From a virus, in IMG/VR virus record IMGVR_UViG_3300030329_005082, positions 114,631-178,630 of that record: DNA of 64,000 bases; one strand, written 5' to 3'. This document shows, piece by piece, positions 1 to 64,000 of the stretch. The translations under genes were made by a program, and so were the position numbers. The notes under the pieces were generated by a model that had not been told where the DNA came from, made no database searches, and saw only the letters and a list, made by a program, of their open reading frames with translations. How positions within the stretch are numbered: the first letter of the stretch is position 1; each line of letters starts with the position of its first letter.

Positions 1-3000
1 AGCTGGCTTGCCAAACTGAGATACAAACTTGGCTAAATACCCATCCGAGCCGTATTTGTTTTCTTTCTTGCTCAAGAAAAACTTGGGAACGTTTGCTAGG
101 AAGTTAGAGACAGCCTTCTTGTAAAGAGTGTCGTCTAGTCCCTTGGGAGTAATAGATCCGCTGACATCCAAGTAAAGCAACTGATTCAAATCAGAAAGAA
201 CTGTTGGTTGTTCATATCCCTCTTCTAGTGCAGCGGCGGGATCTAGAATGGTCTCAAAAGGTAGTCTGTCTGCCCAGAAAAACTTATTGACCTCGGCAGA
301 ACTCCACTCCGCATCTTCTCTATTTCTTCGTTTGTTTCCGGGGATTGATCCTGCACCTGTTGTGGCGCTGCTAAGTGATCCGCTTAGGCAACCACGAAGA
401 GTATCATAGTGCAATGCTGCAAGGGGGAAGTATTGATCTGCATTTCTTTCGGCTCGGCGGATTGGATAATCTACAGCAACACCAGATTTGATGGAGTTAT
501 ACATGATACCTGGGGCAAAGAATGGTCGCAATAAGGATCTCCAAGCCGGGGTAGTGCCGGCAGAACTACCAGCATATACAGCGTTTGATGAGTAGGCTGT
601 TCGGAACAAGGCAGCAATATCCAGAGTCCTATCAACAGGATAGAAGCCACTGTAAGGCAAGAGCTTGACAATTGCTTCAGACTCTAGCTCAAAATGTCGG
701 GGATAATCATTGAATATAAAATTACGATCACCTTCGTCAGTAGGCATGAAATCTTCCAAGAACTCAATATCATCGGTTTGAGCAAATCTTTCATAGAAGT
801 TTGGATTGGTTCCGTCAAAATTGCTGGTGTTAGATCCTGTTATTTCAAGACTTGCTGATATGACTGCAAATAACGATCCTTCGTTTTGATATTGTTCTAT
901 GTGCTCGCTGATTCTGAACTCTGGTAAGATTGTGTGGTCTTTGCCGACAAGTCTAATATCTGAAACATAATCTTCATATGAGCCGTAGAATGGATATGTT
1001 GCTGGTGCGAGTTGTCCCCTTCTTGGTCCATCAACATAACGACGGTCGCGACCGGCAGTCCAGGCTGGTCTTGTGTAAGCGGAACCGGGTGAGCGAGGCT
1101 CTGGCAGTTCTCCCGAAAACGCAGTTCCGGCAGCAACACCACCAGCAAACGCCACTTGGGTGCATTGTCCGCCAGAAATTCCTGTACCTGTAATTGCCTG
1201 CCCATTCATTGCCACACCTGCGACATCTGCTACGATCTGCATCACAGCACCAACAGCACCTGGGTCTACTGGTGTTACATCAATCTCTGCATTTGATTTG
1301 CACAAAGAAACAGAAGTATAGATGGCATTTATAACATCGTTTGTAGTACTAACGCCGCTACAACCTATGAAATAAGATGTTGCATTAACTCTCAACCCTG
1401 CATCGCTTGGCAGTTTGGTCTGGTCAAATGTGAATGTCACAGCAGTAGTGGTTGTTGTAATTATGATTGTTTGTCCGTCCAAAATGCTCGCAACTGTCTC
1501 AACGGCTGTAATTGATGCAGTTGCCGGCACGGCTGGAGTTGCGTATGACACAGTTGTGGTTACTGGAATATTGTACACATATTGTGCTGAGTTTATGTTT
1601 GCGGCAGCATAAGAAGCTGTCCCGTCGCGGAAAGAAGCATTGGTCACCTTATCATTAATCGTTCCATAATGGGTCATCATTAGTTCGCCGCAAGGCATTG
1701 TTGCCGCATCGGCAAAAACTACAGGAACAGAAGCTGTCAAAATCGTGACCAAAGATCCTGTAGAGTCAGAATACAAATATGAATCAAGTGGCCACATAGA
1801 CCCAGAACCATTCCCAGAGCCAATTGGAGCCGATGCATCAAGTGAGTTATAAGGCTTTTGTTCTGATGCTTGCACTGTGTACCCTTGGGAGGTTACAAAA
1901 GGTGTCTCAACTCTTGGTAGCTGACGAACGTATGTTAGCTTATTTGCGGCAGAGCGCAAGTCAGCATATGTACTGAAAGATGAAACATCATAACTTGATA
2001 CAGCTATGTCACTCCTCCAGAAATCATTAATAAATGACAACCTAGCTCTGGAGCCGGAGAAATATGTATAAATCTCTTTAGGATAAATTGTCTCAGGATA
2101 TGAGAACACCTTGATAAGATCTGCACCGTTGGCAACTCGTGGTGTTGGTGGTACAAATTGATCTCTTAGTATTTCATAAGGTCTTTTTATTTTCCCGTAA
2201 GAAAACTTAATGCCGCCGTTTATTTGTCTGTTTAGTTCTCTGTTTGCAAAGCCCATCAACTCGTTACCATAACTGTATTTCATGCTTACAGTTATTTTCT
2301 CACCCAATGTTTTTGCTGGTGTCCCGAGCGGGGTTTTGATTTGGTGAATTAAAGGCTTGTATCTAGAAGTGACCGGTGCTTCTCTAAGAGAGACAGAATA
2401 ATAATAATTTGACGTGTTGCCTTTTCTATCCGTCACTTGTCTTGAGGAAGTTGAATTACTAAACGAATTCATAGGCAACCCAGTGCCCTGTTCTACTGTT
2501 TCTTGAACTTGTGGCAGAACATTGTAAGTGTTTTTCTGAGTATAGAACTTCGCATAAGGGTCTGTTCCATTGCTAATCTGCTTCCATGGTACAAAATCGC
2601 GATTCTTAGACCACTTAAACTTCTTTGTATAAGCTAAATCAAAAATCAGGGCAGAGTCCCAACTAGAAACAGCATTGAGGCTCTGAGTCACAAATGAAAT
2701 ATTTTCTGGATAACGAGACCGTAGAGCAACATATTGTCCATATATAGCAGAATTGTCCGAACCAGAAATATAAGAAGTCCATTGAGATCTGTCAGCAGCA
2801 GGCAACGCTCTTGTTACATAACCATTATCAAACGTACTGCCAGTAATAACAGTAGTCGTTGGGAACGTAGTGCCAATCATCAACTGATTCACACGGTTCA
2901 TTGGTGTTTTATGTATAGAGGGTATTACTGAACTTCCTGTTTCAAACCCTCCAAACGTTGAGTGCTTCTTAAGGTTTTCATTATGTGGCAGTCTTACTGC

Positions 3001-6000
3001 CATATTTCTGAAGGGCAGTGCATTGTTGGGAGAGAACTGATCAGAGTTCACATCCCTAAATTGTTGTTTAGAGTCTTGCTTGGAGCCGGGTGCAGCAAAT
3101 CGGTCAGTGAAGATTGTTTCATTTATTCTTCGTGAAGGTATCTGCCGTGGTGCAGGATAGTCTGCTGAGCCCGTTAGTCCAAGGGCTCTTCGGGCTGGTG
3201 TTGTTAGGAATGCTGTCGGCGCACTATAAGCATAATGACTGTTGTTGAAAACAAAGTCCATATTTGTGTCTGCGCGGTTGTTCCCTTGAACAACTTCATA
3301 ATATTTTGAATAGTTTCCGACTTTTCTGACGCCATCAGTTACTTGATGGTCAGAGATGACTGTTTTGATGTTTGCAATATTCAAAGGCGACTTGGAAGCC
3401 AAACCTCTTAGGTATTGACCTTTGGGCTTGTTTTCTATCGTCAAGGTTGTTATAGAGCCAGTCCCGCTAGCAATCTCTAAGCTGTATTCTTCGGCGCGAT
3501 CTACTGTTCTAAATGGTGCGTTATGACGTGCTTGAATACCACCAACCCACCTTTCAGCGAATGGACCCTGCATGGGAACACTTTGACGATAAGGAAGAAC
3601 ACTGTCTTCGTGGATATTGGTTAGTGATATGCCAGTAAGTCCGGAACTGTTGAGTCCAGCATTATATCCTGATACGATACTAGAACTTACCGCCGTAAAC
3701 GGAGTAATCTGACTACCCTTGTAGAGATTGCCGTCTTTGGTTGCTCGGAAAGCTACTTTTTTCTTTTCATTCGGAACATCTTCATCTGTACAATCTGGAA
3801 ATGCTTCAAATCTGTCAAAAGTTAAATCACGGAATCGGCGCTTCTTGTTGAGGTACTGATTGATACCGCCATAATAAGGAGGTATTAGTTTGGCGGAAAT
3901 ACAAACAATAGAGTTTGCACCCCTTTGAGTGGCTTTCTGATCTGTAGCAACAGTATGAGGAGGTCCAATTTCTCTGGACCATGCGTTTAAAACAGCATTT
4001 CTGGTTGCTAATATTCCATCAGAATCCGCAACAAGTGGTGGTACGTCTCTCTCGGCTCTTGTCTGCCACCAAACACAATTTTCATTTTGATTGCCGCTTA
4101 CTGGGTGGTGATTTTTTGCCCAACCGGGAATATCCAAACATATTGTGCCTCTTGGTGCGCCGAGGAGCCCGCCAGGTCCACCAGGGTGTCGGTCTCTTAG
4201 TATTGAGATCTTGTGTTGAATTTTCGGACGCTCAAGAACGTGGTTCTCAACAATTTTACGAACATCAGATGCGTGGCGAGCAGATTCAGGGAAAAACTCT
4301 TCAATCACCTGACTCATTGAAGTGTCTAGCCACTTGAAATAATCAATGTATTTTTCTAAGTCAGGAATATCGTTTCTTACCTTGCGGAAGAATATCTCTC
4401 TAACTTTTTCCATTCGCTTATAATTTAAACGATACTTGTTTACTGGTTCACCAATGAGGTTGTTAAAGTCTTCAATGCTAGCAAACAATTCAAGCATCCT
4501 GTTGGAGATGCTGCGATACATGGATCGTTCTACAGCAAAATAGAATGTCTCAGGTCTCGTATAAATTCCGAAAGTCTGCTCATCAGAATTGAGAGCTTGA
4601 ACCATCTCTTCGCCGCCAACATATTCAGGCACCTGAAGTTTACTGGTATGGATATAAGCTTTTCGGACTGGTGTTGAACTAGCCGCAAAGAAATCACCAC
4701 GTCCAGAATGTTGTCGTAAGTTAATATTACTGAACATTGCTTTCTGGTATTGACTTGGGTAATCCGCTGCGACGGAACCAGAAGAGAAATCTTGAACAAC
4801 AAAGCGACCAGAGGCGTCGCTTCCTGTAATATTTCCGAAGTCCCAGTTTAGGGCAAGTGTTTGAATGCGGGGTATATAAACATTTGGATTCTGAGCTTGG
4901 AAAGAATAAGCATTTCTATATGGACGGAGGCGTCCGTGAGTATCTGCTTCCTTAGCTTGAAGGTCTAGCGTTCCAGATGGGAAATAATCTGTCCAAAATC
5001 TAACACTAGAGGCACGGACATCTGTTTTTTCTAACGTGCTGCCTGTAAAGTTTGTCCTGTGAGCACCAACATAAATTCTCTTATTTGACTCTATGATTGG
5101 TGCAGCATCATTATAAGTCATAGATGCGCTGGCTAGGAAGCTATTTCTTTTAACTCCTGTATCATAATTTACACCGTAAAGTTCCAGGGTGTAGCCGTCT
5201 GTTGATACTGATGCGCCATTGATTGCATCTGTAAAAGGATATTTTGTAGGGCGTAGAGATAAAGTAAAGTTCCACTTTTGATTATCATATACGTCATTGA
5301 ATATAGAACTTGATAAAAGTGTCGTGCCGGCCCGATTCTTGACAACAAAATAAGCATCTCTGACCCGGTAATTTGGTGAATAAACTTTAGGATATTCCCC
5401 TGGAGACCTGATTGCATATACTTGAAGTCCGTGGTCATTCCCCGCAGTCTGCCATGTCATATCCGTGGAGGTTTGATCTGTATCAAAAGGCGTGTGGAAA
5501 CCCATCAAAGAAGAAGTCAAAACCCTTGGCATTTCGTAAGGCAACAATTCGGGATTATCTTTGTCTGGAAAAACTATTTCACTCTGTAAAGAAAAGGCAA
5601 ATTCTTCAAGGTTCAATGACCCTGTTACAAACCCTTTAGAATTAGTATTAGAAGCGTCGGGATACTGATAAACACTCGCCTTTACATCCCCCTGGTTTAA
5701 AAGTCCCGTAAAGTCTGCGAACTTTTTAGTACTCATCGTAGAGATATAATTGCTCTTAACTTCAAAGTCTGAATTATCAGGATACGTGTTGAGAGCTATG
5801 ACTTCTTCACCCACACCCAAACAACGAATGAAGTTTCTAATTGATTTTTCAGTACCCTTAGACTTTAGAATAAAACTAAGGTTGTTGTAGATGTTTTTAT
5901 AAATTGAATTTTTAACTTCTATGAGTCTCTGTTCAAAATTTATCTGCTCATCTCTTTGTAAGAATTGTTGTAAAGTGCCGGCATTTTGGAAGAATTCGGG

Positions 6001-7575
6001 CATTTCCAAACCCATTGATTCTACTAGGCGGTCATTATAAGGATACTCATTGATTGAGCCAGTGGCGCTGCCACTAATATATTTTACATGACGAAGCTCT
6101 TTAAGTGCGGTCAATTGATTATAAAGAGTGTCAAAATAGCTGGAAAGTATTTGTGTGACACTTACAATCTCATTTTCACCGTTTTCTTCCTCTTCAATTA
6201 TCCAATTAGGAAGATGATTCAACAAGCGAGAGTTGTTATTATAATCATAATTGCTGCCGGTTAAAACATATGCAGCCTTCGTGTCTACATAAAGCGGGTT
6301 GGAAGTTCTGATGATCGGGTCACCAACTTCTCTTACCGATTCTAATTCAAGTGAATCAACTGCTGAGGCTGTGTTTCTGCTGTGAGTTGTATTATATCCT
6401 GTAAAGGCACCATTAGATAAACGACCGGAATAATCCAAACATATACTGTCAATGCTCGCGGTCTGAGTAATGCCTTCGTTGAATTTTAGATAAACACCCA
6501 ATCCAACATTTGCGTCATATTTGTCTGTACCACCGCCAACGCTATCAAACCAATATCTTCCTATCTGTTCATCGTTGCGATTAGTCTTCCAAAATCTAAA
6601 TTCGTCAACAGACGCTGATAACTTTCCGTACCCCTGGGCGGCACCTGGCAGTCCTGATATGTCTGTTCTAAGAGCACCAATGTTACCAATCATTGAACCA
6701 GTGACTAAACCAATTTCCGCAGACACAGCAGGCGGAATAGCTGTTTGAACACAGGCACCATTTACAAAAAAGTCAATTGTAGGACTGGACCCAGAAGTAT
6801 TAAATACAAATGAGAAGTTTCGGAAAACTCCGTCTGAAATACTTATACCACCTGTTGTCGGGACTGGAATTCCATCAAAACCGTGGGAACCGGATTTCAT
6901 TGTTACATAAAATCTATCCTCTGTCCCTTGTCTTAGTTCAATTCTCAATCTGCCGTATTGAGCAGATGTGGTTGCAGCACCATTCCAAAGGTCAAAAATA
7001 ACTTGACGCTCTGATGATGTTGAGGCATCAATTTCCGAGTTCTTCTTTAGGAAGAATTCAACTGAACTACCGCTTGGACCGCCGAATTCTAGATTGGAAG
7101 TTCTGTTTTTAGATTCTTTATAAATGGATCCTGAATGGGGTCCGCCTTTGATTTGGATATATTCTGCTGAGGATGAGTAATATCCAGAAGCGTGTGAGCT
7201 TATGGCTCCATAATCTGCGCCAATAGTGACATATCCTGTAGAAGTTGGATATACATCTTCAAGGATATATTTCTCTAAAGGGTTGATTTTATTATAAAAG
7301 CCGACTCTTTCTAATATTGATCCATCGTATGGGTAATAGTTCGCAATATAATTGAAAGCGTTGCTATAATATTGCTCAGCCGAACCAAACCTAACAAAAC
7401 TTTCTGGCTTTGAATAATCAACAGGGGGAAGAAAATATTTCTGTTTTTGTATAGAAGCAGACAGGTGAGCTTCGGACTCTATTCCGTCACCTAAAGTATC
7501 AGGCGCACTAAGTTTCAGGAATTTTCCGACAGTAACAATTTGTAGGTTATTGTCAAATAGTTTTTTTACACTCAT
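1..7575 (-). CDS. giant virion structural protein, LamG-like domain (C-terminus beyond window)
   Basis: The minus frame stays open from the ATG at 7575 to the window edge, giving more than 2,520 residues with no stop seen. The start overlaps the stop of the upstream gene as ATGA. Residues about 165-285 have the alternating beta pattern of a LamG/concanavalin-A-like domain (a segment ending FFVNGA). The rest is rich in Ser, Thr, Gly, Asn and Tyr, as in phage tail or receptor-binding proteins. Its place directly after the gp6-type wedge gene and a DNRLRE-like protein suggests a baseplate-periphery or adsorption role (inference). No specific family is recognised for most of its length, and the C-terminus is missing. 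Confidence 0.8.
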   Translation of the reverse strand, partial: MSVKKLFDNNLQIVTVGKFLKLSAPDTLGDGIESEAHLSASIQKQKYFLPPVDYSKPESFVRFGSAEQYYSNAFNYIANYYPYDGSILERVGFYNKINPLEKYILEDVYPTSTGYVTIGADYGAISSHASGYYSSSAEYIQIKGGPHSGSIYKESKNRTSNLEFGGPSGSSVEFFLKKNSEIDASTSSERQVIFDLWNGAATTSAQYGRLRIELRQGTEDRFYVTMKSGSHGFDGIPVPTTGGISISDGVFRNFSFVFNTSGSSPTIDFFVNGACVQTAIPPAVSAEIGLVTGSMIGNIGALRTDISGLPGAAQGYGKLSASVDEFRFWKTNRNDEQIGRYWFDSVGGGTDKYDANVGLGVYLKFNEGITQTASIDSICLDYSGRLSNGAFTGYNTTHSRNTASAVDSLELESVREVGDPIIRTSNPLYVDTKAAYVLTGSNYDYNNNSRLLNHLPNWIIEEEENGENEIVSVTQILSSYFDTLYNQLTALKELRHVKYISGSATGSINEYPYNDRLVESMGLEMPEFFQNAGTLQQFLQRDEQINFEQRLIEVKNSIYKNIYNNLSFILKSKGTEKSIRNFIRCLGVGEEVIALNTYPDNSDFEVKSNYISTMSTKKFADFTGLLNQGDVKASVYQYPDASNTNSKGFVTGSLNLEEFAFSLQSEIVFPDKDNPELLPYEMPRVLTSSLMGFHTPFDTDQTSTDMTWQTAGNDHGLQVYAIRSPGEYPKVYSPNYRVRDAYFVVKNRAGTTLLSSSIFNDVYDNQKWNFTLSLRPTKYPFTDAINGASVSTDGYTLELYGVNYDTGVKRNSFLASASMTYNDAAPIIESNKRIYVGAHRTNFTGSTLEKTDVRASSVRFWTDYFPSGTLDLQAKEADTHGRLRPYRNAYSFQAQNPNVYIPRIQTLALNWDFGNITGSDASGRFVVQDFSSGSVAADYPSQYQKAMFSNINLRQHSGRGDFFAASSTPVRKAYIHTSKLQVPEYVGGEEMVQALNSDEQTFGIYTRPETFYFAVERSMYRSISNRMLELFASIEDFNNLIGEPVNKYRLNYKRMEKVREIFFRKVRNDIPDLEKYIDYFKWLDTSMSQVIEEFFPESARHASDVRKIVENHVLERPKIQHKISILRDRHPGGPGGLLGAPRGTICLDIPGWAKNHHPVSGNQNENCVWWQTRAERDVPPLVADSDGILATRNAVLNAWSREIGPPHTVATDQKATQRGANSIVCISAKLIPPYYGGINQYLNKKRRFRDLTFDRFEAFPDCTDEDVPNEKKKVAFRATKDGNLYKGSQITPFTAVSSSIVSGYNAGLNSSGLTGISLTNIHEDSVLPYRQSVPMQGPFAERWVGGIQARHNAPFRTVDRAEEYSLEIASGTGSITTLTIENKPKGQYLRGLASKSPLNIANIKTVISDHQVTDGVRKVGNYSKYYEVVQGNNRADTNMDFVFNNSHYAYSAPTAFLTTPARRALGLTGSADYPAPRQIPSRRINETIFTDRFAAPGSKQDSKQQFRDVNSDQFSPNNALPFRNMAVRLPHNENLKKHSTFGGFETGSSVIPSIHKTPMNRVNQLMIGTTFPTTTVITGSTFDNGYVTRALPAADRSQWTSYISGSDNSAIYGQYVALRSRYPENISFVTQSLNAVSSWDSALIFDLAYTKKFKWSKNRDFVPWKQISNGTDPYAKFYTQKNTYNVLPQVQETVEQGTGLPMNSFSNSTSSRQVTDRKGNTSNYYYSVSLREAPVTSRYKPLIHQIKTPLGTPAKTLGEKITVSMKYSYGNELMGFANRELNRQINGGIKFSYGKIKRPYEILRDQFVPPTPRVANGADLIKVFSYPETIYPKEIYTYFSGSRARLSFINDFWRSDIAVSSYDVSSFSTYADLRSAANKLTYVRQLPRVETPFVTSQGYTVQASEQKPYNSLDASAPIGSGNGSGSMWPLDSYLYSDSTGSLVTILTASVPVVFADAATMPCGELMMTHYGTINDKVTNASFRDGTASYAAANINSAQYVYNIPVTTTVSYATPAVPATASITAVETVASILDGQTIIITTTTTAVTFTFDQTKLPSDAGLRVNATSYFIGCSGVSTTNDVINAIYTSVSLCKSNAEIDVTPVDPGAVGAVMQIVADVAGVAMNGQAITGTGISGGQCTQVAFAGGVAAGTAFSGELPEPRSPGSAYTRPAWTAGRDRRYVDGPRRGQLAPATYPFYGSYEDYVSDIRLVGKDHTILPEFRISEHIEQYQNEGSLFAVISASLEITGSNTSNFDGTNPNFYERFAQTDDIEFLEDFMPTDEGDRNFIFNDYPRHFELESEAIVKLLPYSGFYPVDRTLDIAALFRTAYSSNAVYAGSSAGTTPAWRSLLRPFFAPGIMYNSIKSGVAVDYPIRRAERNADQYFPLAALHYDTLRGCLSGSLSSATTGAGSIPGNKRRNREDAEWSSAEVNKFFWADRLPFETILDPAAALEEGYEQPTVLSDLNQLLYLDVSGSITPKGLDDTLYKKAVSNFLANVPKFFLSKKENKYGSDGYLAKFVSQFGKPA

Positions 7576-9089
7576 TTATCTTCTTCTTTAATTTTGAATT
7601 TGAACACCTCTGGTTGTTCAACATACTCACCTTGTAAATAGTAAGCAAATGTAATTCCATATGCATAGCCTGGTTCAAGGTAGGAAGTATCTAATTCAAA
7701 ATAATTACCGCTCACGTCGTATGAGAGACGACTGAAGTAGTTGTTAGCACTTCCTGTACCAAATGGGATGACCTCTAGATCATCAACAACTCTATGAATG
7801 CGGTAATAAGAATCTTCTATAATATCTGGGAGTGTTTCCGCTGTTGCTACTGTATAAATGTTGGGATTCCAGTTTTTCTTTCTGGCAAATACGCGAAGGT
7901 TTGGAGTTTGTCCTTGTGTGTAAGAATCTTCTAAATTGGTTATAGAAGTGATGTACTCTTCACGATACAACCCATCAATAGTTCCAAATGTTTTAGGTTC
8001 ATAAGATGCTGTATAAAAATCTACTCTAGAGCCGCCAGACCCTGTATGCCAGACATCAAATACTGTGTCAAGCGCACTGGTGCTAGCAAAAGAGGCCGTA
8101 TAAACACCAGTTATTGTTGCTCCATTTTCCCTTAAGATTCCGGCAGTGACACTGGTGTCGGCGGTGCCTCCCGGCTTTACAAGACTCAGAGCACCTCCAG
8201 ATGGAGCCGCACTGCCAGAATAAATATCTACGGTCAGCGTTTCATTAGATAGCCCAGGAATATTCTGAAGCTGTCCTCTTACTATATTATACAAATACAG
8301 CGTGTTTAGATTATTGTCTGCACTTGCAACGCTGCTGCTAACAAAGAAGCTGCCGCGATGGTCTTTTCTTGTAGAATCCCAGCGGGCTTCAAGAGTTGGA
8401 CGGTAGTGGAAGAATTCACTGGTTCTAGAGAAGAACTTTTTAGTATACATTGTTTCTGAGCCGGACACCACTGAATCTGGAAATTTTACAAGAAATCCAT
8501 AATTTGCCTCTCCGCCAACAGCGTCCAACCACTTATAAACCTGATCGGAAACATCAAGAGACATATTCTCTAATCCTGTTTCAAATGTAAAAGTCTTCTT
8601 GGTTTCGGCGGGGGCTAAATATGTTCCACCTGCCTGGGTCCAAGTTGTTCCTGCGGCAGAAGATAACCAACTGGAGGCTCCAAGATCTGTGTAATTTTCC
8701 ATATCTAAGCCACGACCCTCTGTCCAAGTTTCTGAAAGCATATAAACATCCAAAGAGAAATCTCTAGGCGCTGTATTGCCATGAGGGGCATTATAAAGGT
8801 TTAGATAAAATTTGATACTTCCTGTATCCGCCGGCAAGACGCCACTTGCCATATCTGAAGTGATTGTAGATATTGGGAACTGAATAATGAACCTACACTG
8901 CTCAGCGCCCGAAGCATTGGCTGCGGAAGGACTTGTTGTCACAGATGCAGTAGTTTGCCCATGGATTACAAATGCCTCAAGAATATCGGCACCGCCCATA
9001 TTTGATTCTTCGCCACGGGTAATCAAATTGCTTTTGTAAGCATTCGTGATTGTATTATCTTTGGCGGCGTAATATTTTTTGATAGCCAT
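7572..9089 (-). CDS. baseplate/tail-associated protein with DNRLRE-like N-terminal domain
   Basis: This 505-aa protein has an N-terminal half (about residues 65-230) that resembles DNRLRE-type carbohydrate-binding modules. It shows FIIQFPIS, then FYLNLYNAP, then ETWTEGRG, then VSDQVYKWL and YGFLVKFPD strands in the expected order. The C-terminal half is beta-rich and unassigned. It starts 1 bp from the gp6-like gene stop and overlaps the giant LamG gene by 4 bp, so the three are probably translated together. Being beside baseplate wedge genes suggests a structural or surface-binding role. The domain call was made by eye and is tentative; the CDS itself is secure. Confidence 0.75.
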   Translation of the reverse strand: MAIKKYYAAKDNTITNAYKSNLITRGEESNMGGADILEAFVIHGQTTASVTTSPSAANASGAEQCRFIIQFPISTITSDMASGVLPADTGSIKFYLNLYNAPHGNTAPRDFSLDVYMLSETWTEGRGLDMENYTDLGASSWLSSAAGTTWTQAGGTYLAPAETKKTFTFETGLENMSLDVSDQVYKWLDAVGGEANYGFLVKFPDSVVSGSETMYTKKFFSRTSEFFHYRPTLEARWDSTRKDHRGSFFVSSSVASADNNLNTLYLYNIVRGQLQNIPGLSNETLTVDIYSGSAAPSGGALSLVKPGGTADTSVTAGILRENGATITGVYTASFASTSALDTVFDVWHTGSGGSRVDFYTASYEPKTFGTIDGLYREEYITSITNLEDSYTQGQTPNLRVFARKKNWNPNIYTVATAETLPDIIEDSYYRIHRVVDDLEVIPFGTGSANNYFSRLSYDVSGNYFELDTSYLEPGYAYGITFAYYLQGEYVEQPEVFKFKIKEEDK

Positions 9090-9090
9090 T

Positions 9091-10884
9091 TTAGATCACT
9101 GCTCCTATAATGTCTCTATTTGGCAGTAATACTTCAGCAGCAGCATCTTCTGGGAGTACTAAGAATCTACCATCGTCAGAAAGATTAGAGTCAATATCAA
9201 ATCTATAATTACTATAAACTCCGCCGACATTATTTACAAGCTCTACTTCGGTTGTGTCTACAACCCCAGGAACCTCGTTCAATAGTTTATAAATCTGGGA
9301 AATGTAAATTGCCTCTCCGATGTTAAATTTGATATTGATATATTCGTCTTTTAGTTTTTGTATGCACGCATCAAGCAATTCATAACGATTGACATCTAAT
9401 GCTGGCAAGACTTTGAACTTGATGCCAATATTGATTACTTTGCCGCTCAATACATCAACAGTATCGTTGATCATTCTGTATTTGTTCAGCCAAACTCTTG
9501 TGTTTTCTTTAAGATTTGTATTTGGTTCAATCAAATCGCCGTTAGCATTTTCTGATAGAAGATAAACATTGAGATTTCTCTTTAGGGAATTTACATCACG
9601 AACAACATTGGCTCGCTTAACTTTACCAAACTTTGAAGGCATACGATAAATCAGATTGATATAATCTACGCGAGTTACCGCTCGGTTCTGGGATGCGAAG
9701 GTTCCGAAAGCTCTTTCTCTGATTTCTTCCGCCGTCAAAATACTCGTATCCCCTAATATTGGATTCTCATTTTCTACTTCTATAGAGGTGACAACTCCAT
9801 TAAGTGAATTGAGATCCAACGTTCCCTCGTTTCTAAAAGAAAAACGAGGAGAGATCACTTCACTCAAACCATTGACGGCAACGTTAATTTCGTCCGATGT
9901 GTTTGCGGCGTACTCAATTGTTAGAGTAGTGTCTGTTGGAACAACACCAAACTTATCTGTTTGAATTAAATTTGTAGGGTCAAATGTTTGATCTGTTATA
10001 TGGGTGCGACCATTCACATCCAAAACAACATCGGCTGGATCTGCTACGACATCTGTTGTGATATTGTCTTGGGAACCATACCCAAATTGAATATAAGTGT
10101 CTCCATTTGCTTCAAATTGTGTCACAAACCTACGAGGAACAGGCTTAAGTTTCATAATATAAGGAACAACTTCTCGGTCTGAGGATGTGTTCTGAAATTC
10201 TTTTATAATGACATCCTGTGTGAGGAAATCAACTTCATAATATTCATTCCCTTGACTGTCTTTTACGGAGATAACCTCGCTAATATTTCCCTGATCAATG
10301 TTAATTCTTAGGAATCTCTCATAATCTGTCACTGTTGTTATCTGTTCATACACTTGCCCAGAAACTACTTGTCCAAAAGCCTTAACGGCAAAAAAGGTTG
10401 GATTACCAGTAGAGTCATCAACACGAGCAACAGTTACCTCATTATTAGGATTAGTAAAATCAACATTTTCTGTCAAAGTAAAAGCAGACCCGTTCTTTGA
10501 GGAAATAAGACTACCTCTTTGTAATATTGGAAAATAATCTAAATCAGGTCCACGAGAATTGGGATCAGCAGGGACAATAATATAAAAAGATGCAAGTCCT
10601 GTAGATTTGGCAGCGCCGGGAGTTTTGTACCCTAACGTGTTTGAGAGACGGTTAACATTTTCATAAGTGATGGCGCTATCCAGAAAACTTTCGTTTGCCT
10701 GAAAGTCTGCATAGAAAGACAACTGGTCGCCAACATAGGCTACCATATCCATCATCAATGCACCAAAAGAAGCTTCACTGAAATCCTTAAAGGTCGTGGG
10801 ATAGTACCTTTCAGCATAGTTTACCAAGTCTTGCTTGATACTTTCAAAATCTCTGCTGGTGTAGTTTATCGGTCTTTTTGCCAT
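9091..10884 (-). CDS. baseplate wedge protein, T4 gp6-like
   Basis: This 597-aa protein starts MAKRPINYTSRDFESI and continues with the motif around FGALMMDMVAYVGDQLSFYADFQANE, which is characteristic of gp6-type wedge proteins (Baseplate J-like superfamily). The middle contains the RERAFGTFASQNRAVTRVDYI segment typical of the conserved J-like core. In T4, gp6 dimers bridge neighbouring wedges of the contractile-tail baseplate. The gp25-like gene lies just upstream in the same orientation, which reproduces the T4-type gp25-gp6 pairing. The ATG at 10884 is close behind the upstream gene stop. Confidence in the family is high. Confidence 0.9.
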   Translation of the reverse strand: MAKRPINYTSRDFESIKQDLVNYAERYYPTTFKDFSEASFGALMMDMVAYVGDQLSFYADFQANESFLDSAITYENVNRLSNTLGYKTPGAAKSTGLASFYIIVPADPNSRGPDLDYFPILQRGSLISSKNGSAFTLTENVDFTNPNNEVTVARVDDSTGNPTFFAVKAFGQVVSGQVYEQITTVTDYERFLRINIDQGNISEVISVKDSQGNEYYEVDFLTQDVIIKEFQNTSSDREVVPYIMKLKPVPRRFVTQFEANGDTYIQFGYGSQDNITTDVVADPADVVLDVNGRTHITDQTFDPTNLIQTDKFGVVPTDTTLTIEYAANTSDEINVAVNGLSEVISPRFSFRNEGTLDLNSLNGVVTSIEVENENPILGDTSILTAEEIRERAFGTFASQNRAVTRVDYINLIYRMPSKFGKVKRANVVRDVNSLKRNLNVYLLSENANGDLIEPNTNLKENTRVWLNKYRMINDTVDVLSGKVINIGIKFKVLPALDVNRYELLDACIQKLKDEYINIKFNIGEAIYISQIYKLLNEVPGVVDTTEVELVNNVGGVYSNYRFDIDSNLSDDGRFLVLPEDAAAEVLLPNRDIIGAVI

Positions 10885-10907
10885 AATGTTTGTACTCGCC
10901 TCGTCTT

Positions 10908-11312
10908 TTAACTAGTCATTGTTGATGTTATTATTAGCTGATCTTCCTCATCATATGGTAAGATATTATATGTAATGACAACCCTAACCTCATTAAAACC
11001 CATAGTGGGGTCCTCATCTGATGTTGTAAAGTTGACAGAAACAAGGTTTACCGCTGGAGCATACATGTCTGCTTGTTCTGCCACTCTGGAGGCTATCTCC
11101 TCAAATGTAGATGGTCCAACATTCTCAAATAAAAGGTTATAAATACCTACACCAAAATTAGGAATCATGACTCTTTCGCCAGGTGATGTGAGAACAATGT
11201 TTTTAAAGTTCTGCTTAATCACCTCTTTGAGGGTCTTATTTAGACGATATGGCCCATCCGTCTTGTCGTAAACTAGAGGGACTTTTGGTGATATTCCTTG
11301 TCTCTTTGTCAT
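10908..11312 (-). CDS. baseplate wedge subunit, gp25-like (GPW/gp25 family)
   Basis: This 134-aa protein matches the GPW/gp25 family in length and core motifs: LKEVIKQNFKNIVLTSPGERVMIPNFGVGIYNLLFE, with the conserved PGERxMxPxFGxG segment near residues 43-55. In T4, gp25 is a small wedge component that contacts the sheath and gp6. Its start overlaps the stop of the 1821-aa gene by 4 bp, which suggests coupled translation. The region downstream leads straight into the gp6-like gene. The family has no lytic activity despite the historical lysozyme label. Confidence 0.92.
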   Translation of the reverse strand: MTKRQGISPKVPLVYDKTDGPYRLNKTLKEVIKQNFKNIVLTSPGERVMIPNFGVGIYNLLFENVGPSTFEEIASRVAEQADMYAPAVNLVSVNFTTSDEDPTMGFNEVRVVITYNILPYDEEDQLIITSTMTS

Positions 11313-14300
11313 ATTCTAAGTAGCTCTTGTAGCCGACTTTTTTCTGCCGGTATAAGATCCTTTCTCTGGTTCCATAAATATTCTGCTATATCTGCTCTCC
11401 ACGTTGCTGCAAGATTCTCTAAATCTCCGAATGTTTCTTCTAAGGTGGGTAAATTTCTTTCTTCTATTTCGTCTAACAATTTCAATGCCACATACGCCGG
11501 ATAATGCACATCTCCTAAAGATGGAGTAACACCATCAGGTATATAAACCTCTAGTCTGTTTCTCAGATTTGCTATAGTTAGTTCCTCACCCGAAGCATAT
11601 GAGAAATATAACATATCTGATATTATATCGCTGACCTGTTCTGGTAAATCATGGCTGCCATAGCGGGCGAAAAATTCTGGATATGTTCTTAACAATATAG
11701 AATAATGTTCTCTTTGTATTGTTGTTTCCAATACAACTATACGATCTTCTACTTCTTGTTTTGTAAAATATGTAACGTCTACAAGGTCCCAGGTTTTTTC
11801 TGTTGCTGGGAAATTTTCTATTTCTTCTTGGTACTTTGTTACAACCTGTCCTGTTATATTACTCAACAAAGAGTCATCGGCGGCAGCTATTTCTATCTGG
11901 GTTTTAAAACGTCCAGATTTAAAGTTTTTAGTAATATCTACCACGCTATCAAATGTTACCAAATACAATCCAATAAAAGCTCCTATGGGAAAATAATAAG
12001 CTCCATATTCATACCCCCTTCGTGTCAGAAGTTTTTCTTCTCCAAATGTCGTAGTGAGAGCATTATCTATGAACCGAATTGCTTTTCGTGCTTCTGACAA
12101 CGTTAGTCCTAAATTATTATCATCCGAAAGAAGTCCTATTTTTAGTTCTTTGTAAAACTCTAACAAAGTAGTCTTATATCGTTCAAGTGTTACTGGAACA
12201 GAAGCGTCATAAGGCGATGTGGCGATGCTGCTTCGTATATCTTTTGATACAGTCTTGAGCATAGAGTTATAAATTTTTCCCACAAGTTCCTTTATGAAAT
12301 CTTTTGGTGTTTGGGAAGTAGAGAATTCTAAATTATTTTCTGGTACGTCACCAAAAACCTTCTGTACTACCGACATCTTATCATATATTAAATAAGATAA
12401 ATCTCTGTTTTCAAGTTCTTCATATGTTTTACGATACAGATAATCTGTGACAATCTTATTTGTAATAAAGCTATTCCAGTGAGGATATACTCTTGTCAAA
12501 GGATAGACGTTCATAAAGTAGTACTGTATCCTTGACTGAATGCATAAAACAATAGATTGAGCAATTTGAACCTCTTCGTTTGTCACACACTTATCCTCGT
12601 TGACCATAAAGGGAGGCTTATTTGTGGATCTTATAAATGTTTGTAGTTTAGACTTTTTATCTGATCTGATATAGGAATCATTTATATTTTCGTCAATAAA
12701 TTCAGTCCAATTAGCAACAGATACGGTACTTATTTCTCCCCCTTGATCGGACTGCTCTTGAGTAAATGGCGCGACGGTTCCGTCTTCTGCTTCCTCAGTG
12801 TCTTTAGATGTCCCAGATGGAACAGGAGCATTATCATGGTTTCCGATAATAGAGTTTGTCACTTCCCAACTAATAGATCCCTGCATAATATCATTAATTA
12901 AATTTGTTACGGAAACATTACTTCTAGATGGCATAAGTTGTGTTTTTGCAGACAGTGACTGAGGCTCTTCATTCACTGCGAACGGTCCATTTATCAAAGG
13001 CCCTCCTGTATTTTGTCCTCCAACATTTTTATCACCAATCCCAGACAAAAGTCGGTAATAATTAATGCCGGCAACCCCATCCTCTCGGTCACGGGGCTCT
13101 GGAATATACATTGCTAGAAGTTTTGATTTTATTTCAAACTGATCTTCGCCTGGTTGAACAGGTGCTGCTTTCCTAGTCTTTACATTTTTGAATATTCTAA
13201 CTCCACCATCTTGAATATTATTTATAAACATTAAACATCTTGCATTTGATGTTGGAAAATCACTTATCCACTGATCTGGTGGTATTACTTTCTTTTGTCT
13301 TTTCCAATATTCTTCTAGGTGTGTATGCAATCTTTTGTAAAGTTCCGGCAAATCATCATTCCAATTAGATCGCTGCATAGTAATTGAAGTAAGTCCTTGA
13401 CGAAGTATTGATGGAGATGTACGCACAGCATAAGAAGATTCTTTGTCATCAACGTCGGAGTGGATGTCCCAGCGACTAAACCAAGGATCAGATAATTTAT
13501 CAGGCGGAGGATAAGGTAAATCAACTCGCGAGATTTTATGCCCTATCCGGCGGGAGGGTGCTGGGGCAAAATAAATAAATTCTCCGTTCCTTTCTGCTGA
13601 TCTTTGTTGGGCTATTATAACACGTCGTGAGATCAACATTCTAATTGAGTAAAAAAGATCCTGACCAAACAATGTTGTATATAAGTTATATGTGGGGTCC
13701 TGAGAATTCTTGGCTTCTTCTTCAAATAATTTAGCCCACCACTCTGCAATTGATTGCCATAGTGCATTACTGTATTTGGCAATTGTTTCAAGGAGTTCAT
13801 TGTATCCATCCATGATTGGAATTGAATTTATTATCTCTTGTATTTGTCTTTCTATATTTTCTAATCCTCGTAACCAATCACACATGGCATTTATTTTTGC
13901 TATCTTATCATTTGCCAAACTCATATATTGAGACTCTAGTTGTTCTCTGCTAATTTCAAGACCTAGAGTGTCTAAATTTGGCTCGCGACCGGTGCAATAT
14001 GCCTCTAGAGGCGAAAATGTAAATTTAGCTAATTCCTCAGCATTTTCATCGCGCATTTTATCCCCAAGCAATATAAAAAACGTTTGAATTTTTTCTACTG
14101 AAAATTGTATATCCTCATATACTGTTGGATCAATTGTTCTTGTCTCGTTTTCTTCTTCCTCGGGGTCTGTATTACTATCTGCGGGGAATGTGATTATTCC
14201 ATTCTGCACGGTCTCTAATATTAATTCATAAAGAGTATTATCTCCGTCACCAAAAGTCAAACGATCAAGTTCACTTGGTGTACACATATAAGAAATATCT

Positions 14301-16774
14301 CTAATGAAAGTTTGGATCTGAGTAAGTGTGGGGTCATCTTTTTCATTTCTTCTGATATTATACAGGTCTGCTTCTTTTGCGACCTTTACTATATCAATAT
14401 CACCCAAATATTCATTAAGATCTAAAAATCCGTAGCGAAGATCTTTTAGAGCATCTTCCAAAGTATCTTGATCAGGACCATCAGGCCCACAACCTAAAGA
14501 TGCTTTTATTATATCTTTGATAATACCCAGTGCAATACTTTGTATGAATCCTAAAATGATTTTTATAACCATTTCCTCGTAGAGTTCTGTTTGCCTTTGG
14601 TGCTTTGATTTAGTAAACCTTTGTACACCTTTTGGCACCTTGAGATCAATAGTAAGGGGAAAGCCTATGCCAGGTGGTTTACCTGAAGCATCCAGTTCTG
14701 GTGACATATTTTTAGGGTCTAAAATTTGGGTCTCTATCACATTCCCCATTACATCTAGTCCGCAGAATATTTCTTGGTTTATCTTTTTCTCTATTTCCCT
14801 AATAAATAGCCGAGGGTTATCGCCAGCCTGAATTGCTTGAGAAAGGTAGGCTTTAGACACTTGGTCTTTAATTAGTTCGTCTCTTGCTAGTAGAATAGCC
14901 TGACGAAGAAGTGTTCTCATCTTTGCTTTACCAGAAATGTTTTGCCAGAATCGCAGGACATCTCCGAGAGCTTGAGCTTGGGCTGTGTTACAATCACCAC
15001 CCCCCATGTCACTCAAAATCGTAGTTATTTGATAGTATGGGTATTTGGTTTTGTTTCTTCTTTTGAGATTTTCCAACATTTTATCTCCCTCTTTATTGAG
15101 GTTGATTATTTTAGTATAAAGTTTCTGTCTCCTTTGTAATCTAAAATTCAATAACGATTCTTCTGCTTTTTCTCTAATTTTATCTGGTGAAAGTTCCACT
15201 GATGGGTAGATATATTCATCAAAGAAATCAGGCCATGGCTTTCTTGATTCTTCTGCCCTTAAAGACTCATCGGAATAAATTTCATAACTATTATTAATGA
15301 GACTGAATGTTGTAGGACTTAGCAGAGAGAATGCATTAAGAATCTTCCTGGGAAGATTTTCATTTTCTAACACACTATAGAATGTTTTATTTCCTATACC
15401 TCGTGTCATAATAAATCCATTTACTACAAAATATTTCAACTTGTAATCTTCAGAGAAAACAAACTCAACTACATCGTCATCATCTAGAGCAAATTTGTTG
15501 TAAATATAGGCCAGCGACAACATGTCAATAAAAGAATCTAAACGAGTGGCTTCTTGATCTAAATTTATACCCTGTATGTCTTCGGGTTTTATTCCTTCAT
15601 TTTTTAGTTGAATTGAATATTCCCTGATTGAAGAAACAACCCTTGGAATATAGCGGATTAGATTTGCTACTCTTACAGACTTTTTGTGAACAGGTGGAGA
15701 CTGTTCTGGATTTGTAAGAATTTGTGCTTTTTCCAGAGGAGTTTTTTCAAACTCGTCGTATGCTACTGCGGGTCCGCCGCCGGAACTTAAAGAATTTACC
15801 ACACTTCTTTTAACTCTTATGGCGTGTACCCAGCGAGAACCAGGGCGTACATCTAAGTGTGTTAAAAAATTGATATCCTCAGAATTTAAACCCACATCTA
15901 TAAGTCTTTGTAGATTATCTGTAGAATATTTTCCAGTGAATTTTAGTATCCCTGAGAGTCCATCAATCACCGCTTGTCCAAGTACTCTGGATGCTTCGGG
16001 AGTCCTGTTCCAATAAGACTTGTCAAAATATTGTGTGGAAGCTATATCTGTCCTTGTTGTAAAATAGAATTTATCATCAACAGTGTTGTAATATACCTTA
16101 TTTGTATCTGTCCCTGGTCCGCAATTGGCCCTCCAATCATAAATATCAACATTATTGTCGCTATTGACGAATGAGGTAGCGACAGTAGACATGGAAAAAT
16201 TTTCAATACTTTCAAACGAATCTAGACTTACTTGGTTTTGCAAATCAGCAGAGGATCTCATAAGAGTAAGATATTCGTTTGAATGCAGAGAAGGAAAAGC
16301 AACCAAGCGAGAAACAAGCCCGGAAGGGCCTGTGTTGTTGACATTTTCTGGAAGCAGAGAAGAAGGTGTTGAATTAGAGGTATAGTTATCAATCTTACCA
16401 AGGCGCTCCAGCCTTGATACTAAGGTAGATAATTCTTCATGAGATTTTTCTCCACTTGGCATCTCTAATTTTATTTTACTACCATCTGGAACTATTACAC
16501 TATTTTGAGGATATAAAACATTATAAGCCTCTAGATCAATTTTTAAAATTTCTAGATTTGGTGTATCTTTTTCAATTCTTAGGGCTTGCAAATCTTCTAC
16601 ACTGAGTTTTAGTTGATACCCTTGCGGTAAGAATGTGTAATAATTTACACAAACATCATGAATGACATCTATTACAAATTTGTTTCTATAATCACTGAAA
16701 TCGTATTCTATATGATCTCCCCACACAGCGGCAAAAGGATTTATAATATTTTTCTGTTGCTTATTTATTATCAT
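11309..16774 (-). CDS. 1821-aa structural protein of unknown family in the baseplate cluster
   Basis: This is a single open frame of 1821 codons between the putative spike gene and the gp25-like gene. I do not recognise the family. A hydrophobic or amphipathic stretch (IILGFIQSIALGIIKDII) lies around residues 735-760, and several regions are predicted helical and charged. The position, size and overlap with the gp25 start strongly suggest a virion component. A tape-measure, hub or wedge scaffold role are all possible. It is not obviously a classical tape measure, because the sequence is heterogeneous and not repetitive. Function unknown; gene call secure. Confidence 0.75.
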   Translation of the reverse strand: MIINKQQKNIINPFAAVWGDHIEYDFSDYRNKFVIDVIHDVCVNYYTFLPQGYQLKLSVEDLQALRIEKDTPNLEILKIDLEAYNVLYPQNSVIVPDGSKIKLEMPSGEKSHEELSTLVSRLERLGKIDNYTSNSTPSSLLPENVNNTGPSGLVSRLVAFPSLHSNEYLTLMRSSADLQNQVSLDSFESIENFSMSTVATSFVNSDNNVDIYDWRANCGPGTDTNKVYYNTVDDKFYFTTRTDIASTQYFDKSYWNRTPEASRVLGQAVIDGLSGILKFTGKYSTDNLQRLIDVGLNSEDINFLTHLDVRPGSRWVHAIRVKRSVVNSLSSGGGPAVAYDEFEKTPLEKAQILTNPEQSPPVHKKSVRVANLIRYIPRVVSSIREYSIQLKNEGIKPEDIQGINLDQEATRLDSFIDMLSLAYIYNKFALDDDDVVEFVFSEDYKLKYFVVNGFIMTRGIGNKTFYSVLENENLPRKILNAFSLLSPTTFSLINNSYEIYSDESLRAEESRKPWPDFFDEYIYPSVELSPDKIREKAEESLLNFRLQRRQKLYTKIINLNKEGDKMLENLKRRNKTKYPYYQITTILSDMGGGDCNTAQAQALGDVLRFWQNISGKAKMRTLLRQAILLARDELIKDQVSKAYLSQAIQAGDNPRLFIREIEKKINQEIFCGLDVMGNVIETQILDPKNMSPELDASGKPPGIGFPLTIDLKVPKGVQRFTKSKHQRQTELYEEMVIKIILGFIQSIALGIIKDIIKASLGCGPDGPDQDTLEDALKDLRYGFLDLNEYLGDIDIVKVAKEADLYNIRRNEKDDPTLTQIQTFIRDISYMCTPSELDRLTFGDGDNTLYELILETVQNGIITFPADSNTDPEEEENETRTIDPTVYEDIQFSVEKIQTFFILLGDKMRDENAEELAKFTFSPLEAYCTGREPNLDTLGLEISREQLESQYMSLANDKIAKINAMCDWLRGLENIERQIQEIINSIPIMDGYNELLETIAKYSNALWQSIAEWWAKLFEEEAKNSQDPTYNLYTTLFGQDLFYSIRMLISRRVIIAQQRSAERNGEFIYFAPAPSRRIGHKISRVDLPYPPPDKLSDPWFSRWDIHSDVDDKESSYAVRTSPSILRQGLTSITMQRSNWNDDLPELYKRLHTHLEEYWKRQKKVIPPDQWISDFPTSNARCLMFINNIQDGGVRIFKNVKTRKAAPVQPGEDQFEIKSKLLAMYIPEPRDREDGVAGINYYRLLSGIGDKNVGGQNTGGPLINGPFAVNEEPQSLSAKTQLMPSRSNVSVTNLINDIMQGSISWEVTNSIIGNHDNAPVPSGTSKDTEEAEDGTVAPFTQEQSDQGGEISTVSVANWTEFIDENINDSYIRSDKKSKLQTFIRSTNKPPFMVNEDKCVTNEEVQIAQSIVLCIQSRIQYYFMNVYPLTRVYPHWNSFITNKIVTDYLYRKTYEELENRDLSYLIYDKMSVVQKVFGDVPENNLEFSTSQTPKDFIKELVGKIYNSMLKTVSKDIRSSIATSPYDASVPVTLERYKTTLLEFYKELKIGLLSDDNNLGLTLSEARKAIRFIDNALTTTFGEEKLLTRRGYEYGAYYFPIGAFIGLYLVTFDSVVDITKNFKSGRFKTQIEIAAADDSLLSNITGQVVTKYQEEIENFPATEKTWDLVDVTYFTKQEVEDRIVVLETTIQREHYSILLRTYPEFFARYGSHDLPEQVSDIISDMLYFSYASGEELTIANLRNRLEVYIPDGVTPSLGDVHYPAYVALKLLDEIEERNLPTLEETFGDLENLAATWRADIAEYLWNQRKDLIPAEKSRLQELLRI

Positions 16775-16779
16775 AATTT

Positions 16780-17700
16780 TTAGTTCGTAGTATTAAATTT
16801 ACTCTTGAAATTATAAAATGCAAAAGGGTTTCTATCCGAGAAATTAAGCTTATGAAACACACTCTTGAGAGTCCACACATTCATTCTAATTACGTGCGGC
16901 ACTAAGGAAATCATCATTCCTGCTAATTTTGTTTGGGCTGGAGCAGAAACCACAGGCACCTTAGATTGAGAAGCCATATATGTCAAAAGAAGTTTTAGCT
17001 GAAAATCTAAGAACCCTAAAAGCTCCGAGGTTAGTTCTTGTTGTCTTACCAAGAGTGTATATAAATCATCACCCTTTACCAAAGGTTGTAAGCCCCTATC
17101 GTCGTTACCGGCGATCAAATCAATGCCGCGGACCTGTTGTCCAATAAACCAGCCAGATCCAGCAGCGTACTTATCAGTACCAGTTACAATTTTCACACCT
17201 TGTCTTCCAACAATCCTAACAGAATCTGATTTGATAACAATCGCTGGCTCGTTTTTTACATAGCCCACTTTCCCCTCAACAATTCCAAAATACTCATCGG
17301 AATCAATGTTTGATGCCTGTTGTGTCATGTATATTCTTGATGAATCCATATAAGTACTTGGATCAGTTGCAATTGGATTACCTTCTGCATCTGTCTCTTT
17401 TGCACAAACGCCGTTTATACCAGCGATTAAATCTATTCTTGCTACATTTGTCCAGCGACCAACTGCTCCAAGCCCCTGGGCTCTGGTTCCTGGCCTATCT
17501 CGTCCAATAATGATTGCAGCATTAGATTCTCCATCAATGACTTTCTCGGCAGGAGTGACGGTCAATTGGGGCTTTGCTGCCAACATTGGACCATTACCAA
17601 ACCCAGAGGAGTGAGCCTCAATCTCTCCAGGGTTTTGCTTTAGCCTTCTTTCTTTTGTGGCATCTAAAAATGTATCTGCTATTGTTGGTCTTCTAGGCAT
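16780..17700 (-). CDS. putative baseplate hub/spike-associated protein
   Basis: This 306-aa protein has a central segment with short alternating beta strands (AIVIKSDSVRIVGRQGVKIVTG) reminiscent of gp5/VgrG-type spike prisms. It is followed by a region predicted helical (residues about 210-250: LLVRQQELTSELLGFLDFQLKLLLTYM). It sits between the M23 lysin and the 1821-aa gene with 5-6 bp gaps, where a contractile phage would carry hub and spike genes. The spike assignment is inferred from pattern and context only, and other structural roles are possible. Confidence 0.5.
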   Translation of the reverse strand: MPRRPTIADTFLDATKERRLKQNPGEIEAHSSGFGNGPMLAAKPQLTVTPAEKVIDGESNAAIIIGRDRPGTRAQGLGAVGRWTNVARIDLIAGINGVCAKETDAEGNPIATDPSTYMDSSRIYMTQQASNIDSDEYFGIVEGKVGYVKNEPAIVIKSDSVRIVGRQGVKIVTGTDKYAAGSGWFIGQQVRGIDLIAGNDDRGLQPLVKGDDLYTLLVRQQELTSELLGFLDFQLKLLLTYMASQSKVPVVSAPAQTKLAGMMISLVPHVIRMNVWTLKSVFHKLNFSDRNPFAFYNFKSKFNTTN

Positions 17701-17706
17701 CTTTTA

Positions 17707-18849
17707 TTACTTCTTTACAAATAGATTGGGGAAAAAATCTGTTTCAGGGTCAGCATGAGTGCCAAATTGTGAAACCTGTCCGCCCGTTTGCCAGGACGGA
17801 TCATTATCATACACTACACCAAAATGTAGATGAGCAGGTCCTGCACCGGAGTCTCCCGATAAAGCTATTTGATCTCCTGCTTTTACTGTTTTTCCTGAAC
17901 CAAACTTGTTAGCAGCTATTACAGAGTCTTTTGTAAGGTGCATATAAAGAGTATAAAAAGTACTATTTGGAGTATCAGCTTTATATGCTGTGTGCTTAAT
18001 GACGGCATAATACCCTGCACCGTGAGTTTCTGGATTTCGCGATTGAGCGGCTGCAATAAGCTCGCCATCCAAAACTGCATAAACTTTTTGTCCAACCCCA
18101 GCCCTTAAGTCTATTCCAGCATGGTTTGCTGAACCTCCTGGGGGTGGGTTTCTTGATCCAAAGGGTGAGGTTATATGCCCTAAAGCTTCTGTGTTTGTAG
18201 TTGGGCGCGCTGTTAAAGGCCCTCTTGGTGAAACTCCTGTAGTTGACTTTGGTATTGACGTCTGTTTTATGGGTCTACCGCGGGAACCTCTGGAAGCTGC
18301 ACATGCCTTTTTGACCGTTGATTTCTTTGCTGATCCACTATTAGGCATTGGAACTTCGCAGTTTTCGGAAGAATCGGTCCAATCAGGGCTATTATTAATT
18401 ATTTTAATAATTGTCGCGCCGATTTCGGCAGTAAAACAAGTACTAGGGTTGTTGATTCTTATTTGTACTTTAGCACCAGCAACAAGTTCTGTTCCTCCTA
18501 AAGACTCATCAATATCGCAAGTGATTTGGGGTAAATCAACTGCATTATCTTTAGCACTCAGAGGCTTAGGACAAATATAACTTCTAGGATCTTCTTCAAC
18601 CCTTACTTTATATTTTACATGTTTAAACTTATCTGATTGGAAAAATTCAAAGTTACCAATCTTTTCGTACCAAGTGGGTAAACGGAGAGCACCAGTCAAC
18701 ACCTTAGCTGTAACAACTTGGTTTTCTTTATATGTGCTCTTTCTTGCGATAAGTTTTCGGTTATTTTGCTTAAGCAAACCATCAACGCCATCAGAAGGAC
18801 GCCAAGAAGTCTGAGTCAAATCAACTGGTTTATTATCAGAATCTGCCAT
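17707..18849 (-). CDS. virion-associated M23 peptidoglycan endopeptidase
   Basis: This 380-aa protein has a C-terminal M23 (LytM/lysostaphin) domain, residues about 222-375. The zinc and catalytic motifs are complete: HxxxD at H243-D247 (NHAGID) and HxH at H340-H342 (AHLHFG). Family members cleave peptide cross-links in peptidoglycan. The N-terminal part (1-220) is beta-rich with a Cys pair and a Ser/Thr/Pro linker, and may attach the enzyme to the tail. There is no signal peptide, which fits a tail-carried lysin used during entry and not an exported host enzyme. It lies inside the baseplate block. Confidence 0.88.
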   Translation of the reverse strand: MADSDNKPVDLTQTSWRPSDGVDGLLKQNNRKLIARKSTYKENQVVTAKVLTGALRLPTWYEKIGNFEFFQSDKFKHVKYKVRVEEDPRSYICPKPLSAKDNAVDLPQITCDIDESLGGTELVAGAKVQIRINNPSTCFTAEIGATIIKIINNSPDWTDSSENCEVPMPNSGSAKKSTVKKACAASRGSRGRPIKQTSIPKSTTGVSPRGPLTARPTTNTEALGHITSPFGSRNPPPGGSANHAGIDLRAGVGQKVYAVLDGELIAAAQSRNPETHGAGYYAVIKHTAYKADTPNSTFYTLYMHLTKDSVIAANKFGSGKTVKAGDQIALSGDSGAGPAHLHFGVVYDNDPSWQTGGQVSQFGTHADPETDFFPNLFVKK

Positions 18850-18854
18850 TTCTA

Positions 18855-19145
18855 TTACTCCTTATTGAGCATATCAAACAACTGATTCTTGTCTGCTTCG
18901 GATAGACCGTCTTGCTTCGTTGCTGCATCCTTTTTATAAACCAAGGTTGCCAACTTGACAAGTTGTTCATTACTTCTCTGAAGTGTTTCTACAAATTTGG
19001 CTGCAACGGGACCGCTATCAGAGTAACGATCTGCCGAAACAACCATATATTCTTTAAGGTTAGAAAGCAAGTCTTCAGTGACTTGACGATCCTTATTTAT
19101 ATTATCTAGAGCTTGCTCTATTAGTGATTCTAAGTTCTTTTTCAT
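18855..19145 (-). CDS. small helical protein, unknown function
   Basis: This 96-aa, mostly helical, charged protein (MKKNLESLIEQALDNINK...) has no recognised domain. It lies between the gp55-like sigma factor and the M23 lysin on the same strand with gaps of 5 and 15 bp. A DNA-packaging or late-gene accessory role could be imagined from the setting, but nothing in the sequence shows it. Confidence 0.6.
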   Translation of the reverse strand: MKKNLESLIEQALDNINKDRQVTEDLLSNLKEYMVVSADRYSDSGPVAAKFVETLQRSNEQLVKLATLVYKKDAATKQDGLSEADKNQLFDMLNKE

Positions 19146-19160
19146 ACAATAAATAGGAAG

Positions 19161-19862
19161 TCACTTAATTTCTCCTTCGTTCCACTTACTCTTGAAAACT
19201 CTGAACTTCTCTCTCATCTTGTTTAGACAACTGACTATTTGTTTTGTATTCAGACCTGTAATCTCTCTCATATACAGATATATTGCCTTTTTGTTGAAAA
19301 TTTCTATTTGGTCCACGTTATTCATAAGGGTCAAAATTGCATTTAGGACTTTTTCCTCATTGGGTTTTAGGTTTGGGTTGTGCCAGCTTTTTATTTCTAC
19401 CAACAAAAAGTGCCAAAATTCTCTCTCTTCTTGTTCATCAAACAGATCTTCATTTTCGCCGTTAGATACAGCCTCAATCTCACGAATCATTGAATCGTAT
19501 TCAATCTCGCGACGGTTCTTTTTGGTCTGTTGTTTAGCTTTGTGAGTGAACCAGTTTTTTGTGACTACTGAAAAATAGGAAAATGCTTTTGTGCCCTGGG
19601 TTGGGTCAAATTTGCCGAGGATTGTTGTCAACCAGATTTTACAATCTTCCTTGAGATAATCAATATTCTCTAGAGAAGTAAACTTATAAGTATAAACAAT
19701 CTTAGTCACAAGTTCGTCAAAAGCTGGTTGGATATGTTCTACATATAGTTCTGTTCTTTTAGATAAGCTATCAGTGGCACAATAATCAATAATTGCCTGT
19801 TCTGTAACTTTTGTAAAATAATGATTTTTCTTTTTAGCTTTTCTAGCCATCATCCTCTCCAT
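19161..19862 (-). CDS. late-transcription sigma factor, T4 gp55-like
   Basis: This 233-aa protein (or about 229 aa if translation begins at the later ATGs of the ATG-rich start) contains a sigma region-2-like segment at about residues 75-110 (ILGKFDPTQGTKAFSYFSVVTKNWFTHKA). The C-terminus is predicted helical. T4 gp55 directs host RNA polymerase to late promoters. The gene immediately precedes the tail genes it would be expected to control, and overlaps the preceding gene by 20 bp. I saw only scattered TATAAATA-like boxes, so its promoter motif is not established here. Confidence 0.75.
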   Translation of the reverse strand: MERMMARKAKKKNHYFTKVTEQAIIDYCATDSLSKRTELYVEHIQPAFDELVTKIVYTYKFTSLENIDYLKEDCKIWLTTILGKFDPTQGTKAFSYFSVVTKNWFTHKAKQQTKKNRREIEYDSMIREIEAVSNGENEDLFDEQEEREFWHFLLVEIKSWHNPNLKPNEEKVLNAILTLMNNVDQIEIFNKKAIYLYMREITGLNTKQIVSCLNKMREKFRVFKSKWNEGEIK

Positions 19863-20139
19863 ATAACATGCTGGTGTTTATTTGGATGAAATCCTCCACA
19901 TCACCACTCAAGTCTCTTGTGTGTTCTAAGAGTCCCTGCAAGGTTTGATCGCCATAAAATGTTTCTAACCCATATACTCTGGTTAGATGTTCTTTATAAG
20001 AGTCAATTGCGTCTTGTAGTGAGTTGACATCATCTGTTGTCATTTTTACAAATTTTATTAGATTCCGGCAATACCAGATTAAAAAACCGTTAGACAATAA
20101 TGAGAGAACTAAGAGCGAAACAAGAATTATATCCGTCAT
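19843..20139 (-). CDS. small membrane-anchored phage protein
   Basis: This 98-aa protein has one N-terminal transmembrane helix (residues 3-24), then a soluble helical region with the motif YGLETFYGDQTLQGLLEHTR. I associate that motif with a hypothetical family common in T4-like marine phages. It overlaps the FmdB-like gene (ATGA) and the sigma factor gene. Function unknown; probably an inner-membrane protein with its C-terminus in the cytoplasm. Confidence 0.65.
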   Translation of the reverse strand: MTDIILVSLLVLSLLSNGFLIWYCRNLIKFVKMTTDDVNSLQDAIDSYKEHLTRVYGLETFYGDQTLQGLLEHTRDLSGDVEDFIQINTSMLYGEDDG

Positions 20140-20399
20140 TCTGTTCTCGCTTTTTGTGTTAATTCTTCTTTTGTTTTCATTAGTTCTTCTTTCCCGTCTT
20201 GAATTGCTTCGTGAACTTCTGTTCCAACTTTTTTATCTTTCACAATATTGGATTTTTTAACTACAGAAATAGCATTTCCTAGATGTTTTTTTATTGCCGT
20301 TGATTCACAGTGAATGCAAATTATGCCCTCTTCCTTATATCGGTGCCTAATCTCAAATTCTTTATTGCAATCTTGACACAGATAGTGATAAAGTGGCAT
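20136..20399 (-). CDS. FmdB-type zinc-ribbon protein
   Basis: This 87-aa protein carries an N-terminal zinc ribbon of the FmdB family: MPLYHYLCQDCNKEFEI with CxxC at residues 8-11, and CIHC at about 28-31. The C-terminal half is charged and helical. Family members are small presumed regulatory or nucleic-acid-binding proteins, and they recur next to sigma-factor genes in T4-like phages. It overlaps the neighbouring genes as TAATG and ATGA, which indicates tight translational coupling. Confidence 0.8.
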   Translation of the reverse strand: MPLYHYLCQDCNKEFEIRHRYKEEGIICIHCESTAIKKHLGNAISVVKKSNIVKDKKVGTEVHEAIQDGKEELMKTKEELTQKARTE

Positions 20400-20590
20400 T
20401 ATTCTATTTCAAACTTATTTTCTTCATTCGTATTTCCGATTGAAATTGTTGGAGGATTCTCTACATAGACTAGACCATCCTTAACTGTCAAGTTCCAATC
20501 AGACAACAATTCTGTAATATCTATTTCTTCAGCTAAGCATTTCTGCAAAGTCATCAAAAGTGCGCCAATTGCTTGAGGTGATAATTTCAT
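20399..20590 (-). CDS. small conserved phage protein
   Basis: This 63-aa protein begins MKLSPQAIGALLMTLQKCLAEE and contains a VENPPTISI segment. I recognise the type as a hypothetical encoded beside FmdB-like genes in marine T4-like phages, but no function is known to me. A clear GGAG ribosome site precedes its AATAAAATG start. Confidence 0.6.
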   Translation of the reverse strand: MKLSPQAIGALLMTLQKCLAEEIDITELLSDWNLTVKDGLVYVENPPTISIGNTNEENKFEIE

Positions 20591-20617
20591 TTTATTCTCC
20601 TAATAATATTATCTAAT

Positions 20618-21268
20618 TTACTTTTTCACAGTAACAAAATATTCCCTATGTGGAGTATCTAATGACACCAACCCATCACCGTACCCACACAAATTTCCTG
20701 TTTCTATTTCAATATCCATTGATTTATCAAAATATGATGTTAGTTCATCTATTGAATATAAGTTTACAAAAGGTGAACTTGTATAATAATCATTAGTATC
20801 TGTTGGAAATTGTATATACATCTTCCCGCCAGGTTTTAAAAAATCATACAATTGATTTATTAATGTTTTATGATCCTTTTTGTTGATGTGTTGGAAAACC
20901 ATCAATGAATATATGAAATCAACAGATTCTTTTTCCATATCAGGGATTACTATCCCATCAGTCTTTATTTTTTTGATTGGTTCTGTAATTTTGTCTAAAT
21001 ACGATTGACAGACGTCAACACCGATCTTGTTCTCATGAGGCACATTTATATGCTTTAGCACCCTGGCTACACCACAGCCAAATTCTAATACAGTTGCATT
21101 GTTTGAAAATAGCCCGCTATTATTTAACTTCTCGGACTCTAGTACACCCTCATTGTAAAATTCTAAGTCACTTCTTTTGGGAAGGATATACTCTCTCCAA
21201 TTATCTTGCAGAGAATGAAACTCCCAAAATTCATGATAATGGCTCATAATATTACTAGTTTCTTTCAA
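20618..21268 (-). CDS. SAM-dependent methyltransferase, class I
   Basis: This 216-aa protein has Rossmann methyltransferase motifs. Motif I is VLEFGCGVARVLKHI (residues about 61-75), followed by the acidic end of strand 2 (KIGVDVCQSYLDKI) and a post-motif PGGKMYIQFPT near residues 148-158. The substrate is not visible. It opens the minus-strand block next to five glycosyltransferases, so a sugar or glycan O-methylation role is plausible (inference). A nucleic-acid or small-molecule substrate cannot be excluded. Confidence 0.78.
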   Translation of the reverse strand: MKETSNIMSHYHEFWEFHSLQDNWREYILPKRSDLEFYNEGVLESEKLNNSGLFSNNATVLEFGCGVARVLKHINVPHENKIGVDVCQSYLDKITEPIKKIKTDGIVIPDMEKESVDFIYSLMVFQHINKKDHKTLINQLYDFLKPGGKMYIQFPTDTNDYYTSSPFVNLYSIDELTSYFDKSMDIEIETGNLCGYGDGLVSLDTPHREYFVTVKK

Positions 21269-21295
21269 TCTTCATCCCATCCTAATATAAGTATA

Positions 21296-22009
21296 TTATA
21301 AAGGTAATCCTTTTTTAAATCTTTCTTCCCATAAAATCAAATCTCTTTCAAAATCTGACTTGGTATGTACTGCTTTTCCCTTGCGAGCTAGCCATTTAGC
21401 GGAATACATGGGAAAATGATTTGCATAATAATCACAAGTTTCTTCCCACTGGTCTATTGAGATGGATTTACCATAATGTCTCACAGACCCTTCGTCTAGG
21501 ATCCTAAACGATTTTAGACTACATTCCCTTTGGTCTAGTCCGTGGTACCCTGTAGTTGCTCCGTACCTAAAAGCAAACAGGATTGATCTATATTCTGGAC
21601 CTATCCATTTTCTTTCTGTATATTTCTTGTCTATATCTTCTTCTGTGATATAGAAATCAAATAATCTCATTCTTACAGCGTCTAAATTGTTATTTAGTTT
21701 TCCCCAATCAAACTCTATACGCTCATCGGCATCCATATAAACAAACCAATCATTTTCTGATAGGTGTTTTGATGCTTCTGTATAGACGGCATGTCTGTTT
21801 TGAAATTCTGCACGGGCTCGGAATTGATCCCAGGACTGACCTTCAATTACCGACGTCACTATTGGGTGGTTTTTACAAATCTCAACTGTGTTGTCTACTG
21901 AAAAATCATCATATACAAAAACTTGTTCGCAAAACTCTGCCATATGATCCAGGGTTTCCTGCATAATCTCTGATTCGTTCCGAACTCTTGTCAACCCGAC
22001 GATTTTCAT
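21296..22009 (-). CDS. glycosyltransferase family 2
   Basis: This 237-aa protein has the GT-A fold signature: N-terminal VGLTRVRNE, VFVYDDFSVDNT (nucleotide-binding aspartates) and WFVYMDADERIEFDW (DxD-like metal site near residues 90-95). Its length suits a short GT2. It overlaps the next glycosyltransferase by 4 bp and belongs to a five-gene glycosyltransferase run. It presumably transfers a sugar onto a phage- or host-derived glycan, or onto modified DNA. The acceptor is unknown. Confidence 0.82.
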   Translation of the reverse strand: MKIVGLTRVRNESEIMQETLDHMAEFCEQVFVYDDFSVDNTVEICKNHPIVTSVIEGQSWDQFRARAEFQNRHAVYTEASKHLSENDWFVYMDADERIEFDWGKLNNNLDAVRMRLFDFYITEEDIDKKYTERKWIGPEYRSILFAFRYGATTGYHGLDQRECSLKSFRILDEGSVRHYGKSISIDQWEETCDYYANHFPMYSAKWLARKGKAVHTKSDFERDLILWEERFKKGLPL

Positions 22010-22887
22010 AATTTTAGATACTCCTGTACTTGTTTTTGAATGTTTAGATTTTCTAAAGCATATTCTCTATTTTTGTCGCCCTGAATATAGTCATACTTGT
22101 TTATCTCATAAATGAGACTCTCTTTTGTCACGGGCTGCTGTATCTTTCTTCCCGAACAATTATTTTCTAAAAAACCATCAATGTTGTGAGATGTTACGAT
22201 GCCGTCCATAAGTCCCGGTTGATATGGTCTTTGGTCGGCAATTAGAACGGGCTTTCCGCACGCCATTCCTTCATACGCCCCGCGACCGAGGCTTACTACC
22301 AGATCTGCTGTTTTTATCACATTTTGGATGTCAAGTCGTGGTGAGGTGAATTTATTGTTATACTCTACCGTTATTCCTAATTCAGACCCAATCTCTAATA
22401 ACATCTGGTTAAATTGATCCGATTGCGATAAACTAAACATTTTGTTAATATTTTTTGAAGGACTCTGGTCAGGGCAAAAAACTTCGCAATTTATACCGTT
22501 GTGTATCAGAGTTGAGTCAATACCTTTAGAAGATAAATAATCCTGAACTTCTTTAGAAATAGAAACATGTCGTATTCCTGGCACAGGCTGCTCAAGATGT
22601 GGAAAAATACCATGACATGTTTGAATTATATTTGACCCTGGAAATAAATTCAAAACACCATTCACGATAGTTGTGTGGTTTAGAAATGCTACATCATAAG
22701 AATTAGACATCTTATTAATAGAACACCCAAGGTTGGATTTTATCATCTCAGACATAACACCCTCTTGCATGGTGAGAATATCTACATGGTGTCCGAGGCG
22801 AACTAGTTCTTGAGCCATCGTATAAATAAATGTTTCACTACCGCCTAAAGTATGTAAGTGATTTTGTCCTAATAAAATTTTCTTCAT
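22006..22887 (-). CDS. glycosyltransferase, GT4-like (GT-B fold)
   Basis: I place the start at the ATG at 22887, which overlaps the upstream stop as TAATG. The protein is then 293 aa and begins MKKILLGQNHLHTLGGSETF, the expected N-terminus of GT4 enzymes with the Gly-rich GGSE loop. The C-terminal nucleotide-sugar half shows ADLVVSLGRGAYEGMACGKPVLIAD, the conserved EGMACGKPV motif. A longer frame upstream (to 22926) would run into the preceding gene and is less likely. The substrate is unknown. Confidence 0.8.
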   Translation of the reverse strand: MKKILLGQNHLHTLGGSETFIYTMAQELVRLGHHVDILTMQEGVMSEMIKSNLGCSINKMSNSYDVAFLNHTTIVNGVLNLFPGSNIIQTCHGIFPHLEQPVPGIRHVSISKEVQDYLSSKGIDSTLIHNGINCEVFCPDQSPSKNINKMFSLSQSDQFNQMLLEIGSELGITVEYNNKFTSPRLDIQNVIKTADLVVSLGRGAYEGMACGKPVLIADQRPYQPGLMDGIVTSHNIDGFLENNCSGRKIQQPVTKESLIYEINKYDYIQGDKNREYALENLNIQKQVQEYLKL

Positions 22888-24113
22888 TACGAGGTTACTT
22901 GTCCGGAAAGAAAGTAAAAGTTCCACAACATAGAGTATAAAACCTCATCGGAGATTAGCTTGTCTCTGGTATTACTGTGAGTATGTTTTAGAGACCCTTT
23001 TGTGTCATCTAGTTTTGATGATAGGACTAAAGATTCTGCATGATACAAATATACATCAGCACCAGCATAATAAACCTTGTGACCTAATTGAGAAACTCTT
23101 AGGCAAAGATCTGCATCTTGATAACTGCAAGCAAGGGTTTGACAGAAGCCACCAATCTCTACAAATGTTTCAAGATCAATAATTTGAAATGCACCTGTAA
23201 CAAACTTTGTTTCTCTGTTGGTATTAACCTTGTGGTTATTTTTGTCGCTAAATCTTCCATAATGAACCGGAGACATAAAAATATGTGCTTGATCTCTCAA
23301 GAATGGTGTAGTCACTACATAAGTTCCGCCACCATACTGAACTTTGCCGAAAACACCACGCTCACGAACGGATTCCTCGGAGGTTTGGAAATCTTTTGCT
23401 AATTCTCTGTAGGTTTTATCTTCATCTATAAGATGGCAAAATCCCGTCTCAGGATATAATAATTTTGCACCAGTTATTTTAGTGCCTGTCTTTTTTGCTT
23501 TAGCGTGGGTTTTCAACAGTGTTGGTACAGCTTTTTTATTAGGAGCCCATAGATCAGCATTCCACAAAATAATATCTTCATGCCCCAGGCGATGGTATAA
23601 GAAAGCCCCTATATTATTGAGCATAGAAAAGTTAAAAACATCCGACGCATAATCAACCCTAATATAAACTGCGCCGTGGCGGTTAGCAAGTTGTTCTATT
23701 TCTTCTGGTTCTTCGGATCTGTCGTCAATAACTGTAACATTGGCAACATTGTTTACACCCATCTCCTCAATATTTTGCAAAGTAAATTCTAAGAGATTTA
23801 CATTATCTTTAATAGGAAGCAAGAGTCCTGGCTTATCAGGATCTATATTCTTAAGGTTTTGATAAGTTACTTTATATTCTACATTCTTGCCGGCAAACGG
23901 GTAATTGCCAACTGAATTAGATTCTAGAATTTCAACATAATTGGATATCCTGGGGTATACGTCTCTCTTTGAATGGACTATTGAAATCTCATCCTGCTGG
24001 AATTCTACTTGAATTTTATTGACTTCTGATAGCGCCTCTTTATTCAATCCCTCATTTTGGGAAAAAATATCACAGTTCAAGTATTTGTGCGTCGTCGGTT
24101 TCTCCCGAAGCAT
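22887..24113 (-). CDS. glycosyltransferase family 2-like protein
   Basis: This 408-aa protein has a GT-A core from about residue 90: LLLPIKDNVNLLEFTLQNI, then VTVIDDRSEEPEE, then IILWNADLWAP as a DxD-like position. A late segment, SYQDADLCLRVSQLGHKVYYAGADVYLYH, matches the catalytic end of GT2 enzymes. The N-terminal 85 residues are an extra unassigned extension. It overlaps the upstream GT4-like gene by 44 bp. It is probably a glycan-chain enzyme working with its neighbours. Confidence 0.78.
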   Translation of the reverse strand: MLREKPTTHKYLNCDIFSQNEGLNKEALSEVNKIQVEFQQDEISIVHSKRDVYPRISNYVEILESNSVGNYPFAGKNVEYKVTYQNLKNIDPDKPGLLLPIKDNVNLLEFTLQNIEEMGVNNVANVTVIDDRSEEPEEIEQLANRHGAVYIRVDYASDVFNFSMLNNIGAFLYHRLGHEDIILWNADLWAPNKKAVPTLLKTHAKAKKTGTKITGAKLLYPETGFCHLIDEDKTYRELAKDFQTSEESVRERGVFGKVQYGGGTYVVTTPFLRDQAHIFMSPVHYGRFSDKNNHKVNTNRETKFVTGAFQIIDLETFVEIGGFCQTLACSYQDADLCLRVSQLGHKVYYAGADVYLYHAESLVLSSKLDDTKGSLKHTHSNTRDKLISDEVLYSMLWNFYFLSGQVTS

Positions 24114-25344
24114 TTAGACTCCCCATCTGATTTATAACTCTATAATACATCTCGTTGATATTTTCTTGAGAGAACTTATTGCGTATATGTTCTCCCAATA
24201 ATGCTGCATCTTTTTTATTAGTAATAGGAGATGTCACTAAGTTTCTAAGGTTTTTCTGTAATGATTCATTTTTAGGATAACACCATTCACATTCTGGAGT
24301 AATCAATCCTGGCATAAGGTGATCTTGTTTTACTTTCTCAATATCATACGATGTTTTTAAAAACAAGTTCTTTCTTTTTGTTTTTCCGCTTTTTTCATTT
24401 GTAACCGGGGCATGTAAAAAGTCCATATGACCCGACCATGAAGGAGCAATGACTGGAATGTCGGCACATACGGCATTGAAAATTGGTATACCGAAACCTT
24501 CGCCGTGAGCATGTGAAACATAACCTGTAATAACATCCGGATCATAAAGAGAGAACACTTCCTCTTGAGAAAGGTTGCCATGAATTAGATGAACTTTACA
24601 CTTGTGCTCTGGTGATTTGAAATTCAAGTACTTCTTCAACAAGTCCTTGGTCATCTTTTCATCTATTCGGCTATTGTTCCTCATATAAGTCTTTAGGATA
24701 AATGAGGCATCTTCATCATCATTGAATTCATCCAAGAACGAACCAAGCATTTCAAAGATGTTTTTACGTGGAGCAAGCTGCGACACGCACAAGAAATTTT
24801 TGCTCGTAGTGATGGCTTCGTAACCGGAAAATTTTTCTCTTTCTTGAGGAAGGTTGTTATAGAAAGGAATAACCTCAATAGGCGTCCTAATTTTTTCATT
24901 TGTTTGGCTGTCAACGGCTTTCAAGAGGTTTTCTCTAGCATGGTTGGAAACCACAAGAATCTTTTGAACCATATTACAGTTAGCAATCCACTCTTTAGGA
25001 GCAGCCACGGTTTCCAAAGCGGCAGTCACCCCGATGTCATAGTTGGTAACTTTGTGCCATTCGTTGGGAGGTCGTACTTGAAAGCAGCAGTCAAAGCCGT
25101 CAGGCATAGAAGTGCCGGTAGACTTCAGAAACTTAAGATACTGCTGGGTATTCTCAATGAGGGGTCCGTACTTGCTGGTATAATCTAGGTTACGGGATGC
25201 TTCAGCCCACTGGAGATCAACCAAGTGTACTATATGTTTTTGTGGGCTGGATAAGAGTGCGTCTGCTATTACCCGTGCATGATCGCTGTAACCGCTAACG
25301 TTGCAGAAAGATCCGATGATTAATATTTTCTTTTGTTCCGTCAT
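24070..25344 (-). CDS. glycosyltransferase, GT4-like
   Basis: This 424-aa GT-B enzyme has the N-terminal motif ILIIGSFCNVSGYSDHARVIADAL and a central FLCVSQLAPRKNIFEML, the start of the second Rossmann domain. It also has YVSHAHGEGFGIPIFNAVCADIPVIAP, the conserved E(x7)E donor-binding region. It overlaps the adjacent GT4-like gene by 4 bp and the GT2-like gene by 44 bp. The donor and acceptor are unknown. Confidence 0.82.
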   Translation of the reverse strand: MTEQKKILIIGSFCNVSGYSDHARVIADALLSSPQKHIVHLVDLQWAEASRNLDYTSKYGPLIENTQQYLKFLKSTGTSMPDGFDCCFQVRPPNEWHKVTNYDIGVTAALETVAAPKEWIANCNMVQKILVVSNHARENLLKAVDSQTNEKIRTPIEVIPFYNNLPQEREKFSGYEAITTSKNFLCVSQLAPRKNIFEMLGSFLDEFNDDEDASFILKTYMRNNSRIDEKMTKDLLKKYLNFKSPEHKCKVHLIHGNLSQEEVFSLYDPDVITGYVSHAHGEGFGIPIFNAVCADIPVIAPSWSGHMDFLHAPVTNEKSGKTKRKNLFLKTSYDIEKVKQDHLMPGLITPECEWCYPKNESLQKNLRNLVTSPITNKKDAALLGEHIRNKFSQENINEMYYRVINQMGSLNASGETDDAQILEL

Positions 25345-26591
25345 AATTCAGTCATTCTCCATGCTTGGTAGTTCTTACGATTTCCCCACGATCCGTACTT
25401 TTCATGAATCTCTTGAAGAAGATTAACCCAAGAAGTGCCGTAGTTGTCAAAGTTGTAGTTCTTCATGACATGTTCACGTCCTTGTTGACCTAGTTCTTCC
25501 CTTTTTTTCGGAGACATTGCGTAAATCTCATTCAATGCGGAAATGAAATCTTCCTTTGAAACACGATCTTCATAAATGTAAGGAACTTGTTGGGAGCCGA
25601 TGAGGGCTTTGGATGCTGGCTTTAAGCCGATTCCAAACCAGTTTTCCCCATCAGTTAGCTGCTCTTGTAGTCCGCCAGTAAGAGTAGCAATAATCGGTGT
25701 CTCGCTGGCCAATGATTCTAGGGTTGATAATCCGAACCCTTCAGCATCGGCAATATTGACTGTACAATCAGCAATGCCATAAAGCTTTGCTAGATCTTCT
25801 GCCGGCAAACCTTCCTTAGAGAAGATAACCTCTGAGTTGACAAGTCCATAATGTTCTGCTAAGTACTCAAGTGGTTGTCCATGCGGATCATCTGGTTTTG
25901 TGTGCATAATCAAACAGGCGCTGTCTTGATCTATGTGATCCTGCTTCAGGAATTCACTAAACCAATGGATGAGTGTCCCGCTCTGCTTCCTTCTAGCATT
26001 TCTATTATTCCAGAAAACAATAAATTTGTCTTTTAGAGCTTTGTTGTTTTTTAATACGTCTGCTCTTTCTGATGCCGATATTTTCCGGAAAATGTCTACT
26101 GGCACAGCGTGAGGCAAATAAACCTCGTGAACATCCGGAGATACGTTTTGAACAATATCACTGGTGACTTTTGAAATTGTCACTATTACATCATTTGAAT
26201 CGTAAAACTTCTTATTATACATGGGCAGCGGATAATTGTCCCATACATGATAATAAATCATGGGGATATTTTGGCGAATATCTTCCTCAAACATCCACAA
26301 CCACTCATAATATCTTGGATCAGTCATAAACCAAAGCATATCTGGCTTAACTTGATTGATTAATCCTAGAATTTGCTGCTTATCGCCGTAACCATCTACA
26401 GGAAGAATGTGCCAATGCTCTTCCTTCTTCATCAAATTGTAATTCGGATGTTTAATAGCTCCACCAAGTGAAAATACTTCAAACTTTCCGGACTTCAGAA
26501 GAGCCTCAATCATATACTTTGTTTGTGTACCAACACCTGATGGCAGTAAAGGGTGGTCACTAATCGTCATGACCTTGATTCTATCTGACAA
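25341..26591 (-). CDS. glycosyltransferase, GT4-like
   Basis: This 416-aa protein has N-terminal VMTISDHPLLPSGVGTQTKYMIEALL and a C-terminal ADCTVNIADAEGFGLSTLESLASETPIIA, the EGFGLSTLE donor-site motif of GT4 enzymes. It is the first translated of the five glycosyltransferases and overlaps the next by 4 bp. It resembles the neighbouring 424-aa enzyme in layout, which suggests related but diverged activities on one glycan. Confidence 0.84.
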   Translation of the reverse strand: MSDRIKVMTISDHPLLPSGVGTQTKYMIEALLKSGKFEVFSLGGAIKHPNYNLMKKEEHWHILPVDGYGDKQQILGLINQVKPDMLWFMTDPRYYEWLWMFEEDIRQNIPMIYYHVWDNYPLPMYNKKFYDSNDVIVTISKVTSDIVQNVSPDVHEVYLPHAVPVDIFRKISASERADVLKNNKALKDKFIVFWNNRNARRKQSGTLIHWFSEFLKQDHIDQDSACLIMHTKPDDPHGQPLEYLAEHYGLVNSEVIFSKEGLPAEDLAKLYGIADCTVNIADAEGFGLSTLESLASETPIIATLTGGLQEQLTDGENWFGIGLKPASKALIGSQQVPYIYEDRVSKEDFISALNEIYAMSPKKREELGQQGREHVMKNYNFDNYGTSWVNLLQEIHEKYGSWGNRKNYQAWRMTEL

Positions 26592-26600
26592 TTTTATCTC

Positions 26601-27440
26601 CTATGAACAATATTCTGTCTTATAAAACTCACAAGTGCCAAATCTATCTTTACAGTTTGTGCAAGAATTTCGGTTCTTGATGTAGTTTTCCTTTGTGATA
26701 TTATGCAATGCTTTCGTCAAGGCGTTAAGTGCATCGGTAGTTCTTTTCTTGCCGGCAGTCACCCGCACGAACTCGGCTTTCTTGCCAACCTTCGCAGTTC
26801 GCTTGAGCAAAACGAAGTGACAGTCAACGTCTTTGGGGTCAACTTCGTACTTCTGGGCATAGAAGTGTTTATAGAATACGAGTTGGTAGGCGAGGATTTT
26901 GTCACTCTTCTTTTCACGTCGCCAACCCCAGGAGCAGGTCTTCCAGTCAATCAGGTGGATTTTCTCATCCTTCTTAGAATAGACCACAAGATCAATAAAG
27001 CCTTTGAACTTTTTTTCTGCTTCCGTGAATTCTGTGATGGGCTCGTAGAGTTGTTCTTCGGCTGCCAGCACTTCCCAGTCCTCACCGAGTTTACCGAACT
27101 TGTCGGCAAGACAACGATAAAGGTCAGGAATGATTTCAATACCATTTACCAACCACTCTTTGAGGGCGAAATCTCTTTTAGCTTCTAATTGGGCATCATC
27201 GGGCAGGGCGTTGAGTTCTGCGATAAACTGCTCTTTAACCAGCGCCATGATGGCACCTTGAGATTTGTACTTTTCGGGGGAAGTCAAAGTAAATTCACAA
27301 ACAGTGTGAATGGCTTTCCCGAAAGCCGTGTAGATGTTGCCCTCAAACTGAGCTACTTTGTCAATATATGTAAGCTTGTGATAATGAGGACAAATGTGCC
27401 AATTCCGCCACTCGGAATAGGAGATGTGTTTGCCTGCCAT
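26601..27440 (-). CDS. PD-(D/E)XK nuclease, Cas4/RecB-like
   Basis: This 279-aa protein carries the RecB/Cas4 nuclease core: H45 (GKAIH), E129, D150 (GFIDLVV) and D165-x-K167 (LIDWKT). Four cysteines, C17 near the N-terminus and C260, C263, C270 (plus C278) at the C-terminus, match the Fe-S cluster arrangement of Cas4 and AddB. Such enzymes act as 5'-3' exonucleases in recombination. No CRISPR array or cas1/cas2 is present, so a phage replication or recombination role is most likely. It is followed closely by the HEXXH and PhoH genes. Confidence 0.82.
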   Translation of the reverse strand: MAGKHISYSEWRNWHICPHYHKLTYIDKVAQFEGNIYTAFGKAIHTVCEFTLTSPEKYKSQGAIMALVKEQFIAELNALPDDAQLEAKRDFALKEWLVNGIEIIPDLYRCLADKFGKLGEDWEVLAAEEQLYEPITEFTEAEKKFKGFIDLVVYSKKDEKIHLIDWKTCSWGWRREKKSDKILAYQLVFYKHFYAQKYEVDPKDVDCHFVLLKRTAKVGKKAEFVRVTAGKKRTTDALNALTKALHNITKENYIKNRNSCTNCKDRFGTCEFYKTEYCS

Positions 27441-27452
27441 GTGATCTCTTTC

Positions 27453-28112
27453 TTAGAGATTGTGTAAATTCTCTATCTTATTATACAACAAAGGACTGAT
27501 TTTGAATAGTGTTTCTTTGTTTCCCATGTAAAAAGCTTCAAAACCCGTTGCAAAATATTCCCTGAGAGATACAGATGCATATGGTCTTACGAAGAGTCCA
27601 GCGGTGGATAACTTCAGCATATTTCCACCAACCCTATCATATAAGAACATATCTAAGTCCTTATTGTATTTAATATCTGTAAAATCATACTCTTCGGTCC
27701 AGTAACCCTCTGCACGCAATTCTGCTTCTAACATCTTTCGCTTCTTTAGAAATTCTGACTGGATCTCACCATCGTCATAGATCTCTTTTACATATTCTGT
27801 CTCTAGGTGATGAGCCATCTCATGAATCAAATCATCCAGAAGATCAACTAATTTATCCTGTTTGTCTGACAAATAAAGCCAATCGTTAGAATATAGGGCT
27901 GATATGTTCCTATCGTCAAATTCTTCTCTATGGGCAATTTCAACCCCTTTGAGCCCTTTGAAATAATGTGAAGGAAACTTATCTTCAACTGCTCTAAACA
28001 CAGGGGAGAAGTCTACGCCGTCTTCTGCTGGTTCTTCTTGATTAACTACAACATTCCCAAATCTAAAATGTCGGGTAGTGTTTTTAGTTTTTTCAAGAAT
28101 GTATTCTCTCAT
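27453..28112 (-). CDS. putative zinc metalloprotease (HEXXH), ATLF-like
   Basis: This 219-aa protein contains a clear HEMAH motif (H97, E98, H101) in DDLIHEMAHHLETE. Further on, a motif (REYFATGFEAFY, about residues 183-194) has a Glu that could be the third zinc ligand, as in the anthrax-lethal-factor-like group. There is no signal peptide, so it should act in the cytoplasm or be packaged in the virion. It overlaps the PhoH gene by 4 bp. The substrate is unknown; a virion-maturation or host-directed protease are both possible. Confidence 0.68.
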   Translation of the reverse strand: MREYILEKTKNTTRHFRFGNVVVNQEEPAEDGVDFSPVFRAVEDKFPSHYFKGLKGVEIAHREEFDDRNISALYSNDWLYLSDKQDKLVDLLDDLIHEMAHHLETEYVKEIYDDGEIQSEFLKKRKMLEAELRAEGYWTEEYDFTDIKYNKDLDMFLYDRVGGNMLKLSTAGLFVRPYASVSLREYFATGFEAFYMGNKETLFKISPLLYNKIENLHNL

Positions 28113-29410
28113 AATATCTCTGCTGCCAAGGTTGCTAGTTTGGATCTTTCACCTTTATAAAGAGTTACGTGACCAGAAATTTCATAATTCTTAAATTTTT
28201 CAACAGCGTGTGTAAGCCCATTAGATACAGCATCCACATAAGAATTATCTATTTGCTGCACATCTCCTGTTAGAATAAGTTTGGTTCCGTGTCCTACTCG
28301 TGTGATTATAGTCTTAAGTTCGTGTGCCGTTAAGTTCTGAGCCTCATCAACAATTATAAAAGCGTTAGAGATTGAACGGCCTCGTATAAATGTCATGGCT
28401 TCAATTTCAATAATCCCTTGTTCCATTTGAATATCTAGAGCCATCCTATCCCCATAGAGATGTTCTAAATTATCTCTCAAAGGAGCAATCCATGGAGCCA
28501 TCTTTTCTTCAAGTGTGCCTGGGAGGAATCCTATATCGCGACCCATCGGCTGAACTGGTCTTGTAATGATAAGTTTATCGTACCCACCTGAGTTTCTAGT
28601 AGTATTGATAACTTGTTCTAGACCGCAAGCAGCAGCCAACAAAGTCTTGCCTGTGCCGGCAGGTCCTGTCATTGATACAATTTGAATATCCCTGTTGAAC
28701 AAGAGATTCATTGCAAATTCTTGTTCTTTATTCTTTGCAGACAATCCCCATATGTTTTTATACTTTACAAGCTTTTTCAATGGAGTATTGTGATTCTTGA
28801 ACTCACAAACAGCAGATTTAGTACTAGACTTGCTTTTGAGAATTATGAATTGATTAGGGTGTAATAACGCGTCCTCCGGCAGAAAAACATCATCACCTTC
28901 ATAAAATTTATTGATTACATCTTCATCCACTTGTATAGTTGTACACCCATCGTACAAATTCTTTACAGAACTGATTACTTTTTGTGGCTGATAGTCTTCG
29001 CACTTAATTCCAAATGAATCACACTTGACTCGCATATTGATATCACGAGAAACAACTGTAAGCTCATGACCTTCGGATATAAGTTTTTTTGCTGTGGCAA
29101 TGATTTTATTATCTGAGTCTTGACTATTCATACCTTCTGGTAAGAAAGTCTTATCAAATTGTGCTGCAAACAACCTGCCTTTTCCTCTGCCAAGGGCAAC
29201 GCCATCAAGCAGACTACCCTTTGAGCGGAGACCATCCAGAAACTTGTTGGTCACTCTGGCATTTAACCCTGGTGTATCTTGTCTGTGTTTGTGTTTATCT
29301 ATTTCATCCAGAACAATTGTAGGGATGGCTATATTACTCTTGCCAAAGGATAAGATTGAGCGAACTTCAGTTAGTAAAACATTTGTATCTAATAGTACTG
29401 TTTTGGTCAA
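28109..29410 (-). CDS. phoH: PhoH-family ATPase with N-terminal PIN domain
   Basis: This 433-aa protein fuses an N-terminal PIN ribonuclease-like domain (LLDTNVLL with D8, D35/E36, D98/D100, D123; residues about 1-140) to a PhoH ATPase. The ATPase has Walker A GPAGTGKT at 249-256 and Walker B VDEAQ at 354-358. This PIN-PhoH (YlaK/PhoH2) architecture is linked to RNA unwinding and cleavage, and phoH is a common phage auxiliary gene. It lies just downstream of the tmRNA terminator with its own GGAGG site, so it is probably transcribed separately from the tmRNA. Confidence 0.9.
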   Translation of the reverse strand: MTKTVLLDTNVLLTEVRSILSFGKSNIAIPTIVLDEIDKHKHRQDTPGLNARVTNKFLDGLRSKGSLLDGVALGRGKGRLFAAQFDKTFLPEGMNSQDSDNKIIATAKKLISEGHELTVVSRDINMRVKCDSFGIKCEDYQPQKVISSVKNLYDGCTTIQVDEDVINKFYEGDDVFLPEDALLHPNQFIILKSKSSTKSAVCEFKNHNTPLKKLVKYKNIWGLSAKNKEQEFAMNLLFNRDIQIVSMTGPAGTGKTLLAAACGLEQVINTTRNSGGYDKLIITRPVQPMGRDIGFLPGTLEEKMAPWIAPLRDNLEHLYGDRMALDIQMEQGIIEIEAMTFIRGRSISNAFIIVDEAQNLTAHELKTIITRVGHGTKLILTGDVQQIDNSYVDAVSNGLTHAVEKFKNYEISGHVTLYKGERSKLATLAAEIL

Positions 29411-29454
29411 TTTTTGACCTCCTTGTCTATAATAATAAATAGTTGTTTAGACAA

Positions 29455-29478
29455 AGAAAAAGCCGCCCGAAGGCGGCT
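29455..29478 (-). terminator. intrinsic terminator of the tmRNA
   Basis: On the minus strand, a 7-bp G/C-rich stem (AGCCGCC / GGCGGCT) with a short TTCG loop follows the tmRNA CCA end immediately. A T-rich tract TTTTTCTTTG comes next. This is a classic rho-independent terminator, positioned to end the tmRNA transcript. Confidence 0.85.
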
Positions 29479-29800
29479 GGTGGAGGTAGGGAGAATTGAA
29501 CTCCCGTCTTGTCTAGTTCCATAAAAAGGTCATTTACAAGGTTAGTAGTGCTTTTATCGTCGGCAAAACACTTGACTAGATCATTTTACTTCTGGTGAAA
29601 ATAATCAAAAACACTTAGGAATTCAAATATGGCTTTCTGTTTATTGGCTGCCACCGCCTCAAACATCGTCAGGTTATTAAGCTGCGAGTGCTAGTTGAAA
29701 ATCGTCGTTTGCGATTATTAGATAAGCGTTTTTAGTGAGCCACGCTTCCCTCACCCTTGCACCTTTTTTACTTTCCTATCAATCGATCCCGGTTACCCCC
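29478..29800 (-). ncRNA. ssrA: tmRNA (transfer-messenger RNA)
   Basis: The 323-nt RNA has the tRNA-like ends of tmRNA: a 5' GGGGGTA acceptor strand pairing with TACCTCC before ACCA, and a T-arm GGGAG-TTCAATT-CTCCC. The 5' domain carries the conserved CGGGATCGAT and GGTGCAAG-type segments. An internal mRNA-like part encodes the degradation tag. tmRNA with SmpB rescues stalled ribosomes and tags proteins for ClpXP; no smpB is visible here, so host SmpB would be needed. A sigma70-like promoter lies upstream and a terminator directly follows. Confidence 0.93.
29677..29712 (-). other. tmRNA tag-peptide reading frame
   Basis: Within the tmRNA, the resume codon GCA begins the frame ANDDFQLALAA followed by TAA. 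The terminal LAA and the AND start match the bacterial proteolysis-tag pattern read by ClpX. The tag interior (DDFQLA) can be compared with host tags to place the host. Confidence 0.88.
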
Positions 29801-29810
29801 TTGTAATATT

Positions 29811-29839
29811 ACTTTAGTATATAACGAAAGATTTGTCAA
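29811..29839 (-). promoter_or_regulatory. sigma70-like promoter of the tmRNA
   Basis: On the minus strand there is TTGACA, a 17-nt spacer and TAAAGT, ending about 10 nt before the tmRNA 5' end. The -35 is perfect and the -10 is weak. The distance to the mature RNA end is right for a primary transcript that needs little 5' trimming. Confidence 0.5.
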
Positions 29840-29939
29840 GTTATTTACCTTCATAATATGCTAGCAATTGCTGTCATGGCTTTCAAAGCTCACAATAGCA
29901 GTATAATAGTTAAAAAAGAAGTGTTAAGTTAAAACTGAA

Positions 29940-30728
29940 TTAAAATTCTAAATCCAAATCAAATTCTTCTTCGGCATCCTCGGCTGCCTCATCTTCAACT
30001 TGGTCTAGATCTTCTTTTTCTTTTTCTGCTTCATATTCGGGGGTTGTGACATCTGGGAGAGTGGTTGTCAAATCATTTTCAAACTTATCAAAGTATAACA
30101 GCAAGTTTGTGATCAAATAATCATAGAACAAATCTCTATCTTGGTCATCTGCCAGCATGTCGTATGCATCTACTATTTGTTTTTCTACTCTTTTAAAAGT
30201 ATCAGCAGCAAAGTTTCTGCCGGTTTCGTTCTGATCTTCTATTTGAACGAAATCATCTTCCTCTTTTTCGTCTTCAATATCAATAAACTCGCCATCTAAA
30301 TCTTCTAGCTCTTCATCGCCATCAATAACAATATCAACATCTTCAGATAGTATATCTTCGTTTATTTCATAAACTACACTCTCTCCGAGATCCTCAGCAT
30401 CAGTAGTAACCTCAATTGGACGCAAGGCACCCTTGACGGCATGAACTAAATGATTACGAAAAGATTCTCTCTGTTCAACAGATGTAGTTAGCATCAAATA
30501 ATCATCTTCAATGGTGGGAATAATATTCTTAAGAAGATCAGCCAAGACATTGATACCAGTATAAGTGCTGGGTTCCTCAGTGCCGGTTTCGGCTTCAACT
30601 AACAAAGTCCTAATAACTGATCTCAGTTGGGATTCTTGCTCATGAATTGATTTAAGACGATCCTTTAGTTTTCCGCGAACATATTCGCGAATCAACTGCT
30701 CAGCTATTAAGGTTTCTCTGCTTATCAT
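29940..30728 (-). CDS. acidic phage protein, possible head or scaffold component
   Basis: This 262-aa protein is strongly acidic in its middle and at its C-terminus (long Asp/Glu runs, residues 105-165 and 230-262). The N-terminus is helical and charged (MISRETLIAEQLIREYVRGKLKD). Acidic helical proteins near capsid genes often act as scaffolds or head-internal proteins. LIRE and LLVE sites in its first 50 residues resemble prohead-protease cleavage motifs. No homologue is recognised, so this is an inference from composition. Confidence 0.55.
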   Translation of the reverse strand: MISRETLIAEQLIREYVRGKLKDRLKSIHEQESQLRSVIRTLLVEAETGTEEPSTYTGINVLADLLKNIIPTIEDDYLMLTTSVEQRESFRNHLVHAVKGALRPIEVTTDAEDLGESVVYEINEDILSEDVDIVIDGDEELEDLDGEFIDIEDEKEEDDFVQIEDQNETGRNFAADTFKRVEKQIVDAYDMLADDQDRDLFYDYLITNLLLYFDKFENDLTTTLPDVTTPEYEAEKEKEDLDQVEDEAAEDAEEEFDLDLEF

Positions 30729-30748
30729 AGTTAAAAAATCCTCTATAA

Positions 30749-33700
30749 TTATCTTCGTCTTTGTCGTTTAGGACGATTTACTTTGGGTTTCGTGCTTTTT
30801 TTGCGTCTTTTTTTCGGGAATGAAGCAGGGGCATACCCTGGAGATCCGAGAGTTGAACCAGGCGCAAAACCATTTCCTCCGCCCTCAACAGCACCGCCGG
30901 CCATGGTTGCCATTTCCTCTATAGCAGCATCTATTTCAGAATCTATCTGATCAGTTGGTTTAAAGATCCTCCAGATCTCTTCGCCGTCAACACTGTCAGG
31001 CATATAAGATAAAAACTCATCTTTTTTATTCAAATTGATAAAGTCGCGAATATCTTCAGCACTAAACACCTGTCCTTCTGAGGAGGTTACGGGTTCTTCT
31101 TCAATTTCTTCTACTGATATGCCGGGGTTGTGTCTTTCTGCATATGATTTGGCATTTTGGAAACGGGTGTCACCCTCATCCTTACTACTCTTGATTAATA
31201 ATATTGTGTCTTGTGGTCTTGATTTGACAGGATCAGCCAAAAATTCATATACTGTTGTAACGGGACTCCTGTAGTCTGCAATCTCTACGCTTATTTTGGG
31301 AGACGCATCAGAAGATGATAAGAACTTAGACCATATTTCAAGAGATTGTTCAGCAGACACTTCTGGTTTATCTACAGGGCTAATCAAAACCATCACATTA
31401 TCTACATCTGATCTCTTTGCTACTTGATTTACAAATTCGTAATGACCTTTGTGTGGCGGCTTGAACTTGCCAGGAAATAGAGCAATTCTTTTACCTTCTT
31501 CTTCAACAAGTGGTTGAACAGATTCATTGCGTTGACCTGGCGCATCAGAGTCTTGAGAGATCTGTTGAGACATCTCGTCAGCAACAACTTTAGATTCTTC
31601 AATTGCTTTTTGCCCGGCACCAATAGCCTGGCTTCTATCTTGATAAGTAAAATAATCATTTACATTTTCAGACAATTTAGATGTTGCTTCAAAAACCCTC
31701 TGCAAATTATCAGATAAGAATTCCATATATTGTTCAGCAACATCAACAACTCTTTCTGTGGTAATTGGCAGCGTACCTAATGTTTCATAATCTAAGCTAC
31801 TAGAAACTGCCTTCAATTGTTGAGGACTGATAGCCCACTGGGTGCCGCCTGCACGCTCTAATAACAACCCCTCTGAGATGAGTCTTTTATTTTCTTCTAC
31901 AGAATAAATCCTGTGGGCTGCTAGCTGTTGCGGCTCTATATCGGTACCATCTGGTAGCTCATCAGAGACAGTGACGGTTTCATCGGGTGCAGGTGGTGTC
32001 TTCTTCCTGTTTCTATACCCTTTTGTCATTTGTAAGAGTTTATATTTTTCCGGCCAATTGGAATCACCTGTAAGACTGTTGAGTTTCTTGATAGAACTGG
32101 ACGGGGTGCGAGCAATTTCATAAGGAAGTGCAAATAATTGGGCGTCCTTGGTTGTACCACCTTTTGCAGATGCAATAATTGCATTTATAAAGTTATCTCT
32201 TGTGAAAGTGAATTTTTCTAAAGCAATATTATCGCCATCTTTTCTGGCAACGATATATACCATTTGTCCAAACTCTTCTAAAGAATCAACAAGATTGGTA
32301 TAACTTCCTTCAATCTTAGTTTTTTGATTTAATAATTTGAGACTGATAGGAACTGGCTGTGTGTCTTCAAGTTCTGAAAAGGCAATAAGATCTTGGATAG
32401 GTAAATTCCCTTTTTCACTTACTTCGGCTTCTTGTTTTCCACGAAACAATGCTGACAAGAACCCTTCAAAGACAAACCCAGCAGAGGCAGAATTAAAGCT
32501 CCTGATGACTGCTGATAAAGATTCTAACAAAATAAGAGTGCTGATAATTCTTCGTGGCGAGCGAATACCGCCGCGAGGATTATTAATACTATCATTTAAA
32601 AACTGAAGCTTTTCTTGGATAGTTGCGCCACCACCAACAGTGTCAAAGATCTTTTGAATTTGCTTTCTTTCCATAGACTCAGGGTCACCCCAAGCCTCAG
32701 TTGGTACAAATTTAGGAAGTGAGAGAACAAATTGTTTTGCTTTTTCCCTCTTAATATTTCCCTCATCTTCTGTTAGGATATTTCTAGGACGGGAAATACT
32801 TTCATTTGCAACGGCTGGGGAAGTTCTTCCACCAAATTTGAACATTCCAAGAATCTGATTTAGAGGTGCAAAATTTCCAGAAAACTTATAAGTGTGACCA
32901 TCATAATCAAAAACAACAGCCTCAACAGGAGTGGTTATTTGTGAAAAGTCCTTAATCTTATTCAGGTGCCTTTGCATCACCTCCATGGCAGCCGGGTTTT
33001 CTGGACCCATTGCTGTCAATTCTCTGACTGCTGTTGCTAATTCATCTCTTAGGCGAATTACTTCTTTATCTGTGTCTGCAATGAAAACACTATCAAGTCC
33101 CTTTAATAACTCTACAGCAAAATCATGAATAACTATTTCAAGTGGTTCAATCGCTTGTTGTAACAAGGATTTTTTACTGTTGATTACATTATTTAGATCC
33201 TGAAGATCTTGTGGGTTCAGACCTTTCTTAAGGGCTCTTAATCCAATATTACCGGGTAATTTTAAGAGATATTTTACGATCCCATCTTTCATATTATCTG
33301 GTAATTCTGTATCAAGACCGTGAAACAAACGAGAATATAAGTAATCAGTCATAGTGGAATCGTCGGATAATCCATTTTGAGATATTTCACGATTTATCTT
33401 CTCTATAGAAGACTTAAGGACTTCTTCATCTTCCATTTTTTGAAGTTGTATAATAGCCTTTCTGGCAAGATTGAACCTATTGTCAGATAGTTGATCTTGC
33501 ATTCTTTCTAAAGAGTTATCAATTATTTCCAATGATCCGTTTGGAATAGGACGCCGTTCTCCGGTTTCTTTATCAAAACGAAAATGACCCACTCCATGTA
33601 TCTTGAGAGTCTTATTATCATATTTTATAACATTTACAGACCCTGGGTCGTTAGAGTCGCCTTCGGTGCCAGGGTCCATAATCTCAGCGTTATACCAAAT

Positions 33701-34051
33701 ATTTGCGTCAGATCCAAAGACTTTTTCTTTTTCCTCATCAGACAGCGCCTCAACAGCTTTTTCAAATGCTGCAAATCCGCCTGTAAAAGCCTGAGTCAAA
33801 CCACCTCGTCCTGCAAATTTTGTAGCTAGACCTTCAGCATCTAACCCTCCTGACATAAGGTTCCCCTTATTTCTGGCTCCTTTTGCTTTTCCTTCCGGAA
33901 TAGAATAAGAAAGAAAAAGATTTTGCCCGTCTACCTTCTCTTCGGCAGTAAGTTCTGCGTCAGCAGCAGCCTTCAGAATCTCTTTCATTTTTGCAAAAGT
34001 TAGACTACGGTTATCGTAGAGGTGGTCCATGTGACCTGCAACGCCACCCAT
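30749..34051 (-). CDS. 1100-aa protein: ligase-like adenylation, PD-(D/E)XK-like and HIGH-type nucleotidyltransferase segments
   Basis: Three enzyme-like regions can be read. Residues about 30-165 contain EKVDGQNLFLSY and a later WYNAEIMDPG, like the KxDG adenylation motifs of RNA/DNA ligases. Around residues 525-585, GFVFEGFLSALF, then IQDLIAF, then ISLKLLNQ resemble an E-D-SxK PD-(D/E)XK nuclease core. Around residues 865-1010, IALFPGKFKPPHKGHYEFVNQVAKR is the nucleotide-binding (HxGH) motif of cytidylyltransferase/NMNAT-like enzymes. A basic tail (KKRRKKSTKPK and on) ends the protein. The start at 34051 has a GAGGAG site. Similar adenylyltransferase-like segments occur in marine phage proteins, but I do not recognise this whole arrangement. 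Confidence 0.72.
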   Translation of the reverse strand: MGGVAGHMDHLYDNRSLTFAKMKEILKAAADAELTAEEKVDGQNLFLSYSIPEGKAKGARNKGNLMSGGLDAEGLATKFAGRGGLTQAFTGGFAAFEKAVEALSDEEKEKVFGSDANIWYNAEIMDPGTEGDSNDPGSVNVIKYDNKTLKIHGVGHFRFDKETGERRPIPNGSLEIIDNSLERMQDQLSDNRFNLARKAIIQLQKMEDEEVLKSSIEKINREISQNGLSDDSTMTDYLYSRLFHGLDTELPDNMKDGIVKYLLKLPGNIGLRALKKGLNPQDLQDLNNVINSKKSLLQQAIEPLEIVIHDFAVELLKGLDSVFIADTDKEVIRLRDELATAVRELTAMGPENPAAMEVMQRHLNKIKDFSQITTPVEAVVFDYDGHTYKFSGNFAPLNQILGMFKFGGRTSPAVANESISRPRNILTEDEGNIKREKAKQFVLSLPKFVPTEAWGDPESMERKQIQKIFDTVGGGATIQEKLQFLNDSINNPRGGIRSPRRIISTLILLESLSAVIRSFNSASAGFVFEGFLSALFRGKQEAEVSEKGNLPIQDLIAFSELEDTQPVPISLKLLNQKTKIEGSYTNLVDSLEEFGQMVYIVARKDGDNIALEKFTFTRDNFINAIIASAKGGTTKDAQLFALPYEIARTPSSSIKKLNSLTGDSNWPEKYKLLQMTKGYRNRKKTPPAPDETVTVSDELPDGTDIEPQQLAAHRIYSVEENKRLISEGLLLERAGGTQWAISPQQLKAVSSSLDYETLGTLPITTERVVDVAEQYMEFLSDNLQRVFEATSKLSENVNDYFTYQDRSQAIGAGQKAIEESKVVADEMSQQISQDSDAPGQRNESVQPLVEEEGKRIALFPGKFKPPHKGHYEFVNQVAKRSDVDNVMVLISPVDKPEVSAEQSLEIWSKFLSSSDASPKISVEIADYRSPVTTVYEFLADPVKSRPQDTILLIKSSKDEGDTRFQNAKSYAERHNPGISVEEIEEEPVTSSEGQVFSAEDIRDFINLNKKDEFLSYMPDSVDGEEIWRIFKPTDQIDSEIDAAIEEMATMAGGAVEGGGNGFAPGSTLGSPGYAPASFPKKRRKKSTKPKVNRPKRQRRR

Positions 34052-34052
34052 A

Positions 34053-34292
34053 TTATTTCTCCTCGTTCAGAAGTTTCAATTGCTCTTCTAAAGAACTTAC
34101 ACGCTCGTTTAGAGATCTTACATGGCGTTTAATAGAGCGCAGGTGCTCTTTGGCTACCGAGAGACGATTCGTGTCTCTTTTGTTTGTAACTCTCACGCTC
34201 GTAATAATATCATATAACGCCTGTACAGACGCAGCGGGATCTATTTTTAGTTCTTCCTTTAATAGAAGAGCTTTAGTCAGCTTTCTTAGCAC
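34053..34292 (-). CDS. small coiled-coil protein
   Basis: This 79-aa protein is almost entirely helical, with a heptad-like C-terminal half (HLRSIKRHVRSLNERVSSLEEQLKLLNEEK). No enzyme motif is seen. It ends 2 bp before the 1100-aa gene and its start overlaps the preceding basic protein gene by 20 bp. It is probably a small structural or partner protein. Confidence 0.6.
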   Translation of the reverse strand: MLRKLTKALLLKEELKIDPAASVQALYDIITSVRVTNKRDTNRLSVAKEHLRSIKRHVRSLNERVSSLEEQLKLLNEEK

Positions 34293-34494
34293 TTGACTTC
34301 TTCTTGGCTACTTTTTTAGCAGGAGCCTTCTTGACTTTGGGTGCTTCTTCAGCAGCAGCTTCAACTTCAGCTTCTGGCTCAACAACGGGCTCTGCTACTG
34401 GAGCAGGTGCTGGTTCTGCTACTGGAGCAGGTGCTTTACCTTCAGCAGCTAGGGCTGCGGCGCGACGACGTTTTCTTAATCCTGGGCTTGCCAT
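34273..34494 (-). CDS. Ala/Pro/Lys-rich basic protein (H1-like)
   Basis: This 73-aa low-complexity protein has a basic N-terminus (LRKRRRAA), a middle of Ala-Pro-Val-Glu repeats (APAPVAEP) and a Lys-rich tail (KKAPAKKVAKKKSSAKKA) resembling the histone H1/HU-tail type. Such proteins bind nucleic acid. In a phage it could be a head-internal DNA-condensing protein (inference). It has a strong AGGAGG-type site upstream. Confidence 0.6.
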   Translation of the reverse strand: MASPGLRKRRRAAALAAEGKAPAPVAEPAPAPVAEPVVEPEAEVEAAAEEAPKVKKAPAKKVAKKKSSAKKAD

Positions 34495-34563
34495 TTTAAT
34501 ATCCTCCTTGGGGAAAATGAAACGAATATGTAATATAAATAGTTACTAAATTCTTTCTATGTC

Positions 34564-35319
34564 CTATGCGGAGCCTGATTCTTTAATGATTACTTGCCCA
34601 TTGACAATATCAAAGTAGAATTTAGCATAATTTCCTTGCCTATTTGTACCATTCATATATAAGTAATTTCCAGACCCTGAAACATATATGTCAGCGTGTG
34701 TAAGCAAGGTATCGCCATCAAATTTAAACCAGGGGTCATCCACTTGATCGCCAAAGTCTGAATATGGTACTTCTTTGATTACAGTCCCGCCATTTTCAAT
34801 TGTAAACTCATATTTGGCTGCGGAGCCAGATTCATTAGTTCCGTGAAGATATAAGTTGTTTCCAGAACCTGAAATGTATATGTCTGCATTCGTAAGCAAG
34901 GTATCGCCGTCAAAGGTCAACTCGTAGTCACCCACATTGTAGTTGAAACTGTTTCCTAAGCTAGCACTTAGTAGCGCAACGGTTCCTGAAAGAGATACAT
35001 AAGAACTTGAAAGCGAAGTATAGGAACTTGAAAGAGATGAAAAATCAGAAGATAAATTGATTACCTTACTATCAACAGATAAGATTTCAGAATTATTCAC
35101 AGAAATATCATACATGCTGGAAGAAAGTGAAGAACTCAAAGATGTGATAGATGCATTGATAACAACGTTAGAATCCTCTAAAGAATCAAGTCGGTTCTCA
35201 AATGCAGCAGACACTATTTCCATTGATCCTGTTATATTTTTTTCATCAATGAATTTGGCGACTGCTTTTTTCATAGCATGATGAGCAGAAATATGTCCTA
35301 AGCTTCTTCTTTTCCCCAT
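34564..35319 (-). CDS. fiber-like protein with coiled coil and two C-terminal repeats
   Basis: This 251-aa protein has a helical Ser-rich stalk (residues about 35-125: many SLSSSYxSL heptad-like units). Two tandem repeats of about 48 residues follow, each beginning FDGDTLLT and containing ADIY[IV]SGSGN and GTN. This architecture fits a short trimeric fiber or decoration protein with a beta-rich tip. The host-binding role is inferred. Confidence 0.65.
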   Translation of the reverse strand: MGKRRSLGHISAHHAMKKAVAKFIDEKNITGSMEIVSAAFENRLDSLEDSNVVINASITSLSSSLSSSMYDISVNNSEILSVDSKVINLSSDFSSLSSSYTSLSSSYVSLSGTVALLSASLGNSFNYNVGDYELTFDGDTLLTNADIYISGSGNNLYLHGTNESGSAAKYEFTIENGGTVIKEVPYSDFGDQVDDPWFKFDGDTLLTHADIYVSGSGNYLYMNGTNRQGNYAKFYFDIVNGQVIIKESGSA

Positions 35320-35331
35320 TTGACTATATCT

Positions 35332-35784
35332 TTACTCGGGGTTGATGTGATAGCCCAGAGATTCATCTGATAAGCTTATTTGGGAATGTCTATCAACATA
35401 CCCAAATATATTGAGCGCACTATTTAGGTCTGCTTTTGCGTAAACGCTAACGCCTCTGTGAGGTATGCCAGGATATACTTGCATTAGTCCGACTTCTTTA
35501 TCAACATCTATTTTTACAGTTTTTGATGGATCAGAAAAACTACCATCACCGCCGATTTCTAAAGTTAAAAATCTGTCAGACGTTGTATAGTTAGATACCC
35601 AAAGGAATACCTCATCGTAAGTATAATTTGTAGCTTGATGTACTAATACTCCAGCCGTAGTAATACTCAAAGGAGAAGTATCCGAATCCCCAGAAAGACC
35701 CAATCGCGAAACAGGAGATGGTGAGCTTTTAAAAGCTAATCCATTAATAGAAGGACTAGATGGTTGATTTCCTAATTTTGCCAT
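35332..35784 (-). CDS. small structural-type protein
   Basis: This 150-aa protein has a Ser/Pro-rich start (GNQPSSPSINGLAFKSSPSPVSRLG) and a beta-rich body (DRFLTLEIGGDG, VKIDVDKEVGLMQVYPGI). It sits next to the fiber-like gene on the same strand. No family recognised; a virion surface or neck role is possible. Confidence 0.55.
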   Translation of the reverse strand: MAKLGNQPSSPSINGLAFKSSPSPVSRLGLSGDSDTSPLSITTAGVLVHQATNYTYDEVFLWVSNYTTSDRFLTLEIGGDGSFSDPSKTVKIDVDKEVGLMQVYPGIPHRGVSVYAKADLNSALNIFGYVDRHSQISLSDESLGYHINPE

Positions 35785-35829
35785 TTTTCAAACCATCCTC
35801 CAGAAAAAGATTCATTATATATATTTCAT

Positions 35830-36720
35830 TCAACGAAAAGTGTTTTCAAGCTTTAGGTTCATTTCTTCAATCCATATTCTGTCAACCTTGGTGTTGACAT
35901 TGGGTGTTTTGTTTGCTTTTTCCCAAAGCTGCATTTCTCCTTTAGCGATTGCCTTCTTGAGAAATACTTTAATAGCGACAAGTGGAGAAGATAATCCAAC
36001 ATTTTCAATAACAGAATATCCTGCAAATATAACCCCAACCAGTTCGTTGTTTTTGTTTATTACAGGAGATCCACTTGAGCCAGGTTTAGTTGGAATAGTG
36101 TAAATAGAGTATCCACGATTATGGTAACCGGAAAAAATACCTTTAAAAATCAACACAGATCCAGGCCAAAATAATCCGTGCGGTGCTGCCATATTTATAA
36201 CAGTCTCTCCTTTTTTTGGTTCTTCACTTGCTACCTTTAAAACAGGGTGTTCTGTATAAATGTCTGAGACTTGTAATAGGCATAAATCAAACCTGTCGTT
36301 TATATCAACAACTCGGGCTTTATATTCTGTTCCCTCCAGATCTACTACAGTAAAAGTAGACCCCTTGTTTATTACCTTGTATCCATCAATATTTTGAACT
36401 TTAGGTATCTTATTCTCGCAGGAATGTCCGGCAGTCATAACATAAGAAATGCTCTGAGAAACCTCACTGCGGAAAACAAATGCACCAGAAGATACATACC
36501 TCATCATTGCTTTTTGGCAAGCTATTTTTTCGGTTTTTGGATCTTTTCCGCAGCCCTCAAGCTCAATTGAGTGTTTGATTTGTGTGAATGTGTGTCTTGG
36601 TAAAATCTCTTTTTTATCTTCTTGATTTAAATTAACTGTAGCACATCCACTGACACAACTAGACAAACTAAATAACGAAATTATAAGAAACTTGACGTAA
36701 ATTGGTGTTTTTTTCTGCAT
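35830..36720 (-). CDS. trypsin-like (HtrA/S1-type) serine protease, lipoprotein
   Basis: This 296-aa protein has the catalytic triad of S1 proteases: H99 in TAGHSC, D145 in DRFDLCLLQ, and S216 in GSSGSPV. The N-terminus is a lipoprotein signal with two possible lipoboxes (C22 in LSSC, C26 in VSGC). It is therefore predicted to be exported and lipid-anchored facing the periplasm. No PDZ domain is seen. It is transcribed away from the plus-strand envelope genes, across a shared promoter region. A lipid-anchored exported protease is unusual in a phage. Confidence 0.85.
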   Translation of the reverse strand: MQKKTPIYVKFLIISLFSLSSCVSGCATVNLNQEDKKEILPRHTFTQIKHSIELEGCGKDPKTEKIACQKAMMRYVSSGAFVFRSEVSQSISYVMTAGHSCENKIPKVQNIDGYKVINKGSTFTVVDLEGTEYKARVVDINDRFDLCLLQVSDIYTEHPVLKVASEEPKKGETVINMAAPHGLFWPGSVLIFKGIFSGYHNRGYSIYTIPTKPGSSGSPVINKNNELVGVIFAGYSVIENVGLSSPLVAIKVFLKKAIAKGEMQLWEKANKTPNVNTKVDRIWIEEMNLKLENTFR

Positions 36721-36801
36721 AGCATAGTAACTAGATTGAAAGGATACTATTTATCCACAGTAAATCAACACAAATCATTTACTAAAGGAATGGAATTTCA
36801 A
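36721..36801. promoter_or_regulatory. divergent intergenic region between protease and plus-strand envelope operon
   Basis: About 80 bp separate the two gene sets that diverge here, so both promoters must lie in or near it. On the minus strand the box GATAAATAG, about 25 nt before the protease ATG, resembles a T4-type late promoter (TATAAATA). No clear -35/-10 pair was found on the plus strand. Confidence 0.35.
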
Positions 36802-37056
36802 ATGATGAGCACCATTATGTTATCTGGTCTTTTGCTTTTTTCTAGTCAAAGTCTTGAATTTCCTAAAGTTTGGCAGAAAATACAAGGACAATGGTCCTAT
36901 GTTGGTCAAGTTAAGGAAAAAACACAAATTTTGATTTGGATAGAAAAGAAAACAAAAACCCCAAACAATAAGATACTTACTAAAGAGATAAAGAAGATGC
37001 CATTTATCACTTTATCACCAACGGGAGAGGTGTTGAATCTAGATCCACTCCCATAA
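36802..37056 (+). CDS. small exported protein, plus-strand cassette gene 1
   Basis: I choose the ATG at 36802, preceded by GGAA at suitable spacing, giving 84 aa. It starts MMSTIMLSGLLLFSSQSLEF, a plausible signal peptide cut after SQS. The frame extends upstream to 36736, but that would bury the signal peptide. The mature part is short and basic, with no recognised domain. It opens the three-gene plus-strand operon, 13 bp before the next gene. Confidence 0.55.
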   Translation: MMSTIMLSGLLLFSSQSLEFPKVWQKIQGQWSYVGQVKEKTQILIWIEKKTKTPNNKILTKEIKKMPFITLSPTGEVLNLDPLP

Positions 37057-37069
37057 GGAGCGGTCTTAT

Positions 37070-37540
37070 ATGTTCAAACTTCTAACAAGAAGAACTACCC
37101 TTTTAGGTATCTTAGCCTTTACGGCTGCTGTTTCACTACATTATCAGATTAAAGCAAACAGTCTATATCAAACAGTCTTCAAAAAAGAATCCACTTTTTA
37201 CACACCCGGTCAACACGGAAACTGTAAATGGGTGGTTCATATAAGTAATAAAATTACAACAGAGCCAGGCGATAATTCTGCGGCTCAAATAGGCATTCCA
37301 GAAGTAAGCAAAGATGGTTATATTGCCGGGATACTTCAAAATGGTCCTGGGAACTCTTTATTATTTGCCTTTAAGCTTCCCACCCAGTCCGGTGATTCTC
37401 CTCCATTTATCATGACTGCTACATACAATCTGGAAGATTTACCACTAAAGCAGATAAAATTTAGGGTATTCAATAGTACAGCTATGACAATGATTTTATA
37501 TTCTACATACGAAAGTTGTGTTGAGGCTACAATGAGATGA
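37070..37540 (+). CDS. exported protein of unknown function, cassette gene 2
   Basis: This 156-aa protein has an N-terminal signal or anchor segment (TLLGILAFTAAVSLHYQIKA) and a beta-rich mature part with two Cys that could form a disulfide (C50-region and C151-region). AAGGAGCGG precedes its ATG. It overlaps the lipoprotein gene by 4 bp. Predicted periplasmic; no family recognised. Confidence 0.62.
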   Translation: MFKLLTRRTTLLGILAFTAAVSLHYQIKANSLYQTVFKKESTFYTPGQHGNCKWVVHISNKITTEPGDNSAAQIGIPEVSKDGYIAGILQNGPGNSLLFAFKLPTQSGDSPPFIMTATYNLEDLPLKQIKFRVFNSTAMTMILYSTYESCVEATMR

Positions 37541-38796
37541 GGCAGATCTCTATAATTCTGTCTTGTTTAATACTTGCATCATGCCAAGCTTGTTTAGATG
37601 ATGACCAATTAGTCGCCCTAGAGTGTGCGCCAGGAACTATTCAGGTGTGCGACCATAACGGACAAATACTCACCTCTCTTAATCACAGAGACCCTCCAGA
37701 AAAAGCAGGCGTTTGCAGGTATGGAGCCAGAACTTGTACATTTGATGGTTGGACAGAGTGTGTTGGTGCCATAGGTCCATCGGAAGAGGTTTGTGATGGG
37801 TTAGATAATGACTGTAATTTGCTAGTGGATGATAATTTTCCAGAACAACACCAATTATGTGGCTTTGTTGAGGGTGCCGATTATGGTGTAGGGGTCTGTA
37901 CACCAGGCGTCATGAAATGTGATAATGGATCTCTTTATTGTGATGGTCACGTTGGTCCATCCGAAGAGGTATGTGACGGATTTGATAACAACTGCGACGG
38001 CTCTATAGATGAAGGTGTTGCTAATACAACTGCTATTGTTTGTTATGATGGCCCTGACGGGACGATGGCAATTGGTGAATGCCGGGCTGGTGTTCGTTAT
38101 TGTACTGATGGTGGTTTTGATGGACCCTGCGATGGGCAGATTTTACCAGTACAGGAGATATGTGACAATCTTGACAACGATTGTGATGGAGAGGTTGATG
38201 AAGGGTTTGATACCCGTGGAGTAGATTTAGTTTTTATAATTGATATTTCTGGCTCGTTTGATGATGAAATAGACTCTATGATAGAGGGCATTACTCCGCT
38301 TTTAGATGACCCGATCACTAGTAATTTTCGCTTTGGTTTAGCTGTGATAGGTAGACAGAACCTTGGGAATTATGAACCCCCATTGAACCGACATTCTGAA
38401 ATGGTGACAGATTTTGTTCCTGCTGATGAATTTCTGCAATACCTTGAAGGGATGCGTCTTTTAGAGGATGGCGGCATAGAACCATCTATAGATGTAACTC
38501 TGTGGTCAATGGAAGGATTATATCCTTTTTCGTGGGATTTAGGGAATCAAAAAGTAATAATCTTAATGACTGATGAAGTCGCGCAAACGATTACAGGAAG
38601 AGAAGTGACCCAAGTGAATGATCATGCTGTGCAGAATGGTTTTGAAATATTTGTTTTTGCTCTCCCTGAACATCATCATTCGTTCTTAGGAATGGTTCGT
38701 GATGACCAAGATAGATTATATACTCCCGCTGTCAACTCACAAACAGTTTTCCAGCAGATTAGACAAATATTTGAAGATTTATGTATCGGTGGTTAA
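37537..38796 (+). CDS. lipoprotein with MopE-type Cys/Asp repeats and VWA domain
   Basis: This 419-aa protein begins with a lipoprotein signal (lipobox LASC, C16). Residues 20-225 are Cys-rich and carry three MopE-type putative metal-binding repeats: EVCDGLDNDCN (84-94), EVCDGFDNNCDGSIDEG (144-160) and EICDNLDNDCDGEVDEG (207-223). A VWA domain follows, with an intact MIDAS start D236-x-S238-x-S240 (IIDISGS). Such repeat proteins are typical of Myxococcota and related delta-proteobacteria, where they are exported. Here the protein is predicted to be on the cell surface or in the periplasm and to bind a partner through metal. Very atypical for a phage. Confidence 0.87.
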   Translation: MRQISIILSCLILASCQACLDDDQLVALECAPGTIQVCDHNGQILTSLNHRDPPEKAGVCRYGARTCTFDGWTECVGAIGPSEEVCDGLDNDCNLLVDDNFPEQHQLCGFVEGADYGVGVCTPGVMKCDNGSLYCDGHVGPSEEVCDGFDNNCDGSIDEGVANTTAIVCYDGPDGTMAIGECRAGVRYCTDGGFDGPCDGQILPVQEICDNLDNDCDGEVDEGFDTRGVDLVFIIDISGSFDDEIDSMIEGITPLLDDPITSNFRFGLAVIGRQNLGNYEPPLNRHSEMVTDFVPADEFLQYLEGMRLLEDGGIEPSIDVTLWSMEGLYPFSWDLGNQKVIILMTDEVAQTITGREVTQVNDHAVQNGFEIFVFALPEHHHSFLGMVRDDQDRLYTPAVNSQTVFQQIRQIFEDLCIGG

Positions 38797-39224
38797 TCCT
38801 CTAGGGGTTCTACAATTTCATCAGATTCTTCTTTATTTTCACCTTTGCTAGAATCAAAATCAACCTCAACGGTTTCTTTTCCTTTCTCAAAAGCAAATCC
38901 AACATTTCCGTTGGTTGTAATGAATTTGCTACCACTGCCATCTTTTTTGAACTCTTCCTCTAGTTGGCTATACATGTATATTTTAATGTTTTCTTTAAGA
39001 ACTTTTGCATTATTCAAAAGATGCTCAACTATAATTTCTAATCTTTCAGCCATCTCAAGAGATTTTTTAGGATCTCCATGCTTGAGACTTGTTAGTAAAA
39101 GTGGAATAACATTGGGATGGCTTTTTTCAAAAGCCTCTATTGAATCAAGAGCTAACAGATGAAGAAACTTCCCAGCTTTATAATTTTTGATATTTAACTT
39201 TAGTTCTATATCTTTAGGTTCCAT
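38793..39224 (-). CDS. hypothetical acidic-tailed protein
   Basis: I start at the ATG at 39224, which follows GGGGGAG, giving 143 aa (MEPKDIELKLNIKNYKAGKF...). The protein is helical with an acidic C-terminus (ENKEESDEIVEPLED). Its stop codon overlaps the convergent plus-strand gene stop within a single TTAA. No family recognised. Confidence 0.6.
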   Translation of the reverse strand: MEPKDIELKLNIKNYKAGKFLHLLALDSIEAFEKSHPNVIPLLLTSLKHGDPKKSLEMAERLEIIVEHLLNNAKVLKENIKIYMYSQLEEEFKKDGSGSKFITTNGNVGFAFEKGKETVEVDFDSSKGENKEESDEIVEPLED

Positions 39225-39253
39225 TTTATCTCCCCCTAACATATTATCTATAA

Positions 39254-39808
39254 CTAGTAATTCTCTTCTACATGTTTCCTTATAATTTCTTTAATGGCTT
39301 CCTTTTCTTCTTCAGTTTCTGCATGAGCCCATGACCAAGCCAAGGTCAACTTGATATCTCTTGTCTCTGCTTCTCCTTCTTGGATATATTTTTCTAATTC
39401 TTCTGAGATATCTTTAGAATCAATATCACTAGTGTCAATGTTTAAAGTTGAAGCAATGACAAATAAGGTAGCTAGGTCTCCTTCACTGTATGCTTCAGAG
39501 GCATCTGAAAAATATCTTGTCAAAACATCAGAATCTACTTTGTCGGGATGTGTTACTTTTGAAATTCTTCTATACAGTTTTTTCATGTCTTTAGACTTTT
39601 GTTTTTTTTCTTGTTCTATTTCTTCATCCTTTTCCTCTTTGGACAGTTTTTTAGCTCGGTTCATCATTTTCTCATATTCATCTGGGAAGTCTTTGTAAAA
39701 CTGTTCTTTGAATTTCATAAACTTTTCTTGAGTTTCTTCAAGATCTTCTGACACATACTGTGCATGAAATACTAGTTTTTTTATATTTTTGGGACTTTCA
39801 TCGGACAT
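39254..39808 (-). CDS. J-domain (DnaJ-like) protein
   Basis: This 184-aa protein carries a J-domain signature around residues 75-115: KKLYRRISKVTHPDKVDSD with the HPD tripeptide (about 85-87), preceded by a basic helix and followed by YFSDASEAYSEGDLATL. The J domain stimulates DnaK/Hsp70 ATPase. No other DnaJ domains (G/F, zinc finger) are present, so it is a small co-chaperone that could recruit host DnaK for virion assembly. Similar genes occur in T4-like marine phages. Confidence 0.83.
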   Translation of the reverse strand: MSDESPKNIKKLVFHAQYVSEDLEETQEKFMKFKEQFYKDFPDEYEKMMNRAKKLSKEEKDEEIEQEKKQKSKDMKKLYRRISKVTHPDKVDSDVLTRYFSDASEAYSEGDLATLFVIASTLNIDTSDIDSKDISEELEKYIQEGEAETRDIKLTLAWSWAHAETEEEKEAIKEIIRKHVEENY

Positions 39809-39832
39809 GTCATAAGTATCTTCTTAAAGAAA

Positions 39833-39859
39833 GAAGGGGCGGCATAAAGCCACCCCTTC
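39833..39859 (-). terminator. intrinsic terminator after the fiber genes
   Basis: A near-perfect hairpin: GAAGGGG pairs with CCCCTTC, then one C-A mismatch, then GGC with GCC around an ATAAA loop. On the minus strand it is followed by a T-rich TTTCTTT. It lies 37 bp beyond the stop of the last 29-residue-repeat fiber gene and should close that operon. Confidence 0.75.
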
Positions 39860-39895
39860 CAAAAAACCTTTACTGATATTTAGTACTATTACTTA

Positions 39896-41407
39896 TTAGC
39901 CAGCCTTGACTTCAAGCTTCATAAGCTCTTCAGCACCGGAGGTGTCGTAAGAAAAGATAAGATCAACATTATCTGTACCGTCTACCAATTTAAGTGTACC
40001 ACCGTTGGATCCGTCGCCTGCGAAAGCAAACTTAGCCTTGAAAGCATCAATGTTGCTTTGTACAGCAGAGTCACCAGCAGCACGATCAGCAGCCTCGCTA
40101 GCGATATTCACACCTAGTGCGGTATCAGCAGCGAGACGAGAAGCCTCAGCGGCAGCAACATCAGCAATACGATCAACAAGCTCAGCATCAATAAGAGTAT
40201 CAATGCTGTTATCCGCAGCCAAGCGTGATGACGCTTCAGCAGATAGAGCTGAACTACGTGCAGCAGATTCTGAAGCGAGATTCACAGAAATAGAAGCATC
40301 GGCAGATGCAGCTATTGACTTCTCTTGAGATACTGCGCCTTCACGATTACTAACTTCGTTAGCAAGCGAATTGGCATAACCAGTATCTGCGGTTTCGCGA
40401 AGAACAATCTCAGCAGACAATGCAGCATTCTCAGAAGAAACTTCAGCAGCAAGGTTTGCATTGAGAGCAACATCACCGGAAGCCATGCTAGAGGCTTCAG
40501 CAGTCAAAGCAGCACCGCGAGCAGTGACTTCAGCAGCAAGATTGTTACTTACAATTAGATCACCAGAAGCATAAGCAGCTTCTTCACTAGCAACAGCCTC
40601 TTTACGAGAGCTAACCTCAGAAGATCTGAGAGCATCAAGTGCAGAATCAGCAGCCTCGTGAGCAACGACCTCAGAAGAGACGCCGGCTGAACGAAGGGCG
40701 ATTTGAGTATTCAAGTCGCCTGTAATTGCTGTATCTACAGAAGCACGTGCAGCAGCCTCGGCAGCAACCAAGGTACCACGAGCAACAACAGCAGAAGAGA
40801 TATCTTCTGACCGTGCCATGTCACCGGACAACTGAGAACTAGCCTCGGAAGAGAGAGCACTAGATCTTGCAGCGATTTGTGCTGTAATCCTTGTTTCCAA
40901 AGATGTATCAGCATTGCCACGCGCAAGAGCTTCAGCAGTAACAGCAGCACCACGTGCAGCAATTTCTACATCTGCGCGAGAATCAACACTAGTATCAGCC
41001 GCGCCACGAGCAGCAGCTTCAGCAGCAACATCAGCAACACGCTCAGACTTGGCAGCACTAAGTGCAGCAGCCTCAACTACATCACCAGATTCACGAGCAG
41101 ACAACTCTGAAGAGAGAGCTTGTGATCTTGCAGCCACTTCGGATGCGATATTCACTGAGATGAGGTTATCCCCTGCCAAGCGAGAGGAAGCCTCTGCGGC
41201 GATGGCAGCATCTTCTGCTACCAACTCATTGGAAAGGTTCCCCTCAATAACAACACGATGGCTTGCTTCAGCACTAAACTGGGCGTTTAGGGTACGATCA
41301 GCGCCACCTTCTGGGGTTGCAACTTTTAGAAATTCCGCCAACTCGTCGTGAGCAAGCATCTTCTTCTGAAGGACTAGGCCCTTTTTATCAGAAATATATG
41401 TAGCCAT
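39896..41407 (-). CDS. Ala/Ser-rich 29-residue-repeat fiber protein, copy 3
   Basis: This 503-aa protein has a short head (MATYISDKKGLVLQKKMLAHDELAEFL...) shared with its two upstream paralogues. Roughly 14-15 helical repeats of 29 residues follow, then a C-terminal beta module (FAFAGDGSNGGTLKLVDGTDNVDL). The repeat consensus is RxxADxxLxxxIxxExxxRxxALxxEAxx, giving 29/8 = 3.625 residues per turn. This predicts a long, nearly straight coiled-coil shaft, probably trimeric. A tail or head fiber is the likely role. Strong AGGAG ribosome site upstream. Confidence 0.72.
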   Translation of the reverse strand: MATYISDKKGLVLQKKMLAHDELAEFLKVATPEGGADRTLNAQFSAEASHRVVIEGNLSNELVAEDAAIAAEASSRLAGDNLISVNIASEVAARSQALSSELSARESGDVVEAAALSAAKSERVADVAAEAAARGAADTSVDSRADVEIAARGAAVTAEALARGNADTSLETRITAQIAARSSALSSEASSQLSGDMARSEDISSAVVARGTLVAAEAAARASVDTAITGDLNTQIALRSAGVSSEVVAHEAADSALDALRSSEVSSRKEAVASEEAAYASGDLIVSNNLAAEVTARGAALTAEASSMASGDVALNANLAAEVSSENAALSAEIVLRETADTGYANSLANEVSNREGAVSQEKSIAASADASISVNLASESAARSSALSAEASSRLAADNSIDTLIDAELVDRIADVAAAEASRLAADTALGVNIASEAADRAAGDSAVQSNIDAFKAKFAFAGDGSNGGTLKLVDGTDNVDLIFSYDTSGAEELMKLEVKAG

Positions 41408-41451
41408 TTTATTTTATCTCCTTATAAAATGTGTTTGTTTAAAAATGCTAA

Positions 41452-42951
41452 TTACGCACCCTTAAAGAGTTCTAGAAGTACAACACCAGAAACGGTGGTG
41501 AAGTTCATACGAACAACATCGGAACCATCAGTTAGAGTAAGGTTTGCACCGGCACCTGCGACATCGCCGCTGAAGCCGAACTTGGTGTCCAAGCTTGCAA
41601 TTTCATTCATAATAACTGTATCAGCAGAAAGACGAGAAGAAGATTCAGAAGAAATCTCACCTTCTTTCACTGTATCAGCAGACATACGACTAGAGACCTC
41701 TGTAGACAAGTCCGCAGAGCGACTAGAAACAGCGTTAGCAATCTTGGTATCAAGACTATTGTCCTTCTCCAAGCGTGTAGCCTCTTCAGCAATCACAAGA
41801 GCAGTACGTTCTGAGATTTCAGAAGAAATGCTAGAATCAAGAGCACTATCGCTAGCGGCTCTGATTGTTGCGATAGATGCAACAGCAACACCGCGTGCAG
41901 TCTCTTCACCGGTAACAGCAGTCATGATGCTATTATCAGCAGCAAGACGAGCATTACCTTCAGAAGTAGAATCAGCAGCGCGAGCAGCTTCTTGTACATC
42001 AATAGCGTCAGAGATAGCCTGATCAGCAGCAACACGAGAAGAAGCCTCGGTTGATACGGCAGTGCTTCGTGCTGTTACTTCAGCAGCGATATTTGCACTG
42101 AGTGTAGAATCAGCGTTACCACGTGCAGTTGCCAAAGAGACAAACGCATCGCTAGCAACTGCATACTCTGTAGAAATTGCCTGAGATAAAACAAGATCCT
42201 TAGAAGCACGTGCGGCAGCTAAAGAAGTAATAGCAGCACCGCGGTTGCCAGCCTCTAGACCAATGTCTGATGCCAAAGCATCATCAGCGGCAAGACGAGA
42301 AGAAGCCTCTGAAGACAAAGCTGCTTCACGAGCGGCGATTTCAACAACCAACGCTGAAGAAAGAGCCTTGTCGGCAGCAGATCTTGTAGCATCTTGTGCA
42401 GAATGAGCAGCAGCGCGAGCAACCGCTTCATCAGTAATTAATGTACCCAAAGAAGAGTCACCAGCCAAGCGAGAAGCTTCTTCGGCAGCGATCGCTACAA
42501 CAGCAGCGGAGGCTTCAGAAGAAATTTTGCTAGACATAGCTGCATCATCTTTTATCATTTCGGACAACTCAGCAGATAGAGCAGAACTACGATCACCTGT
42601 TTCTGTTGTCAAATTTGCAGAAATACTATTATCTGCTGCGAGGCGAAGTGCCTCTTCGGCAAGAACAGCAGCTTCACGTGCTGCGATTTCGCTAGAAATA
42701 TCACCGCTCAATACTGTATCGCCAGAAAGACGTGAACTGCGTTCAGCAGCCGCGGCTGAGGAACGAGAAGCAGCCTGAGTAACAATAGATGCACTGAGTC
42801 CGTCACGTTCGGTCTTTTCCATAGACAATTTTTCGTTGACAGTTTTGTCACCTGAAACCATTAGAAGAGCAGCTAGTTCATCGGATGCATCAAGCATCTC
42901 CTTTTGTAGGACTAAGCCATCTGCATCCCCGGCATTAATATATGTAGCCAT
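41452..42951 (-). CDS. Ala/Ser-rich 29-residue-repeat fiber protein, copy 2
   Basis: This 499-aa paralogue of both neighbours has the head MATYINAGDADGLVLQKEMLDASDELAALL and the same 29-residue repeats. Spacing from conserved Arg to conserved Arg is exactly 29 in each unit checked. The C-terminal module reads FGFSGDVAGAGANLTLTDGSDVVRM. The copies differ in almost every variable position, so the duplication is old. All three share the GLVLQK start, a possible common attachment point. Confidence 0.72.
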   Translation of the reverse strand: MATYINAGDADGLVLQKEMLDASDELAALLMVSGDKTVNEKLSMEKTERDGLSASIVTQAASRSSAAAAERSSRLSGDTVLSGDISSEIAAREAAVLAEEALRLAADNSISANLTTETGDRSSALSAELSEMIKDDAAMSSKISSEASAAVVAIAAEEASRLAGDSSLGTLITDEAVARAAAHSAQDATRSAADKALSSALVVEIAAREAALSSEASSRLAADDALASDIGLEAGNRGAAITSLAAARASKDLVLSQAISTEYAVASDAFVSLATARGNADSTLSANIAAEVTARSTAVSTEASSRVAADQAISDAIDVQEAARAADSTSEGNARLAADNSIMTAVTGEETARGVAVASIATIRAASDSALDSSISSEISERTALVIAEEATRLEKDNSLDTKIANAVSSRSADLSTEVSSRMSADTVKEGEISSESSSRLSADTVIMNEIASLDTKFGFSGDVAGAGANLTLTDGSDVVRMNFTTVSGVVLLELFKGA

Positions 42952-43029
42952 TTTTTATTTCCTCCTTAGAAAATAAATTTGTATTCTAAACAACCAAATG
43001 ATACAAAACCAATAAAGAGTTCTTAAGGT

Positions 43030-44538
43030 TTAGCTCAAGAACATCTTCACTAGAGTTGCATTGACCTTGACAAACTGCGCCGTAACGCTGTTACCAGAAG
43101 CAGCATCGGTCATCAAAAGACTACCACCACCAGCACCATTGCCAGAGTAGGCAAGTCTATCAGTGAGGACCTTAAGTTCAGAACTTCTAGCAGCATCACC
43201 AGCAGAGCGATCTGTAATAGCAGAAGCTAACACAGTGTCTAGAGAAGAATTTGCAGCCGCAGCAGCAGCCTCTTCAGCAAGAACAGCAGCTTTACGAGAG
43301 CTAACCTCGGAAGACAATGCACTTGATTCAGCGGCATCACCTGCGATACGAGCAGTGCTAGCATCAGCAATATCAGATCCGCGATCAGAGATAGCATTGG
43401 TCAACTTGAGTGCAGCAGATGTATCACCAGCGGCGCGCAAAGCCTCTTCGGCGTCTATAGCAGCAATACGAGCAGAGACAGCAGTTGAAAGGTCTGCGGA
43501 AACTACAAGATCACCAGAAACACGAGAACTAGTCAAAGCAGTGTGATCTACAGCACGAGCAGCAGCTTCGTCATCAATCTCGCCCTGTAGAGCAAGATCT
43601 TCAGCGTTGCGTGCAGCAGCTTCAGCAGCAACAGCAACAACACGGGCAGAAACAGCAGTAGAGAGTGAGGTGCTATTAGCAGCATCACCAGCTTCGCGAG
43701 CAACGACTTCAGAAGAAATCTTAGCAACGCGATTAGCAACAGCAGCATCCTTGTCTGCGGTGAGTAATGTATCAACACTACCACGAGCGGTGATTTCAGC
43801 AGCAATTGCAGCAGCATATGCAGCTTCTTCAGTATCTAGCGCAGCAGAAATTACTGCATCGCCAGACTCACGCTGACTCAAACGAGTACTTAGATCAGTA
43901 GAACGATTTACTACTTCAGAAGAGAGAGTAGCAGCTAGGAGAGCATCACCAGAAACTCTAGCGTCGCTCAAAGAAGCCAAACCAGCATCTTCAGAAGACT
44001 TTTCAGATTCTAGAGCAGAATCAACAGCACTATCACCAGCAGCGCGAGCGTTAGAAGCTACGGTCATCAAAGATGCACGAGCGTCTTCAGCATCACTCAT
44101 GTTTGTTGTGATGTTTACATCAGCAGCAGCACGAGCAGCAGCTTGAGCAGCGACAGCAGTATTCATTGCAGCCAATTCAGCAGCAATACCTGTAGAAAGA
44201 GCAGCATCACCAGCAACGCGAGCAGCTATTGCGTCAGTCATGTCAACCTCACGAGCAGCAACGCCAGTAGATAGTGCTGCGCTTTGTGCGTCATCACCTG
44301 TACCACGAGCATTAATTGTTACTGTCATGTCAGATGCACGAGCAACAACTTCTGCACTTAGGGCTGTTGAAACAGCACCTCTTTGAATCATAGCTTCATC
44401 AAAAGCTTTGTTCAATTTTTTATCTAGGCCAGACTCTGGCTCGGAAACCATTAAAACCTCTGCAAGATCAGCGGATGAATCAAGCATTTTCTTTTGTAGG
44501 ACTAAACCGGATTCGGATAGATTGGAAATATAAGGCAT
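43030..44538 (-). CDS. Ala/Ser-rich 29-residue-repeat fiber protein, copy 1
   Basis: This 502-aa paralogue is the first gene of the fiber operon. Its head is MPYISNLSESGLVLQKKMLDSSADLAEVL, followed by the 29-residue repeat shaft and a C-terminal LAYSGNGAGGGSLLMTDAASGN module. The 342-bp region upstream holds a candidate sigma70-like promoter, and AGGAGGAAAATATAAAATG gives a strong start. Its tail module is the most diverged of the three, hinting at different tips on similar shafts (inference). Confidence 0.72.
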   Translation of the reverse strand: MPYISNLSESGLVLQKKMLDSSADLAEVLMVSEPESGLDKKLNKAFDEAMIQRGAVSTALSAEVVARASDMTVTINARGTGDDAQSAALSTGVAAREVDMTDAIAARVAGDAALSTGIAAELAAMNTAVAAQAAARAAADVNITTNMSDAEDARASLMTVASNARAAGDSAVDSALESEKSSEDAGLASLSDARVSGDALLAATLSSEVVNRSTDLSTRLSQRESGDAVISAALDTEEAAYAAAIAAEITARGSVDTLLTADKDAAVANRVAKISSEVVAREAGDAANSTSLSTAVSARVVAVAAEAAARNAEDLALQGEIDDEAAARAVDHTALTSSRVSGDLVVSADLSTAVSARIAAIDAEEALRAAGDTSAALKLTNAISDRGSDIADASTARIAGDAAESSALSSEVSSRKAAVLAEEAAAAAANSSLDTVLASAITDRSAGDAARSSELKVLTDRLAYSGNGAGGGSLLMTDAASGNSVTAQFVKVNATLVKMFLS

Positions 44539-44880
44539 TTTATATTTTCCTCCTTTTATGTGTTACGAAACAAGTTTGAGACTGATAGACAACCTGGGCT
44601 AAAAAACCCTCTGTGTAACATTCTAAAACCTTCCTTTAAGTGAATACTTAAAAACCGTTTCACTGCCATCTGTATCTAGTATTATGAATAGATAACTAAG
44701 CAGTAAAATGATTTATATTTTGTGAAACATTCTTTCGTACAACACGAAACACTTTATCAATTAGTCTTCAAAGTGACAAAAGGAAAAGGTTAAAGAACAT
44801 TATGGCATTTAGATTTAGTTAGTCTTATCTAAGATGCCCCTTATAAACGCCCCCAGTCGCATTAAATTCAAACTTTTTAT
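44539..44880. promoter_or_regulatory. intergenic region upstream of the fiber operon
   Basis: These 342 bp hold no convincing gene on either strand. On the minus strand a candidate promoter (TTGTCA, 17 nt, TAAAGT; 44751-44779) reads toward the fibers, and its -10 hexamer is the same as at the tmRNA promoter. A second possible site is TTTACT, 17 nt, TAATAC. Short inverted repeats are present, for example TTTCGT-ACAAC-ACGAAA, plus several GTTTC/GAAAC pairs that could be operator-like. Nothing else is seen. Confidence 0.4.
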
Positions 44881-44905
44881 AAAAAAAAGCTCCCTAAAAG
44901 GGAGC
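44881..44905 (-). terminator. intrinsic terminator of the tRNA/TilS transcript
   Basis: On the minus strand, GCTCCCTTTTAGGGAGC forms a 7-bp stem with a TTTT loop, followed by eight T. It stands 5 bp beyond the tRNA-Ser CCA end and should end the tRNA transcript. Confidence 0.85.
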
Positions 44906-44909
44906 CCTT

Positions 44910-44997
44910 TGGAGGAAGGAGAGGGATTCGAACCCTCGGTGGGTTGCCCCACACAGCATTTCCAATGCTGCACCATCGGCCTCTCGGTCATCCTTCC
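44910..44997 (-). tRNA. tRNA-Ser (GGA)
   Basis: This 88-nt tRNA has the long variable arm of class II tRNAs, anticodon loop TTGGAAA (anticodon GGA), T-arm GAGGG-TTCGAAT-CCCTC and acceptor GGAAGGA/TCCTTCC, with CCA encoded. The discriminator base is T, which is unusual for Ser (normally G). It reads UCC and UCU codons. Confidence 0.92.
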
Positions 44998-45000
44998 ATA

Positions 45001-45032
45001 TATAAGCAGTTTAAAGACATGCTTAGGTCATA
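45001..45032 (-). repeat. repeated stem-loop after tRNA-Ala, copy 1
   Basis: This 32-bp element matches the one at 45281-45312 at all but a few positions. On the minus strand it lies 18 nt after the tRNA-Ala CCA and folds as TAAGCA ... TGCTTA around an 11-nt loop. Both copies follow tRNA 3' ends, so a processing or spacer signal is plausible (inference). Confidence 0.6.
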
Positions 45033-45050
45033 CGCTAGAATCGCACTCTA

Positions 45051-45126
45051 TGGTGGAGAGTATCGGAGTCGAACCGATCACCCCCTGCGTGCAAAGCAGG
45101 CGCTCTACCAGATGAGCTAACTCCCC
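45051..45126 (-). tRNA. tRNA-Ala (TGC)
   Basis: This 76-nt cloverleaf has acceptor GGGGAGT/ACTCTCC with one G-T pair, D-arm GCTC...GAGC, anticodon loop TTTGCAC (anticodon TGC), T-arm ATCGG-TTCGACT-CCGAT, discriminator A and encoded CCA. The family call is clear. Confidence 0.95.
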
Positions 45127-45151
45127 ATTGATATAATTAGAAGGCAACAAA

Positions 45152-45271
45152 CTACTTTACTCTAAATCTATGATCAATCCATGACTTTGTGTAATACATG
45201 ATAGATAACCATACTGAAAACAGTAAACCATCAACATACCCAAGGCTATCCCAAATCTCTACGAGTTCCAT
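45152..45271 (-). CDS. 39-aa small membrane-type protein
   Basis: A 39-codon frame (MELVEIWDSLGYVDGLLFSVW...) preceded by AGGAGAACAA lies between two tRNAs. The middle (LLFSVWLSIMYY) is hydrophobic enough for one membrane helix. Too short to classify; the ribosome site and position make it likely real. Confidence 0.5.
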   Translation of the reverse strand: MELVEIWDSLGYVDGLLFSVWLSIMYYTKSWIDHRFRVK

Positions 45272-45280
45272 TTGTTCTCC

Positions 45281-45312
45281 TATAAGCAGTTTATAGACTT
45301 GCTTAGGTCTAT
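45281..45312 (-). repeat. repeated stem-loop after tRNA-Thr, copy 2
   Basis: Second copy of the 32-bp element, directly abutting the tRNA-Thr CCA end on the minus strand. The TAAGCA/TGCTTA stem is kept, and the loop region can alternatively pair as ATAGAC/GTCTAT. Differences from copy 1 lie at a handful of positions. Confidence 0.6.
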
Positions 45313-45387
45313 GGTGCCGGCTGTAGGGATCGAACCTACGGCCTTCGGGTTACAAATCCGATGCTCTCCCAACTGAGCTAAGCCGGC
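45312..45387 (-). tRNA. tRNA-Thr (TGT)
   Basis: This 76-nt tRNA has acceptor GCCGGCT/AGCCGGC, D-arm GCTC...GAGC, anticodon loop TTTGTAA (anticodon TGT), T-arm GTAGG-TTCGATC-CCTAC, discriminator A and encoded CCA. It is separated by 4 nt from the CAT tRNA. Confidence 0.95.
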
Positions 45388-45391
45388 GGTG

Positions 45392-45468
45392 TGGTAGGGG
45401 ACCAGAGACTTGAACTCTGAACCTCCCGATTATGAGTCGGATGCTCTAACCAATTGAGCTAATCCCCC
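45392..45468 (-). tRNA. tRNA with CAT anticodon (Met elongator or Ile2)
   Basis: This 77-nt tRNA has anticodon loop CTCATAA, T-arm CAGAG-TTCAAGT-CTCTG, acceptor GGGGGAT/GTCCCCT with a G1-T72 wobble, discriminator A and encoded CCA. It lacks the 1-72 mismatch of initiators, so it is an elongator Met or an Ile2 tRNA whose C34 would be changed to lysidine. A TilS-like gene lies about 1.5 kb upstream in the same direction, which favours Ile2. Against this, the acceptor positions 4 and 5 are G, not the C pairs important in E. coli. Identity left open. Confidence 0.9.
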
Positions 45469-45484
45469 ACAAATATAATATTCC

Positions 45485-46348
45485 CTATTCCTTATCTTGT
45501 ATATTTTTAGGGAAACCATTTTTTACTAATAGATTTCCCATTTCTACAAATTCTTCGTTGATTTCAAACCCTACCCACCTGTAGCCTCTTTTTTCGCAAA
45601 CATAACATTCGCTACCAGTGCCGGCAAAAGGTATAACAACTGTTGCACTTTTTCCATCTTCAATACAAGCATCCAGAAGAATTTCTGTGATTTTTGTTGG
45701 TTTTTGAGTTGGGTGAGAAATAGTATCATCAACCGAGAGTGCTTTTCTTTGCTTTGAGGTATACAGCATCTGATTTGAAGGAGAATAGAAAAATCTTTCT
45801 TTCAAACCTGCACCACCAGCCAAAGACGGAGTACAAATAACATCTCTTGGTAATGCACCTTTATCATGTGCTTTGTAGACTGTTTCTTTATCTCCAAACC
45901 GACCTTTTGTATTTTTCCTTTTTTTGCCGGCAGCATTCTTCAAAAACTGATCAGTATAAGGAACCCTTACTTGGTCTCTGAAAAATGTTCTCTGCTCTTT
46001 CCAGCAGCATAAAATAGATTCGTGCGTTCTTTGCCAAAAGTTTAAGCTCGGAACAGTTTTGTTTGTATAGTGCCACACGAGCCAGCGTTTATTCAAATCA
46101 ATATTCACAGACAAATGTGCCAGAATTTCAGAAAATCCATAAATATACATTACACCGTCGGATTTTAAAATTCGCTCACATTCTGCCAGCCATGATTGAG
46201 CCCATGAAATATATTCAGAGATATCAAGATTGGTCTTGTTGTTGCCATAATCTTTGCCAATATTATACGGCGGATCTAAGATAATACAATCCGCACTGTC
46301 TGATTTGACTTTACGAAGACCTTCAACTACATCAATATGATAAATCAT
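45485..46348 (-). CDS. DNA methyltransferase, N6-adenine/N4-cytosine type
   Basis: Starting at the ATG at 46348 (GGAG 5 nt upstream), the protein is 287 aa. Motif IV is DPPYN at residues 25-29 near the N-terminus, and motif I is PFAGTGSECYVCEKRGYRWVGFEINEE near the C-terminus. This is the beta-class order of PF01555 enzymes. A conserved HPTQKP segment precedes motif I. It methylates an exocyclic amino group in a DNA target that cannot be read from sequence. It follows a nuclease-like gene by 22 bp, suggesting a restriction-modification pair. Confidence 0.86.
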   Translation of the reverse strand: MIYHIDVVEGLRKVKSDSADCIILDPPYNIGKDYGNNKTNLDISEYISWAQSWLAECERILKSDGVMYIYGFSEILAHLSVNIDLNKRWLVWHYTNKTVPSLNFWQRTHESILCCWKEQRTFFRDQVRVPYTDQFLKNAAGKKRKNTKGRFGDKETVYKAHDKGALPRDVICTPSLAGGAGLKERFFYSPSNQMLYTSKQRKALSVDDTISHPTQKPTKITEILLDACIEDGKSATVVIPFAGTGSECYVCEKRGYRWVGFEINEEFVEMGNLLVKNGFPKNIQDKE

Positions 46349-46370
46349 CACCACTCCATTGTGGAATATT

Positions 46371-46982
46371 TTACCACATTTCAATCTCTTTGATAAATGG
46401 TAGGTCAATCAATTTATAGTAATTTGAAATTCCACCAACAATGTAATCATCGTTGTCAGATTTTTCACCGCCTTGTTGTTTTCGGAATGGCTTCCTGTCA
46501 ATCTGATTGATGTATTCAACAAAATCTTTTTTCTCCATGAAATATGCACGAATCAAAGGCGGCTTTGAGGTGCGATTTTTCTCAGAGATAATCTGATTTT
46601 TTTGATCATAGTTTGGATTAATTCCGAAAAAGATAAAACGTTCCCAATCTTTTTCCGCAGCAATATGATTAAAGGTAAAAGTATCAGGCTGGATTAGCTT
46701 TTGATCATCTTTAGTTCTTACTGAATTAGCCAGAGAAAACTTGATCTCGGTCTTATAGCCATCAATAATTCTATCATGCCCAGGATTTGTAGGTGATTCA
46801 ACTTTAGCACCTAACTGCATCTCCATAAACCCCTCTACATATTCTTCACCAAAGTGACCTTTTTGTTTGGGATCCATTCGGGGATAGTCTTCAAAGTACG
46901 TACCCCTCCAGTTGTTGTGCAGAGAACGATCAATGTACTCTTTAAGGTTTTTGTTTTCAAAGATTTTTTGATGTAGACTCAT
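46371..46982 (-). CDS. putative restriction endonuclease, PD-(D/E)XK type
   Basis: This 203-aa protein contains PGHDRIIDGYKTEIKFSLA, with D70 or D74 and E79-x-K81 fitting the PD-(D/E)XK core, and E46/E47 (HFGEEYVE) upstream. It ends 22 bp before the methyltransferase start and overlaps the TilS-like gene by 26 bp, so the three are one transcript. The size and pairing with a methyltransferase are typical of type II restriction endonucleases. The cleavage site is unknown. Confidence 0.62.
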   Translation of the reverse strand: MSLHQKIFENKNLKEYIDRSLHNNWRGTYFEDYPRMDPKQKGHFGEEYVEGFMEMQLGAKVESPTNPGHDRIIDGYKTEIKFSLANSVRTKDDQKLIQPDTFTFNHIAAEKDWERFIFFGINPNYDQKNQIISEKNRTSKPPLIRAYFMEKKDFVEYINQIDRKPFRKQQGGEKSDNDDYIVGGISNYYKLIDLPFIKEIEMW

Positions 46983-47577
46983 TTTTATATTCCTTTTCTA
47001 CGAGTTTACGAAATGTCTTTTCAACGCCCGGATTTACGAGCCGGGCATGGGGCATAATATCGTGCCTAATGATGCTTCTCATGAACTTTCTGTCTGCATT
47101 TCCTGGGTCAACAAGAAATGGCACCTCTTTTCTATTGCACCAATCTTCTAGAGAGCGTTTAGAGGTGGGGATAAAGGGTCTAATAACATTTTTGTTCTGG
47201 TAGGGGATAATCTTACCGTGACCATGGATAGAAGAGAATAAAAACCACTCAATCACGTCGTCTAAATTGTGCCCTGTTACAATAGGCATATTGAAGCTGT
47301 GGAAGAATTTGTAACGCTCATCTCGCCAATGTTCTTCAAGTGATTTTTTCGGCGGACAAGAGTTGTAATTAATTCCAATAACAATTGGAATATCCCTTTT
47401 ATCACAAAAATCTTTTACAAACCTTTTACACTTTCTTCCAAAGTTTGTGCCGTGATCAAAATAACAAGCGGTCACATCGTGATTGTTGTTGAGGAAATCT
47501 AAAATAGCCATTGAGTCTGGTCCGCCGCTGACAGCGACGCCCAATTCTCTTGGTAGTTTTTCTAGAATTCTCAACAT
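46957..47577 (-). CDS. tilS: TilS-like tRNA(Ile)-lysidine synthase
   Basis: The chosen ATG at 47577 follows AAGGAG, which overlaps the tRNA-Arg CCA end; upstream codons would be a translation of the tRNA. The 206-aa protein has the PP-loop SGGPDS (17-22), then CYFDHGTNFGRKC, GHNLDDVIEWFLF and PFIPTSKRSLEDWC, in the order of TilS. TilS uses ATP and lysine to make lysidine at C34 of tRNA-Ile2. It is shorter than bacterial TilS (usually over 320 aa) because the C-terminal domains are absent. The CAT tRNA downstream is a candidate substrate. Confidence 0.82.
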   Translation of the reverse strand: MLRILEKLPRELGVAVSGGPDSMAILDFLNNNHDVTACYFDHGTNFGRKCKRFVKDFCDKRDIPIVIGINYNSCPPKKSLEEHWRDERYKFFHSFNMPIVTGHNLDDVIEWFLFSSIHGHGKIIPYQNKNVIRPFIPTSKRSLEDWCNRKEVPFLVDPGNADRKFMRSIIRHDIMPHARLVNPGVEKTFRKLVEKEYKNESTSKNL

Positions 47578-47587
47578 TATAACTCCT

Positions 47588-47664
<77 letters not shown>

Positions 47665-47671
47665 AAAATGT

Positions 47672-47850
47672 GAAGAGTTTCCACCCGAACGATTACGGGA
47701 TTCCTATTTGTAGTGTATCTAACCCTACAATCCGTCTTCCACACGCAACTCTTCCAAGGTATGTGGGTACTGAAGGTAGGGACGCTGGCTATTCTTGCCG
47801 CCTGCCAGATCAGCCTAGGTTGACCCTTGACACTTATCGTCGTCGGGTTT
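47672..47850. ncRNA. candidate structured RNA upstream of tRNA-Arg
   Basis: This stretch is more G+C-rich than its neighbours and holds no gene I can support. Its tRNA-proximal part folds on either strand. GAAGAGTT (47672-47679) pairs over 8 bp with AACTCTTC (47747-47754), enclosing a CCCG/CGGG hairpin, a TTGTAG/CTACAA hairpin with an 11-nt loop, and a small CGT/ACG arm. The layout is cloverleaf-like but lacks a normal T-loop. A further stem (CTGGC/GCCAG) lies beyond. It does not match tRNA, RNase P RNA or any riboswitch I know. Orientation unknown; minus is likelier given the neighbours. Confidence 0.45.
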
Positions 47851-47923
47851 TGGCAATCTCCATTTTGTGTCTCCTAAAAAGTTAGCCAATAAATAGGCGC
47901 TTCCAATCTCAAAAGTGCTTCTC

Positions 47924-48136
47924 CTACTTTTTGCGAAGCTTAAGATTCTTGCCGGCAATAATAAGATTAGGATTCTTGATGCTCGGATTGAGCCTTTCAA
48001 GGCTTTTACGGCTAATCTTGTGCTTTATTGCTAATTCGCTAAGTGTATCACCCTTTTGAATACGAACTGAAGTTAATTGTCCGTGCGAGCAACCAACAAA
48101 AGAAAACGCGAATAATAAAACCATTACCTTGTACAT
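47924..48136 (-). CDS. LysM-domain lipoprotein
   Basis: This 70-aa protein has a lipoprotein signal (FVGC, C16). A single LysM module follows (residues about 25-68: VRIQKGDTLSELAIKHKISRKSLERLNPSIKNPNLIIAGKNLKL), which binds peptidoglycan N-acetylglucosamine. It should be anchored in a membrane and touch the cell wall. AGGAG stands before its ATAAAATG start. It could help superinfection exclusion or lysis timing (inference). Confidence 0.82.
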   Translation of the reverse strand: MYKVMVLLFAFSFVGCSHGQLTSVRIQKGDTLSELAIKHKISRKSLERLNPSIKNPNLIIAGKNLKLRKK

Positions 48137-48147
48137 TTTATTTCTCC

Positions 48148-48462
48148 TTAGAGTCCATAAATTCCGATGACATCTTTTGCCTTGTCTTCAAGGATGCACC
48201 CACGAGGGAAGTTTTTAGCAGGAGTTTTCCAAGAAGCAGCCTTCCAAATCAAGCCGTCCTCTTTGCCGACAAAAAACCAAACACTCTCATTCTGGTAGCT
48301 GTCCTTCTTAGCAATTTTGTAGTATTTACTGCCAGGATAGACTTTGACTTCTGGTACCTTGAGATTAGAAAACTTGGATTTATAATGTCCATTGAGCATT
48401 TCCACACATTCATCAATAAAGCCGTGAAGGTGAAATTCTACTTCAGGATTTGCGATAGCCAT
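48148..48462 (-). CDS. conserved small phage protein
   Basis: This 104-aa protein contains YKIAKKDSYQNESVWFFVGKEDGLIWKAASWKTPAKNFPRGCI, a pattern I associate with hypothetical proteins found in many phages (Q-S-V-aFV-K-DG-I-KaAsWK-PAK-RG). A ribosome site precedes the start. Function unknown. Confidence 0.7.
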   Translation of the reverse strand: MAIANPEVEFHLHGFIDECVEMLNGHYKSKFSNLKVPEVKVYPGSKYYKIAKKDSYQNESVWFFVGKEDGLIWKAASWKTPAKNFPRGCILEDKAKDVIGIYGL

Positions 48463-48472
48463 TTTTTTCTCC

Positions 48473-48640
48473 TTAATACAGGGCAGATTTCATAAAGGTT
48501 TCTTGAACAAGGTGGTCAACAACCACTTTATGAATATCCATAGAATTCTTGGGATGCTCGTTGATGGCGTCATACCAAGCGTCAAGTGCTCCTTGACCTT
48601 CGGCGTTAAGGATATTTTCAATATGGTCTTGAACCGACAT
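48473..48640 (-). CDS. 55-aa small protein
   Basis: The frame MSVQDHIENILNAEGQGALD... to ...ETFMKSALY is 55 codons, with AAGGAGAGAG before the ATG. A good sigma70-like promoter (48661-48688) lies just upstream. Acidic and helical; no family known. Its promoter and ribosome site make it credible despite its size. Confidence 0.62.
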   Translation of the reverse strand: MSVQDHIENILNAEGQGALDAWYDAINEHPKNSMDIHKVVVDHLVQETFMKSALY

Positions 48641-48660
48641 TACTCTCTCCTTATAATACT

Positions 48661-48688
48661 ATATTATCACACTGATATTAGAAGTCAA
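48661..48688 (-). promoter_or_regulatory. sigma70-like promoter
   Basis: On the minus strand, TTGACT, a 16-nt spacer and TAATAT end about 20 nt before the 55-aa gene start. It shares the CTTGACTTCTA start with the promoter at 49196-49223. Confidence 0.6.
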
Positions 48689-48693
48689 GCTTT

Positions 48694-49173
48694 TTACGAA
48701 GCTTTTTCTAAATCACGCTCGTAATAATGATTATCATAGCGAGGGTTCTCACGCTGTTCAATGACATCAATTTTATAACCACCGCCTCGTTGAGCCTCTG
48801 TAACAAGTCCGACCTTGCCGGCGAGTTTGGCACGAGTATTCCTCTTATTGTCCTTGAAGCGAATCAGAGATCCAACCGGATACTTTGGAGGCAGCGGCGC
48901 AACCCAATTTAAAGCTTGCGTGATGTTATCCACAAAAGATCCGGCGAAGTAATCTACATGTGGATCGCTTACATCACCGTCTCTCGTGACTTTAATGAGG
49001 TAGATCCGATCCTCGCCGTTGCATTTATCATAAAAACTTACGACCTGATTAGATCCTTCAAACCGGACGTACCAAATAGAATCATGGCCGCGATCCTGTT
49101 CTTGGATCTCAACATCAAGATTTACACGATTGGCACGGTTGCGGATCTTTTTGAGTGCAGACTCTAACTTCAT
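48694..49173 (-). CDS. hypothetical protein with C-terminal SH3-like segment
   Basis: This 159-aa protein has a mixed N-terminal half containing DSIWYVRFEGSNQVVSFYDK. The C-terminal beta segment (KYPVGSLIRFKDNKRNTRAKLAGKVGLVTEAQRGGGYKIDVI) has the VGxLxRFKxN ... GxxGLVTEA pattern of small SH3/KOW-like barrels. Similar barrels occur in the small proteins at 61978-63186. The role is unknown; such barrels often bind RNA or protein. Transcribed from the promoter at 49196-49223. Confidence 0.6.
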   Translation of the reverse strand: MKLESALKKIRNRANRVNLDVEIQEQDRGHDSIWYVRFEGSNQVVSFYDKCNGEDRIYLIKVTRDGDVSDPHVDYFAGSFVDNITQALNWVAPLPPKYPVGSLIRFKDNKRNTRAKLAGKVGLVTEAQRGGGYKIDVIEQRENPRYDNHYYERDLEKAS

Positions 49174-49195
49174 GATTTCTCTCCCTTACAACACC

Positions 49196-49223
49196 ATAAT
49201 ATCATTTCTAGGGTAGAAGTCAA
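49196..49223 (-). promoter_or_regulatory. sigma70-like promoter
   Basis: On the minus strand, TTGACT, a 16-nt spacer and TATTAT lie 23 nt before the 159-aa gene start. This is one of the best -35/-10 matches in the window. Confidence 0.65.
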
Positions 49224-49241
49224 GTTTTTTTTGAAAAAAGA

Positions 49242-49421
49242 TTAAAAACCTGCGGGAATACTCTCTGGCATAGGAAAAGAACTAATTGGATTACAAGTTA
49301 CCATATCTTTTGGCACCTCATAAAAATCCATATCAATCATAAAGGTTTCCAAAGCCTCACGGAGGGTAGGAGCCCATACTGTAAAAGTAACACCACGAAC
49401 CTCAATCTGAAAGCAGTTCAT
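49242..49421 (-). CDS. 59-aa small protein
   Basis: The frame MNCFQIEVRGVTFTVWAPTLREALETFMID... to ...ESIPAGF is 59 codons and overlaps the upstream TM-protein gene by 4 bp (ATGA). Two Cys are present. No family recognised. Coupled translation makes it likely real. Confidence 0.6.
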   Translation of the reverse strand: MNCFQIEVRGVTFTVWAPTLREALETFMIDMDFYEVPKDMVTCNPISSFPMPESIPAGF

Positions 49422-49636
49422 TCTTTGTCCTTTCTTGAACGCTTACTAAGCATATACCGAAATTGCTCCTTTTGCAAGCTTTTCAGTGTTAATTTTCTCT
49501 TTTTGTTTATTTTCTTCAGCAACTCTCGCTGCTTCTTGCCGTGCTTTGATCGCAGCCATGCGTACAGGGCAATTCCTCCAAAGGGCAAAACCAGGGCTAA
49601 TAGAATACCAACCACTAGCGTAAATGCTGTAATCAT
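49418..49636 (-). CDS. 72-aa membrane protein
   Basis: This 72-aa protein has one clear N-terminal transmembrane helix (TAFTLVVGILLALVLPFGGIALYAWL). A very basic cytoplasmic tail follows (RSKHGKKQRELLKKINKKRKLTLKSLQK). It lies directly after the phosphomannomutase gene and overlaps the 59-aa gene. Function unknown. Confidence 0.6.
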   Translation of the reverse strand: MITAFTLVVGILLALVLPFGGIALYAWLRSKHGKKQRELLKKINKKRKLTLKSLQKEQFRYMLSKRSRKDKE

Positions 49637-49639
49637 TCA

Positions 49640-50404
49640 TCAGTACCCCTGTAATGCTAATATTAGCTCGGCTGGACCCTGTACATCATGATAGGCTGCG
49701 GATTTCATAGCAATATCCAAATCGTTCCCATCCTTGCAGATTTTATCTCCAAAAAATACACACTGGTCTGGGGTTTCTATCATGTTGGTAAAAGCATAAC
49801 TCTTGTCCCATCCCTCTCTGGTGATATCAATAGAAATCTGCCCACCGAGCCGAAAAGATAGCCCCCATCCTTGGAACTCTTTTCTGAGTTGTTGCACGAT
49901 CTTTTTGCGCTCACCGCTTTTTAGATCCCATTGAACATAATCTTCTCGCTGCTCGCTTGAGCAATTGCGACCTAAAACAGAAAAGTTGATCTGGCTCTCT
50001 CGCCACTCAATAAAAGTTCCTGTTTTGATTTTAGTGTGAGTCTTGCTAGCTATCTTCAGCAAAACATTGATTATGTGGTTTATATCTGCGTTTGAATAGT
50101 GATCCAGAAGCGTAACCTTGTGAATTAGTTCTGGCTCTATGGGGCTAGTTTCATCATCCATATCTAAATTGCAGTTATAAACCCTTGTCCCATTGCAGGC
50201 ATATACGCGATCAAACAAAGATAAAAGATCATCTTTGGGGATTTGTTCTTCTATTTTTGTTAGTTCTGAACCTGTAACTAGGTGCCGTTTGGTTCCTGCG
50301 GCGGTGGAGCGCAATGCCTGCAAAACATCTTCCGTGATGGATTGTCTAGGTTCGGTAATAGTACCATCCATGTCAAACAATAAGGCTTTTGGGGTTAGTT
50401 TCAT
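49640..50404 (-). CDS. phosphomannomutase-like HAD enzyme (eukaryotic PMM type)
   Basis: This 254-aa HAD-IIB protein has D11 and D13 in LLFDMDGTITEPR and a late metal motif FFGDKICKDGNDLDI. Between them the substrate region TGTFIEWRESQINFSVLGRNCSSEQRE ... GLSFRLGGQISIDITREGWDKSYAF matches eukaryotic alpha-phosphomannomutases (PMM1/PMM2) in order. It is therefore predicted to interconvert mannose-6- and mannose-1-phosphate, a step toward GDP-mannose. That could feed the glycosyltransferase cluster at 21-27 kb (inference). Specificity for another hexose phosphate is possible. Confidence 0.8.
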   Translation of the reverse strand: MKLTPKALLFDMDGTITEPRQSITEDVLQALRSTAAGTKRHLVTGSELTKIEEQIPKDDLLSLFDRVYACNGTRVYNCNLDMDDETSPIEPELIHKVTLLDHYSNADINHIINVLLKIASKTHTKIKTGTFIEWRESQINFSVLGRNCSSEQREDYVQWDLKSGERKKIVQQLRKEFQGWGLSFRLGGQISIDITREGWDKSYAFTNMIETPDQCVFFGDKICKDGNDLDIAMKSAAYHDVQGPAELILALQGY

Positions 50405-50410
50405 TTTACA

Positions 50411-50794
50411 TTATCCAATTATATGAGAAAACAAATCTAGATTAACGGGCGGGATCATAAGGTACCCAATAACGTTATATTCGTATTCGTTTGTTAGATA
50501 GTATTGATCGCTTGATAATTTTGAATTTTTACTAATCAAGGAACTGGTTTCTGGAAGTAACAATATTGTGTAGACTATAATCTTTTGATTATCTTTGTCT
50601 AAGTCGCCATAAAAAGCATCAACAATCACCCCCAACCGACCATGGTTGACTGCTCTTGAAACAGTCCCTAAAGGCATTGCTTCGTCAGGAATTCCCTTAC
50701 TATTAGGTAATTCTCCGGATAGTGCATCCTCTAGGACATCTTTTAGCCTGCCTATAAGTTCTTCATTGGTAGTCACGAGTTTGTAGCACCTCAC
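50411..50794 (-). CDS. hypothetical protein
   Basis: A frame of 127 codons from a GTG at 50794. A second in-frame GTG at 50776 (121 aa) is better placed, because the -10 box of the promoter lies only 10 nt before the first GTG and GAGG precedes the second. The protein shows NHGRLGVIVDAFYGDLDKDNQKIIVYTILLLPE, mixed alpha/beta. No family recognised. Confidence 0.55.
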   Translation of the reverse strand: MRCYKLVTTNEELIGRLKDVLEDALSGELPNSKGIPDEAMPLGTVSRAVNHGRLGVIVDAFYGDLDKDNQKIIVYTILLLPETSSLISKNSKLSSDQYYLTNEYEYNVIGYLMIPPVNLDLFSHIIG

Positions 50795-50803
50795 TACAAG
50801 TAT

Positions 50804-50831
50804 ATAATATCATGTAGTGTTATAATGTCAA
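50804..50831 (-). promoter_or_regulatory. sigma70-like promoter
   Basis: On the minus strand, perfect TTGACA, a 16-nt spacer and TATTAT overlap the last codon of the cysteine synthase gene. It drives the hypothetical, phosphomannomutase and small-protein genes toward 49 kb. Confidence 0.7.
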
Positions 50832-51802
50832 GAGATGCGGATAAAATCTTTTATTTTTACGTTTTTGGACAACTTTTCTTCAGATCCAGAACATAAATCA
50901 GTTGAAAGATACTTTTTATTATCATCACACAGAACAGTAGCTGTTAGGTCATCTGGGAACTCTGAAGCCTTCAAAATAGCTGAAAAAACGTTAGCGCCTG
51001 ATGATATTCCTACAGAAAGTCCTATTTTGTTCAATTGTCTGGCTATATTGATAGCATCTTCATCAGAAACTCTTATAATTGGACCTAAAGAGTCCAAATC
51101 TAGTATCTCTGGGACAAAACTATCACCTATTCCTTCAATTCTATGCCCTTTATCTTCATTATTGATCGGTAATATTGGAAATGCGCGAAATCCTTCATTT
51201 CTGTCGGTAAAATAATGGTGAAAACCCATTATTGTGCCCCCGGTGCCTGCTCCTGCGACAAAAATCTTCAAATTTGGCAAATTATTGTCTTTGAGAGCTT
51301 CTCTGACCTCTGGGGCAGTAGTATTCATATGAGCGAAGACATTCCATGCATTATTGAACTGTTTTGGTCCAAAATAGCCCTTTTTCTTGCTTTTTTTAGC
51401 TGCTAGCTCAATACAATGCGTAAATCCGCCATCTTTTTCGCTTATTTCTATTAATTTTGCCCCATAAAACCTTAAAAGAGACTTTCTTTCCTCAGAAAGC
51501 CAGTCTGGCATGTATATTTCTACTTTACTGCCCAAATAAGCGCCCATCGCAGCAAAGGCAATACCTGTATTGCCGCTTGTAGCCTCTACAATGGTGTCGC
51601 CCTCGTCAAATTGAGATAAATTCTCTGCACTTTCTAAAATTTGTAAAGCCATTCGGTCTTTTATGCTACCGGAGAAGTTCCATGCTTCATATTTTGCATA
51701 AACTACGACTTCTTTGCCATCTAATTCGGCAATTATCTTAATGAGTGGAGTATTTCCAACGAAATTTCTTAATTTCTGTATCTTCTGTGCAAATTTAGAC
51801 AT
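50828..51802 (-). CDS. cysteine synthase-like PLP enzyme
   Basis: This 324-aa fold-type II PLP enzyme has the Schiff-base lysine K48 in NFSGSIKDR, the phosphate-binding SGNTG at 76-80 and VAGAGTGGTIMG near residues 180-190. It matches CysK/CysM-type O-acetylserine sulfhydrylases in length and motif order. The expected reaction makes cysteine from O-acetylserine and sulfide, but relatives include cystathionine beta-synthase and diaminopropionate enzymes. The gene sits 10 bp after prkA. An auxiliary metabolic gene on a phage. Confidence 0.82.
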   Translation of the reverse strand: MSKFAQKIQKLRNFVGNTPLIKIIAELDGKEVVVYAKYEAWNFSGSIKDRMALQILESAENLSQFDEGDTIVEATSGNTGIAFAAMGAYLGSKVEIYMPDWLSEERKSLLRFYGAKLIEISEKDGGFTHCIELAAKKSKKKGYFGPKQFNNAWNVFAHMNTTAPEVREALKDNNLPNLKIFVAGAGTGGTIMGFHHYFTDRNEGFRAFPILPINNEDKGHRIEGIGDSFVPEILDLDSLGPIIRVSDEDAINIARQLNKIGLSVGISSGANVFSAILKASEFPDDLTATVLCDDNKKYLSTDLCSGSEEKLSKNVKIKDFIRIS

Positions 51803-51812
51803 TTCTTATGCT

Positions 51813-53765
51813 CTAACTGTCTCTCCAGAGATTGTTAGCAGCAAATTTGATGACTTCTTCCGCTGAATCTTCATTGTATCCGTACTCCTCAATCAGAGTA
51901 GACACCATTTCGTTGTATTTTCCTTTCTGCTTCTTGTCACGACTCTTAGATTTCGTTACAATTCGGGAAATTTCCTTCACAGAAGAGGTTAATTTGCTTT
52001 CAATAGCTTCACGAAGCGGAGCATAGCTTTGCCAATCTACTTTTTCACCGCGACGAAGCTTGGAAAACATATAAGCTGTGATATCAACTCGGAAATTCTC
52101 TTTAGCAGTGCCAACAATAGCGATCTGTTCTTCAATAGATACCATGAAAGCCTCATCTGGTGAGATTTCTTCATTTGTCACGCTGTCTTTTACAGTTGAC
52201 ATGTTGACATAAGCCTCAGCATGATCCAGATAGTTATTGAAAAGTGCTTCTGCCTGCTCATCGTAAGCAGAGACAAACGCTTTGGTGATTTCCTTCTCTA
52301 GAATATTCAAATATTCATCATGAAGGGTCTTACCTAAGAAATCCAAGTAACGATTACGATCATCTTCAACAACAATCTGATCTTTTACTTGCTTGATAAG
52401 CGCGTCGCGAATAGAAATTGGGGTTACCATGTTCTTATCACTATCAGATAAGGCTGAATCAATGGCTTTCATAATGAATCTTGTAGAAATTCCGGTCATA
52501 CCTTCGTCTCTAGCTTCATCTCTAAGGTCATTAATGTCTATTTTCTTTACATGTCCCTTTTCAATAACTTCTTCGCCGTCATAAAGCTTCATTTTGGTTA
52601 GTGCATCAACCTTGTTTGACAAGTGAAGACGACTCAAGACAGCAAACATAGCAGCAATTTCAAGTGTATGGGGAGCAATATGACCATCAAAGTCAGATAA
52701 TCCTAACATTTTCTCATAAATCTTCTGCTCTTCGGAAACCTCCAAGCAGTAAGGAACGTTTACACGAACAATACGATCAAGAATTGCTTCATTTGTGTTC
52801 TCAGACTTGAATTTATTCCATTCGGCTTCGTTGCAGTGGGCCAAAATGACACCATCAAAATAAATCATTGGACCCTTACCTGGGGAAGGTACTGCCTTCT
52901 CCTGGGTGGCTGTGATCATGGTGTGAAGGAATTCAATTTCATTCTTGAAAACCTCAACAAATTCAACGATACCACGGTTACCAACATTAAAGGCACCATT
53001 CAAAGATAAAACGCGAGGATCATCCTCTGAGTAGAGATCTAGTTTGGAAATGTCCTCACTGCCAACCAGAATTGTAACATCCTGACTGTTAGCATCCATT
53101 GGGGGCACAACACCTACACCGCGACGCCCACGTACTGAAAAGGATGATTGCGTTATTGGCATTGCTGTGTAATCATTATTAAACTCTTCTTTTAGTCTGT
53201 GTCGGCATACAGGACACAAGTCACCTTCAATTTTTATATTGTAAATTTCCTCAAACTCTGGTCTTAGAGAGCGGGGAACAAGGTGGAGAGGCTCTTCATG
53301 GATTGGGCAGCCATCAATGTGATACATTGGCTCACATTGTTCTAGTGCTGATTTGATATGCTCCATGAGCGCGGATTTACCCGCACCAACAGGTCCCAAA
53401 AGTAATAGCACCTGACGGCTTTCTTCGCCTTTGAGCGAAGCTGAACGCAAAAATCTCATAATCTTTGCTAGTGATCTTTCCATCCCGAAAAACTTGCTCT
53501 GGAAATAGTCGTAAGTCTTTACCTCTTCTCCGCCGAATAATTTATTGCAGCGAGAATCAGATTTAGACATTCTTGTCACACCTTGTCCGGCAAGAACATC
53601 ATATAGTCGTCTATGTGCTAGCGAGGTAATAGATGGATCCTTCTCAATTTGTTTGAGATAATCCTCTAGGCTACCACTAAATTTTTCAACCGTCTTCTTT
53701 TCTCTGTGTTTTTCAACCAGTTTCAAGAATTTACTTGATTTATTTTCTTTTGGCATGTGATTCAA
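51813..53765 (-). CDS. prkA: PrkA-family serine protein kinase
   Basis: This 650-aa protein matches PrkA (YeaG). It has an AAA+ domain with Walker A GPVGAGKS at 124-131, a Cys-containing insert (CPVCRHRLKEEF), the GRRGVGVVPPMDANSQD segment, and a C-terminal kinase-like region (residues about 440-650). In E. coli YeaG works with YeaH in nitrogen-starvation and stationary-phase stress. The start is a TTG at 53765 overlapping the SpoVR-like stop (TTGA) with GGGAG just upstream, or the ATG at 53756. It lies in the order YeaH-like, SpoVR-like, PrkA. Confidence 0.9.
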   Translation of the reverse strand: MNHMPKENKSSKFLKLVEKHREKKTVEKFSGSLEDYLKQIEKDPSITSLAHRRLYDVLAGQGVTRMSKSDSRCNKLFGGEEVKTYDYFQSKFFGMERSLAKIMRFLRSASLKGEESRQVLLLLGPVGAGKSALMEHIKSALEQCEPMYHIDGCPIHEEPLHLVPRSLRPEFEEIYNIKIEGDLCPVCRHRLKEEFNNDYTAMPITQSSFSVRGRRGVGVVPPMDANSQDVTILVGSEDISKLDLYSEDDPRVLSLNGAFNVGNRGIVEFVEVFKNEIEFLHTMITATQEKAVPSPGKGPMIYFDGVILAHCNEAEWNKFKSENTNEAILDRIVRVNVPYCLEVSEEQKIYEKMLGLSDFDGHIAPHTLEIAAMFAVLSRLHLSNKVDALTKMKLYDGEEVIEKGHVKKIDINDLRDEARDEGMTGISTRFIMKAIDSALSDSDKNMVTPISIRDALIKQVKDQIVVEDDRNRYLDFLGKTLHDEYLNILEKEITKAFVSAYDEQAEALFNNYLDHAEAYVNMSTVKDSVTNEEISPDEAFMVSIEEQIAIVGTAKENFRVDITAYMFSKLRRGEKVDWQSYAPLREAIESKLTSSVKEISRIVTKSKSRDKKQKGKYNEMVSTLIEEYGYNEDSAEEVIKFAANNLWRDS

Positions 53766-55078
53766 AACTCCCAGGTGTCTTCTTCAATGACCGTAGTAAA
53801 TTTGATGGTACCTGACCACAGTTCATTGATGTAACCAAACACTTTATTAGCTTCTGACAATTCTAGGTCCCTTCCATCGTGCTCATGTTCCAGTATTAGT
53901 GTACCATCCTTTAATAATTCTTTTACAACAATGACAGGAACCGAGTTTAATCCTACATTCTTAATTAGATCGTCGCGAATAGTTCTCCAACTATCTTCAC
54001 CGGATACATCTCTAATCCTAGTGACTCCCTCGCGATTATCAAAAGAATATGTAAATAAATTCAGATCTTTGCATAACTCTAAGTCAAAATAAGTTTTTAT
54101 AAAAGTTTCGTCATTATGTGTTTCTCTTGCGCGCAAACATTCCTCAAACCCGTGAAGCTCTTCAATGCGTTTGAATATTTTATATCCAAGATGATAAGGG
54201 TTTACACGACCCAGGTGAGGTCTAATGACTTGGTTGTGAAGGCGGATAAAAGCAAGATGATAATCATCTGGGATCCCAAGTTTTTTGACAATTTTCTCGT
54301 GCATCAAGACAGCCCAACCCTCATTCATGATTTTGGTTAATGCCTGCGGCACAAAGTAGCTAGACTCATCAGCTACAATATTTATCAAATCTTTCTCCCA
54401 GGGTTCTAGAAAGCGATTATGGTCTGCAATAAATCTAAGAAGATTTTGATCTGGTTCTAGGGGTATTTTATTTATATTGAAATTATCCCACCTTCCAGAG
54501 GTGTCATTTAGCATAAGATTTTTATAATACTCTTTCAGTTTTTTATGGTCTCTTCTGGCTACCCCAGGAGTCCGAGGGACCTGAAATCTTATGGAGTGAC
54601 AAGCATCCAATATCTTCTCTACTTTATCTACGCCTATGTTGGGATCTTCCATATACTTCTTGACGCGCTTAGAGGCGGCTTTGAAGCGATCAATAGCTGT
54701 TTCGGCTCTTGTCTCGGTGAACATACGGTTGTTCTTGAAAAAGTCACTATGACCGACGCAATGTGCCATTGTAAGTATATGGGTAGACATTGGATTCTCG
54801 GTCATCAAATAAGCGATACTAGGGTTAGAGTTGATAATCATTTCATATGGCAGCCCTGACATGCCTAGATTATATTCTGTTTGGATACGGTCAAAAGATT
54901 TTCCATAAGACCAGTGACGGTAATGAGTTGGAAGCCCGGAATAGGCCATGTGTCCAATCATTTCTTTATAATCACATATTTCATAAGAAATTGGGTACCA
55001 ATCCAATGTAAACTCTTCGCCGAGCTTACAGATCTTATCGTCCCAATCTTGAAGTTCTTCCATAGACCAGTCAGCCAT
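53762..55078 (-). CDS. spoVR: SpoVR/YcgB-family protein
   Basis: This 438-aa protein has the SpoVR order of motifs: WSMEELQDWDDKICKLGEEFTLDWYPISYEICDYKEMIGHMAYSGLPTHYRHWSYGKSFD at the N-terminus, then LPYEMIINSNPSIAYLMTENPMSTHILTMAHCVGHSDFFKNN, then ALTKIMNEGWAVLMHEKI. B. subtilis SpoVR affects spore cortex formation; the biochemical activity is not known. It overlaps the YeaH-like gene (TAATG) and the PrkA gene (TTGA), so the three are translated as one unit. Slightly shorter than bacterial homologues (about 500 aa). Confidence 0.9.
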   Translation of the reverse strand: MADWSMEELQDWDDKICKLGEEFTLDWYPISYEICDYKEMIGHMAYSGLPTHYRHWSYGKSFDRIQTEYNLGMSGLPYEMIINSNPSIAYLMTENPMSTHILTMAHCVGHSDFFKNNRMFTETRAETAIDRFKAASKRVKKYMEDPNIGVDKVEKILDACHSIRFQVPRTPGVARRDHKKLKEYYKNLMLNDTSGRWDNFNINKIPLEPDQNLLRFIADHNRFLEPWEKDLINIVADESSYFVPQALTKIMNEGWAVLMHEKIVKKLGIPDDYHLAFIRLHNQVIRPHLGRVNPYHLGYKIFKRIEELHGFEECLRARETHNDETFIKTYFDLELCKDLNLFTYSFDNREGVTRIRDVSGEDSWRTIRDDLIKNVGLNSVPVIVVKELLKDGTLILEHEHDGRDLELSEANKVFGYINELWSGTIKFTTVIEEDTWEF

Positions 55079-56268
55079 TAGTTCTTTGCTCCAAATAAAC
55101 GCTTAAATGATTTCCAGATATCATTATGGTTTGCAAGTCTCACTTTCTTAAGAGTACTGTCTTCAACCATTGATACCCAATCCCATAGTTTTTTCTGGGG
55201 CTCAATACCATAGAATATTCCACTGCTGTCTTCATATGGTCTAAAATCCCCTATTTCAGTATAGCACATCATTTGGTTTATCTCTTTAAGTTCTCTGAGA
55301 GCTTCAACAGCCTCTTTGTTGTCAATAGCCCAGTTGTCACCATCACCACAATAGAACGTATAAATGTTCCAATTATTCGGATGATATCTTTTATTGATAA
55401 TTTCCTGCACTTTTCTCAATCCAGTAGACACAAGAGTTCCCCCGGAAGGAACCTGTGTGAAGAATTGCTCTTCATTGACTTCTTTCGCCTCGGCAGTGTG
55501 AGAGACAAAGACAACATCAACTTCAGAATAGCGATGATTCAAAAATTGGTACAAAAGAAAGAAGAAGCTTCTAGCTAAGAATTTTTTAGATTTGGTCATA
55601 GAACCTGAAACATCCATAACAAAGAATATGACGGCTGTGGTGTTTTCTTTTTGCACAGGCGCAATATGCTTATAGCGTAGATCACTCTCGTGAAATGTAA
55701 ATCTTTCGTCACTCTCTGGATCATAACTGCCAGCTTTGATGGCTGCTTTTTTTCTTCTGATCTTTTGTTTTATAGTCTCTTTTTTAGATAAGCGTGGGCG
55801 AATGCCGTAAGGTCGTTTGCCTTTGCGTTTCATCTTTTCTTCGGTGATAAACTTGAATCTTTTCTTTTCTAAGTCTGGAAGATTTAGATCAGCAAATAGA
55901 TATTCTGCCAACTCTTCTAGCGACATTTCTATTTCATAAGATTCTTCACCAGGCTTGTTTCCAGCCTGTTCGCCGGATGACTGTCCTCTTTTCTTGCGTC
56001 GCCCAATAGATTGACCTTCTTGAACGTCAATTCCTTCTGCCGAGCCTACGCGTTTATTTTTTTGATTGTTTCCATAAACAAAGCGATGTTCTTTGATCCC
56101 TTTAACAGGGATTCTTACTTTCTTCTTGCCGCTCTGTCCAATTATACTTTCTTCAGCGACAACATCTCGGATACTATCTTTTATGGCTCTTTCAATTTTT
56201 TGACGGTGGCGCGTCCTGTCGCCCGCTGCACGGTCAGCAATTGTTTTATGCTCTTTGAAAGTACTCAT
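55078..56268 (-). CDS. yeaH: YeaH/YhbH-family (DUF444) VWA-like protein
   Basis: This 396-aa protein has the DUF444 layout: an N-terminal basic part (DRTRHRQKIERAIKDSIRDVVAEESI), then GIKEHRFVYGNN, then a VWA fold with MIDAS-like D219-x-S221-x-S223 (FFVMDVSGSM) and a GGTLVSTGLRK strand-helix. In bacteria it is co-expressed with PrkA. Its ATG at 56268 is the first gene of the operon; upstream, AATAAATA on the minus strand could be a late-type promoter (weak). Length and motifs are complete. Confidence 0.9.
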   Translation of the reverse strand: MSTFKEHKTIADRAAGDRTRHRQKIERAIKDSIRDVVAEESIIGQSGKKKVRIPVKGIKEHRFVYGNNQKNKRVGSAEGIDVQEGQSIGRRKKRGQSSGEQAGNKPGEESYEIEMSLEELAEYLFADLNLPDLEKKRFKFITEEKMKRKGKRPYGIRPRLSKKETIKQKIRRKKAAIKAGSYDPESDERFTFHESDLRYKHIAPVQKENTTAVIFFVMDVSGSMTKSKKFLARSFFFLLYQFLNHRYSEVDVVFVSHTAEAKEVNEEQFFTQVPSGGTLVSTGLRKVQEIINKRYHPNNWNIYTFYCGDGDNWAIDNKEAVEALRELKEINQMMCYTEIGDFRPYEDSSGIFYGIEPQKKLWDWVSMVEDSTLKKVRLANHNDIWKSFKRLFGAKN

Positions 56269-56329
56269 GTATTATAGACCCCGTAGTAATTAGTTTATTC
56301 AGGGACTAAACAAGAAAGACTATTATTTA

Positions 56330-56803
56330 TTATTCTTCTTCGGACGCAGGCTCTTGGCTTAGCTTGTCACGCCAGGATCTCTGATCCTTGAGAACTCTAG
56401 CATCATAAGATTCTAAAGTAAATAGTTTTGGATCCATGGATTCTATTTCTGTGGTTTCGCCTTTTTTAGAAGCTCTACTACTTTGAATAGACTTCATGGA
56501 AGCTAAAACTTCAATCATGTTTCCACCTGTTGTATTGCGGCGACCCATGTCCTCAACTTTCTCAACAATACCAAAATAGTAATCTCTTGTGTCTGCTTTA
56601 AAATTGTAGACACTGAATATGACAGCATCTCCTTGTCCTGCCTCACGGCGACCGACTTCTACGCCACCAAACAACTCTATGTTGCCCTCAAAACGCTCTC
56701 TTTTATCTCTCTTGGCTAGTTCTTCGGGTGTTTCATCTCTTTCTAGAAGAGCCTTGACTTCTTTAATAACTAGTTTTTTGAGTTCTGTCTTTGTGAGTTT
56801 CAT
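56330..56803 (-). CDS. leader-tagged protein A, unknown function
   Basis: This 157-aa protein starts MKLTKTELKKLVIKE, one of a family of leaders shared by neighbouring genes. After the leader (conserved Glu at 15) comes a basic/acidic helix, then a beta-rich body (GNIELFGGVEVGRREAGQGDAVIFSVYNFKADTRDYYFGIVE). No domain recognised. The leader resembles a capsid-targeting sequence with a prohead-protease site (inference). Confidence 0.6.
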   Translation of the reverse strand: MKLTKTELKKLVIKEVKALLERDETPEELAKRDKRERFEGNIELFGGVEVGRREAGQGDAVIFSVYNFKADTRDYYFGIVEKVEDMGRRNTTGGNMIEVLASMKSIQSSRASKKGETTEIESMDPKLFTLESYDARVLKDQRSWRDKLSQEPASEEE

Positions 56804-56804
56804 T

Positions 56805-57272
56805 TTATTTGGCTTGCCCTTTGGTTTCTAAATGTTTTTTATAATCTTCATAATCTGGTACTCGCCCGCTTTCTGGAGTCCACATGTCCTGACCGGACAT
56901 GAGTTGATTTTGTGGGAGCGGAGCAAGGAAACCATCTTTTACTGTCCTCCTTATGTGATCTCTAAAAGCTACCCTTTTATCAGTATCTTCCAGTTCCTGC
57001 TTGATTACTTTTGCCGAAAGTTTGGCAGCGTCAGACATTTCTTCTATATGTTTTTCTACTTTTGCTTTTGCCTCTTCCGGGCTAACGTTAAATACCGTCT
57101 GGAGTCTCCACAAATTATATCTTGGTCCCTCGCCAGTACTATCAAGTCCAGCATACCATAATCTACGCTGTAATTCTCGGTACTGATCAACCATATCGTA
57201 GGCATCCATATTTCTTTCTGCCAATAGCTCTTCTTTGATAAGTTTTCTTATAATATCTTTTGTAAGTTTCAT
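56805..57272 (-). CDS. leader-tagged protein B, unknown function
   Basis: I place the start at the ATG at 57272, immediately after the stop of the upstream gene. The longer frame would add seven residues lacking the leader. The 155-aa protein begins MKLTKDIIRKLIKEELLAE, with the conserved Glu at 14. The rest is helical and charged, with no recognised domain (LWRLQTVFNVSPEEAKAKVEKHIEEM). It shares the leader type with its neighbours. Confidence 0.6.
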   Translation of the reverse strand: MKLTKDIIRKLIKEELLAERNMDAYDMVDQYRELQRRLWYAGLDSTGEGPRYNLWRLQTVFNVSPEEAKAKVEKHIEEMSDAAKLSAKVIKQELEDTDKRVAFRDHIRRTVKDGFLAPLPQNQLMSGQDMWTPESGRVPDYEDYKKHLETKGQAK

Positions 57273-57273
57273 T

Positions 57274-57708
57274 TTATTCCACGCTATCGTCACGAGGTTT
57301 CAACTCGTCCACAAATTTAGGTTGTGGTCCCTTCCAAACTTTCCTTGATTCTATAAAATCATATAAGTCACTAACATTCTGCATTGCTATCATGACTCTC
57401 ATGATCTCTCTGTCAAGCCTATTTTTTTCAGTATTAATTTGTCTATGGACTTGCTCCATCTCTGTGTAGGATCGTTGTAGGGATGCAAGCCAGTCTTTGC
57501 GCGCTGCGGATCGCTCCACGGTCACGCCGTGGGGCTGATCAAAGCCGCCCACGAGTTCTAGTGTTCCATCTTCAAGATCGTCAACTAGATGTTCATAATA
57601 ATCTCGGGCTCTGTTAACAAGCACCTGACCACGGCTGCTATCCCGATCTCGCTCGTTGATTATCTCTTCTTTGATGAGTTCCCTAATAGTATTTTTTGTA
57701 AGTTTCAT
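57274..57708 (-). CDS. leader-tagged protein C, unknown function
   Basis: This 144-aa protein begins MKLTKNTIRELIKEEIINE (conserved Glu at 14) and continues as a helical, charged body (VNRARDYYEHLVDDLEDGTLELVGGF ... SLQRSYTEMEQVHRQINTEKNRLDREIMRVM). The start overlaps the stop of the ART-like gene by one base (TAATG). No domain recognised. Confidence 0.6.
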   Translation of the reverse strand: MKLTKNTIRELIKEEIINERDRDSSRGQVLVNRARDYYEHLVDDLEDGTLELVGGFDQPHGVTVERSAARKDWLASLQRSYTEMEQVHRQINTEKNRLDREIMRVMIAMQNVSDLYDFIESRKVWKGPQPKFVDELKPRDDSVE

Positions 57709-58832
57709 TAGTAATAAGTCTCCCCTTCAGGGTGGTTCTCTTTATAAACCTTCATTAAATAGTCAGCAAAACTGTAAATATCTTTTTTGCCGACACTCCT
57801 CATCAATGAAGCTAAGCTCTCCAAAGCATCTCGGGATGCAGGTTTAGAACTACTATTATGTAAAGCGTTTTTTATATCTTCTACTGCGGCTGTAGGATGC
57901 TTCGCAAGTTGATGAAAGAATTGTTTAGCTTTCCTTCTTCTGTTTCGTTCGCTTGTATAGCCGTCTTCGCTGTCACCAGTGATCAACTCCTCTGGCATTT
58001 TTTCTTCGCCTTTGAGGATTGCCTCTGCTGCTAATGTGAACATTCGCAATTCATCTGTACCATAACCGGGACCGTCAGCTATTTCTTTAAAGCCGTCTTT
58101 GGGTACTTTTTCAAGCTCTGTTTCTGATTCACTAAGAGCCTGTTCAAACTGTTTCCAGCTTGTTAGTGCCTTATCTTTAGAGACACCAAGTGTCATCCAA
58201 GTTTTGGGATTGACATGAATATAAAAGGGTATACCCTTGTCTTCTAACATTTCAACCACTTTTCTGCCATAGTGATAATCAGCAAATCTAAGCTGAAGTT
58301 TATTTACGAGTTCAAATTCCCCGGTTTCCCAGTCTGTAGTGCGGGTATCATAAAGAGGCAGAGCGATATGAACAGCAGTTATATATTTGTCGGCATCCTC
58401 AATAAATGGCTTATCGGTCACAATACGATCTTCTGCTTCATATACATCGTCATCAGTCGGAGAATAAAAAGTCTTTCCTATTTTAGCTGATTTTTTAGAG
58501 GATCCATAATCTTTTGAAGACCAGTAATCCATTGGTATACCCTTGAACCGTTGTCCTAATTTTCTACCATCCAGTTGGATAACGGCACCATAAGGATGGC
58601 GACTGCTAAAAGCTCCATAAGAAATAGAAGGTGTCCTTGTCGTGGACATATAATACATCTTGCCTTTACTGTGTTCTCCTTCTGTGTCAGGTTTGGTAAA
58701 AGCTCCGGACGTAAGAAAACGATTATCTTTGAGAACAGCAGCTAATCTATAAAGCTGGGTGTGATGCCATAGGACATCTGATAACCCTTCTTTAATAACG
58801 AACTTACGCCATGAATCAAAATGATTTTTCAC
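57708..58832 (-). CDS. leader-tagged putative ADP-ribosyltransferase-like protein
   Basis: This 374-aa protein starts MKNHFDSWRKFVIKEG (a WRK-type leader with Glu at 15). Residues 20-165 resemble an ADP-ribosyltransferase fold: LWHHTQLYRLAAVLKDNRFL (H23/H24), KMYYMSTTRTPSISYG, GAVIQLDGRKL, VYEAEDRIVTDK (E132, E134) and YITAVHIALPL. These are the His, Ser/Thr-Thr-Arg and Glu landmarks in order. The C-terminal half is helical and unassigned. T4 Alt is also an ADP-ribosyltransferase packaged in the head by an N-terminal targeting leader, so a similar role is possible. The fold call was made by eye. Confidence 0.62.
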   Translation of the reverse strand: MKNHFDSWRKFVIKEGLSDVLWHHTQLYRLAAVLKDNRFLTSGAFTKPDTEGEHSKGKMYYMSTTRTPSISYGAFSSRHPYGAVIQLDGRKLGQRFKGIPMDYWSSKDYGSSKKSAKIGKTFYSPTDDDVYEAEDRIVTDKPFIEDADKYITAVHIALPLYDTRTTDWETGEFELVNKLQLRFADYHYGRKVVEMLEDKGIPFYIHVNPKTWMTLGVSKDKALTSWKQFEQALSESETELEKVPKDGFKEIADGPGYGTDELRMFTLAAEAILKGEEKMPEELITGDSEDGYTSERNRRRKAKQFFHQLAKHPTAAVEDIKNALHNSSSKPASRDALESLASLMRSVGKKDIYSFADYLMKVYKENHPEGETYY

Positions 58833-58834
58833 AG

Positions 58835-59626
58835 TTAGTCCTCTACGGACATCATTTTGTCATATGAATTTGTTTTTGTATCAGACAAGATGCCAAGGTA
58901 TCCGTTTCTTCTGAGTGTTTTGAAAGCTAGATTCTCTACGGAATACTCACCTACAGTCTCTAATCCTGTTTGACGAAATCTTTTAATTTTTGCCTTCACT
59001 TTGTCAGCTTGGTCAATTGCTTCTTGATACTTGCCTTCATTGTAAAGTTCAACAACTTCATCAATCTGATTTTCAATTGCAGCCGCCTTTAGTTGAATAT
59101 CCCGATTATCAATTTGGGGATTTTCACGATCAGGTTTTACGATCCACTCGTTATCTAATATTGAATAAAGTCCTGAAGCTACATGAGGTTCTCTGGAATC
59201 TTGTCCGTAAATTTCAACTTCATAGCCAAGCATTGTAATATCATGAGCATTGTTCCAAACATTTTTGGCAGCCATAAAGTAATCACGAACCAACTCTTCG
59301 TCCTCATTTATTTCGGAAAAATCAAAAAGGACATGAAGATCTACGTCGGAAAAGCGCGAGTAATTGTAGTTTGCAAGTGACCCTGTAAATGTAATATCTT
59401 TCAAGAGTGCATCACCCGCACGGCTGCTGTTAATAAAATCTAAAGCAATATCTAAAAGCTTTTGTCGTATTTCGGGATCAAGCTTATCCCCTGGTTGGTT
59501 CCAGAAGTCTTTGTTTAATTCTGTGTGAGGCTCAAAAGAAAAAGGAATCTTGATTTCAATATCAAGATCTTCTGATAAATACTTTCTCCAATTTCTGGAT
59601 AATTTGTGTATTGAAACATCACTCAT
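58835..59626 (-). CDS. leader-tagged Pol-beta-type nucleotidyltransferase
   Basis: This 263-aa protein begins with a SRNWRKYLSED segment of the same leader class. It contains the nucleotidyltransferase signature FTGSLANYNYSRFSDVDLHVLFDF: G82-S83, then D94-x-D96, and a third acidic strand (GYEVEIYG). Similar GSLANYN-type proteins occur in T4-like marine phages. They could transfer a nucleotide to a protein or RNA. The C-terminal half is helical. Target unknown. The gene overlaps its upstream neighbour by 4 bp. Confidence 0.78.
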   Translation of the reverse strand: MSDVSIHKLSRNWRKYLSEDLDIEIKIPFSFEPHTELNKDFWNQPGDKLDPEIRQKLLDIALDFINSSRAGDALLKDITFTGSLANYNYSRFSDVDLHVLFDFSEINEDEELVRDYFMAAKNVWNNAHDITMLGYEVEIYGQDSREPHVASGLYSILDNEWIVKPDRENPQIDNRDIQLKAAAIENQIDEVVELYNEGKYQEAIDQADKVKAKIKRFRQTGLETVGEYSVENLAFKTLRRNGYLGILSDTKTNSYDKMMSVED

Positions 59627-59847
59627 GATGGACCTGACTTGCCTATTGTTGGCTTCTCTGTAAAAGGTTTAGTATTTTTTACTGGCCCCATCGCCAACTT
59701 CTTGTACATCTTCTTGAATGACTTGAGATATGTGCTTTGTGGTCGCTTCTTGAGATAAGAGTAAGGATCACCCTTTTCTGATTCGTTTATAAGTTCATTC
59801 AAGGTCTCTCTGATGGCATTTCGTAGCTGTGATTTGGTTACTTTCAT
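59623..59847 (-). CDS. leader-tagged protein D, short
   Basis: The longer frame starts upstream, but the ATG at 59847 follows the AATAAAATG context and begins the leader MKVTKSQLRNAIRETLNE, so the protein is 74 aa. The first 29 bp of the gene are identical to those of the gene at 60178. The rest is basic (KKRPQSTYLKSFKKMYKKLAMGPVKNTKPFTEKPTIGK), with no domain recognised. Confidence 0.6.
   Translation of the reverse strand: MKVTKSQLRNAIRETLNELINESEKGDPYSYLKKRPQSTYLKSFKKMYKKLAMGPVKNTKPFTEKPTIGKSGPS
59819..59847 (-). repeat. 29-bp leader repeat, copy 1
   Basis: The bases from 59847 to 59819 (start codon and leader of the 74-aa gene) are identical to 60178-60150, the same place in the upstream gene. 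The downstream sequences diverge at once. This is a recent copy of the leader alone. Confidence 0.85.
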
Positions 59848-59878
59848 TTTATTTACCTGGGGGTTCTGTATCTGGGCT

Positions 59879-60178
59879 CTAATACCCCCGTCTCCTTTTC
59901 TCATCAGGGGTGATGATCTGGGCATGATCCCTGTTATTTGATCTCACAGGTGTCGATAAAGCTTTCAGACTGGCTTTGTAGTCCTCATCCGTTTCTATTT
60001 TGTGTACTGCTTGTGTAAGGGTTGCCATCAATTCTTCACTTTTGGAACTTTTATTCGCTCCCAGTACTGTGAGAACTGTGCGGACTCGACCCAAAAGAGC
60101 ATTCGTATCGCTTGATGTAACTGCCTCTAAAATAGATTCTTTAATTATTTTTCGTAGCTGTGATTTGGTTACTTTCAT
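59879..60178 (-). CDS. leader-tagged protein E, unknown function
   Basis: This 99-aa protein begins MKVTKSQLRKIIKESILEA (conserved Glu at 14) and continues as helix-rich sequence (LLGRVRTVLTVLGANKSSKSEELMATLTQAVHKIETDEDYKAS). Its start overlaps the stop of protein F (ATGA). No family recognised. Confidence 0.6.
   Translation of the reverse strand: MKVTKSQLRKIIKESILEAVTSSDTNALLGRVRTVLTVLGANKSSKSEELMATLTQAVHKIETDEDYKASLKALSTPVRSNNRDHAQIITPDEKRRRGY
60150..60178 (-). repeat. 29-bp leader repeat, copy 2
   Basis: Second copy of the identical 29-bp leader segment, at the start of the 99-aa gene. Beyond it the two genes share no obvious similarity. Confidence 0.85.
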
Positions 60179-60537
60179 TGATCTTTTACTTCTTCTTTAC
60201 ATCTTTCATATTTTTCTTCAGTAGCCTCTGACCATTCACTTCTTTTGGTTGTGCCGGCTTTCTCTCCTACGGACTTTGTACAGATAGCATACTCATTTTT
60301 TTCTTCTGTGATGCCTTCTTTTACCATGCCGAGCGTAGTGCGAAGGTCATTAAGTTCACAAGGGCTCATTTTCATGTGAGCGCCATACGCTTCTAGTGCT
60401 GATTCATCTTTCCATGACTCGGCACCATAGTCCTTGATAGCCCAATGCTTATAGTCATAAGCCATGTCGGCACCGTGTAGCTTGATATTTATTGCTTCAC
60501 GAATTACTGTTTTCAGTTGAGACTTCGTTAGTTTCAT
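60175..60537 (-). CDS. leader-tagged protein F, unknown function
   Basis: This 120-aa protein begins MKLTKSQLKTVIREAIN (conserved Glu at 14). It then shows a compact helical body with a late Cys (YERCKEEVKDQ) and an earlier Cys (PCELNDL, CTKS). It overlaps protein E by 4 bp and the 49-aa gene by about 40 bp. No family recognised. Confidence 0.6.
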   Translation of the reverse strand: MKLTKSQLKTVIREAINIKLHGADMAYDYKHWAIKDYGAESWKDESALEAYGAHMKMSPCELNDLRTTLGMVKEGITEEKNEYAICTKSVGEKAGTTKRSEWSEATEEKYERCKEEVKDQ

Positions 60538-60646
60538 CTTTTAGTTCCCTTATACGCTTCATAACAGCAGCAGTAAGCTTTTCAGATCGCGCATGTTCTT
60601 TCAATCCTGAACGTATTTGCTTCCAAAATTCATTTTTTGTGATCAT
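60497..60646 (-). CDS. leader-like 49-aa protein G
   Basis: The frame MITKNEFWKQIRSGLKEHARSEK... is 49 codons with GGGAG upstream. It starts with the same M-x-T-K and a Trp-Lys/Ile-Arg pattern as the tagged genes, but its glutamates sit elsewhere. The overlap with protein F makes it a possible leader-only or short variant. Confidence 0.5.
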   Translation of the reverse strand: MITKNEFWKQIRSGLKEHARSEKLTAAVMKRIRELKDETNEVSTENSNS

Positions 60647-60682
60647 TAAGTATGCTCCCGCGTATTATAACTAGTTTTCTTT

Positions 60683-61087
60683 TTATTCTTCGCCTTCAAA
60701 AAGGGCTCTTATAGGATGCACAGAGATAATCCGATTAGACTTCTTGTAATAACCAATGCTTTCAACAATATATTGGCGCTCATTTAGATGAGGATAAAAA
60801 TGAACTTTTACTTCATAAGAGGTTTTGTCCGACAGTCTAGTCTCCGGCAAGATTTGTAAAGTTTGCAGACCGCCAGCCTGCTCTCTAAGTGTGTCATGAG
60901 CCATTTTAAGAGCAACAAAGTGATTCAACCCGCTCGTCGCGGAAATTTTTGCTTGGTTGATGCGCCGATTGTTGCCAGCAATCATCATTTCTAAATTGAC
61001 GGTAGAAAATAACAACATAGCACTCATACCAATAAGCGCAGACATAACCAAAACTATAACAAGTGTCATTCCCTTACGGTTCAACAT
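60683..61087 (-). CDS. PilX-like minor pilin
   Basis: This 134-aa protein has a type IV prepilin-like start (MLNRKGMTLVIVLVMSALIGMSAMLLFSTV), with a peptidase-type Gly before a 20-residue hydrophobic helix. This runs into LEMMIAGNNRRINQAKISATSGLNHF, the PilX_N signature. The usual Glu at +5 is absent, as in several minor pilins. The mature part is beta-rich. It would need host prepilin peptidase to mature. Rare in phages; may decorate or block host pili. Confidence 0.8.
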   Translation of the reverse strand: MLNRKGMTLVIVLVMSALIGMSAMLLFSTVNLEMMIAGNNRRINQAKISATSGLNHFVALKMAHDTLREQAGGLQTLQILPETRLSDKTSYEVKVHFYPHLNERQYIVESIGYYKKSNRIISVHPIRALFEGEE

Positions 61088-61421
61088 TGATCATTCTGTC
61101 TCTTGTAGGTACCGGAGCAACGTTATTTAGTAGTTGATAGCCTTGGTTTAGTAAAAGATTGTCCTCAACCCATCGTGTAGTCCGGGCTTTGCAGAGATTT
61201 TTAGGTACTCTGCGCGCAATACACTCACGTTCTTTCTGTTTGACAACCTCACAAAAACACCTCACTCGGTTTTGTAGCTCTAATTCCGGTGATAAAGTTA
61301 CTCCGCGAGGGAGAACTTCATTTGATCCCGGCACCCATTTGGGGCAATCAATTTGTTGAAGTTGATAAGCTTGGTTGAATAAATTTGCAAATACAAGCAA
61401 AAACAAAGACTTATAAAACAT
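61074..61421 (-). CDS. exported Cys-rich protein next to the pilin
   Basis: This 115-aa protein has an N-terminal signal peptide (MFYKSLFLLVFANLFNQAYQLQ) and five cysteines in the mature part (DCPKW, VRCFCEVV, ECIAR, NLCKA). It overlaps the pilin gene by 14 bp and is likely co-expressed. Predicted periplasmic; no family recognised. Confidence 0.6.
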   Translation of the reverse strand: MFYKSLFLLVFANLFNQAYQLQQIDCPKWVPGSNEVLPRGVTLSPELELQNRVRCFCEVVKQKERECIARRVPKNLCKARTTRWVEDNLLLNQGYQLLNNVAPVPTRDRMINVEP

Positions 61422-61587
61422 GTGGTTTTCCTTTCATAAGAGTGGTGAGAATAGTGACAAAATTTAGCTTGCCCTCGTCGCGAGAAAAATAAACAACAGG
61501 CGTCGCGATCATCGGCAAATGAACTACCAAGTCCATTCCCGTATATTTCATGATGTGTTCTATTTCATTCTCTGTTAATGATGTCAT
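61411..61587 (-). CDS. 58-aa small protein
   Basis: The ATG at 61587 (MTSLTENEIEHIMKYTGMDLVVHLPMIATPVVYFSRDEGKLN...) is preferred over an upstream in-frame ATG, because the upstream part overlaps another gene. It has a mixed, mildly hydrophobic sequence and no recognised domain. It overlaps the secreted protein gene by 11 bp. Confidence 0.5.
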   Translation of the reverse strand: MTSLTENEIEHIMKYTGMDLVVHLPMIATPVVYFSRDEGKLNFVTILTTLMKGKPHVL

Positions 61588-61723
61588 TATATTCTTCTTC
61601 GCTAATCTCTTCGGGATAACCAAAAAATGCCGCAGCAAAAATAAAAGTCAAGCCAGAGCCAATAATCAGCCAAGCCAAACCATACATAGCCATTTCCGCA
61701 ATCAATTCAATGATACTCATCAT
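61565..61723 (-). CDS. 52-aa membrane protein
   Basis: The frame (52 codons, ATG at 61723) starts MMSIIELIAEMAMYGLAWLIIGSGLTFIFAAAFFG, with one transmembrane helix, then an acidic tail (YPEEISEEEYND). It overlaps the Smr-like gene end upstream and the next gene downstream. Function unknown. Confidence 0.5.
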   Translation of the reverse strand: MMSIIELIAEMAMYGLAWLIIGSGLTFIFAAAFFGYPEEISEEEYNDIINRE

Positions 61724-61946
61724 ACATCACCACTCTAACCTTTCCTTGGTATGCCGGCAGTCCCGTCATATATTCTAATTCGTATTGTTGGATAACTTTG
61801 ATCGTTTCAAAAATCATTTGTTCGCTATTGCCCGTAATGACATCAATAAACAAACCTTTGCCAAGCCAGTCCTCAATAAACCTTGCTACAGCATTTGGCA
61901 CTTCATGATGTTCGTACCCGTGTAAATCTAATGTTGGAGTTTTCAT
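61707..61946 (-). CDS. Smr-domain protein (MutS2-like Smr)
   Basis: The ATG at 61946 gives a 79-aa protein starting MKTPTLDLHGYEHHEVPNAVARFIEDWLGKG. It has the LDLHGxxxxE motif and a later GNSEQM turn, in the order of Smr nuclease-type domains. The Smr domain cleaves RNA or DNA in larger proteins; here it stands alone. The longer upstream frame lacks a good start context. Target unknown. Confidence 0.75.
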   Translation of the reverse strand: MKTPTLDLHGYEHHEVPNAVARFIEDWLGKGLFIDVITGNSEQMIFETIKVIQQYELEYMTGLPAYQGKVRVVMYDEYH

Positions 61947-61977
61947 AAAGTCCCGAATTTTTTTGTAGAAATTTTTT

Positions 61978-62187
61978 TCACTTGCCGGCTTTTGAGAGCA
62001 AATAAAACTGATCATAGCTCCAAAGGTGCTCTTCACCTGTACCGCAGACACGACCATAGAAGAATCGTGGACTTGTAGGCAACTCATTCGTAACCACAAC
62101 AAGGCTGGCAGATACAGGCAGACCCTGAAAGACTTCAGAATGCGGCTTGAGCTTCACAAGGTCGCCAATTCTAAAATCCCTGTTCAT
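61978..62187 (-). CDS. small SH3-like protein
   Basis: I choose the ATG at 62187 (MNRDFRIGDLVKLKPHSEVFQGLP..., 69 aa), as the extra upstream residues overlap another gene. IGDLVKLK ... LVVVTNEL ... FFYGRV is the compact barrel pattern seen in other small genes here. Function unknown. Confidence 0.55.
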   Translation of the reverse strand: MNRDFRIGDLVKLKPHSEVFQGLPVSASLVVVTNELPTSPRFFYGRVCGTGEEHLWSYDQFYLLSKAGK

Positions 62188-62365
62188 GCAGCCAATCCTT
62201 GTAATGCTGGCATTGGCTGGCAAAAGCATACCATCTTCCTGTAGCAAACTGCACATCCAGAAGGACCTCGCCATTGTTGGCAGTCTCAAAAGATTTCACA
62301 ACGCCGAAAGCTGCTGGGGCTCTTGCACCCTCACGCTCAACAATAAAATCACCTTTTGCGAACAT
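62171..62365 (-). CDS. 64-aa small protein
   Basis: This 64-aa protein (MFAKGDFIVEREGARAPAAFGVVKSFETANNGEVLLDVQFATGRWYAF...) is beta-rich, with a KGDFIVERE start like the barrel proteins around it. The C-terminus is helical (CQHYKDWLHEQGF). It overlaps the next gene by 17 bp. No family recognised. Confidence 0.55.
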   Translation of the reverse strand: MFAKGDFIVEREGARAPAAFGVVKSFETANNGEVLLDVQFATGRWYAFASQCQHYKDWLHEQGF

Positions 62366-62483
62366 GCTGAATCCTATCCAGTATATTATACAATATGCAC
62401 AACCTTCTGTTTACTTCTGAGAAGGGTAACGAACGGTTCCCTTTGTCCGCGCGCGAGGCGGCGGGTTGCCGGCTATCAAGCAT
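62349..62483 (-). CDS. 44-aa ORF with strong ribosome site (doubtful)
   Basis: The frame of 44 codons has AAGGAG and the AATAAAATG start context, but its composition is Arg/Ser-rich with G+C-rich codons unlike the neighbours. A TATAAT box near 62390 could be a promoter for the next gene. Either reading is possible; this may not be a real gene. Confidence 0.3.
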   Translation of the reverse strand: MLDSRQPAASRADKGNRSLPFSEVNRRLCILYNILDRIQHVRKR

Positions 62484-62484
62484 T

Positions 62485-62706
62485 TTATTTTCTCCTTGAT
62501 AATAGTTCAAGTTCCGAATGATTGAAGATGTGGTTCTTTGTTGTGCCGGATAATATTACCTCATAATAGTAGCCGCCAACAACATCCATTCTGTCTACAC
62601 CCATTTGCCTAGTTATGATTGCTAGCTTGCCGGCAAAGTAGGGCATCGCGCAGTCATCCTTTATCTTGACAAGATCGCCAATCTCATAACGGACATTGGC
62701 TGTCAT
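62485..62706 (-). CDS. small SH3-like protein
   Basis: This 73-aa protein (VRYEIGDLVKIKDDCAMPYFAGKLAIITRQM...VVGGYYYEVILSGTTKN) shows the same IGDLVKIK and GKLAIITR pattern as its neighbours. It is a barrel-type small protein. Its ATG follows the upstream gene closely. Function unknown. Confidence 0.6.
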   Translation of the reverse strand: MTANVRYEIGDLVKIKDDCAMPYFAGKLAIITRQMGVDRMDVVGGYYYEVILSGTTKNHIFNHSELELLSRRK

Positions 62707-62708
62707 GG

Positions 62709-62960
62709 CTAGTGAATGGTTGGTTCTTCTAGAAGCTCGTCACCAACCATATCTAATGTCATCATCGTTTCAATAGATACTGCCGACAATGACAGCTTGG
62801 GAAAGTCCTCTGGATTGGCTGCGGTGGCAGCCATGGCAATCAGGAACTCTGAAGCTGTTACTCCCGGTTCGTTGCCGATAGATTCAAGGATATTGCTGGC
62901 TTGGAAGAGTAATCGGTTCTCTTCGTCTAGTGCCGGCACGTTGCTTAGCGTTGAAATCAT
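62709..62960 (-). CDS. 83-aa hypothetical protein
   Basis: The ATG at 62960, preceded by AAAGGAAATAA and overlapping the previous stop area, gives an 83-aa helical protein (MISTLSNVPALDEENRLLFQASNILESIGNEPGVTASEFL...). The longer upstream frame lies inside the preceding gene. No family known. Confidence 0.55.
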   Translation of the reverse strand: MISTLSNVPALDEENRLLFQASNILESIGNEPGVTASEFLIAMAATAANPEDFPKLSLSAVSIETMMTLDMVGDELLEEPTIH

Positions 62961-62961
62961 T

Positions 62962-63186
62962 TTATTTCCTTTCTTTTCCGCTAATTTGGTGTAGGTCATG
63001 TTGGTAATACCACTTAGGAGCCTCATTATCAAACTGTACAAAGAATTGAGGTATTGCAAACTTTTCTCTCACTTCCTTAATAACTAGTCCAACACGATCA
63101 GTAACAGGACGGGCTGACATTATTGTTCCACCCTTCCTTCTCTTATAAACTATATCACCGACTTTGATCATCCATTCCCATTTCAT
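62962..63186 (-). CDS. small SH3-like protein
   Basis: This 74-aa protein (or 69 aa from the ATG at 63171) has IKVGDIVYKRRKGG ... RVGLVIKEVREKFAIPQFFVQF, the same small-barrel pattern as neighbouring genes. It overlaps the SET-domain gene by 32 bp. Function unknown. Confidence 0.6.
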   Translation of the reverse strand: MKWEWMIKVGDIVYKRRKGGTIMSARPVTDRVGLVIKEVREKFAIPQFFVQFDNEAPKWYYQHDLHQISGKERK

Positions 63187-63469
63187 ATAGCCAGTAATAG
63201 GCTGTCAATTCCTCGTCTTTTGTTATATCTCTTATAGATCTTAGTTTTATGTATCTTCCGGAGATATAAGCTTCGCAGTTAGGATCCTCTGAGTGGTTGA
63301 AGAATCCTCCAAGAGGAGTTCTAATATATCCGTTCTCAAACTCTTCATCGTAGACATGGGTAATTCCGAACTCATGTCCTTTCTTTATTTCTTCTCCCGC
63401 ATATAGACCCATACCATGAATAGTTGATTCTTTCATGTAAACATTCGCTGGCAAAGGCTTATAAGTCAT
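63155..63469 (-). CDS. SET-domain protein
   Basis: This 104-aa protein has the SET core in order: STIHGMGLYAGEEIKKGHEFGI (residues about 15-36), GGFFNHSEDPNCEA (54-67), then IKLRSIRDITKDEELTAYYW. The NHS and ELTxxY motifs form the S-adenosylmethionine pocket of SET methyltransferases. The protein is just the core, with no pre- or post-SET zinc domain. SET enzymes usually methylate lysine in proteins. Its target in a phage is unknown; it could modify host or virion proteins. Confidence 0.82.
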   Translation of the reverse strand: MTYKPLPANVYMKESTIHGMGLYAGEEIKKGHEFGITHVYDEEFENGYIRTPLGGFFNHSEDPNCEAYISGRYIKLRSIRDITKDEELTAYYWLYEMGMDDQSR

Positions 63470-63477
63470 ACCATATA

Positions 63478-63591
63478 TAAGTCAAAATCTGAAAAAATTA
63501 GCTACGCGTTGTTTCTGTACTAGGCCCCCGCCGGGGGGTGGTGAATCCCTAGGGACATGATCTGGGGGCTCTCAGGGGCAGGCAGGGGCTG
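63478..63591. other. G+C-rich intergenic patch with hairpins
   Basis: No gene is seen in these 114 bp. A CCCCC-CGGC-GGGGG hairpin, a CCCTAGGG palindrome and repeated CAGGGGC/GGCAGGGGC words make it far richer in G+C than the neighbourhood. It may form an RNA structure between the DUF7417-like gene and the SET gene; no T-run follows closely, so it is not a normal terminator. Confidence 0.45.
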
Positions 63592-63762
63592 TCAGGTGCT
63601 GATCAAACCAGCTTCAATAAGCTGGTAAGCTAGGCGACCGTAGTGACCTTGTAGGTCCCATACAATACCGCTGTCAAGCAGTTCTTGGAATAGCTGGATA
63701 GTTTGCTGATCATCTAGCTCTCCTTGTTCATATGCTATCATACTCTCTGTTAGTTTATTCAT
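63592..63762 (-). CDS. small conserved phage protein (DUF7417-like)
   Basis: The ATG at 63762 is preferred over an upstream TTG, giving 56 aa: [56 protein letters not shown]. This matches a phage hypothetical family with the conserved AYExGExDxxxTIxxFQELxDxGxxWxLQGxYGR core. No function is known. Confidence 0.75.
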
Positions 63763-63785
63763 TCTTTTTATTCTTTCCCGCAAAA

Positions 63786-64000
63786 TTAGTCAATGGCAAT
63801 CACCTTCTCATTGGTCTTGAAGTAAGGACGGCTGGCACCGCGAGCATCGGTCATCCACATGCGTTGAGCTTTGCAAGCCTTGGGCTTAGGAGCTTCCATG
63901 TCTGTCAGAATAATGACGCCATCAAAGCTATTATTATTGACGTACTCGGTAGGAGCATTGAAGCAGGTACCGCCGCAAAGAACTCGCTCAGCCTTCTTGA
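63786..64000 (-). CDS. VWA-like protein (DUF2201-type) C-terminus, cut by window end
   Basis: Only the last 71 codons are inside the window; the frame is open at 64000. The segment [33 protein letters not shown] and [10 protein letters not shown] matches the C-terminal part of DUF2201/VWA-like metallopeptidase-associated proteins. In bacteria these are usually paired with a MoxR-type AAA ATPase gene. No such gene is inside the window; one may lie just beyond. Confidence 0.7.

Follow-up and report, generated by a model that had tools for sequence, protein, structure and literature searches.

Phage superinfection-exclusion lipoproteins, such as Llp of T5, go to the host envelope. To our knowledge, phage-encoded envelope functions are known mostly as single small proteins. 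In Myxococcus xanthus, CglB is described as an outer-membrane VWA lipoprotein that serves as a cell-surface adhesin in gliding motility (PMC12288465, PMC4488436). Here we describe a cassette of four genes (P, A, B, and C) in a 64,000-nt window (positions 114,631–178,630) of the 178.6-kb IMG/VR phage record IMGVR_UViG_3300030329_005082. Lipoprotein C resembles CglB, by description, in being a VWA-domain lipoprotein, but CglB is a host motility protein and C is encoded by a phage. C also shares Cys/Asp repeats, over the Pfam cut-off, with the MopE/PF11617 proteins of Myxococcota and other groups; however, among the best 80 of 388 relatives, the cellular proteins are remote from phage C, and phage C has a constant P-A-B neighbourhood. 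An HtrA-type protease domain and an RseP equivalog, the components of the DegS/RseP (sigma-E) cascade, occur in the same phage, but P is a lipoprotein with no detected PDZ domain, and neither RseA nor a sigma factor was noted. Like Llp, P and C are predicted to be phage lipoproteins for the host envelope; unlike the Llp-type systems, the locus comprises four genes, including a protease and a large VWA lipoprotein, and exclusion is a candidate role. At the level of titles and abstract openings, the literature searched yielded no description of the cassette, and the terms MopE, phage, and von Willebrand were not found together.

The first-pass annotation had placed four open reading frames here, and all are present at its coordinates. 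P (35830–36720, minus strand) encodes a lipoprotein serine protease of 296 aa. The divergent P–A intergenic region (36721–36801) carries an ACTA(T/A)TTATCC...AGTAAATC block that is kept in most relatives of genomic background i (see below). On the plus strand follow A (36802–37056, 84 aa), B (37070–37540, 156 aa), and C (37537–38796, 419 aa), and the B and C genes overlap by 4 nt. These are the only three plus-strand genes of the window as far as checked, as had been proposed: the other plus-strand ORFs of at least 100 aa overlap minus-strand ORFs, with the last 2 kb less clear. The proposed export of the whole set agrees with predicted lipoboxes in P and C and hydrophobic N-termini in A and B, and A, B, and C look exported or membrane-anchored. 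With strict and relaxed lipobox patterns, a lipobox is recognized in 56/65 and 45/48 sequences of P and in 43/49 and 47/48 sequences of C, respectively. The N-terminus is hydrophobic in 48/48 sequences of B and 43/48 of A.

All four genes are found in 48 of the 49 IMG/VR contigs that carry C, the window included, with constant order and orientation. The ratio dN/dS of the cassette genes against the nearest relative is 0.03–0.14, indicating purifying selection; five of the 12 gene comparisons give no value owing to saturated synonymous sites. Therefore, the cassette is not a chance assembly.

C carries three MopE-type Cys/Asp repeats followed by a C-terminal VWA domain with a MIDAS-like motif. 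Both assignments had been made by eye from the sequence and are borne out, the first by a profile match over cut-off and the second by a borderline profile match together with a fold match. In particular, PF11617 (Cu-binding_MopE) matches C in three stretches with 36.5 bits (gathering score 27, E 5.5e-9); single repeats fall just below the cut-off in the six-frame scan (26.3 and 24.5 bits). PF00092 (VWA) just misses its cut-off of 23.8 in the protein scan (23.1 bits) and passes in the six-frame scan (24.5 bits), and a relative, L173, scores 24.6 bits. The VWA region of the best C model matches integrin and VWF A domains (Foldseek, E from 2.1e-9). The pLDDT of this region is 74–92, except for 61–68 near residues 271–290 and 69 at the end; the model as a whole has a pTM of 0.51, and mean pLDDT is 59–66 in the four other models. 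By sequence, C matched nothing in the PDB up to E 0.1. A complete MIDAS consists of DxSxS, a Thr, and an Asp. D-x-S-x-S and the later Asp are present in 39/39 distinct C sequences, and an apparently invariant Glu315 stands where the Thr is expected, a place judged by eye. The phage C proteins are 45–85% identical to that of the window (34% for the longer protein of L005). C had been called atypical of phages, and indeed 50,697 isolate-phage records contain no match to it.

P has an HtrA/Do-type catalytic domain (Pfam Trypsin_2, E 1.1e-15), that is, the chymotrypsin-fold domain with a His-Asp-Ser triad of the HtrA/DegP/DegS proteases. His99 and Asp145 are invariant among 39 distinct sequences including the window, and Ser216 is present in 38 of them; the remaining sequence has a gap and probably comes from L133, where P is divided between two ORFs. 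No PDZ domain is matched in the Pfam scan. P scores 32.2 bits against the full-length HtrA model TIGR02037 (cut-off 416.2) and 14.8 bits against the DegS model (cut-off 422.95). Among the PADLOC defence models, P gives weak protease-domain matches at most, and A, B, and C give 0 matches at E up to 0.1.

A and B have no family match. A is a small protein with a short hydrophobic N-terminus. The ATG at 36802 is conserved in nine aligned sequences; therefore, A probably does not start at the listed TTG (36736). B consists of one N-terminal helix, a putative membrane anchor, and a small domain that resembles a beta-barrel and has two invariant cysteines. No known fold is assigned to B (best Foldseek E 0.07). 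The best VIA match (Z 8.1 over 100 residues at 3.3 Å) is to an earthworm haemoglobin chain, and many unrelated barrels score nearly as high. A Cap15 barrel (Z 6.5) is no better than the neighbouring matches. The sequence ACTATTTAT lies upstream of A and of two other window genes (at 29435–29443 and 34535–34543), PhoH and a small gene at 34273–34494. Three sites compare with 1.13 expected, 12 of 100 shuffles reach three, and a longer form is also not significant; the motif is thus of interest for its placement alone, which is suggestive. There is no excess of sigma-70 promoters (12 found, 12.7 expected).

The cassette occurs in at least four genomic backgrounds; those distinguished hold 35, 9, 3, and 1 contigs. 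Its position is fixed in 35 contigs. In background ii, it lies among genes read as replication genes (DnaE, RNR, and DnaB). Longer C-type genes are found in other DnaE phages (L005 and L247), apparently at the same place. P, A, and B co-evolve, and C has a separate history. The pairwise distances of P, A, and B correlate with r 0.92–0.95, whereas parts of C correlate with P, A, and B at 0.12–0.32 (39 distinct sets left from 48 after dropping near-duplicate contigs, the P of L133 entering as the longer of its two pieces; contig pairs are not independent). Two contigs of background i have C proteins 96% identical, but their P, A, and B are only 42%, 29%, and 33% identical. Likewise, a contig of background i and one of background ii share 87% identity in C, but 35%, 30%, and 30% in P, A, and B. 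The four genes had been regarded as one unit, a view that does not hold for their evolution. The backbone genes are themselves weakly correlated (PhoH–N2 0.47, PhoH–F2 0.36, PhoH–D2 0.22; 29 contigs left from 34 after dropping near-duplicates), and C distances correlate with PhoH and hardly with N2, F2, or D2. Since the whole locus is mosaic, recombination alone may suffice for the pattern. In addition, the higher conservation of C relative to P-A-B leaves less signal in the C distances.

The first-pass annotation had also read the cassette as acquired from a cellular donor. MopE-repeat proteins are abundant in Myxococcota, and of the loci of cellular C relatives (best 80 of 388, titles counted by eye), 59 of 79 are titled Myxococcota or Deltaproteobacteria groups, in line with the proposed affinity of the repeats; the 20 others include Woesearchaeota and Patescibacteria. 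The best cellular matches within this set have 26–59% identity in the best segment, mostly in the repeats only, and a few, such as L024 and L039, align into the VWA region. A search for B gave 0 matches in 235 genomes from the phylum to which one Sandaracinaceae genome belongs and 0 in a smaller set of 5, weak negatives without a positive control. Codon usage and GC3 of the cassette are not outliers. The cassette keeps one position across 35 contigs, which comes largely to what the first-pass annotation had named as evidence against its own reading, and the longer C-type genes of L005 and L247 speak against a recent capture too. Thus, with ordinary codon usage, a fixed position, and remote cellular relatives, the cassette seems not to have been gained recently from a host, and it is highly improbable that a surface operon was captured from a myxobacterium in recent times. 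As a clue to the host, the tmRNA tag of the window, ANDDFQLALAA, is not decisive: it resembles, and is not identical to, the tags read in 29 of 30 ARAGORN loci (57 genomes searched).

Host-surface remodelling, suggested at the outset, is retained as the likeliest role. We favour, at a probability of about 0.45, a resident module by which a group of large phages remodels the infected-cell envelope, with C binding a surface ligand. The cassette would be expressed during infection. The lipid-anchored HtrA-like P, the membrane-anchored periplasmic barrel B, and the small exported A would form one periplasmic proteolysis unit, in which P would contact A and B. C, lipid-anchored probably to the outer membrane, would use its Cys/Asp-rich MopE-repeat stalk to present a MIDAS-type VWA domain for ligand binding, acting as an interchangeable lipoprotein for binding at the surface. 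Immunity and exclusion regions typically show block exchange at a fixed locus. The likeliest benefit to the phage would be altered binding by the infected-cell surface, that is, superinfection exclusion or adhesion/aggregation. The same exported set could span both membranes and serve lysis or egress instead: P and C would weaken the outer membrane as infection ends, and B and A would sit in the inner one. The 4-nt B/C overlap and the occurrence of ACTATTTAT also before PhoH and the small gene fit such a role. However, o-spanins are small and the 419-aa VWA/MopE protein is unlike them, the window encodes a separate M23 peptidase with endolysin-type matches (17707–18849), and the catalytic and MIDAS-like residues are conserved more strictly than disruption would require; we regard envelope disruption as distinctly unlikely. 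It is very unlikely that the products are carried on the virion for adsorption: the neighbouring proteins are fibre-like by eye, and one weakly matches a minor head protein family, but the lipoboxes and hydrophobic N-terminal helices indicate the host envelope as the destination, and the cassette of background ii sits among the putative replication genes.

A rather doubtful alternative to envelope remodelling is phage-encoded regulated intramembrane proteolysis, with C as sensor, P as DegS-like site-1 protease acting on a membrane substrate (B or a separate 156-aa one-helix protein), and RseP as site-2 protease freeing a signal into the cytoplasm that might, for example, time lysis. The window record encodes an M50 protein that passes the NCBIfam RseP equivalog TIGR00054 (187.1 bits, cut-off 147.55), and its gene overlaps that of a one-TM coiled-coil protein. 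In background ii, a homologous pair directly precedes P (M50 in 8/9 contigs, the TM protein in 9/9; the contig lacking M50 ends at that point), and in L173, M50 abuts C, so that M50 lies beside the cassette in two backgrounds other than that of the window. Of 11 cassette-bearing records examined, M50 was found in six, namely the six that reach 127 kb, versus 0 of 4 records in which the loci retrieved have P without the other genes. Against this, P stays well short of the DegS and HtrA cut-offs with no PDZ detected, neither a sigma nor an anti-sigma partner was noticed, RseP may clear signal peptides or have nothing to do with the cassette, the pair is ~60 kb from the cassette in the window record, and M50 was not found in five cassette-bearing records of 98–125 kb, which may be fragments. 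It is unlikely, too, that the swappable integrin-like C senses the infected-cell surface and signals from outside in, with P, A, and B as site-1 and phage RseP as site-2 cutting a phage membrane protein, for example to time lysis or answer superinfection.

As a conserved module in several backgrounds, with one co-evolving block and a surface protein of its own history, the cassette would be evidence of an elaborate programme in the periplasm and at the surface in some large phages. The near-identical C genes across backgrounds suggest encounters of these phages within shared hosts.

Gene P (35830-36720, minus strand) encodes a trypsin-fold lipoprotein (Pfam Trypsin_2, E 1.1e-15). Its best solved relatives by sequence profile are an HtrA protease (1l1j), followed by Spl-type serine proteases, DegP, and DegQ. 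A Pfam search detects no PDZ domain in P, which scores far below the cut-offs of the full-length HtrA and DegS models. The catalytic His and Asp are invariant across 39 distinct sequences, and the Ser is present in 38, the remaining one having a gap. The other three genes are on the plus strand. The ATG start of gene A (36802-37056) is conserved across an alignment of nine sequences, one of them the window's, and no family match was found for A. The predicted structure of B (37070-37540) comprises a long N-terminal helix and a small beta-barrel-like domain; the model is of high confidence (mean pLDDT 90, pTM 0.75), and a search of the PDB with it found no convincing relative. C (37537-38796) carries a lipobox, three MopE-type repeats, and a von Willebrand A (VWA) domain. 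For C the model reaches medium quality (mean pLDDT 76.7, pTM 0.51), and its VWA part, mostly at pLDDT 74-92, has structural matches among the A domains of integrins and von Willebrand factor. The 39 distinct sequences of C also agree without exception at D236, S238, S240, E315, D346, and E347.

When each gene is compared with that of the nearest relative, dN/dS comes to 0.047 for P, 0.14 for A, 0.03 for B, and 0.08 for C; three relatives gave 12 comparisons in all, 5 of them saturated. Codon identity at identical residues is 0.61 for A versus 0.46 for P, 0.42 for B, and 0.50 for C (66 pairs from 12 contigs), an excess of synonymous conservation in A that could stem from a composition rich in lysine or from a nucleic-acid signal overlapping the gene.

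Scans of IMG/VR confirm at least 42 loci for C, 23 for B, and 48 for P; these are lower bounds, because every scan begins from short peptide patterns. Profiles applied to the pooled loci and the window detect C in 49 contigs, A and B in 48, and P in 65. P-A-B-C is complete in 48 of the 49 C-bearing contigs (near-duplicates included; 39 distinct by C), P always lying on the strand opposite to A-B-C. The exception, L005, has no P-A-B and a longer, remote C; in another contig, L133, P is broken into two ORFs. P occurs without A, B, or C at the fetched loci of 16 other contigs, 6 of these loci being shorter than 8 kb, and a seventeenth contig (L178) ends at P. In one P-bearing phage locus in which A, B, and C were not detected (L179:9980-11610), P is closely followed downstream by a TonB_C-domain protein (E 5.5e-22), and a transglycosylase is encoded close by. 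A search of 50,697 isolate-phage records found no match to C; B was likewise unmatched in the isolate-phage search, and P has three partial matches.

The cassette is found in four backgrounds. In background i (35 contigs, window included), the order is PhoH, the backbone genes N and N2, fibre-like genes, and the cassette. In background ii (9 contigs, with flanks partly lost at contig ends in L133 and L122), the cassette lies between a DnaE/RseP-like/one-TM block and a GroES-like/RNR/DnaB block; the names DnaE, RNR, DnaB, and ThyX are assigned by eye, and the GroES-like protein falls under the NCBI cut-offs. Background iii (3 contigs) has PhoH, N, N2, and the cassette, and the backbone genes F2 and D2 were not detected. 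In background iv (contig L173), an RseP-like gene abuts C. Two further DnaE phages encode, between ThyX and DnaE, long lipoprotein-like proteins with MopE-type repeats and, by eye, a VWA-like C-terminal part (L247:1592-3799, 735 aa; L005:9722-11803, 693 aa), 26% identical in their best segment. Pfam, run on the L005 protein, finds five MopE stretches and no VWA match at E 0.1. Because the two genes are apparently at the same place, a MopE-repeat lipoprotein gene appears to have long been present in these phages.

Among 39 distinct cassettes, P, A, and B have pairwise protein distances that correlate with one another at 0.92-0.95, and those of the parts of C correlate with P, A, or B at just 0.12-0.32, the contigs in these comparisons not being independent. 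In background i (29 distinct of 34 contigs with every flanking gene), P-A-B again correlate mutually at 0.92-0.94 and hardly correlate with PhoH (P: r 0.13, p 0.06). The two parts of C correlate with PhoH at 0.44 and 0.47 (p 0.0005, tested for the VWA part), about equal to PhoH versus N2 (0.47). C correlates with N2 at 0.18-0.21, with F2 or D2 at 0.03-0.05, and with P at 0.12-0.18 (p 0.016 for the repeat part, 0.08 for the VWA part). This pattern indicates that the whole locus is mosaic, with a tight P-A-B block standing out. C is more conserved, and its distances therefore hold less signal. In extreme pairs the swap is directly visible. Between 3300025759_011127 and 3300032087_005679, identity is 96% for C, 87% for PhoH, and 63% for N, versus 42% for P, 29% for A, and 33% for B. 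Between 3300025759_011127 (background i) and 3300017909_002082 (background ii), it is 87% for C, versus 35%, 30%, and 30% for P, A, and B. The reverse case is the window versus 3300023192_004449 (P 72%, C 52%). The likeliest reading of these sequence comparisons is that P-A-B work together and C is swapped independently of them, phages of the different backgrounds encountering one another inside the same cells.

The first-pass annotation proposed that the four genes were acquired. Codon usage and GC3 of P, A, B, and C are within the spread of the other window genes, giving no indication of recent acquisition. A genome_contigs search yields at least 544 candidate stretches, at least 388 of which encode a C relative. 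In the best 79 loci of the at least 388, the relatives are 26-59% identical in the best segment, mainly across the repeats. The C profile matches all eleven genomes drawn from the best C-relative loci, again mostly in repeats (up to 189 matches in one genome), and B was found in 0 of 5 and 0 of 235 genomes in searches run without a positive control. Therefore, the repeat family is common to Myxococcota and others, and the cassette itself looks phage-resident.

The window (bases 114631-178630 of a 178,630-base IMG/VR virus record) encodes a PhoH-like protein, a baseplate wedge protein, glycosyltransferases, an M23 peptidase, and tRNAs, and is therefore from a tailed phage. Several of the glycosyltransferases cluster near tail genes (21296-26591), another possible surface-modifying set. 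A long neighbour gene (30749-34051) has three remote isolate-phage matches, one annotated as cytidylyltransferase-like. The phage also encodes a tmRNA (29478-29800, minus strand). A tmRNA was detected in 10 of 16 loci scanned, with phage copies in L002, L003, L004, L006, L110, L114, L119, L140, L177, and L179; the proteolysis tag differs among phages (ANDDFQLALAA, ANDDFNMEMAA, ANDDFEMEMAA, ANDNFNLEMAA, ANDDFQLAQAA, and others), ending in ALAA, AQAA, or EMAA. Elsewhere in the record (L200, its bases 82000-94000) are a small lipoprotein-like ORF of 151 aa (L200:358-813) and about eleven adjacent ORFs (L200:4646-5634 and 7046-10957) with a common tag-like sequence at or near the N-terminus, either KxLLTEWRKFLxE or MKITKSxLxxIIKEE; similar N-termini occur in L122, L145, and L173. 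We take these tags to resemble the capsid-targeting sequence of internal head proteins, and by that analogy their bearers may be packaged and injected.

The same region encodes an M50 protein (L200:5763-6584, record 87762-88583; M50 match at record 87813-88556, E 9e-58) over the NCBI cut-off for the RseP equivalog. Its gene overlaps that of a one-TM coiled-coil protein of 156 aa (L200:6545-7015, record 88544-89014). The RseP equivalog has 24 remote matches in isolate-phage records, all below 60% identity; at least one matching record is labelled as a Salmonella enterica strain. In background ii, a homologous pair directly adjoins P; around its TM helix, the one-TM protein is, by eye, well conserved. 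M50 is present in 6 of 11 cassette-bearing records examined, among them every one of the six that reach 127 kb; the other five are 98-125 kb and may be fragments. A search of 10 cassette-bearing records found the one-TM protein in 5, two of them cut by a contig end. Neither protein was found in the four records whose fetched loci show P only. Because the RseP-like and one-TM genes associate with the cassette, we suggest, from association rather than proof, that the cassette and RseP may form a site-1/site-2 proteolysis pathway.

The sequence ACTATTTAT precedes the A-B-C operon and also lies upstream of PhoH and a small gene (34273-34494), correctly oriented in each case; the site count by itself is not significant. 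The literature searched neither joins MopE, phage, and von Willebrand nor describes a P-A-B-C cassette. In M. xanthus, outer-membrane VWA lipoproteins act as surface adhesins (CglB; PMC12288465 and PMC4488436). On the reading that we favour, the cassette would be made during infection and would remodel the host envelope. We give this class of function, an infection-time envelope-remodelling module, a probability of 0.45; its products would presumably act at the envelope, and the likeliest benefit to the phage would be superinfection exclusion or altered adhesion.

Follow-up and report, generated by a model that had tools for sequence, protein, structure and literature searches.

In bacteriophage T4 the otherwise unrelated internal proteins IPI, IPII and IPIII and the Alt protein share only a short N-terminal propeptide, of 10-19 residues in the internal proteins and 7 in Alt, which ends at a gp21 cleavage site, L/I-x-E; the internal proteins are inhibitors of type IV restriction enzymes, and Alt belongs to the ADP-ribosyltransferases (PMC9026906; PMC12373910). 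The first 10 residues of IPIII are enough for packaging, residues 4 and 7 serving for targeting and residues 8 and 10 for cutting, and the specificity of gp21 is for L/I-x-E (PMC9026906). That the leader is the sole shared part of the T-even internal proteins is likewise established (PMC12373910). N-terminal targeting to the head is also described for phage P1, in which the first 30 residues of DarB are enough to carry a reporter into the head and the cargo is anti-restriction; however, the Dar proteins have no common N-terminal consensus and P1 itself no known separate scaffold (PMC9024508), whereas the leaders reported here are shared and have a gp21-type end. The giant phages SPN3US and phiKZ are similar in packaging many proteins, some of them processed after Glu, but differ in using an S80 prohead protease and mostly long propeptides, with no shared short leader evident in parts of the published account (PMC5694885). 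A comparable repertoire of enzymes predicted to be injected (ART, GNAT, peptidase and nucleotide-signal) is found in the polyvalent proteins, which occur in phages and in conjugative elements, but there the domains are joined in one polypeptide (PMC5512222), whereas here they are mostly separate and each is tagged.

The phage considered here, known from sequence alone, resembles T4 in that a short N-terminal segment is common to unrelated proteins and ends in [LI]xE, where conservation stops, and in having a Peptidase_S77 (gp21-like) prohead protease together with a gp23-type capsid protein that carries a putative N-terminal site. It differs from T4 in the leader sequences themselves, in having two leader families in one genome, in the breadth of the enzymatic cargo and in the number of leader genes, about 25 as against a handful in T4. 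Leader 2 keeps the T4 spacing, W8, Y/F11, L/I12 and E14 corresponding to Y4, F7, I8 and E10 of the T4 capsid-targeting sequence (CTS) (aromatic-xx-aromatic-[LI]-x-E, as in YQEFIAE), whereas leader 1 has no likeness to it past hydrophobic residues and [IL]xE. A pattern built on the published T4 CTS recovered the MKTYQEFIAE sites in T4. With Asp at position 10 of the T4 CTS, a protein is still packaged and stays uncut.

The window analysed is a stretch of 64,000 nucleotides, positions 114631-178630 of the 178,630-base IMG/VR record IMGVR_UViG_3300030329_005082, the remainder of which was read as well. A preliminary description had drawn attention to six neighbouring minus-strand proteins beginning MK[LV]TKxx[LI][RK], and all six were found where it had placed them (Table 1), with Glu as residue 14 in five (starts 57272, 57708, 59847, 60178 and 60537) and as residue 15 in the sixth (start 56803). 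The related WRKFVIKE form (57708-58832, GTG start) and WRKYLSE form (58835-59626) were also confirmed. A 49-aa MITKNEFWKQIR gene had been listed as a third form; it does have LKE at residues 15-17 but lies below the profile threshold, and we regard it as a weak look-alike. The bodies behind the leaders are, as had been noted, largely unrelated: in IMG/VR, 148 leader-1 bodies fell into 135 clusters and 153 leader-2 bodies into 81.

Table 1. Leader-bearing genes of the block (window positions; a slash marks the predicted cut)
Feature	Gene	Leader	Strand	Remarks
157-aa protein, leader 1 MKLTKTELKKLVIKE/	56330..56803	56759-56803	-	Glu at residue 15
155-aa protein, leader 1 MKLTKDIIRKLIKE/	56805..57272	57231-57272	-	alternative in-frame GTG 21 nt upstream
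144-aa protein, leader 1 MKLTKNTIRELIKE/	57274..57708	57667-57708	-	
374-aa protein, leader 2 form MKNHFDSWRKFVIKE/, then predicted DarT/KptA-like ADP-ribosyltransferase fold	57708..58832	58788-58832	-	structure model, Foldseek
263-aa protein, leader 2 form MSDVSIHKLSRNWRKYLSE/, then nucleotidyltransferase-like domain	58835..59626	59570-59626	-	Pfam, PHROG
74-aa protein, leader 1 MKVTKSQLRNAIRE/	59623..59847	59806-59847	-	
99-aa protein, leader 1 MKVTKSQLRKIIKE/	59879..60178	60137-60178	-	
120-aa protein, leader 1 MKLTKSQLKTVIRE/	60175..60537	60496-60537	-	
49-aa ORF MITKNEFWKQIRSGLKE, doubtful, degenerate look-alike	60497..60646		-	under profile threshold

When all ORF starts of the 178.6-kb phage were scanned, leader 1, MK[ILV]TKxxLRxxI[KR]E (MKITKSQLRKIIKE), was found on 15 genes, nine of them beyond the window, where there are also three weak cases (genome 21069, 80528 and 70525; positions marked genome are those of the whole record). 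The profile matches across the phage genome sit at gene starts, with none inside genes. Leader 2, MKKLLTEWRKFLKE or, in a second written form, MKLLLENWRKYLNE, is present on seven genes in one run at genome 89-93 kb, and looser forms occur on three genes, as MKTSSWRKFLLE (genome 91875) and in both W-R-K genes of the block. The set is therefore not local but comprises about 25 genes with leaders of two families. All-against-all comparison of gene N-termini (BLOSUM62, 15 residues) gave 118 pairs scoring at least 35 among 30 genes, a few of these links being other duplicated genes, versus 0 pairs among equal numbers of internal segments, so the sharing of leaders is not due to chance. Where leader-1 copies of this genome share a residue, its codon differs in 46% of cases, 62% being the value at saturation, and identity over the 40 nt upstream of the leaders is only 30%; the leader is thus conserved as protein and not as DNA. 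Recent DNA duplication, a DNA-level repeat and a promoter or other shared regulatory sequence were rejected on the same two grounds.

Both leaders also occur far beyond this genome. Degenerate DNA patterns identified at least 120 IMG/VR stretches for leader 1 and at least 118 for leader 2, and the loci analysed yielded 164 distinct leader-1 and 173 distinct leader-2 proteins, so that the two leaders are found on hundreds of unrelated IMG/VR phage proteins. The trait is common to many uncultured T4-type phages and does not mark one new phage group, as the preliminary description had proposed. A search of bacterial and archaeal assemblies totalling 257 Gb gave only 15 stretches with leader 1; the long contigs that bear multiple copies resemble phage, and one 305-kb contig combines 21 matches to a related pattern with an S77 protease. 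With the bare leaders as queries, TBLASTN searches of cultured phages gave a single weak match to leader 1, and leader 2 had no match; this low yield is probably caused by low-complexity masking and the short length of the queries. None of the leader strings tried was found in a paper of the open-access library searched.

Conservation in both families collapses at or just past the [LI]xE motif, which is itself short. Among the 173 leader-2 proteins the Glu, a residue fixed by the search pattern, carries 3.5 bits of information, the residue after it 0.5 and those further on about 0.1-0.3 each. In the 164 leader-1 proteins E15 and L/I16 are kept and information is 0.1-0.6 after residue 16. Since a second [LIVMF]xE starts at residues 17-24 in 90 of these 164 proteins (32 expected), the true cut in leader 1 may lie at residue 14 or near residues 20-22.

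The phage encodes T4-type head machinery, with a major capsid protein at genome 65879-67591 (Gp23, E=7e-74), a portal at 73701-75593 (Portal_T4, gp20-like, E=6e-80) and a prohead protease at 70969-71571 (Peptidase_S77, gp21-like, E=1.3e-28), with which PHROGs agree. A gp21-like protease, which the preliminary description had suggested looking for, is thus present alongside the T4-type capsid protein and portal, with its His and Ser conserved. Both sequence checks named in that description, for the leader outside the block and for such a protease, turned out in support of its reading. Aligned to T4 gp21 (5jbl) it retains GELDHP and SSRGLG; the 5jbl sequence has Ala in the alignment where His is expected, and we took it to be an inactive mutant. 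A single-sequence structure model of the protease (pLDDT 35) was of no use. The capsid protein starts ..MARLLENQAAQLLKE/SSTMELGDVEGF.., its own site reading LLENQAAQLLKE58/S, and its counterparts have ..QAKQLISE/A (Mel-JY01) and ..QAKQIVSE/A (immuto) in the same place, an alignment that points to the putative capsid cleavage site.

We compared the occurrence of S77 in leader-1 IMG/VR records with that in control records found by an arbitrary 14-mer. Above 100 kb S77 was present in 21/21 leader-1 records versus 1/5 controls (Fisher p=3e-4), the control set being small, and at 50 kb or more in 29/36 versus 3/19 (Fisher p=6e-6); the co-occurrence may partly reflect shared ancestry, which could inflate the test. 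There were seven leader-1 records of 50-100 kb without S77. Six of them do not cover the head genes, since gp23 is absent too, and the seventh, which has large structural repeat genes at its start, upstream of the scaffold gene, appears to begin after the protease position (contig G097). Three leader-2 records above 100 kb were without both S77 and gp23, and another leader-2 record, G129, ends near its gp23.

The 374-aa protein of the block provided the strongest test, one that is independent of the leader. Its structure model (mean pLDDT 77, with residues 1-12 under 50 and forming a separate low-confidence helix) gave as top PDB matches in Foldseek the DarT DNA ADP-ribosyltransferases (prob up to 0.99, E=7e-3), followed by KptA; the modelled structure is accordingly of predicted DarT/KptA-like ADP-ribosyltransferase fold, the DarT likeness being one of fold only. 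Homologues in cultured phages begin MKIDSLYESLLEE/G in Slickus01, MIKLKSLLQE/I in Mel-JY01 and MKKFNEFANELAE/A in Vibrio K566, each of these phages having its own leader and S77, and the Slickus01 homologue belongs to a run of genes with the common start MKIDSLYESLLEE. Further homologues, gathered from IMG/VR by a body motif pattern, have MKYLKIFEQFLNE/G, MKTIEIISE/G, MRATEFVTE/A, MKTFQELVDLVTE/N and others. The leaders are thus many and unrelated, and nearly all end in an [LIVF]xE-type motif directly ahead of the domain, some being very short or following a start codon that we picked. In an alignment of 18 ART sequences, mostly chosen by body motif, the junction Glu is invariant despite the differing leaders, as are H23, S63, R66, E132, E134 and R136, the putative catalytic residues. 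The giant Dickeya phages JA29/JA11 have neither S77 nor gp23, and their homologue is leaderless, starting MKPLYHFTQ. A second ART-like body (genome 91067), which carries leader 2 in this phage, forms in a close relative the C-terminal part of a large protein, being joined there via ..LRNLIREAMEDE..; its body relatives lie mostly within large fusion proteins, of which some include an RNase_T domain. Such fusions show modularity and not virion localisation.

Proteins with leader 1 are mainly small (median 106 aa), of unknown fold and for the most part devoid of a recognisable domain; those with leader 2 are larger (median 197.5 aa) and often enzymes. Pfam domains among leader-2 proteins include protein kinase, ART-PolyVal, GNAT, Zeta toxin-like and other AAA ATPases, Nudix, tRNA-ligase and LigT phosphoesterases, nucleotidyltransferase and HAD. 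The cargo of this phage includes ART-PolyVal (4e-4, under the curated cut-off) and GNAT (1.6e-5), and T4 Alt and the GNAT Rac of phiKMV-like phages are known takeover enzymes of these same two domain types (PMC7824862). The 263-aa protein of the block matches NTP_transf_2 at E=0.0035, below the Pfam cut-off, and PHROG 36119 at E=6.9e-44, and has homologues in cultured phages. A leaderless 1016-aa neighbour (genome 92950-96000; Nudix, 5e-14) resembles the polyvalent-protein type (PMC5512222).

The coding strand has 17 copies of the motif CTATTTAT and the other strand one; the motif precedes the scaffold gene, a 1123-aa gene that is probably the tail sheath (genome 59589-62960) and the leader-1 genes at 80528, 81751, 87361 and 100632. 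It may be a late promoter, which would hint that leader genes are co-expressed with virion genes.

Because S77 co-occurs with the leaders, leaders are swapped with the [LI]xE-type junction kept, and the leader is lost where S77 is missing, we consider it highly probable that the leaders are T4-style capsid-targeting sequences, targeting and cleavage taken as a whole. From these sequence comparisons we infer a path of scaffold binding, cleavage, packaging and injection leading to an effector role. The conserved N-terminal helix would dock on the prohead scaffold core, and the S77 protease would cut behind [LI]xE and free the body inside the head; the freed bodies would be packaged along with the DNA, ejected into the host and act there as early takeover or anti-defence effectors. 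Leader-2 proteins are likely to be such injected effectors. We are less sure of the leader-1 proteins, for which an effector role is a guess, most bodies having no recognisable domain.

In T4 gp67 and gp68 are small core proteins, and by analogy the leader could be a prohead-core signal on proteins that mainly form or fill the structural core or scaffold and are cut and lost rather than injected. The small size of the leader-1 proteins and their general lack of known domains would agree with this, as would the second [LIVMF]xE within 24 residues in many of them, reminiscent of multiply cut core proteins, and the position of one leader-1 gene (genome 71618) next to the protease gene. However, leader 2 is found on recognisable enzymes without a structural role, and the bodies are hypervariable among phages, unlike core proteins; we therefore judge a mainly structural role unlikely. 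It is more improbable still that the leader routes proteins elsewhere, to the tail or baseplate, the host membrane, an intracellular phage compartment or an assembly chaperone, with [LI]xE a coincidence: an amphipathic N-terminal helix would suit any such target, but the boundary fits gp21 specificity and tracks S77, and the leader is absent where S77 is absent. An expression element (ribosome binding, codon ramp) or mobile DNA segment would account for leaders lying exactly at gene starts, often in runs of adjacent genes, but is largely excluded by the differing codons and unrelated upstream sequences described above and by the retention across phages of the residue pattern and not the DNA.

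For the preferred reading, that of T4-style capsid-targeting sequences, the principle of internal proteins sharing a leader is already known from T4; the novelty lies in which sequences serve as leaders, in how many genes of a genome carry them, in how widely they are distributed among uncultured phages and in how varied the enzymes are that they mark. Virion proteomics of a small number of cultured phages is the usual route to identifying injected proteins, and we found no such published study of the leader-bearing cultured phages immuto (a Flavobacterium phage), Slickus01 (Alishewanella) or Mel-JY01 (Microcystis) in the open-access library searched. Many uncultured large phages have the same tags, so the proteins that they inject may be recognisable from sequence alone. 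If the leaders are packaging tags, the first 15 residues would be enough to mark hundreds of unknown proteins of uncultured phages as probable early effectors or anti-defence factors that are injected, by a rule (a leader ending in [LI]xE, with S77 present) that is easy to test, and the leaders would supply further short tags with which foreign proteins can be loaded into phage heads, a use that the T4 tag already has. On balance we favour the broader view that in a large share of uncultured T4-type phages interchangeable, lineage-specific N-terminal tags ending in the prohead protease site serve to fill the head with tens of diverse enzymes, among them ADP-ribosyltransferases, protein kinases, Nudix and HAD enzymes, acetyltransferases and phosphoesterases, and that the injected set may be read from sequence, metagenomes included.

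The 1016-amino-acid protein encoded directly upstream of the run of seven leader-2 genes (the W-R-K-F type of N-terminal leader) is of the polyvalent-protein type. Pfam detects a Nudix domain in it (5e-14), and inspection by eye shows an ART-like YHGT segment close to its C-terminus; the protein carries no leader of its own. In other phages (loci L414, L421 and L424) the second ART-like body, here a leader-2 protein at genome position 91067, forms part of very large fusion proteins, in which an RNase_T exonuclease domain is also present.

Genes with leader 1, a proposed capsid-targeting sequence, are much denser on contigs NHDW01000006.1 and PBIO01000025.1 (L443, L438) than in this phage, reaching up to ∼18 within 8 kb; both contigs are phage-like and were binned with bacterial genomes.

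Coordinates of additional features
Feature	Window	Genome	Remark
Single giant open frame	1-7575		≥2525 codons; continues past window edge
tmRNA and five tRNAs	29478-29800; 44910-47664		phage-encoded
GroEL-like gene		17702-19288	identified by the start of its sequence
1016-aa protein	outside	92950-96000	16950-20000 in L005, a stretch of the record
CTATTTAT	14802, 19149, 29435, 34535, 47889	e.g. 63025, 68732, 81034, 82105, 87751, 100994	octamer
TTGACATTGAGCGTCAAGATGGTTATGCT	outside	81667, 82784, 83429	three near-identical copies; L005

No tandem repeats were found in the giant open frame. The phage tmRNA encodes the tag ANDDFQLALAA.

The octamer CTATTTAT, with 17 copies on the coding strand against one on the opposite strand, is a candidate late promoter of the phage. 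The repeated TTGACATTGAGCGTCAAGATGGTTATGCT is a predicted sigma-70-like promoter, and the palindrome within it, TTGACattgagcGTCAA, is perhaps an operator.
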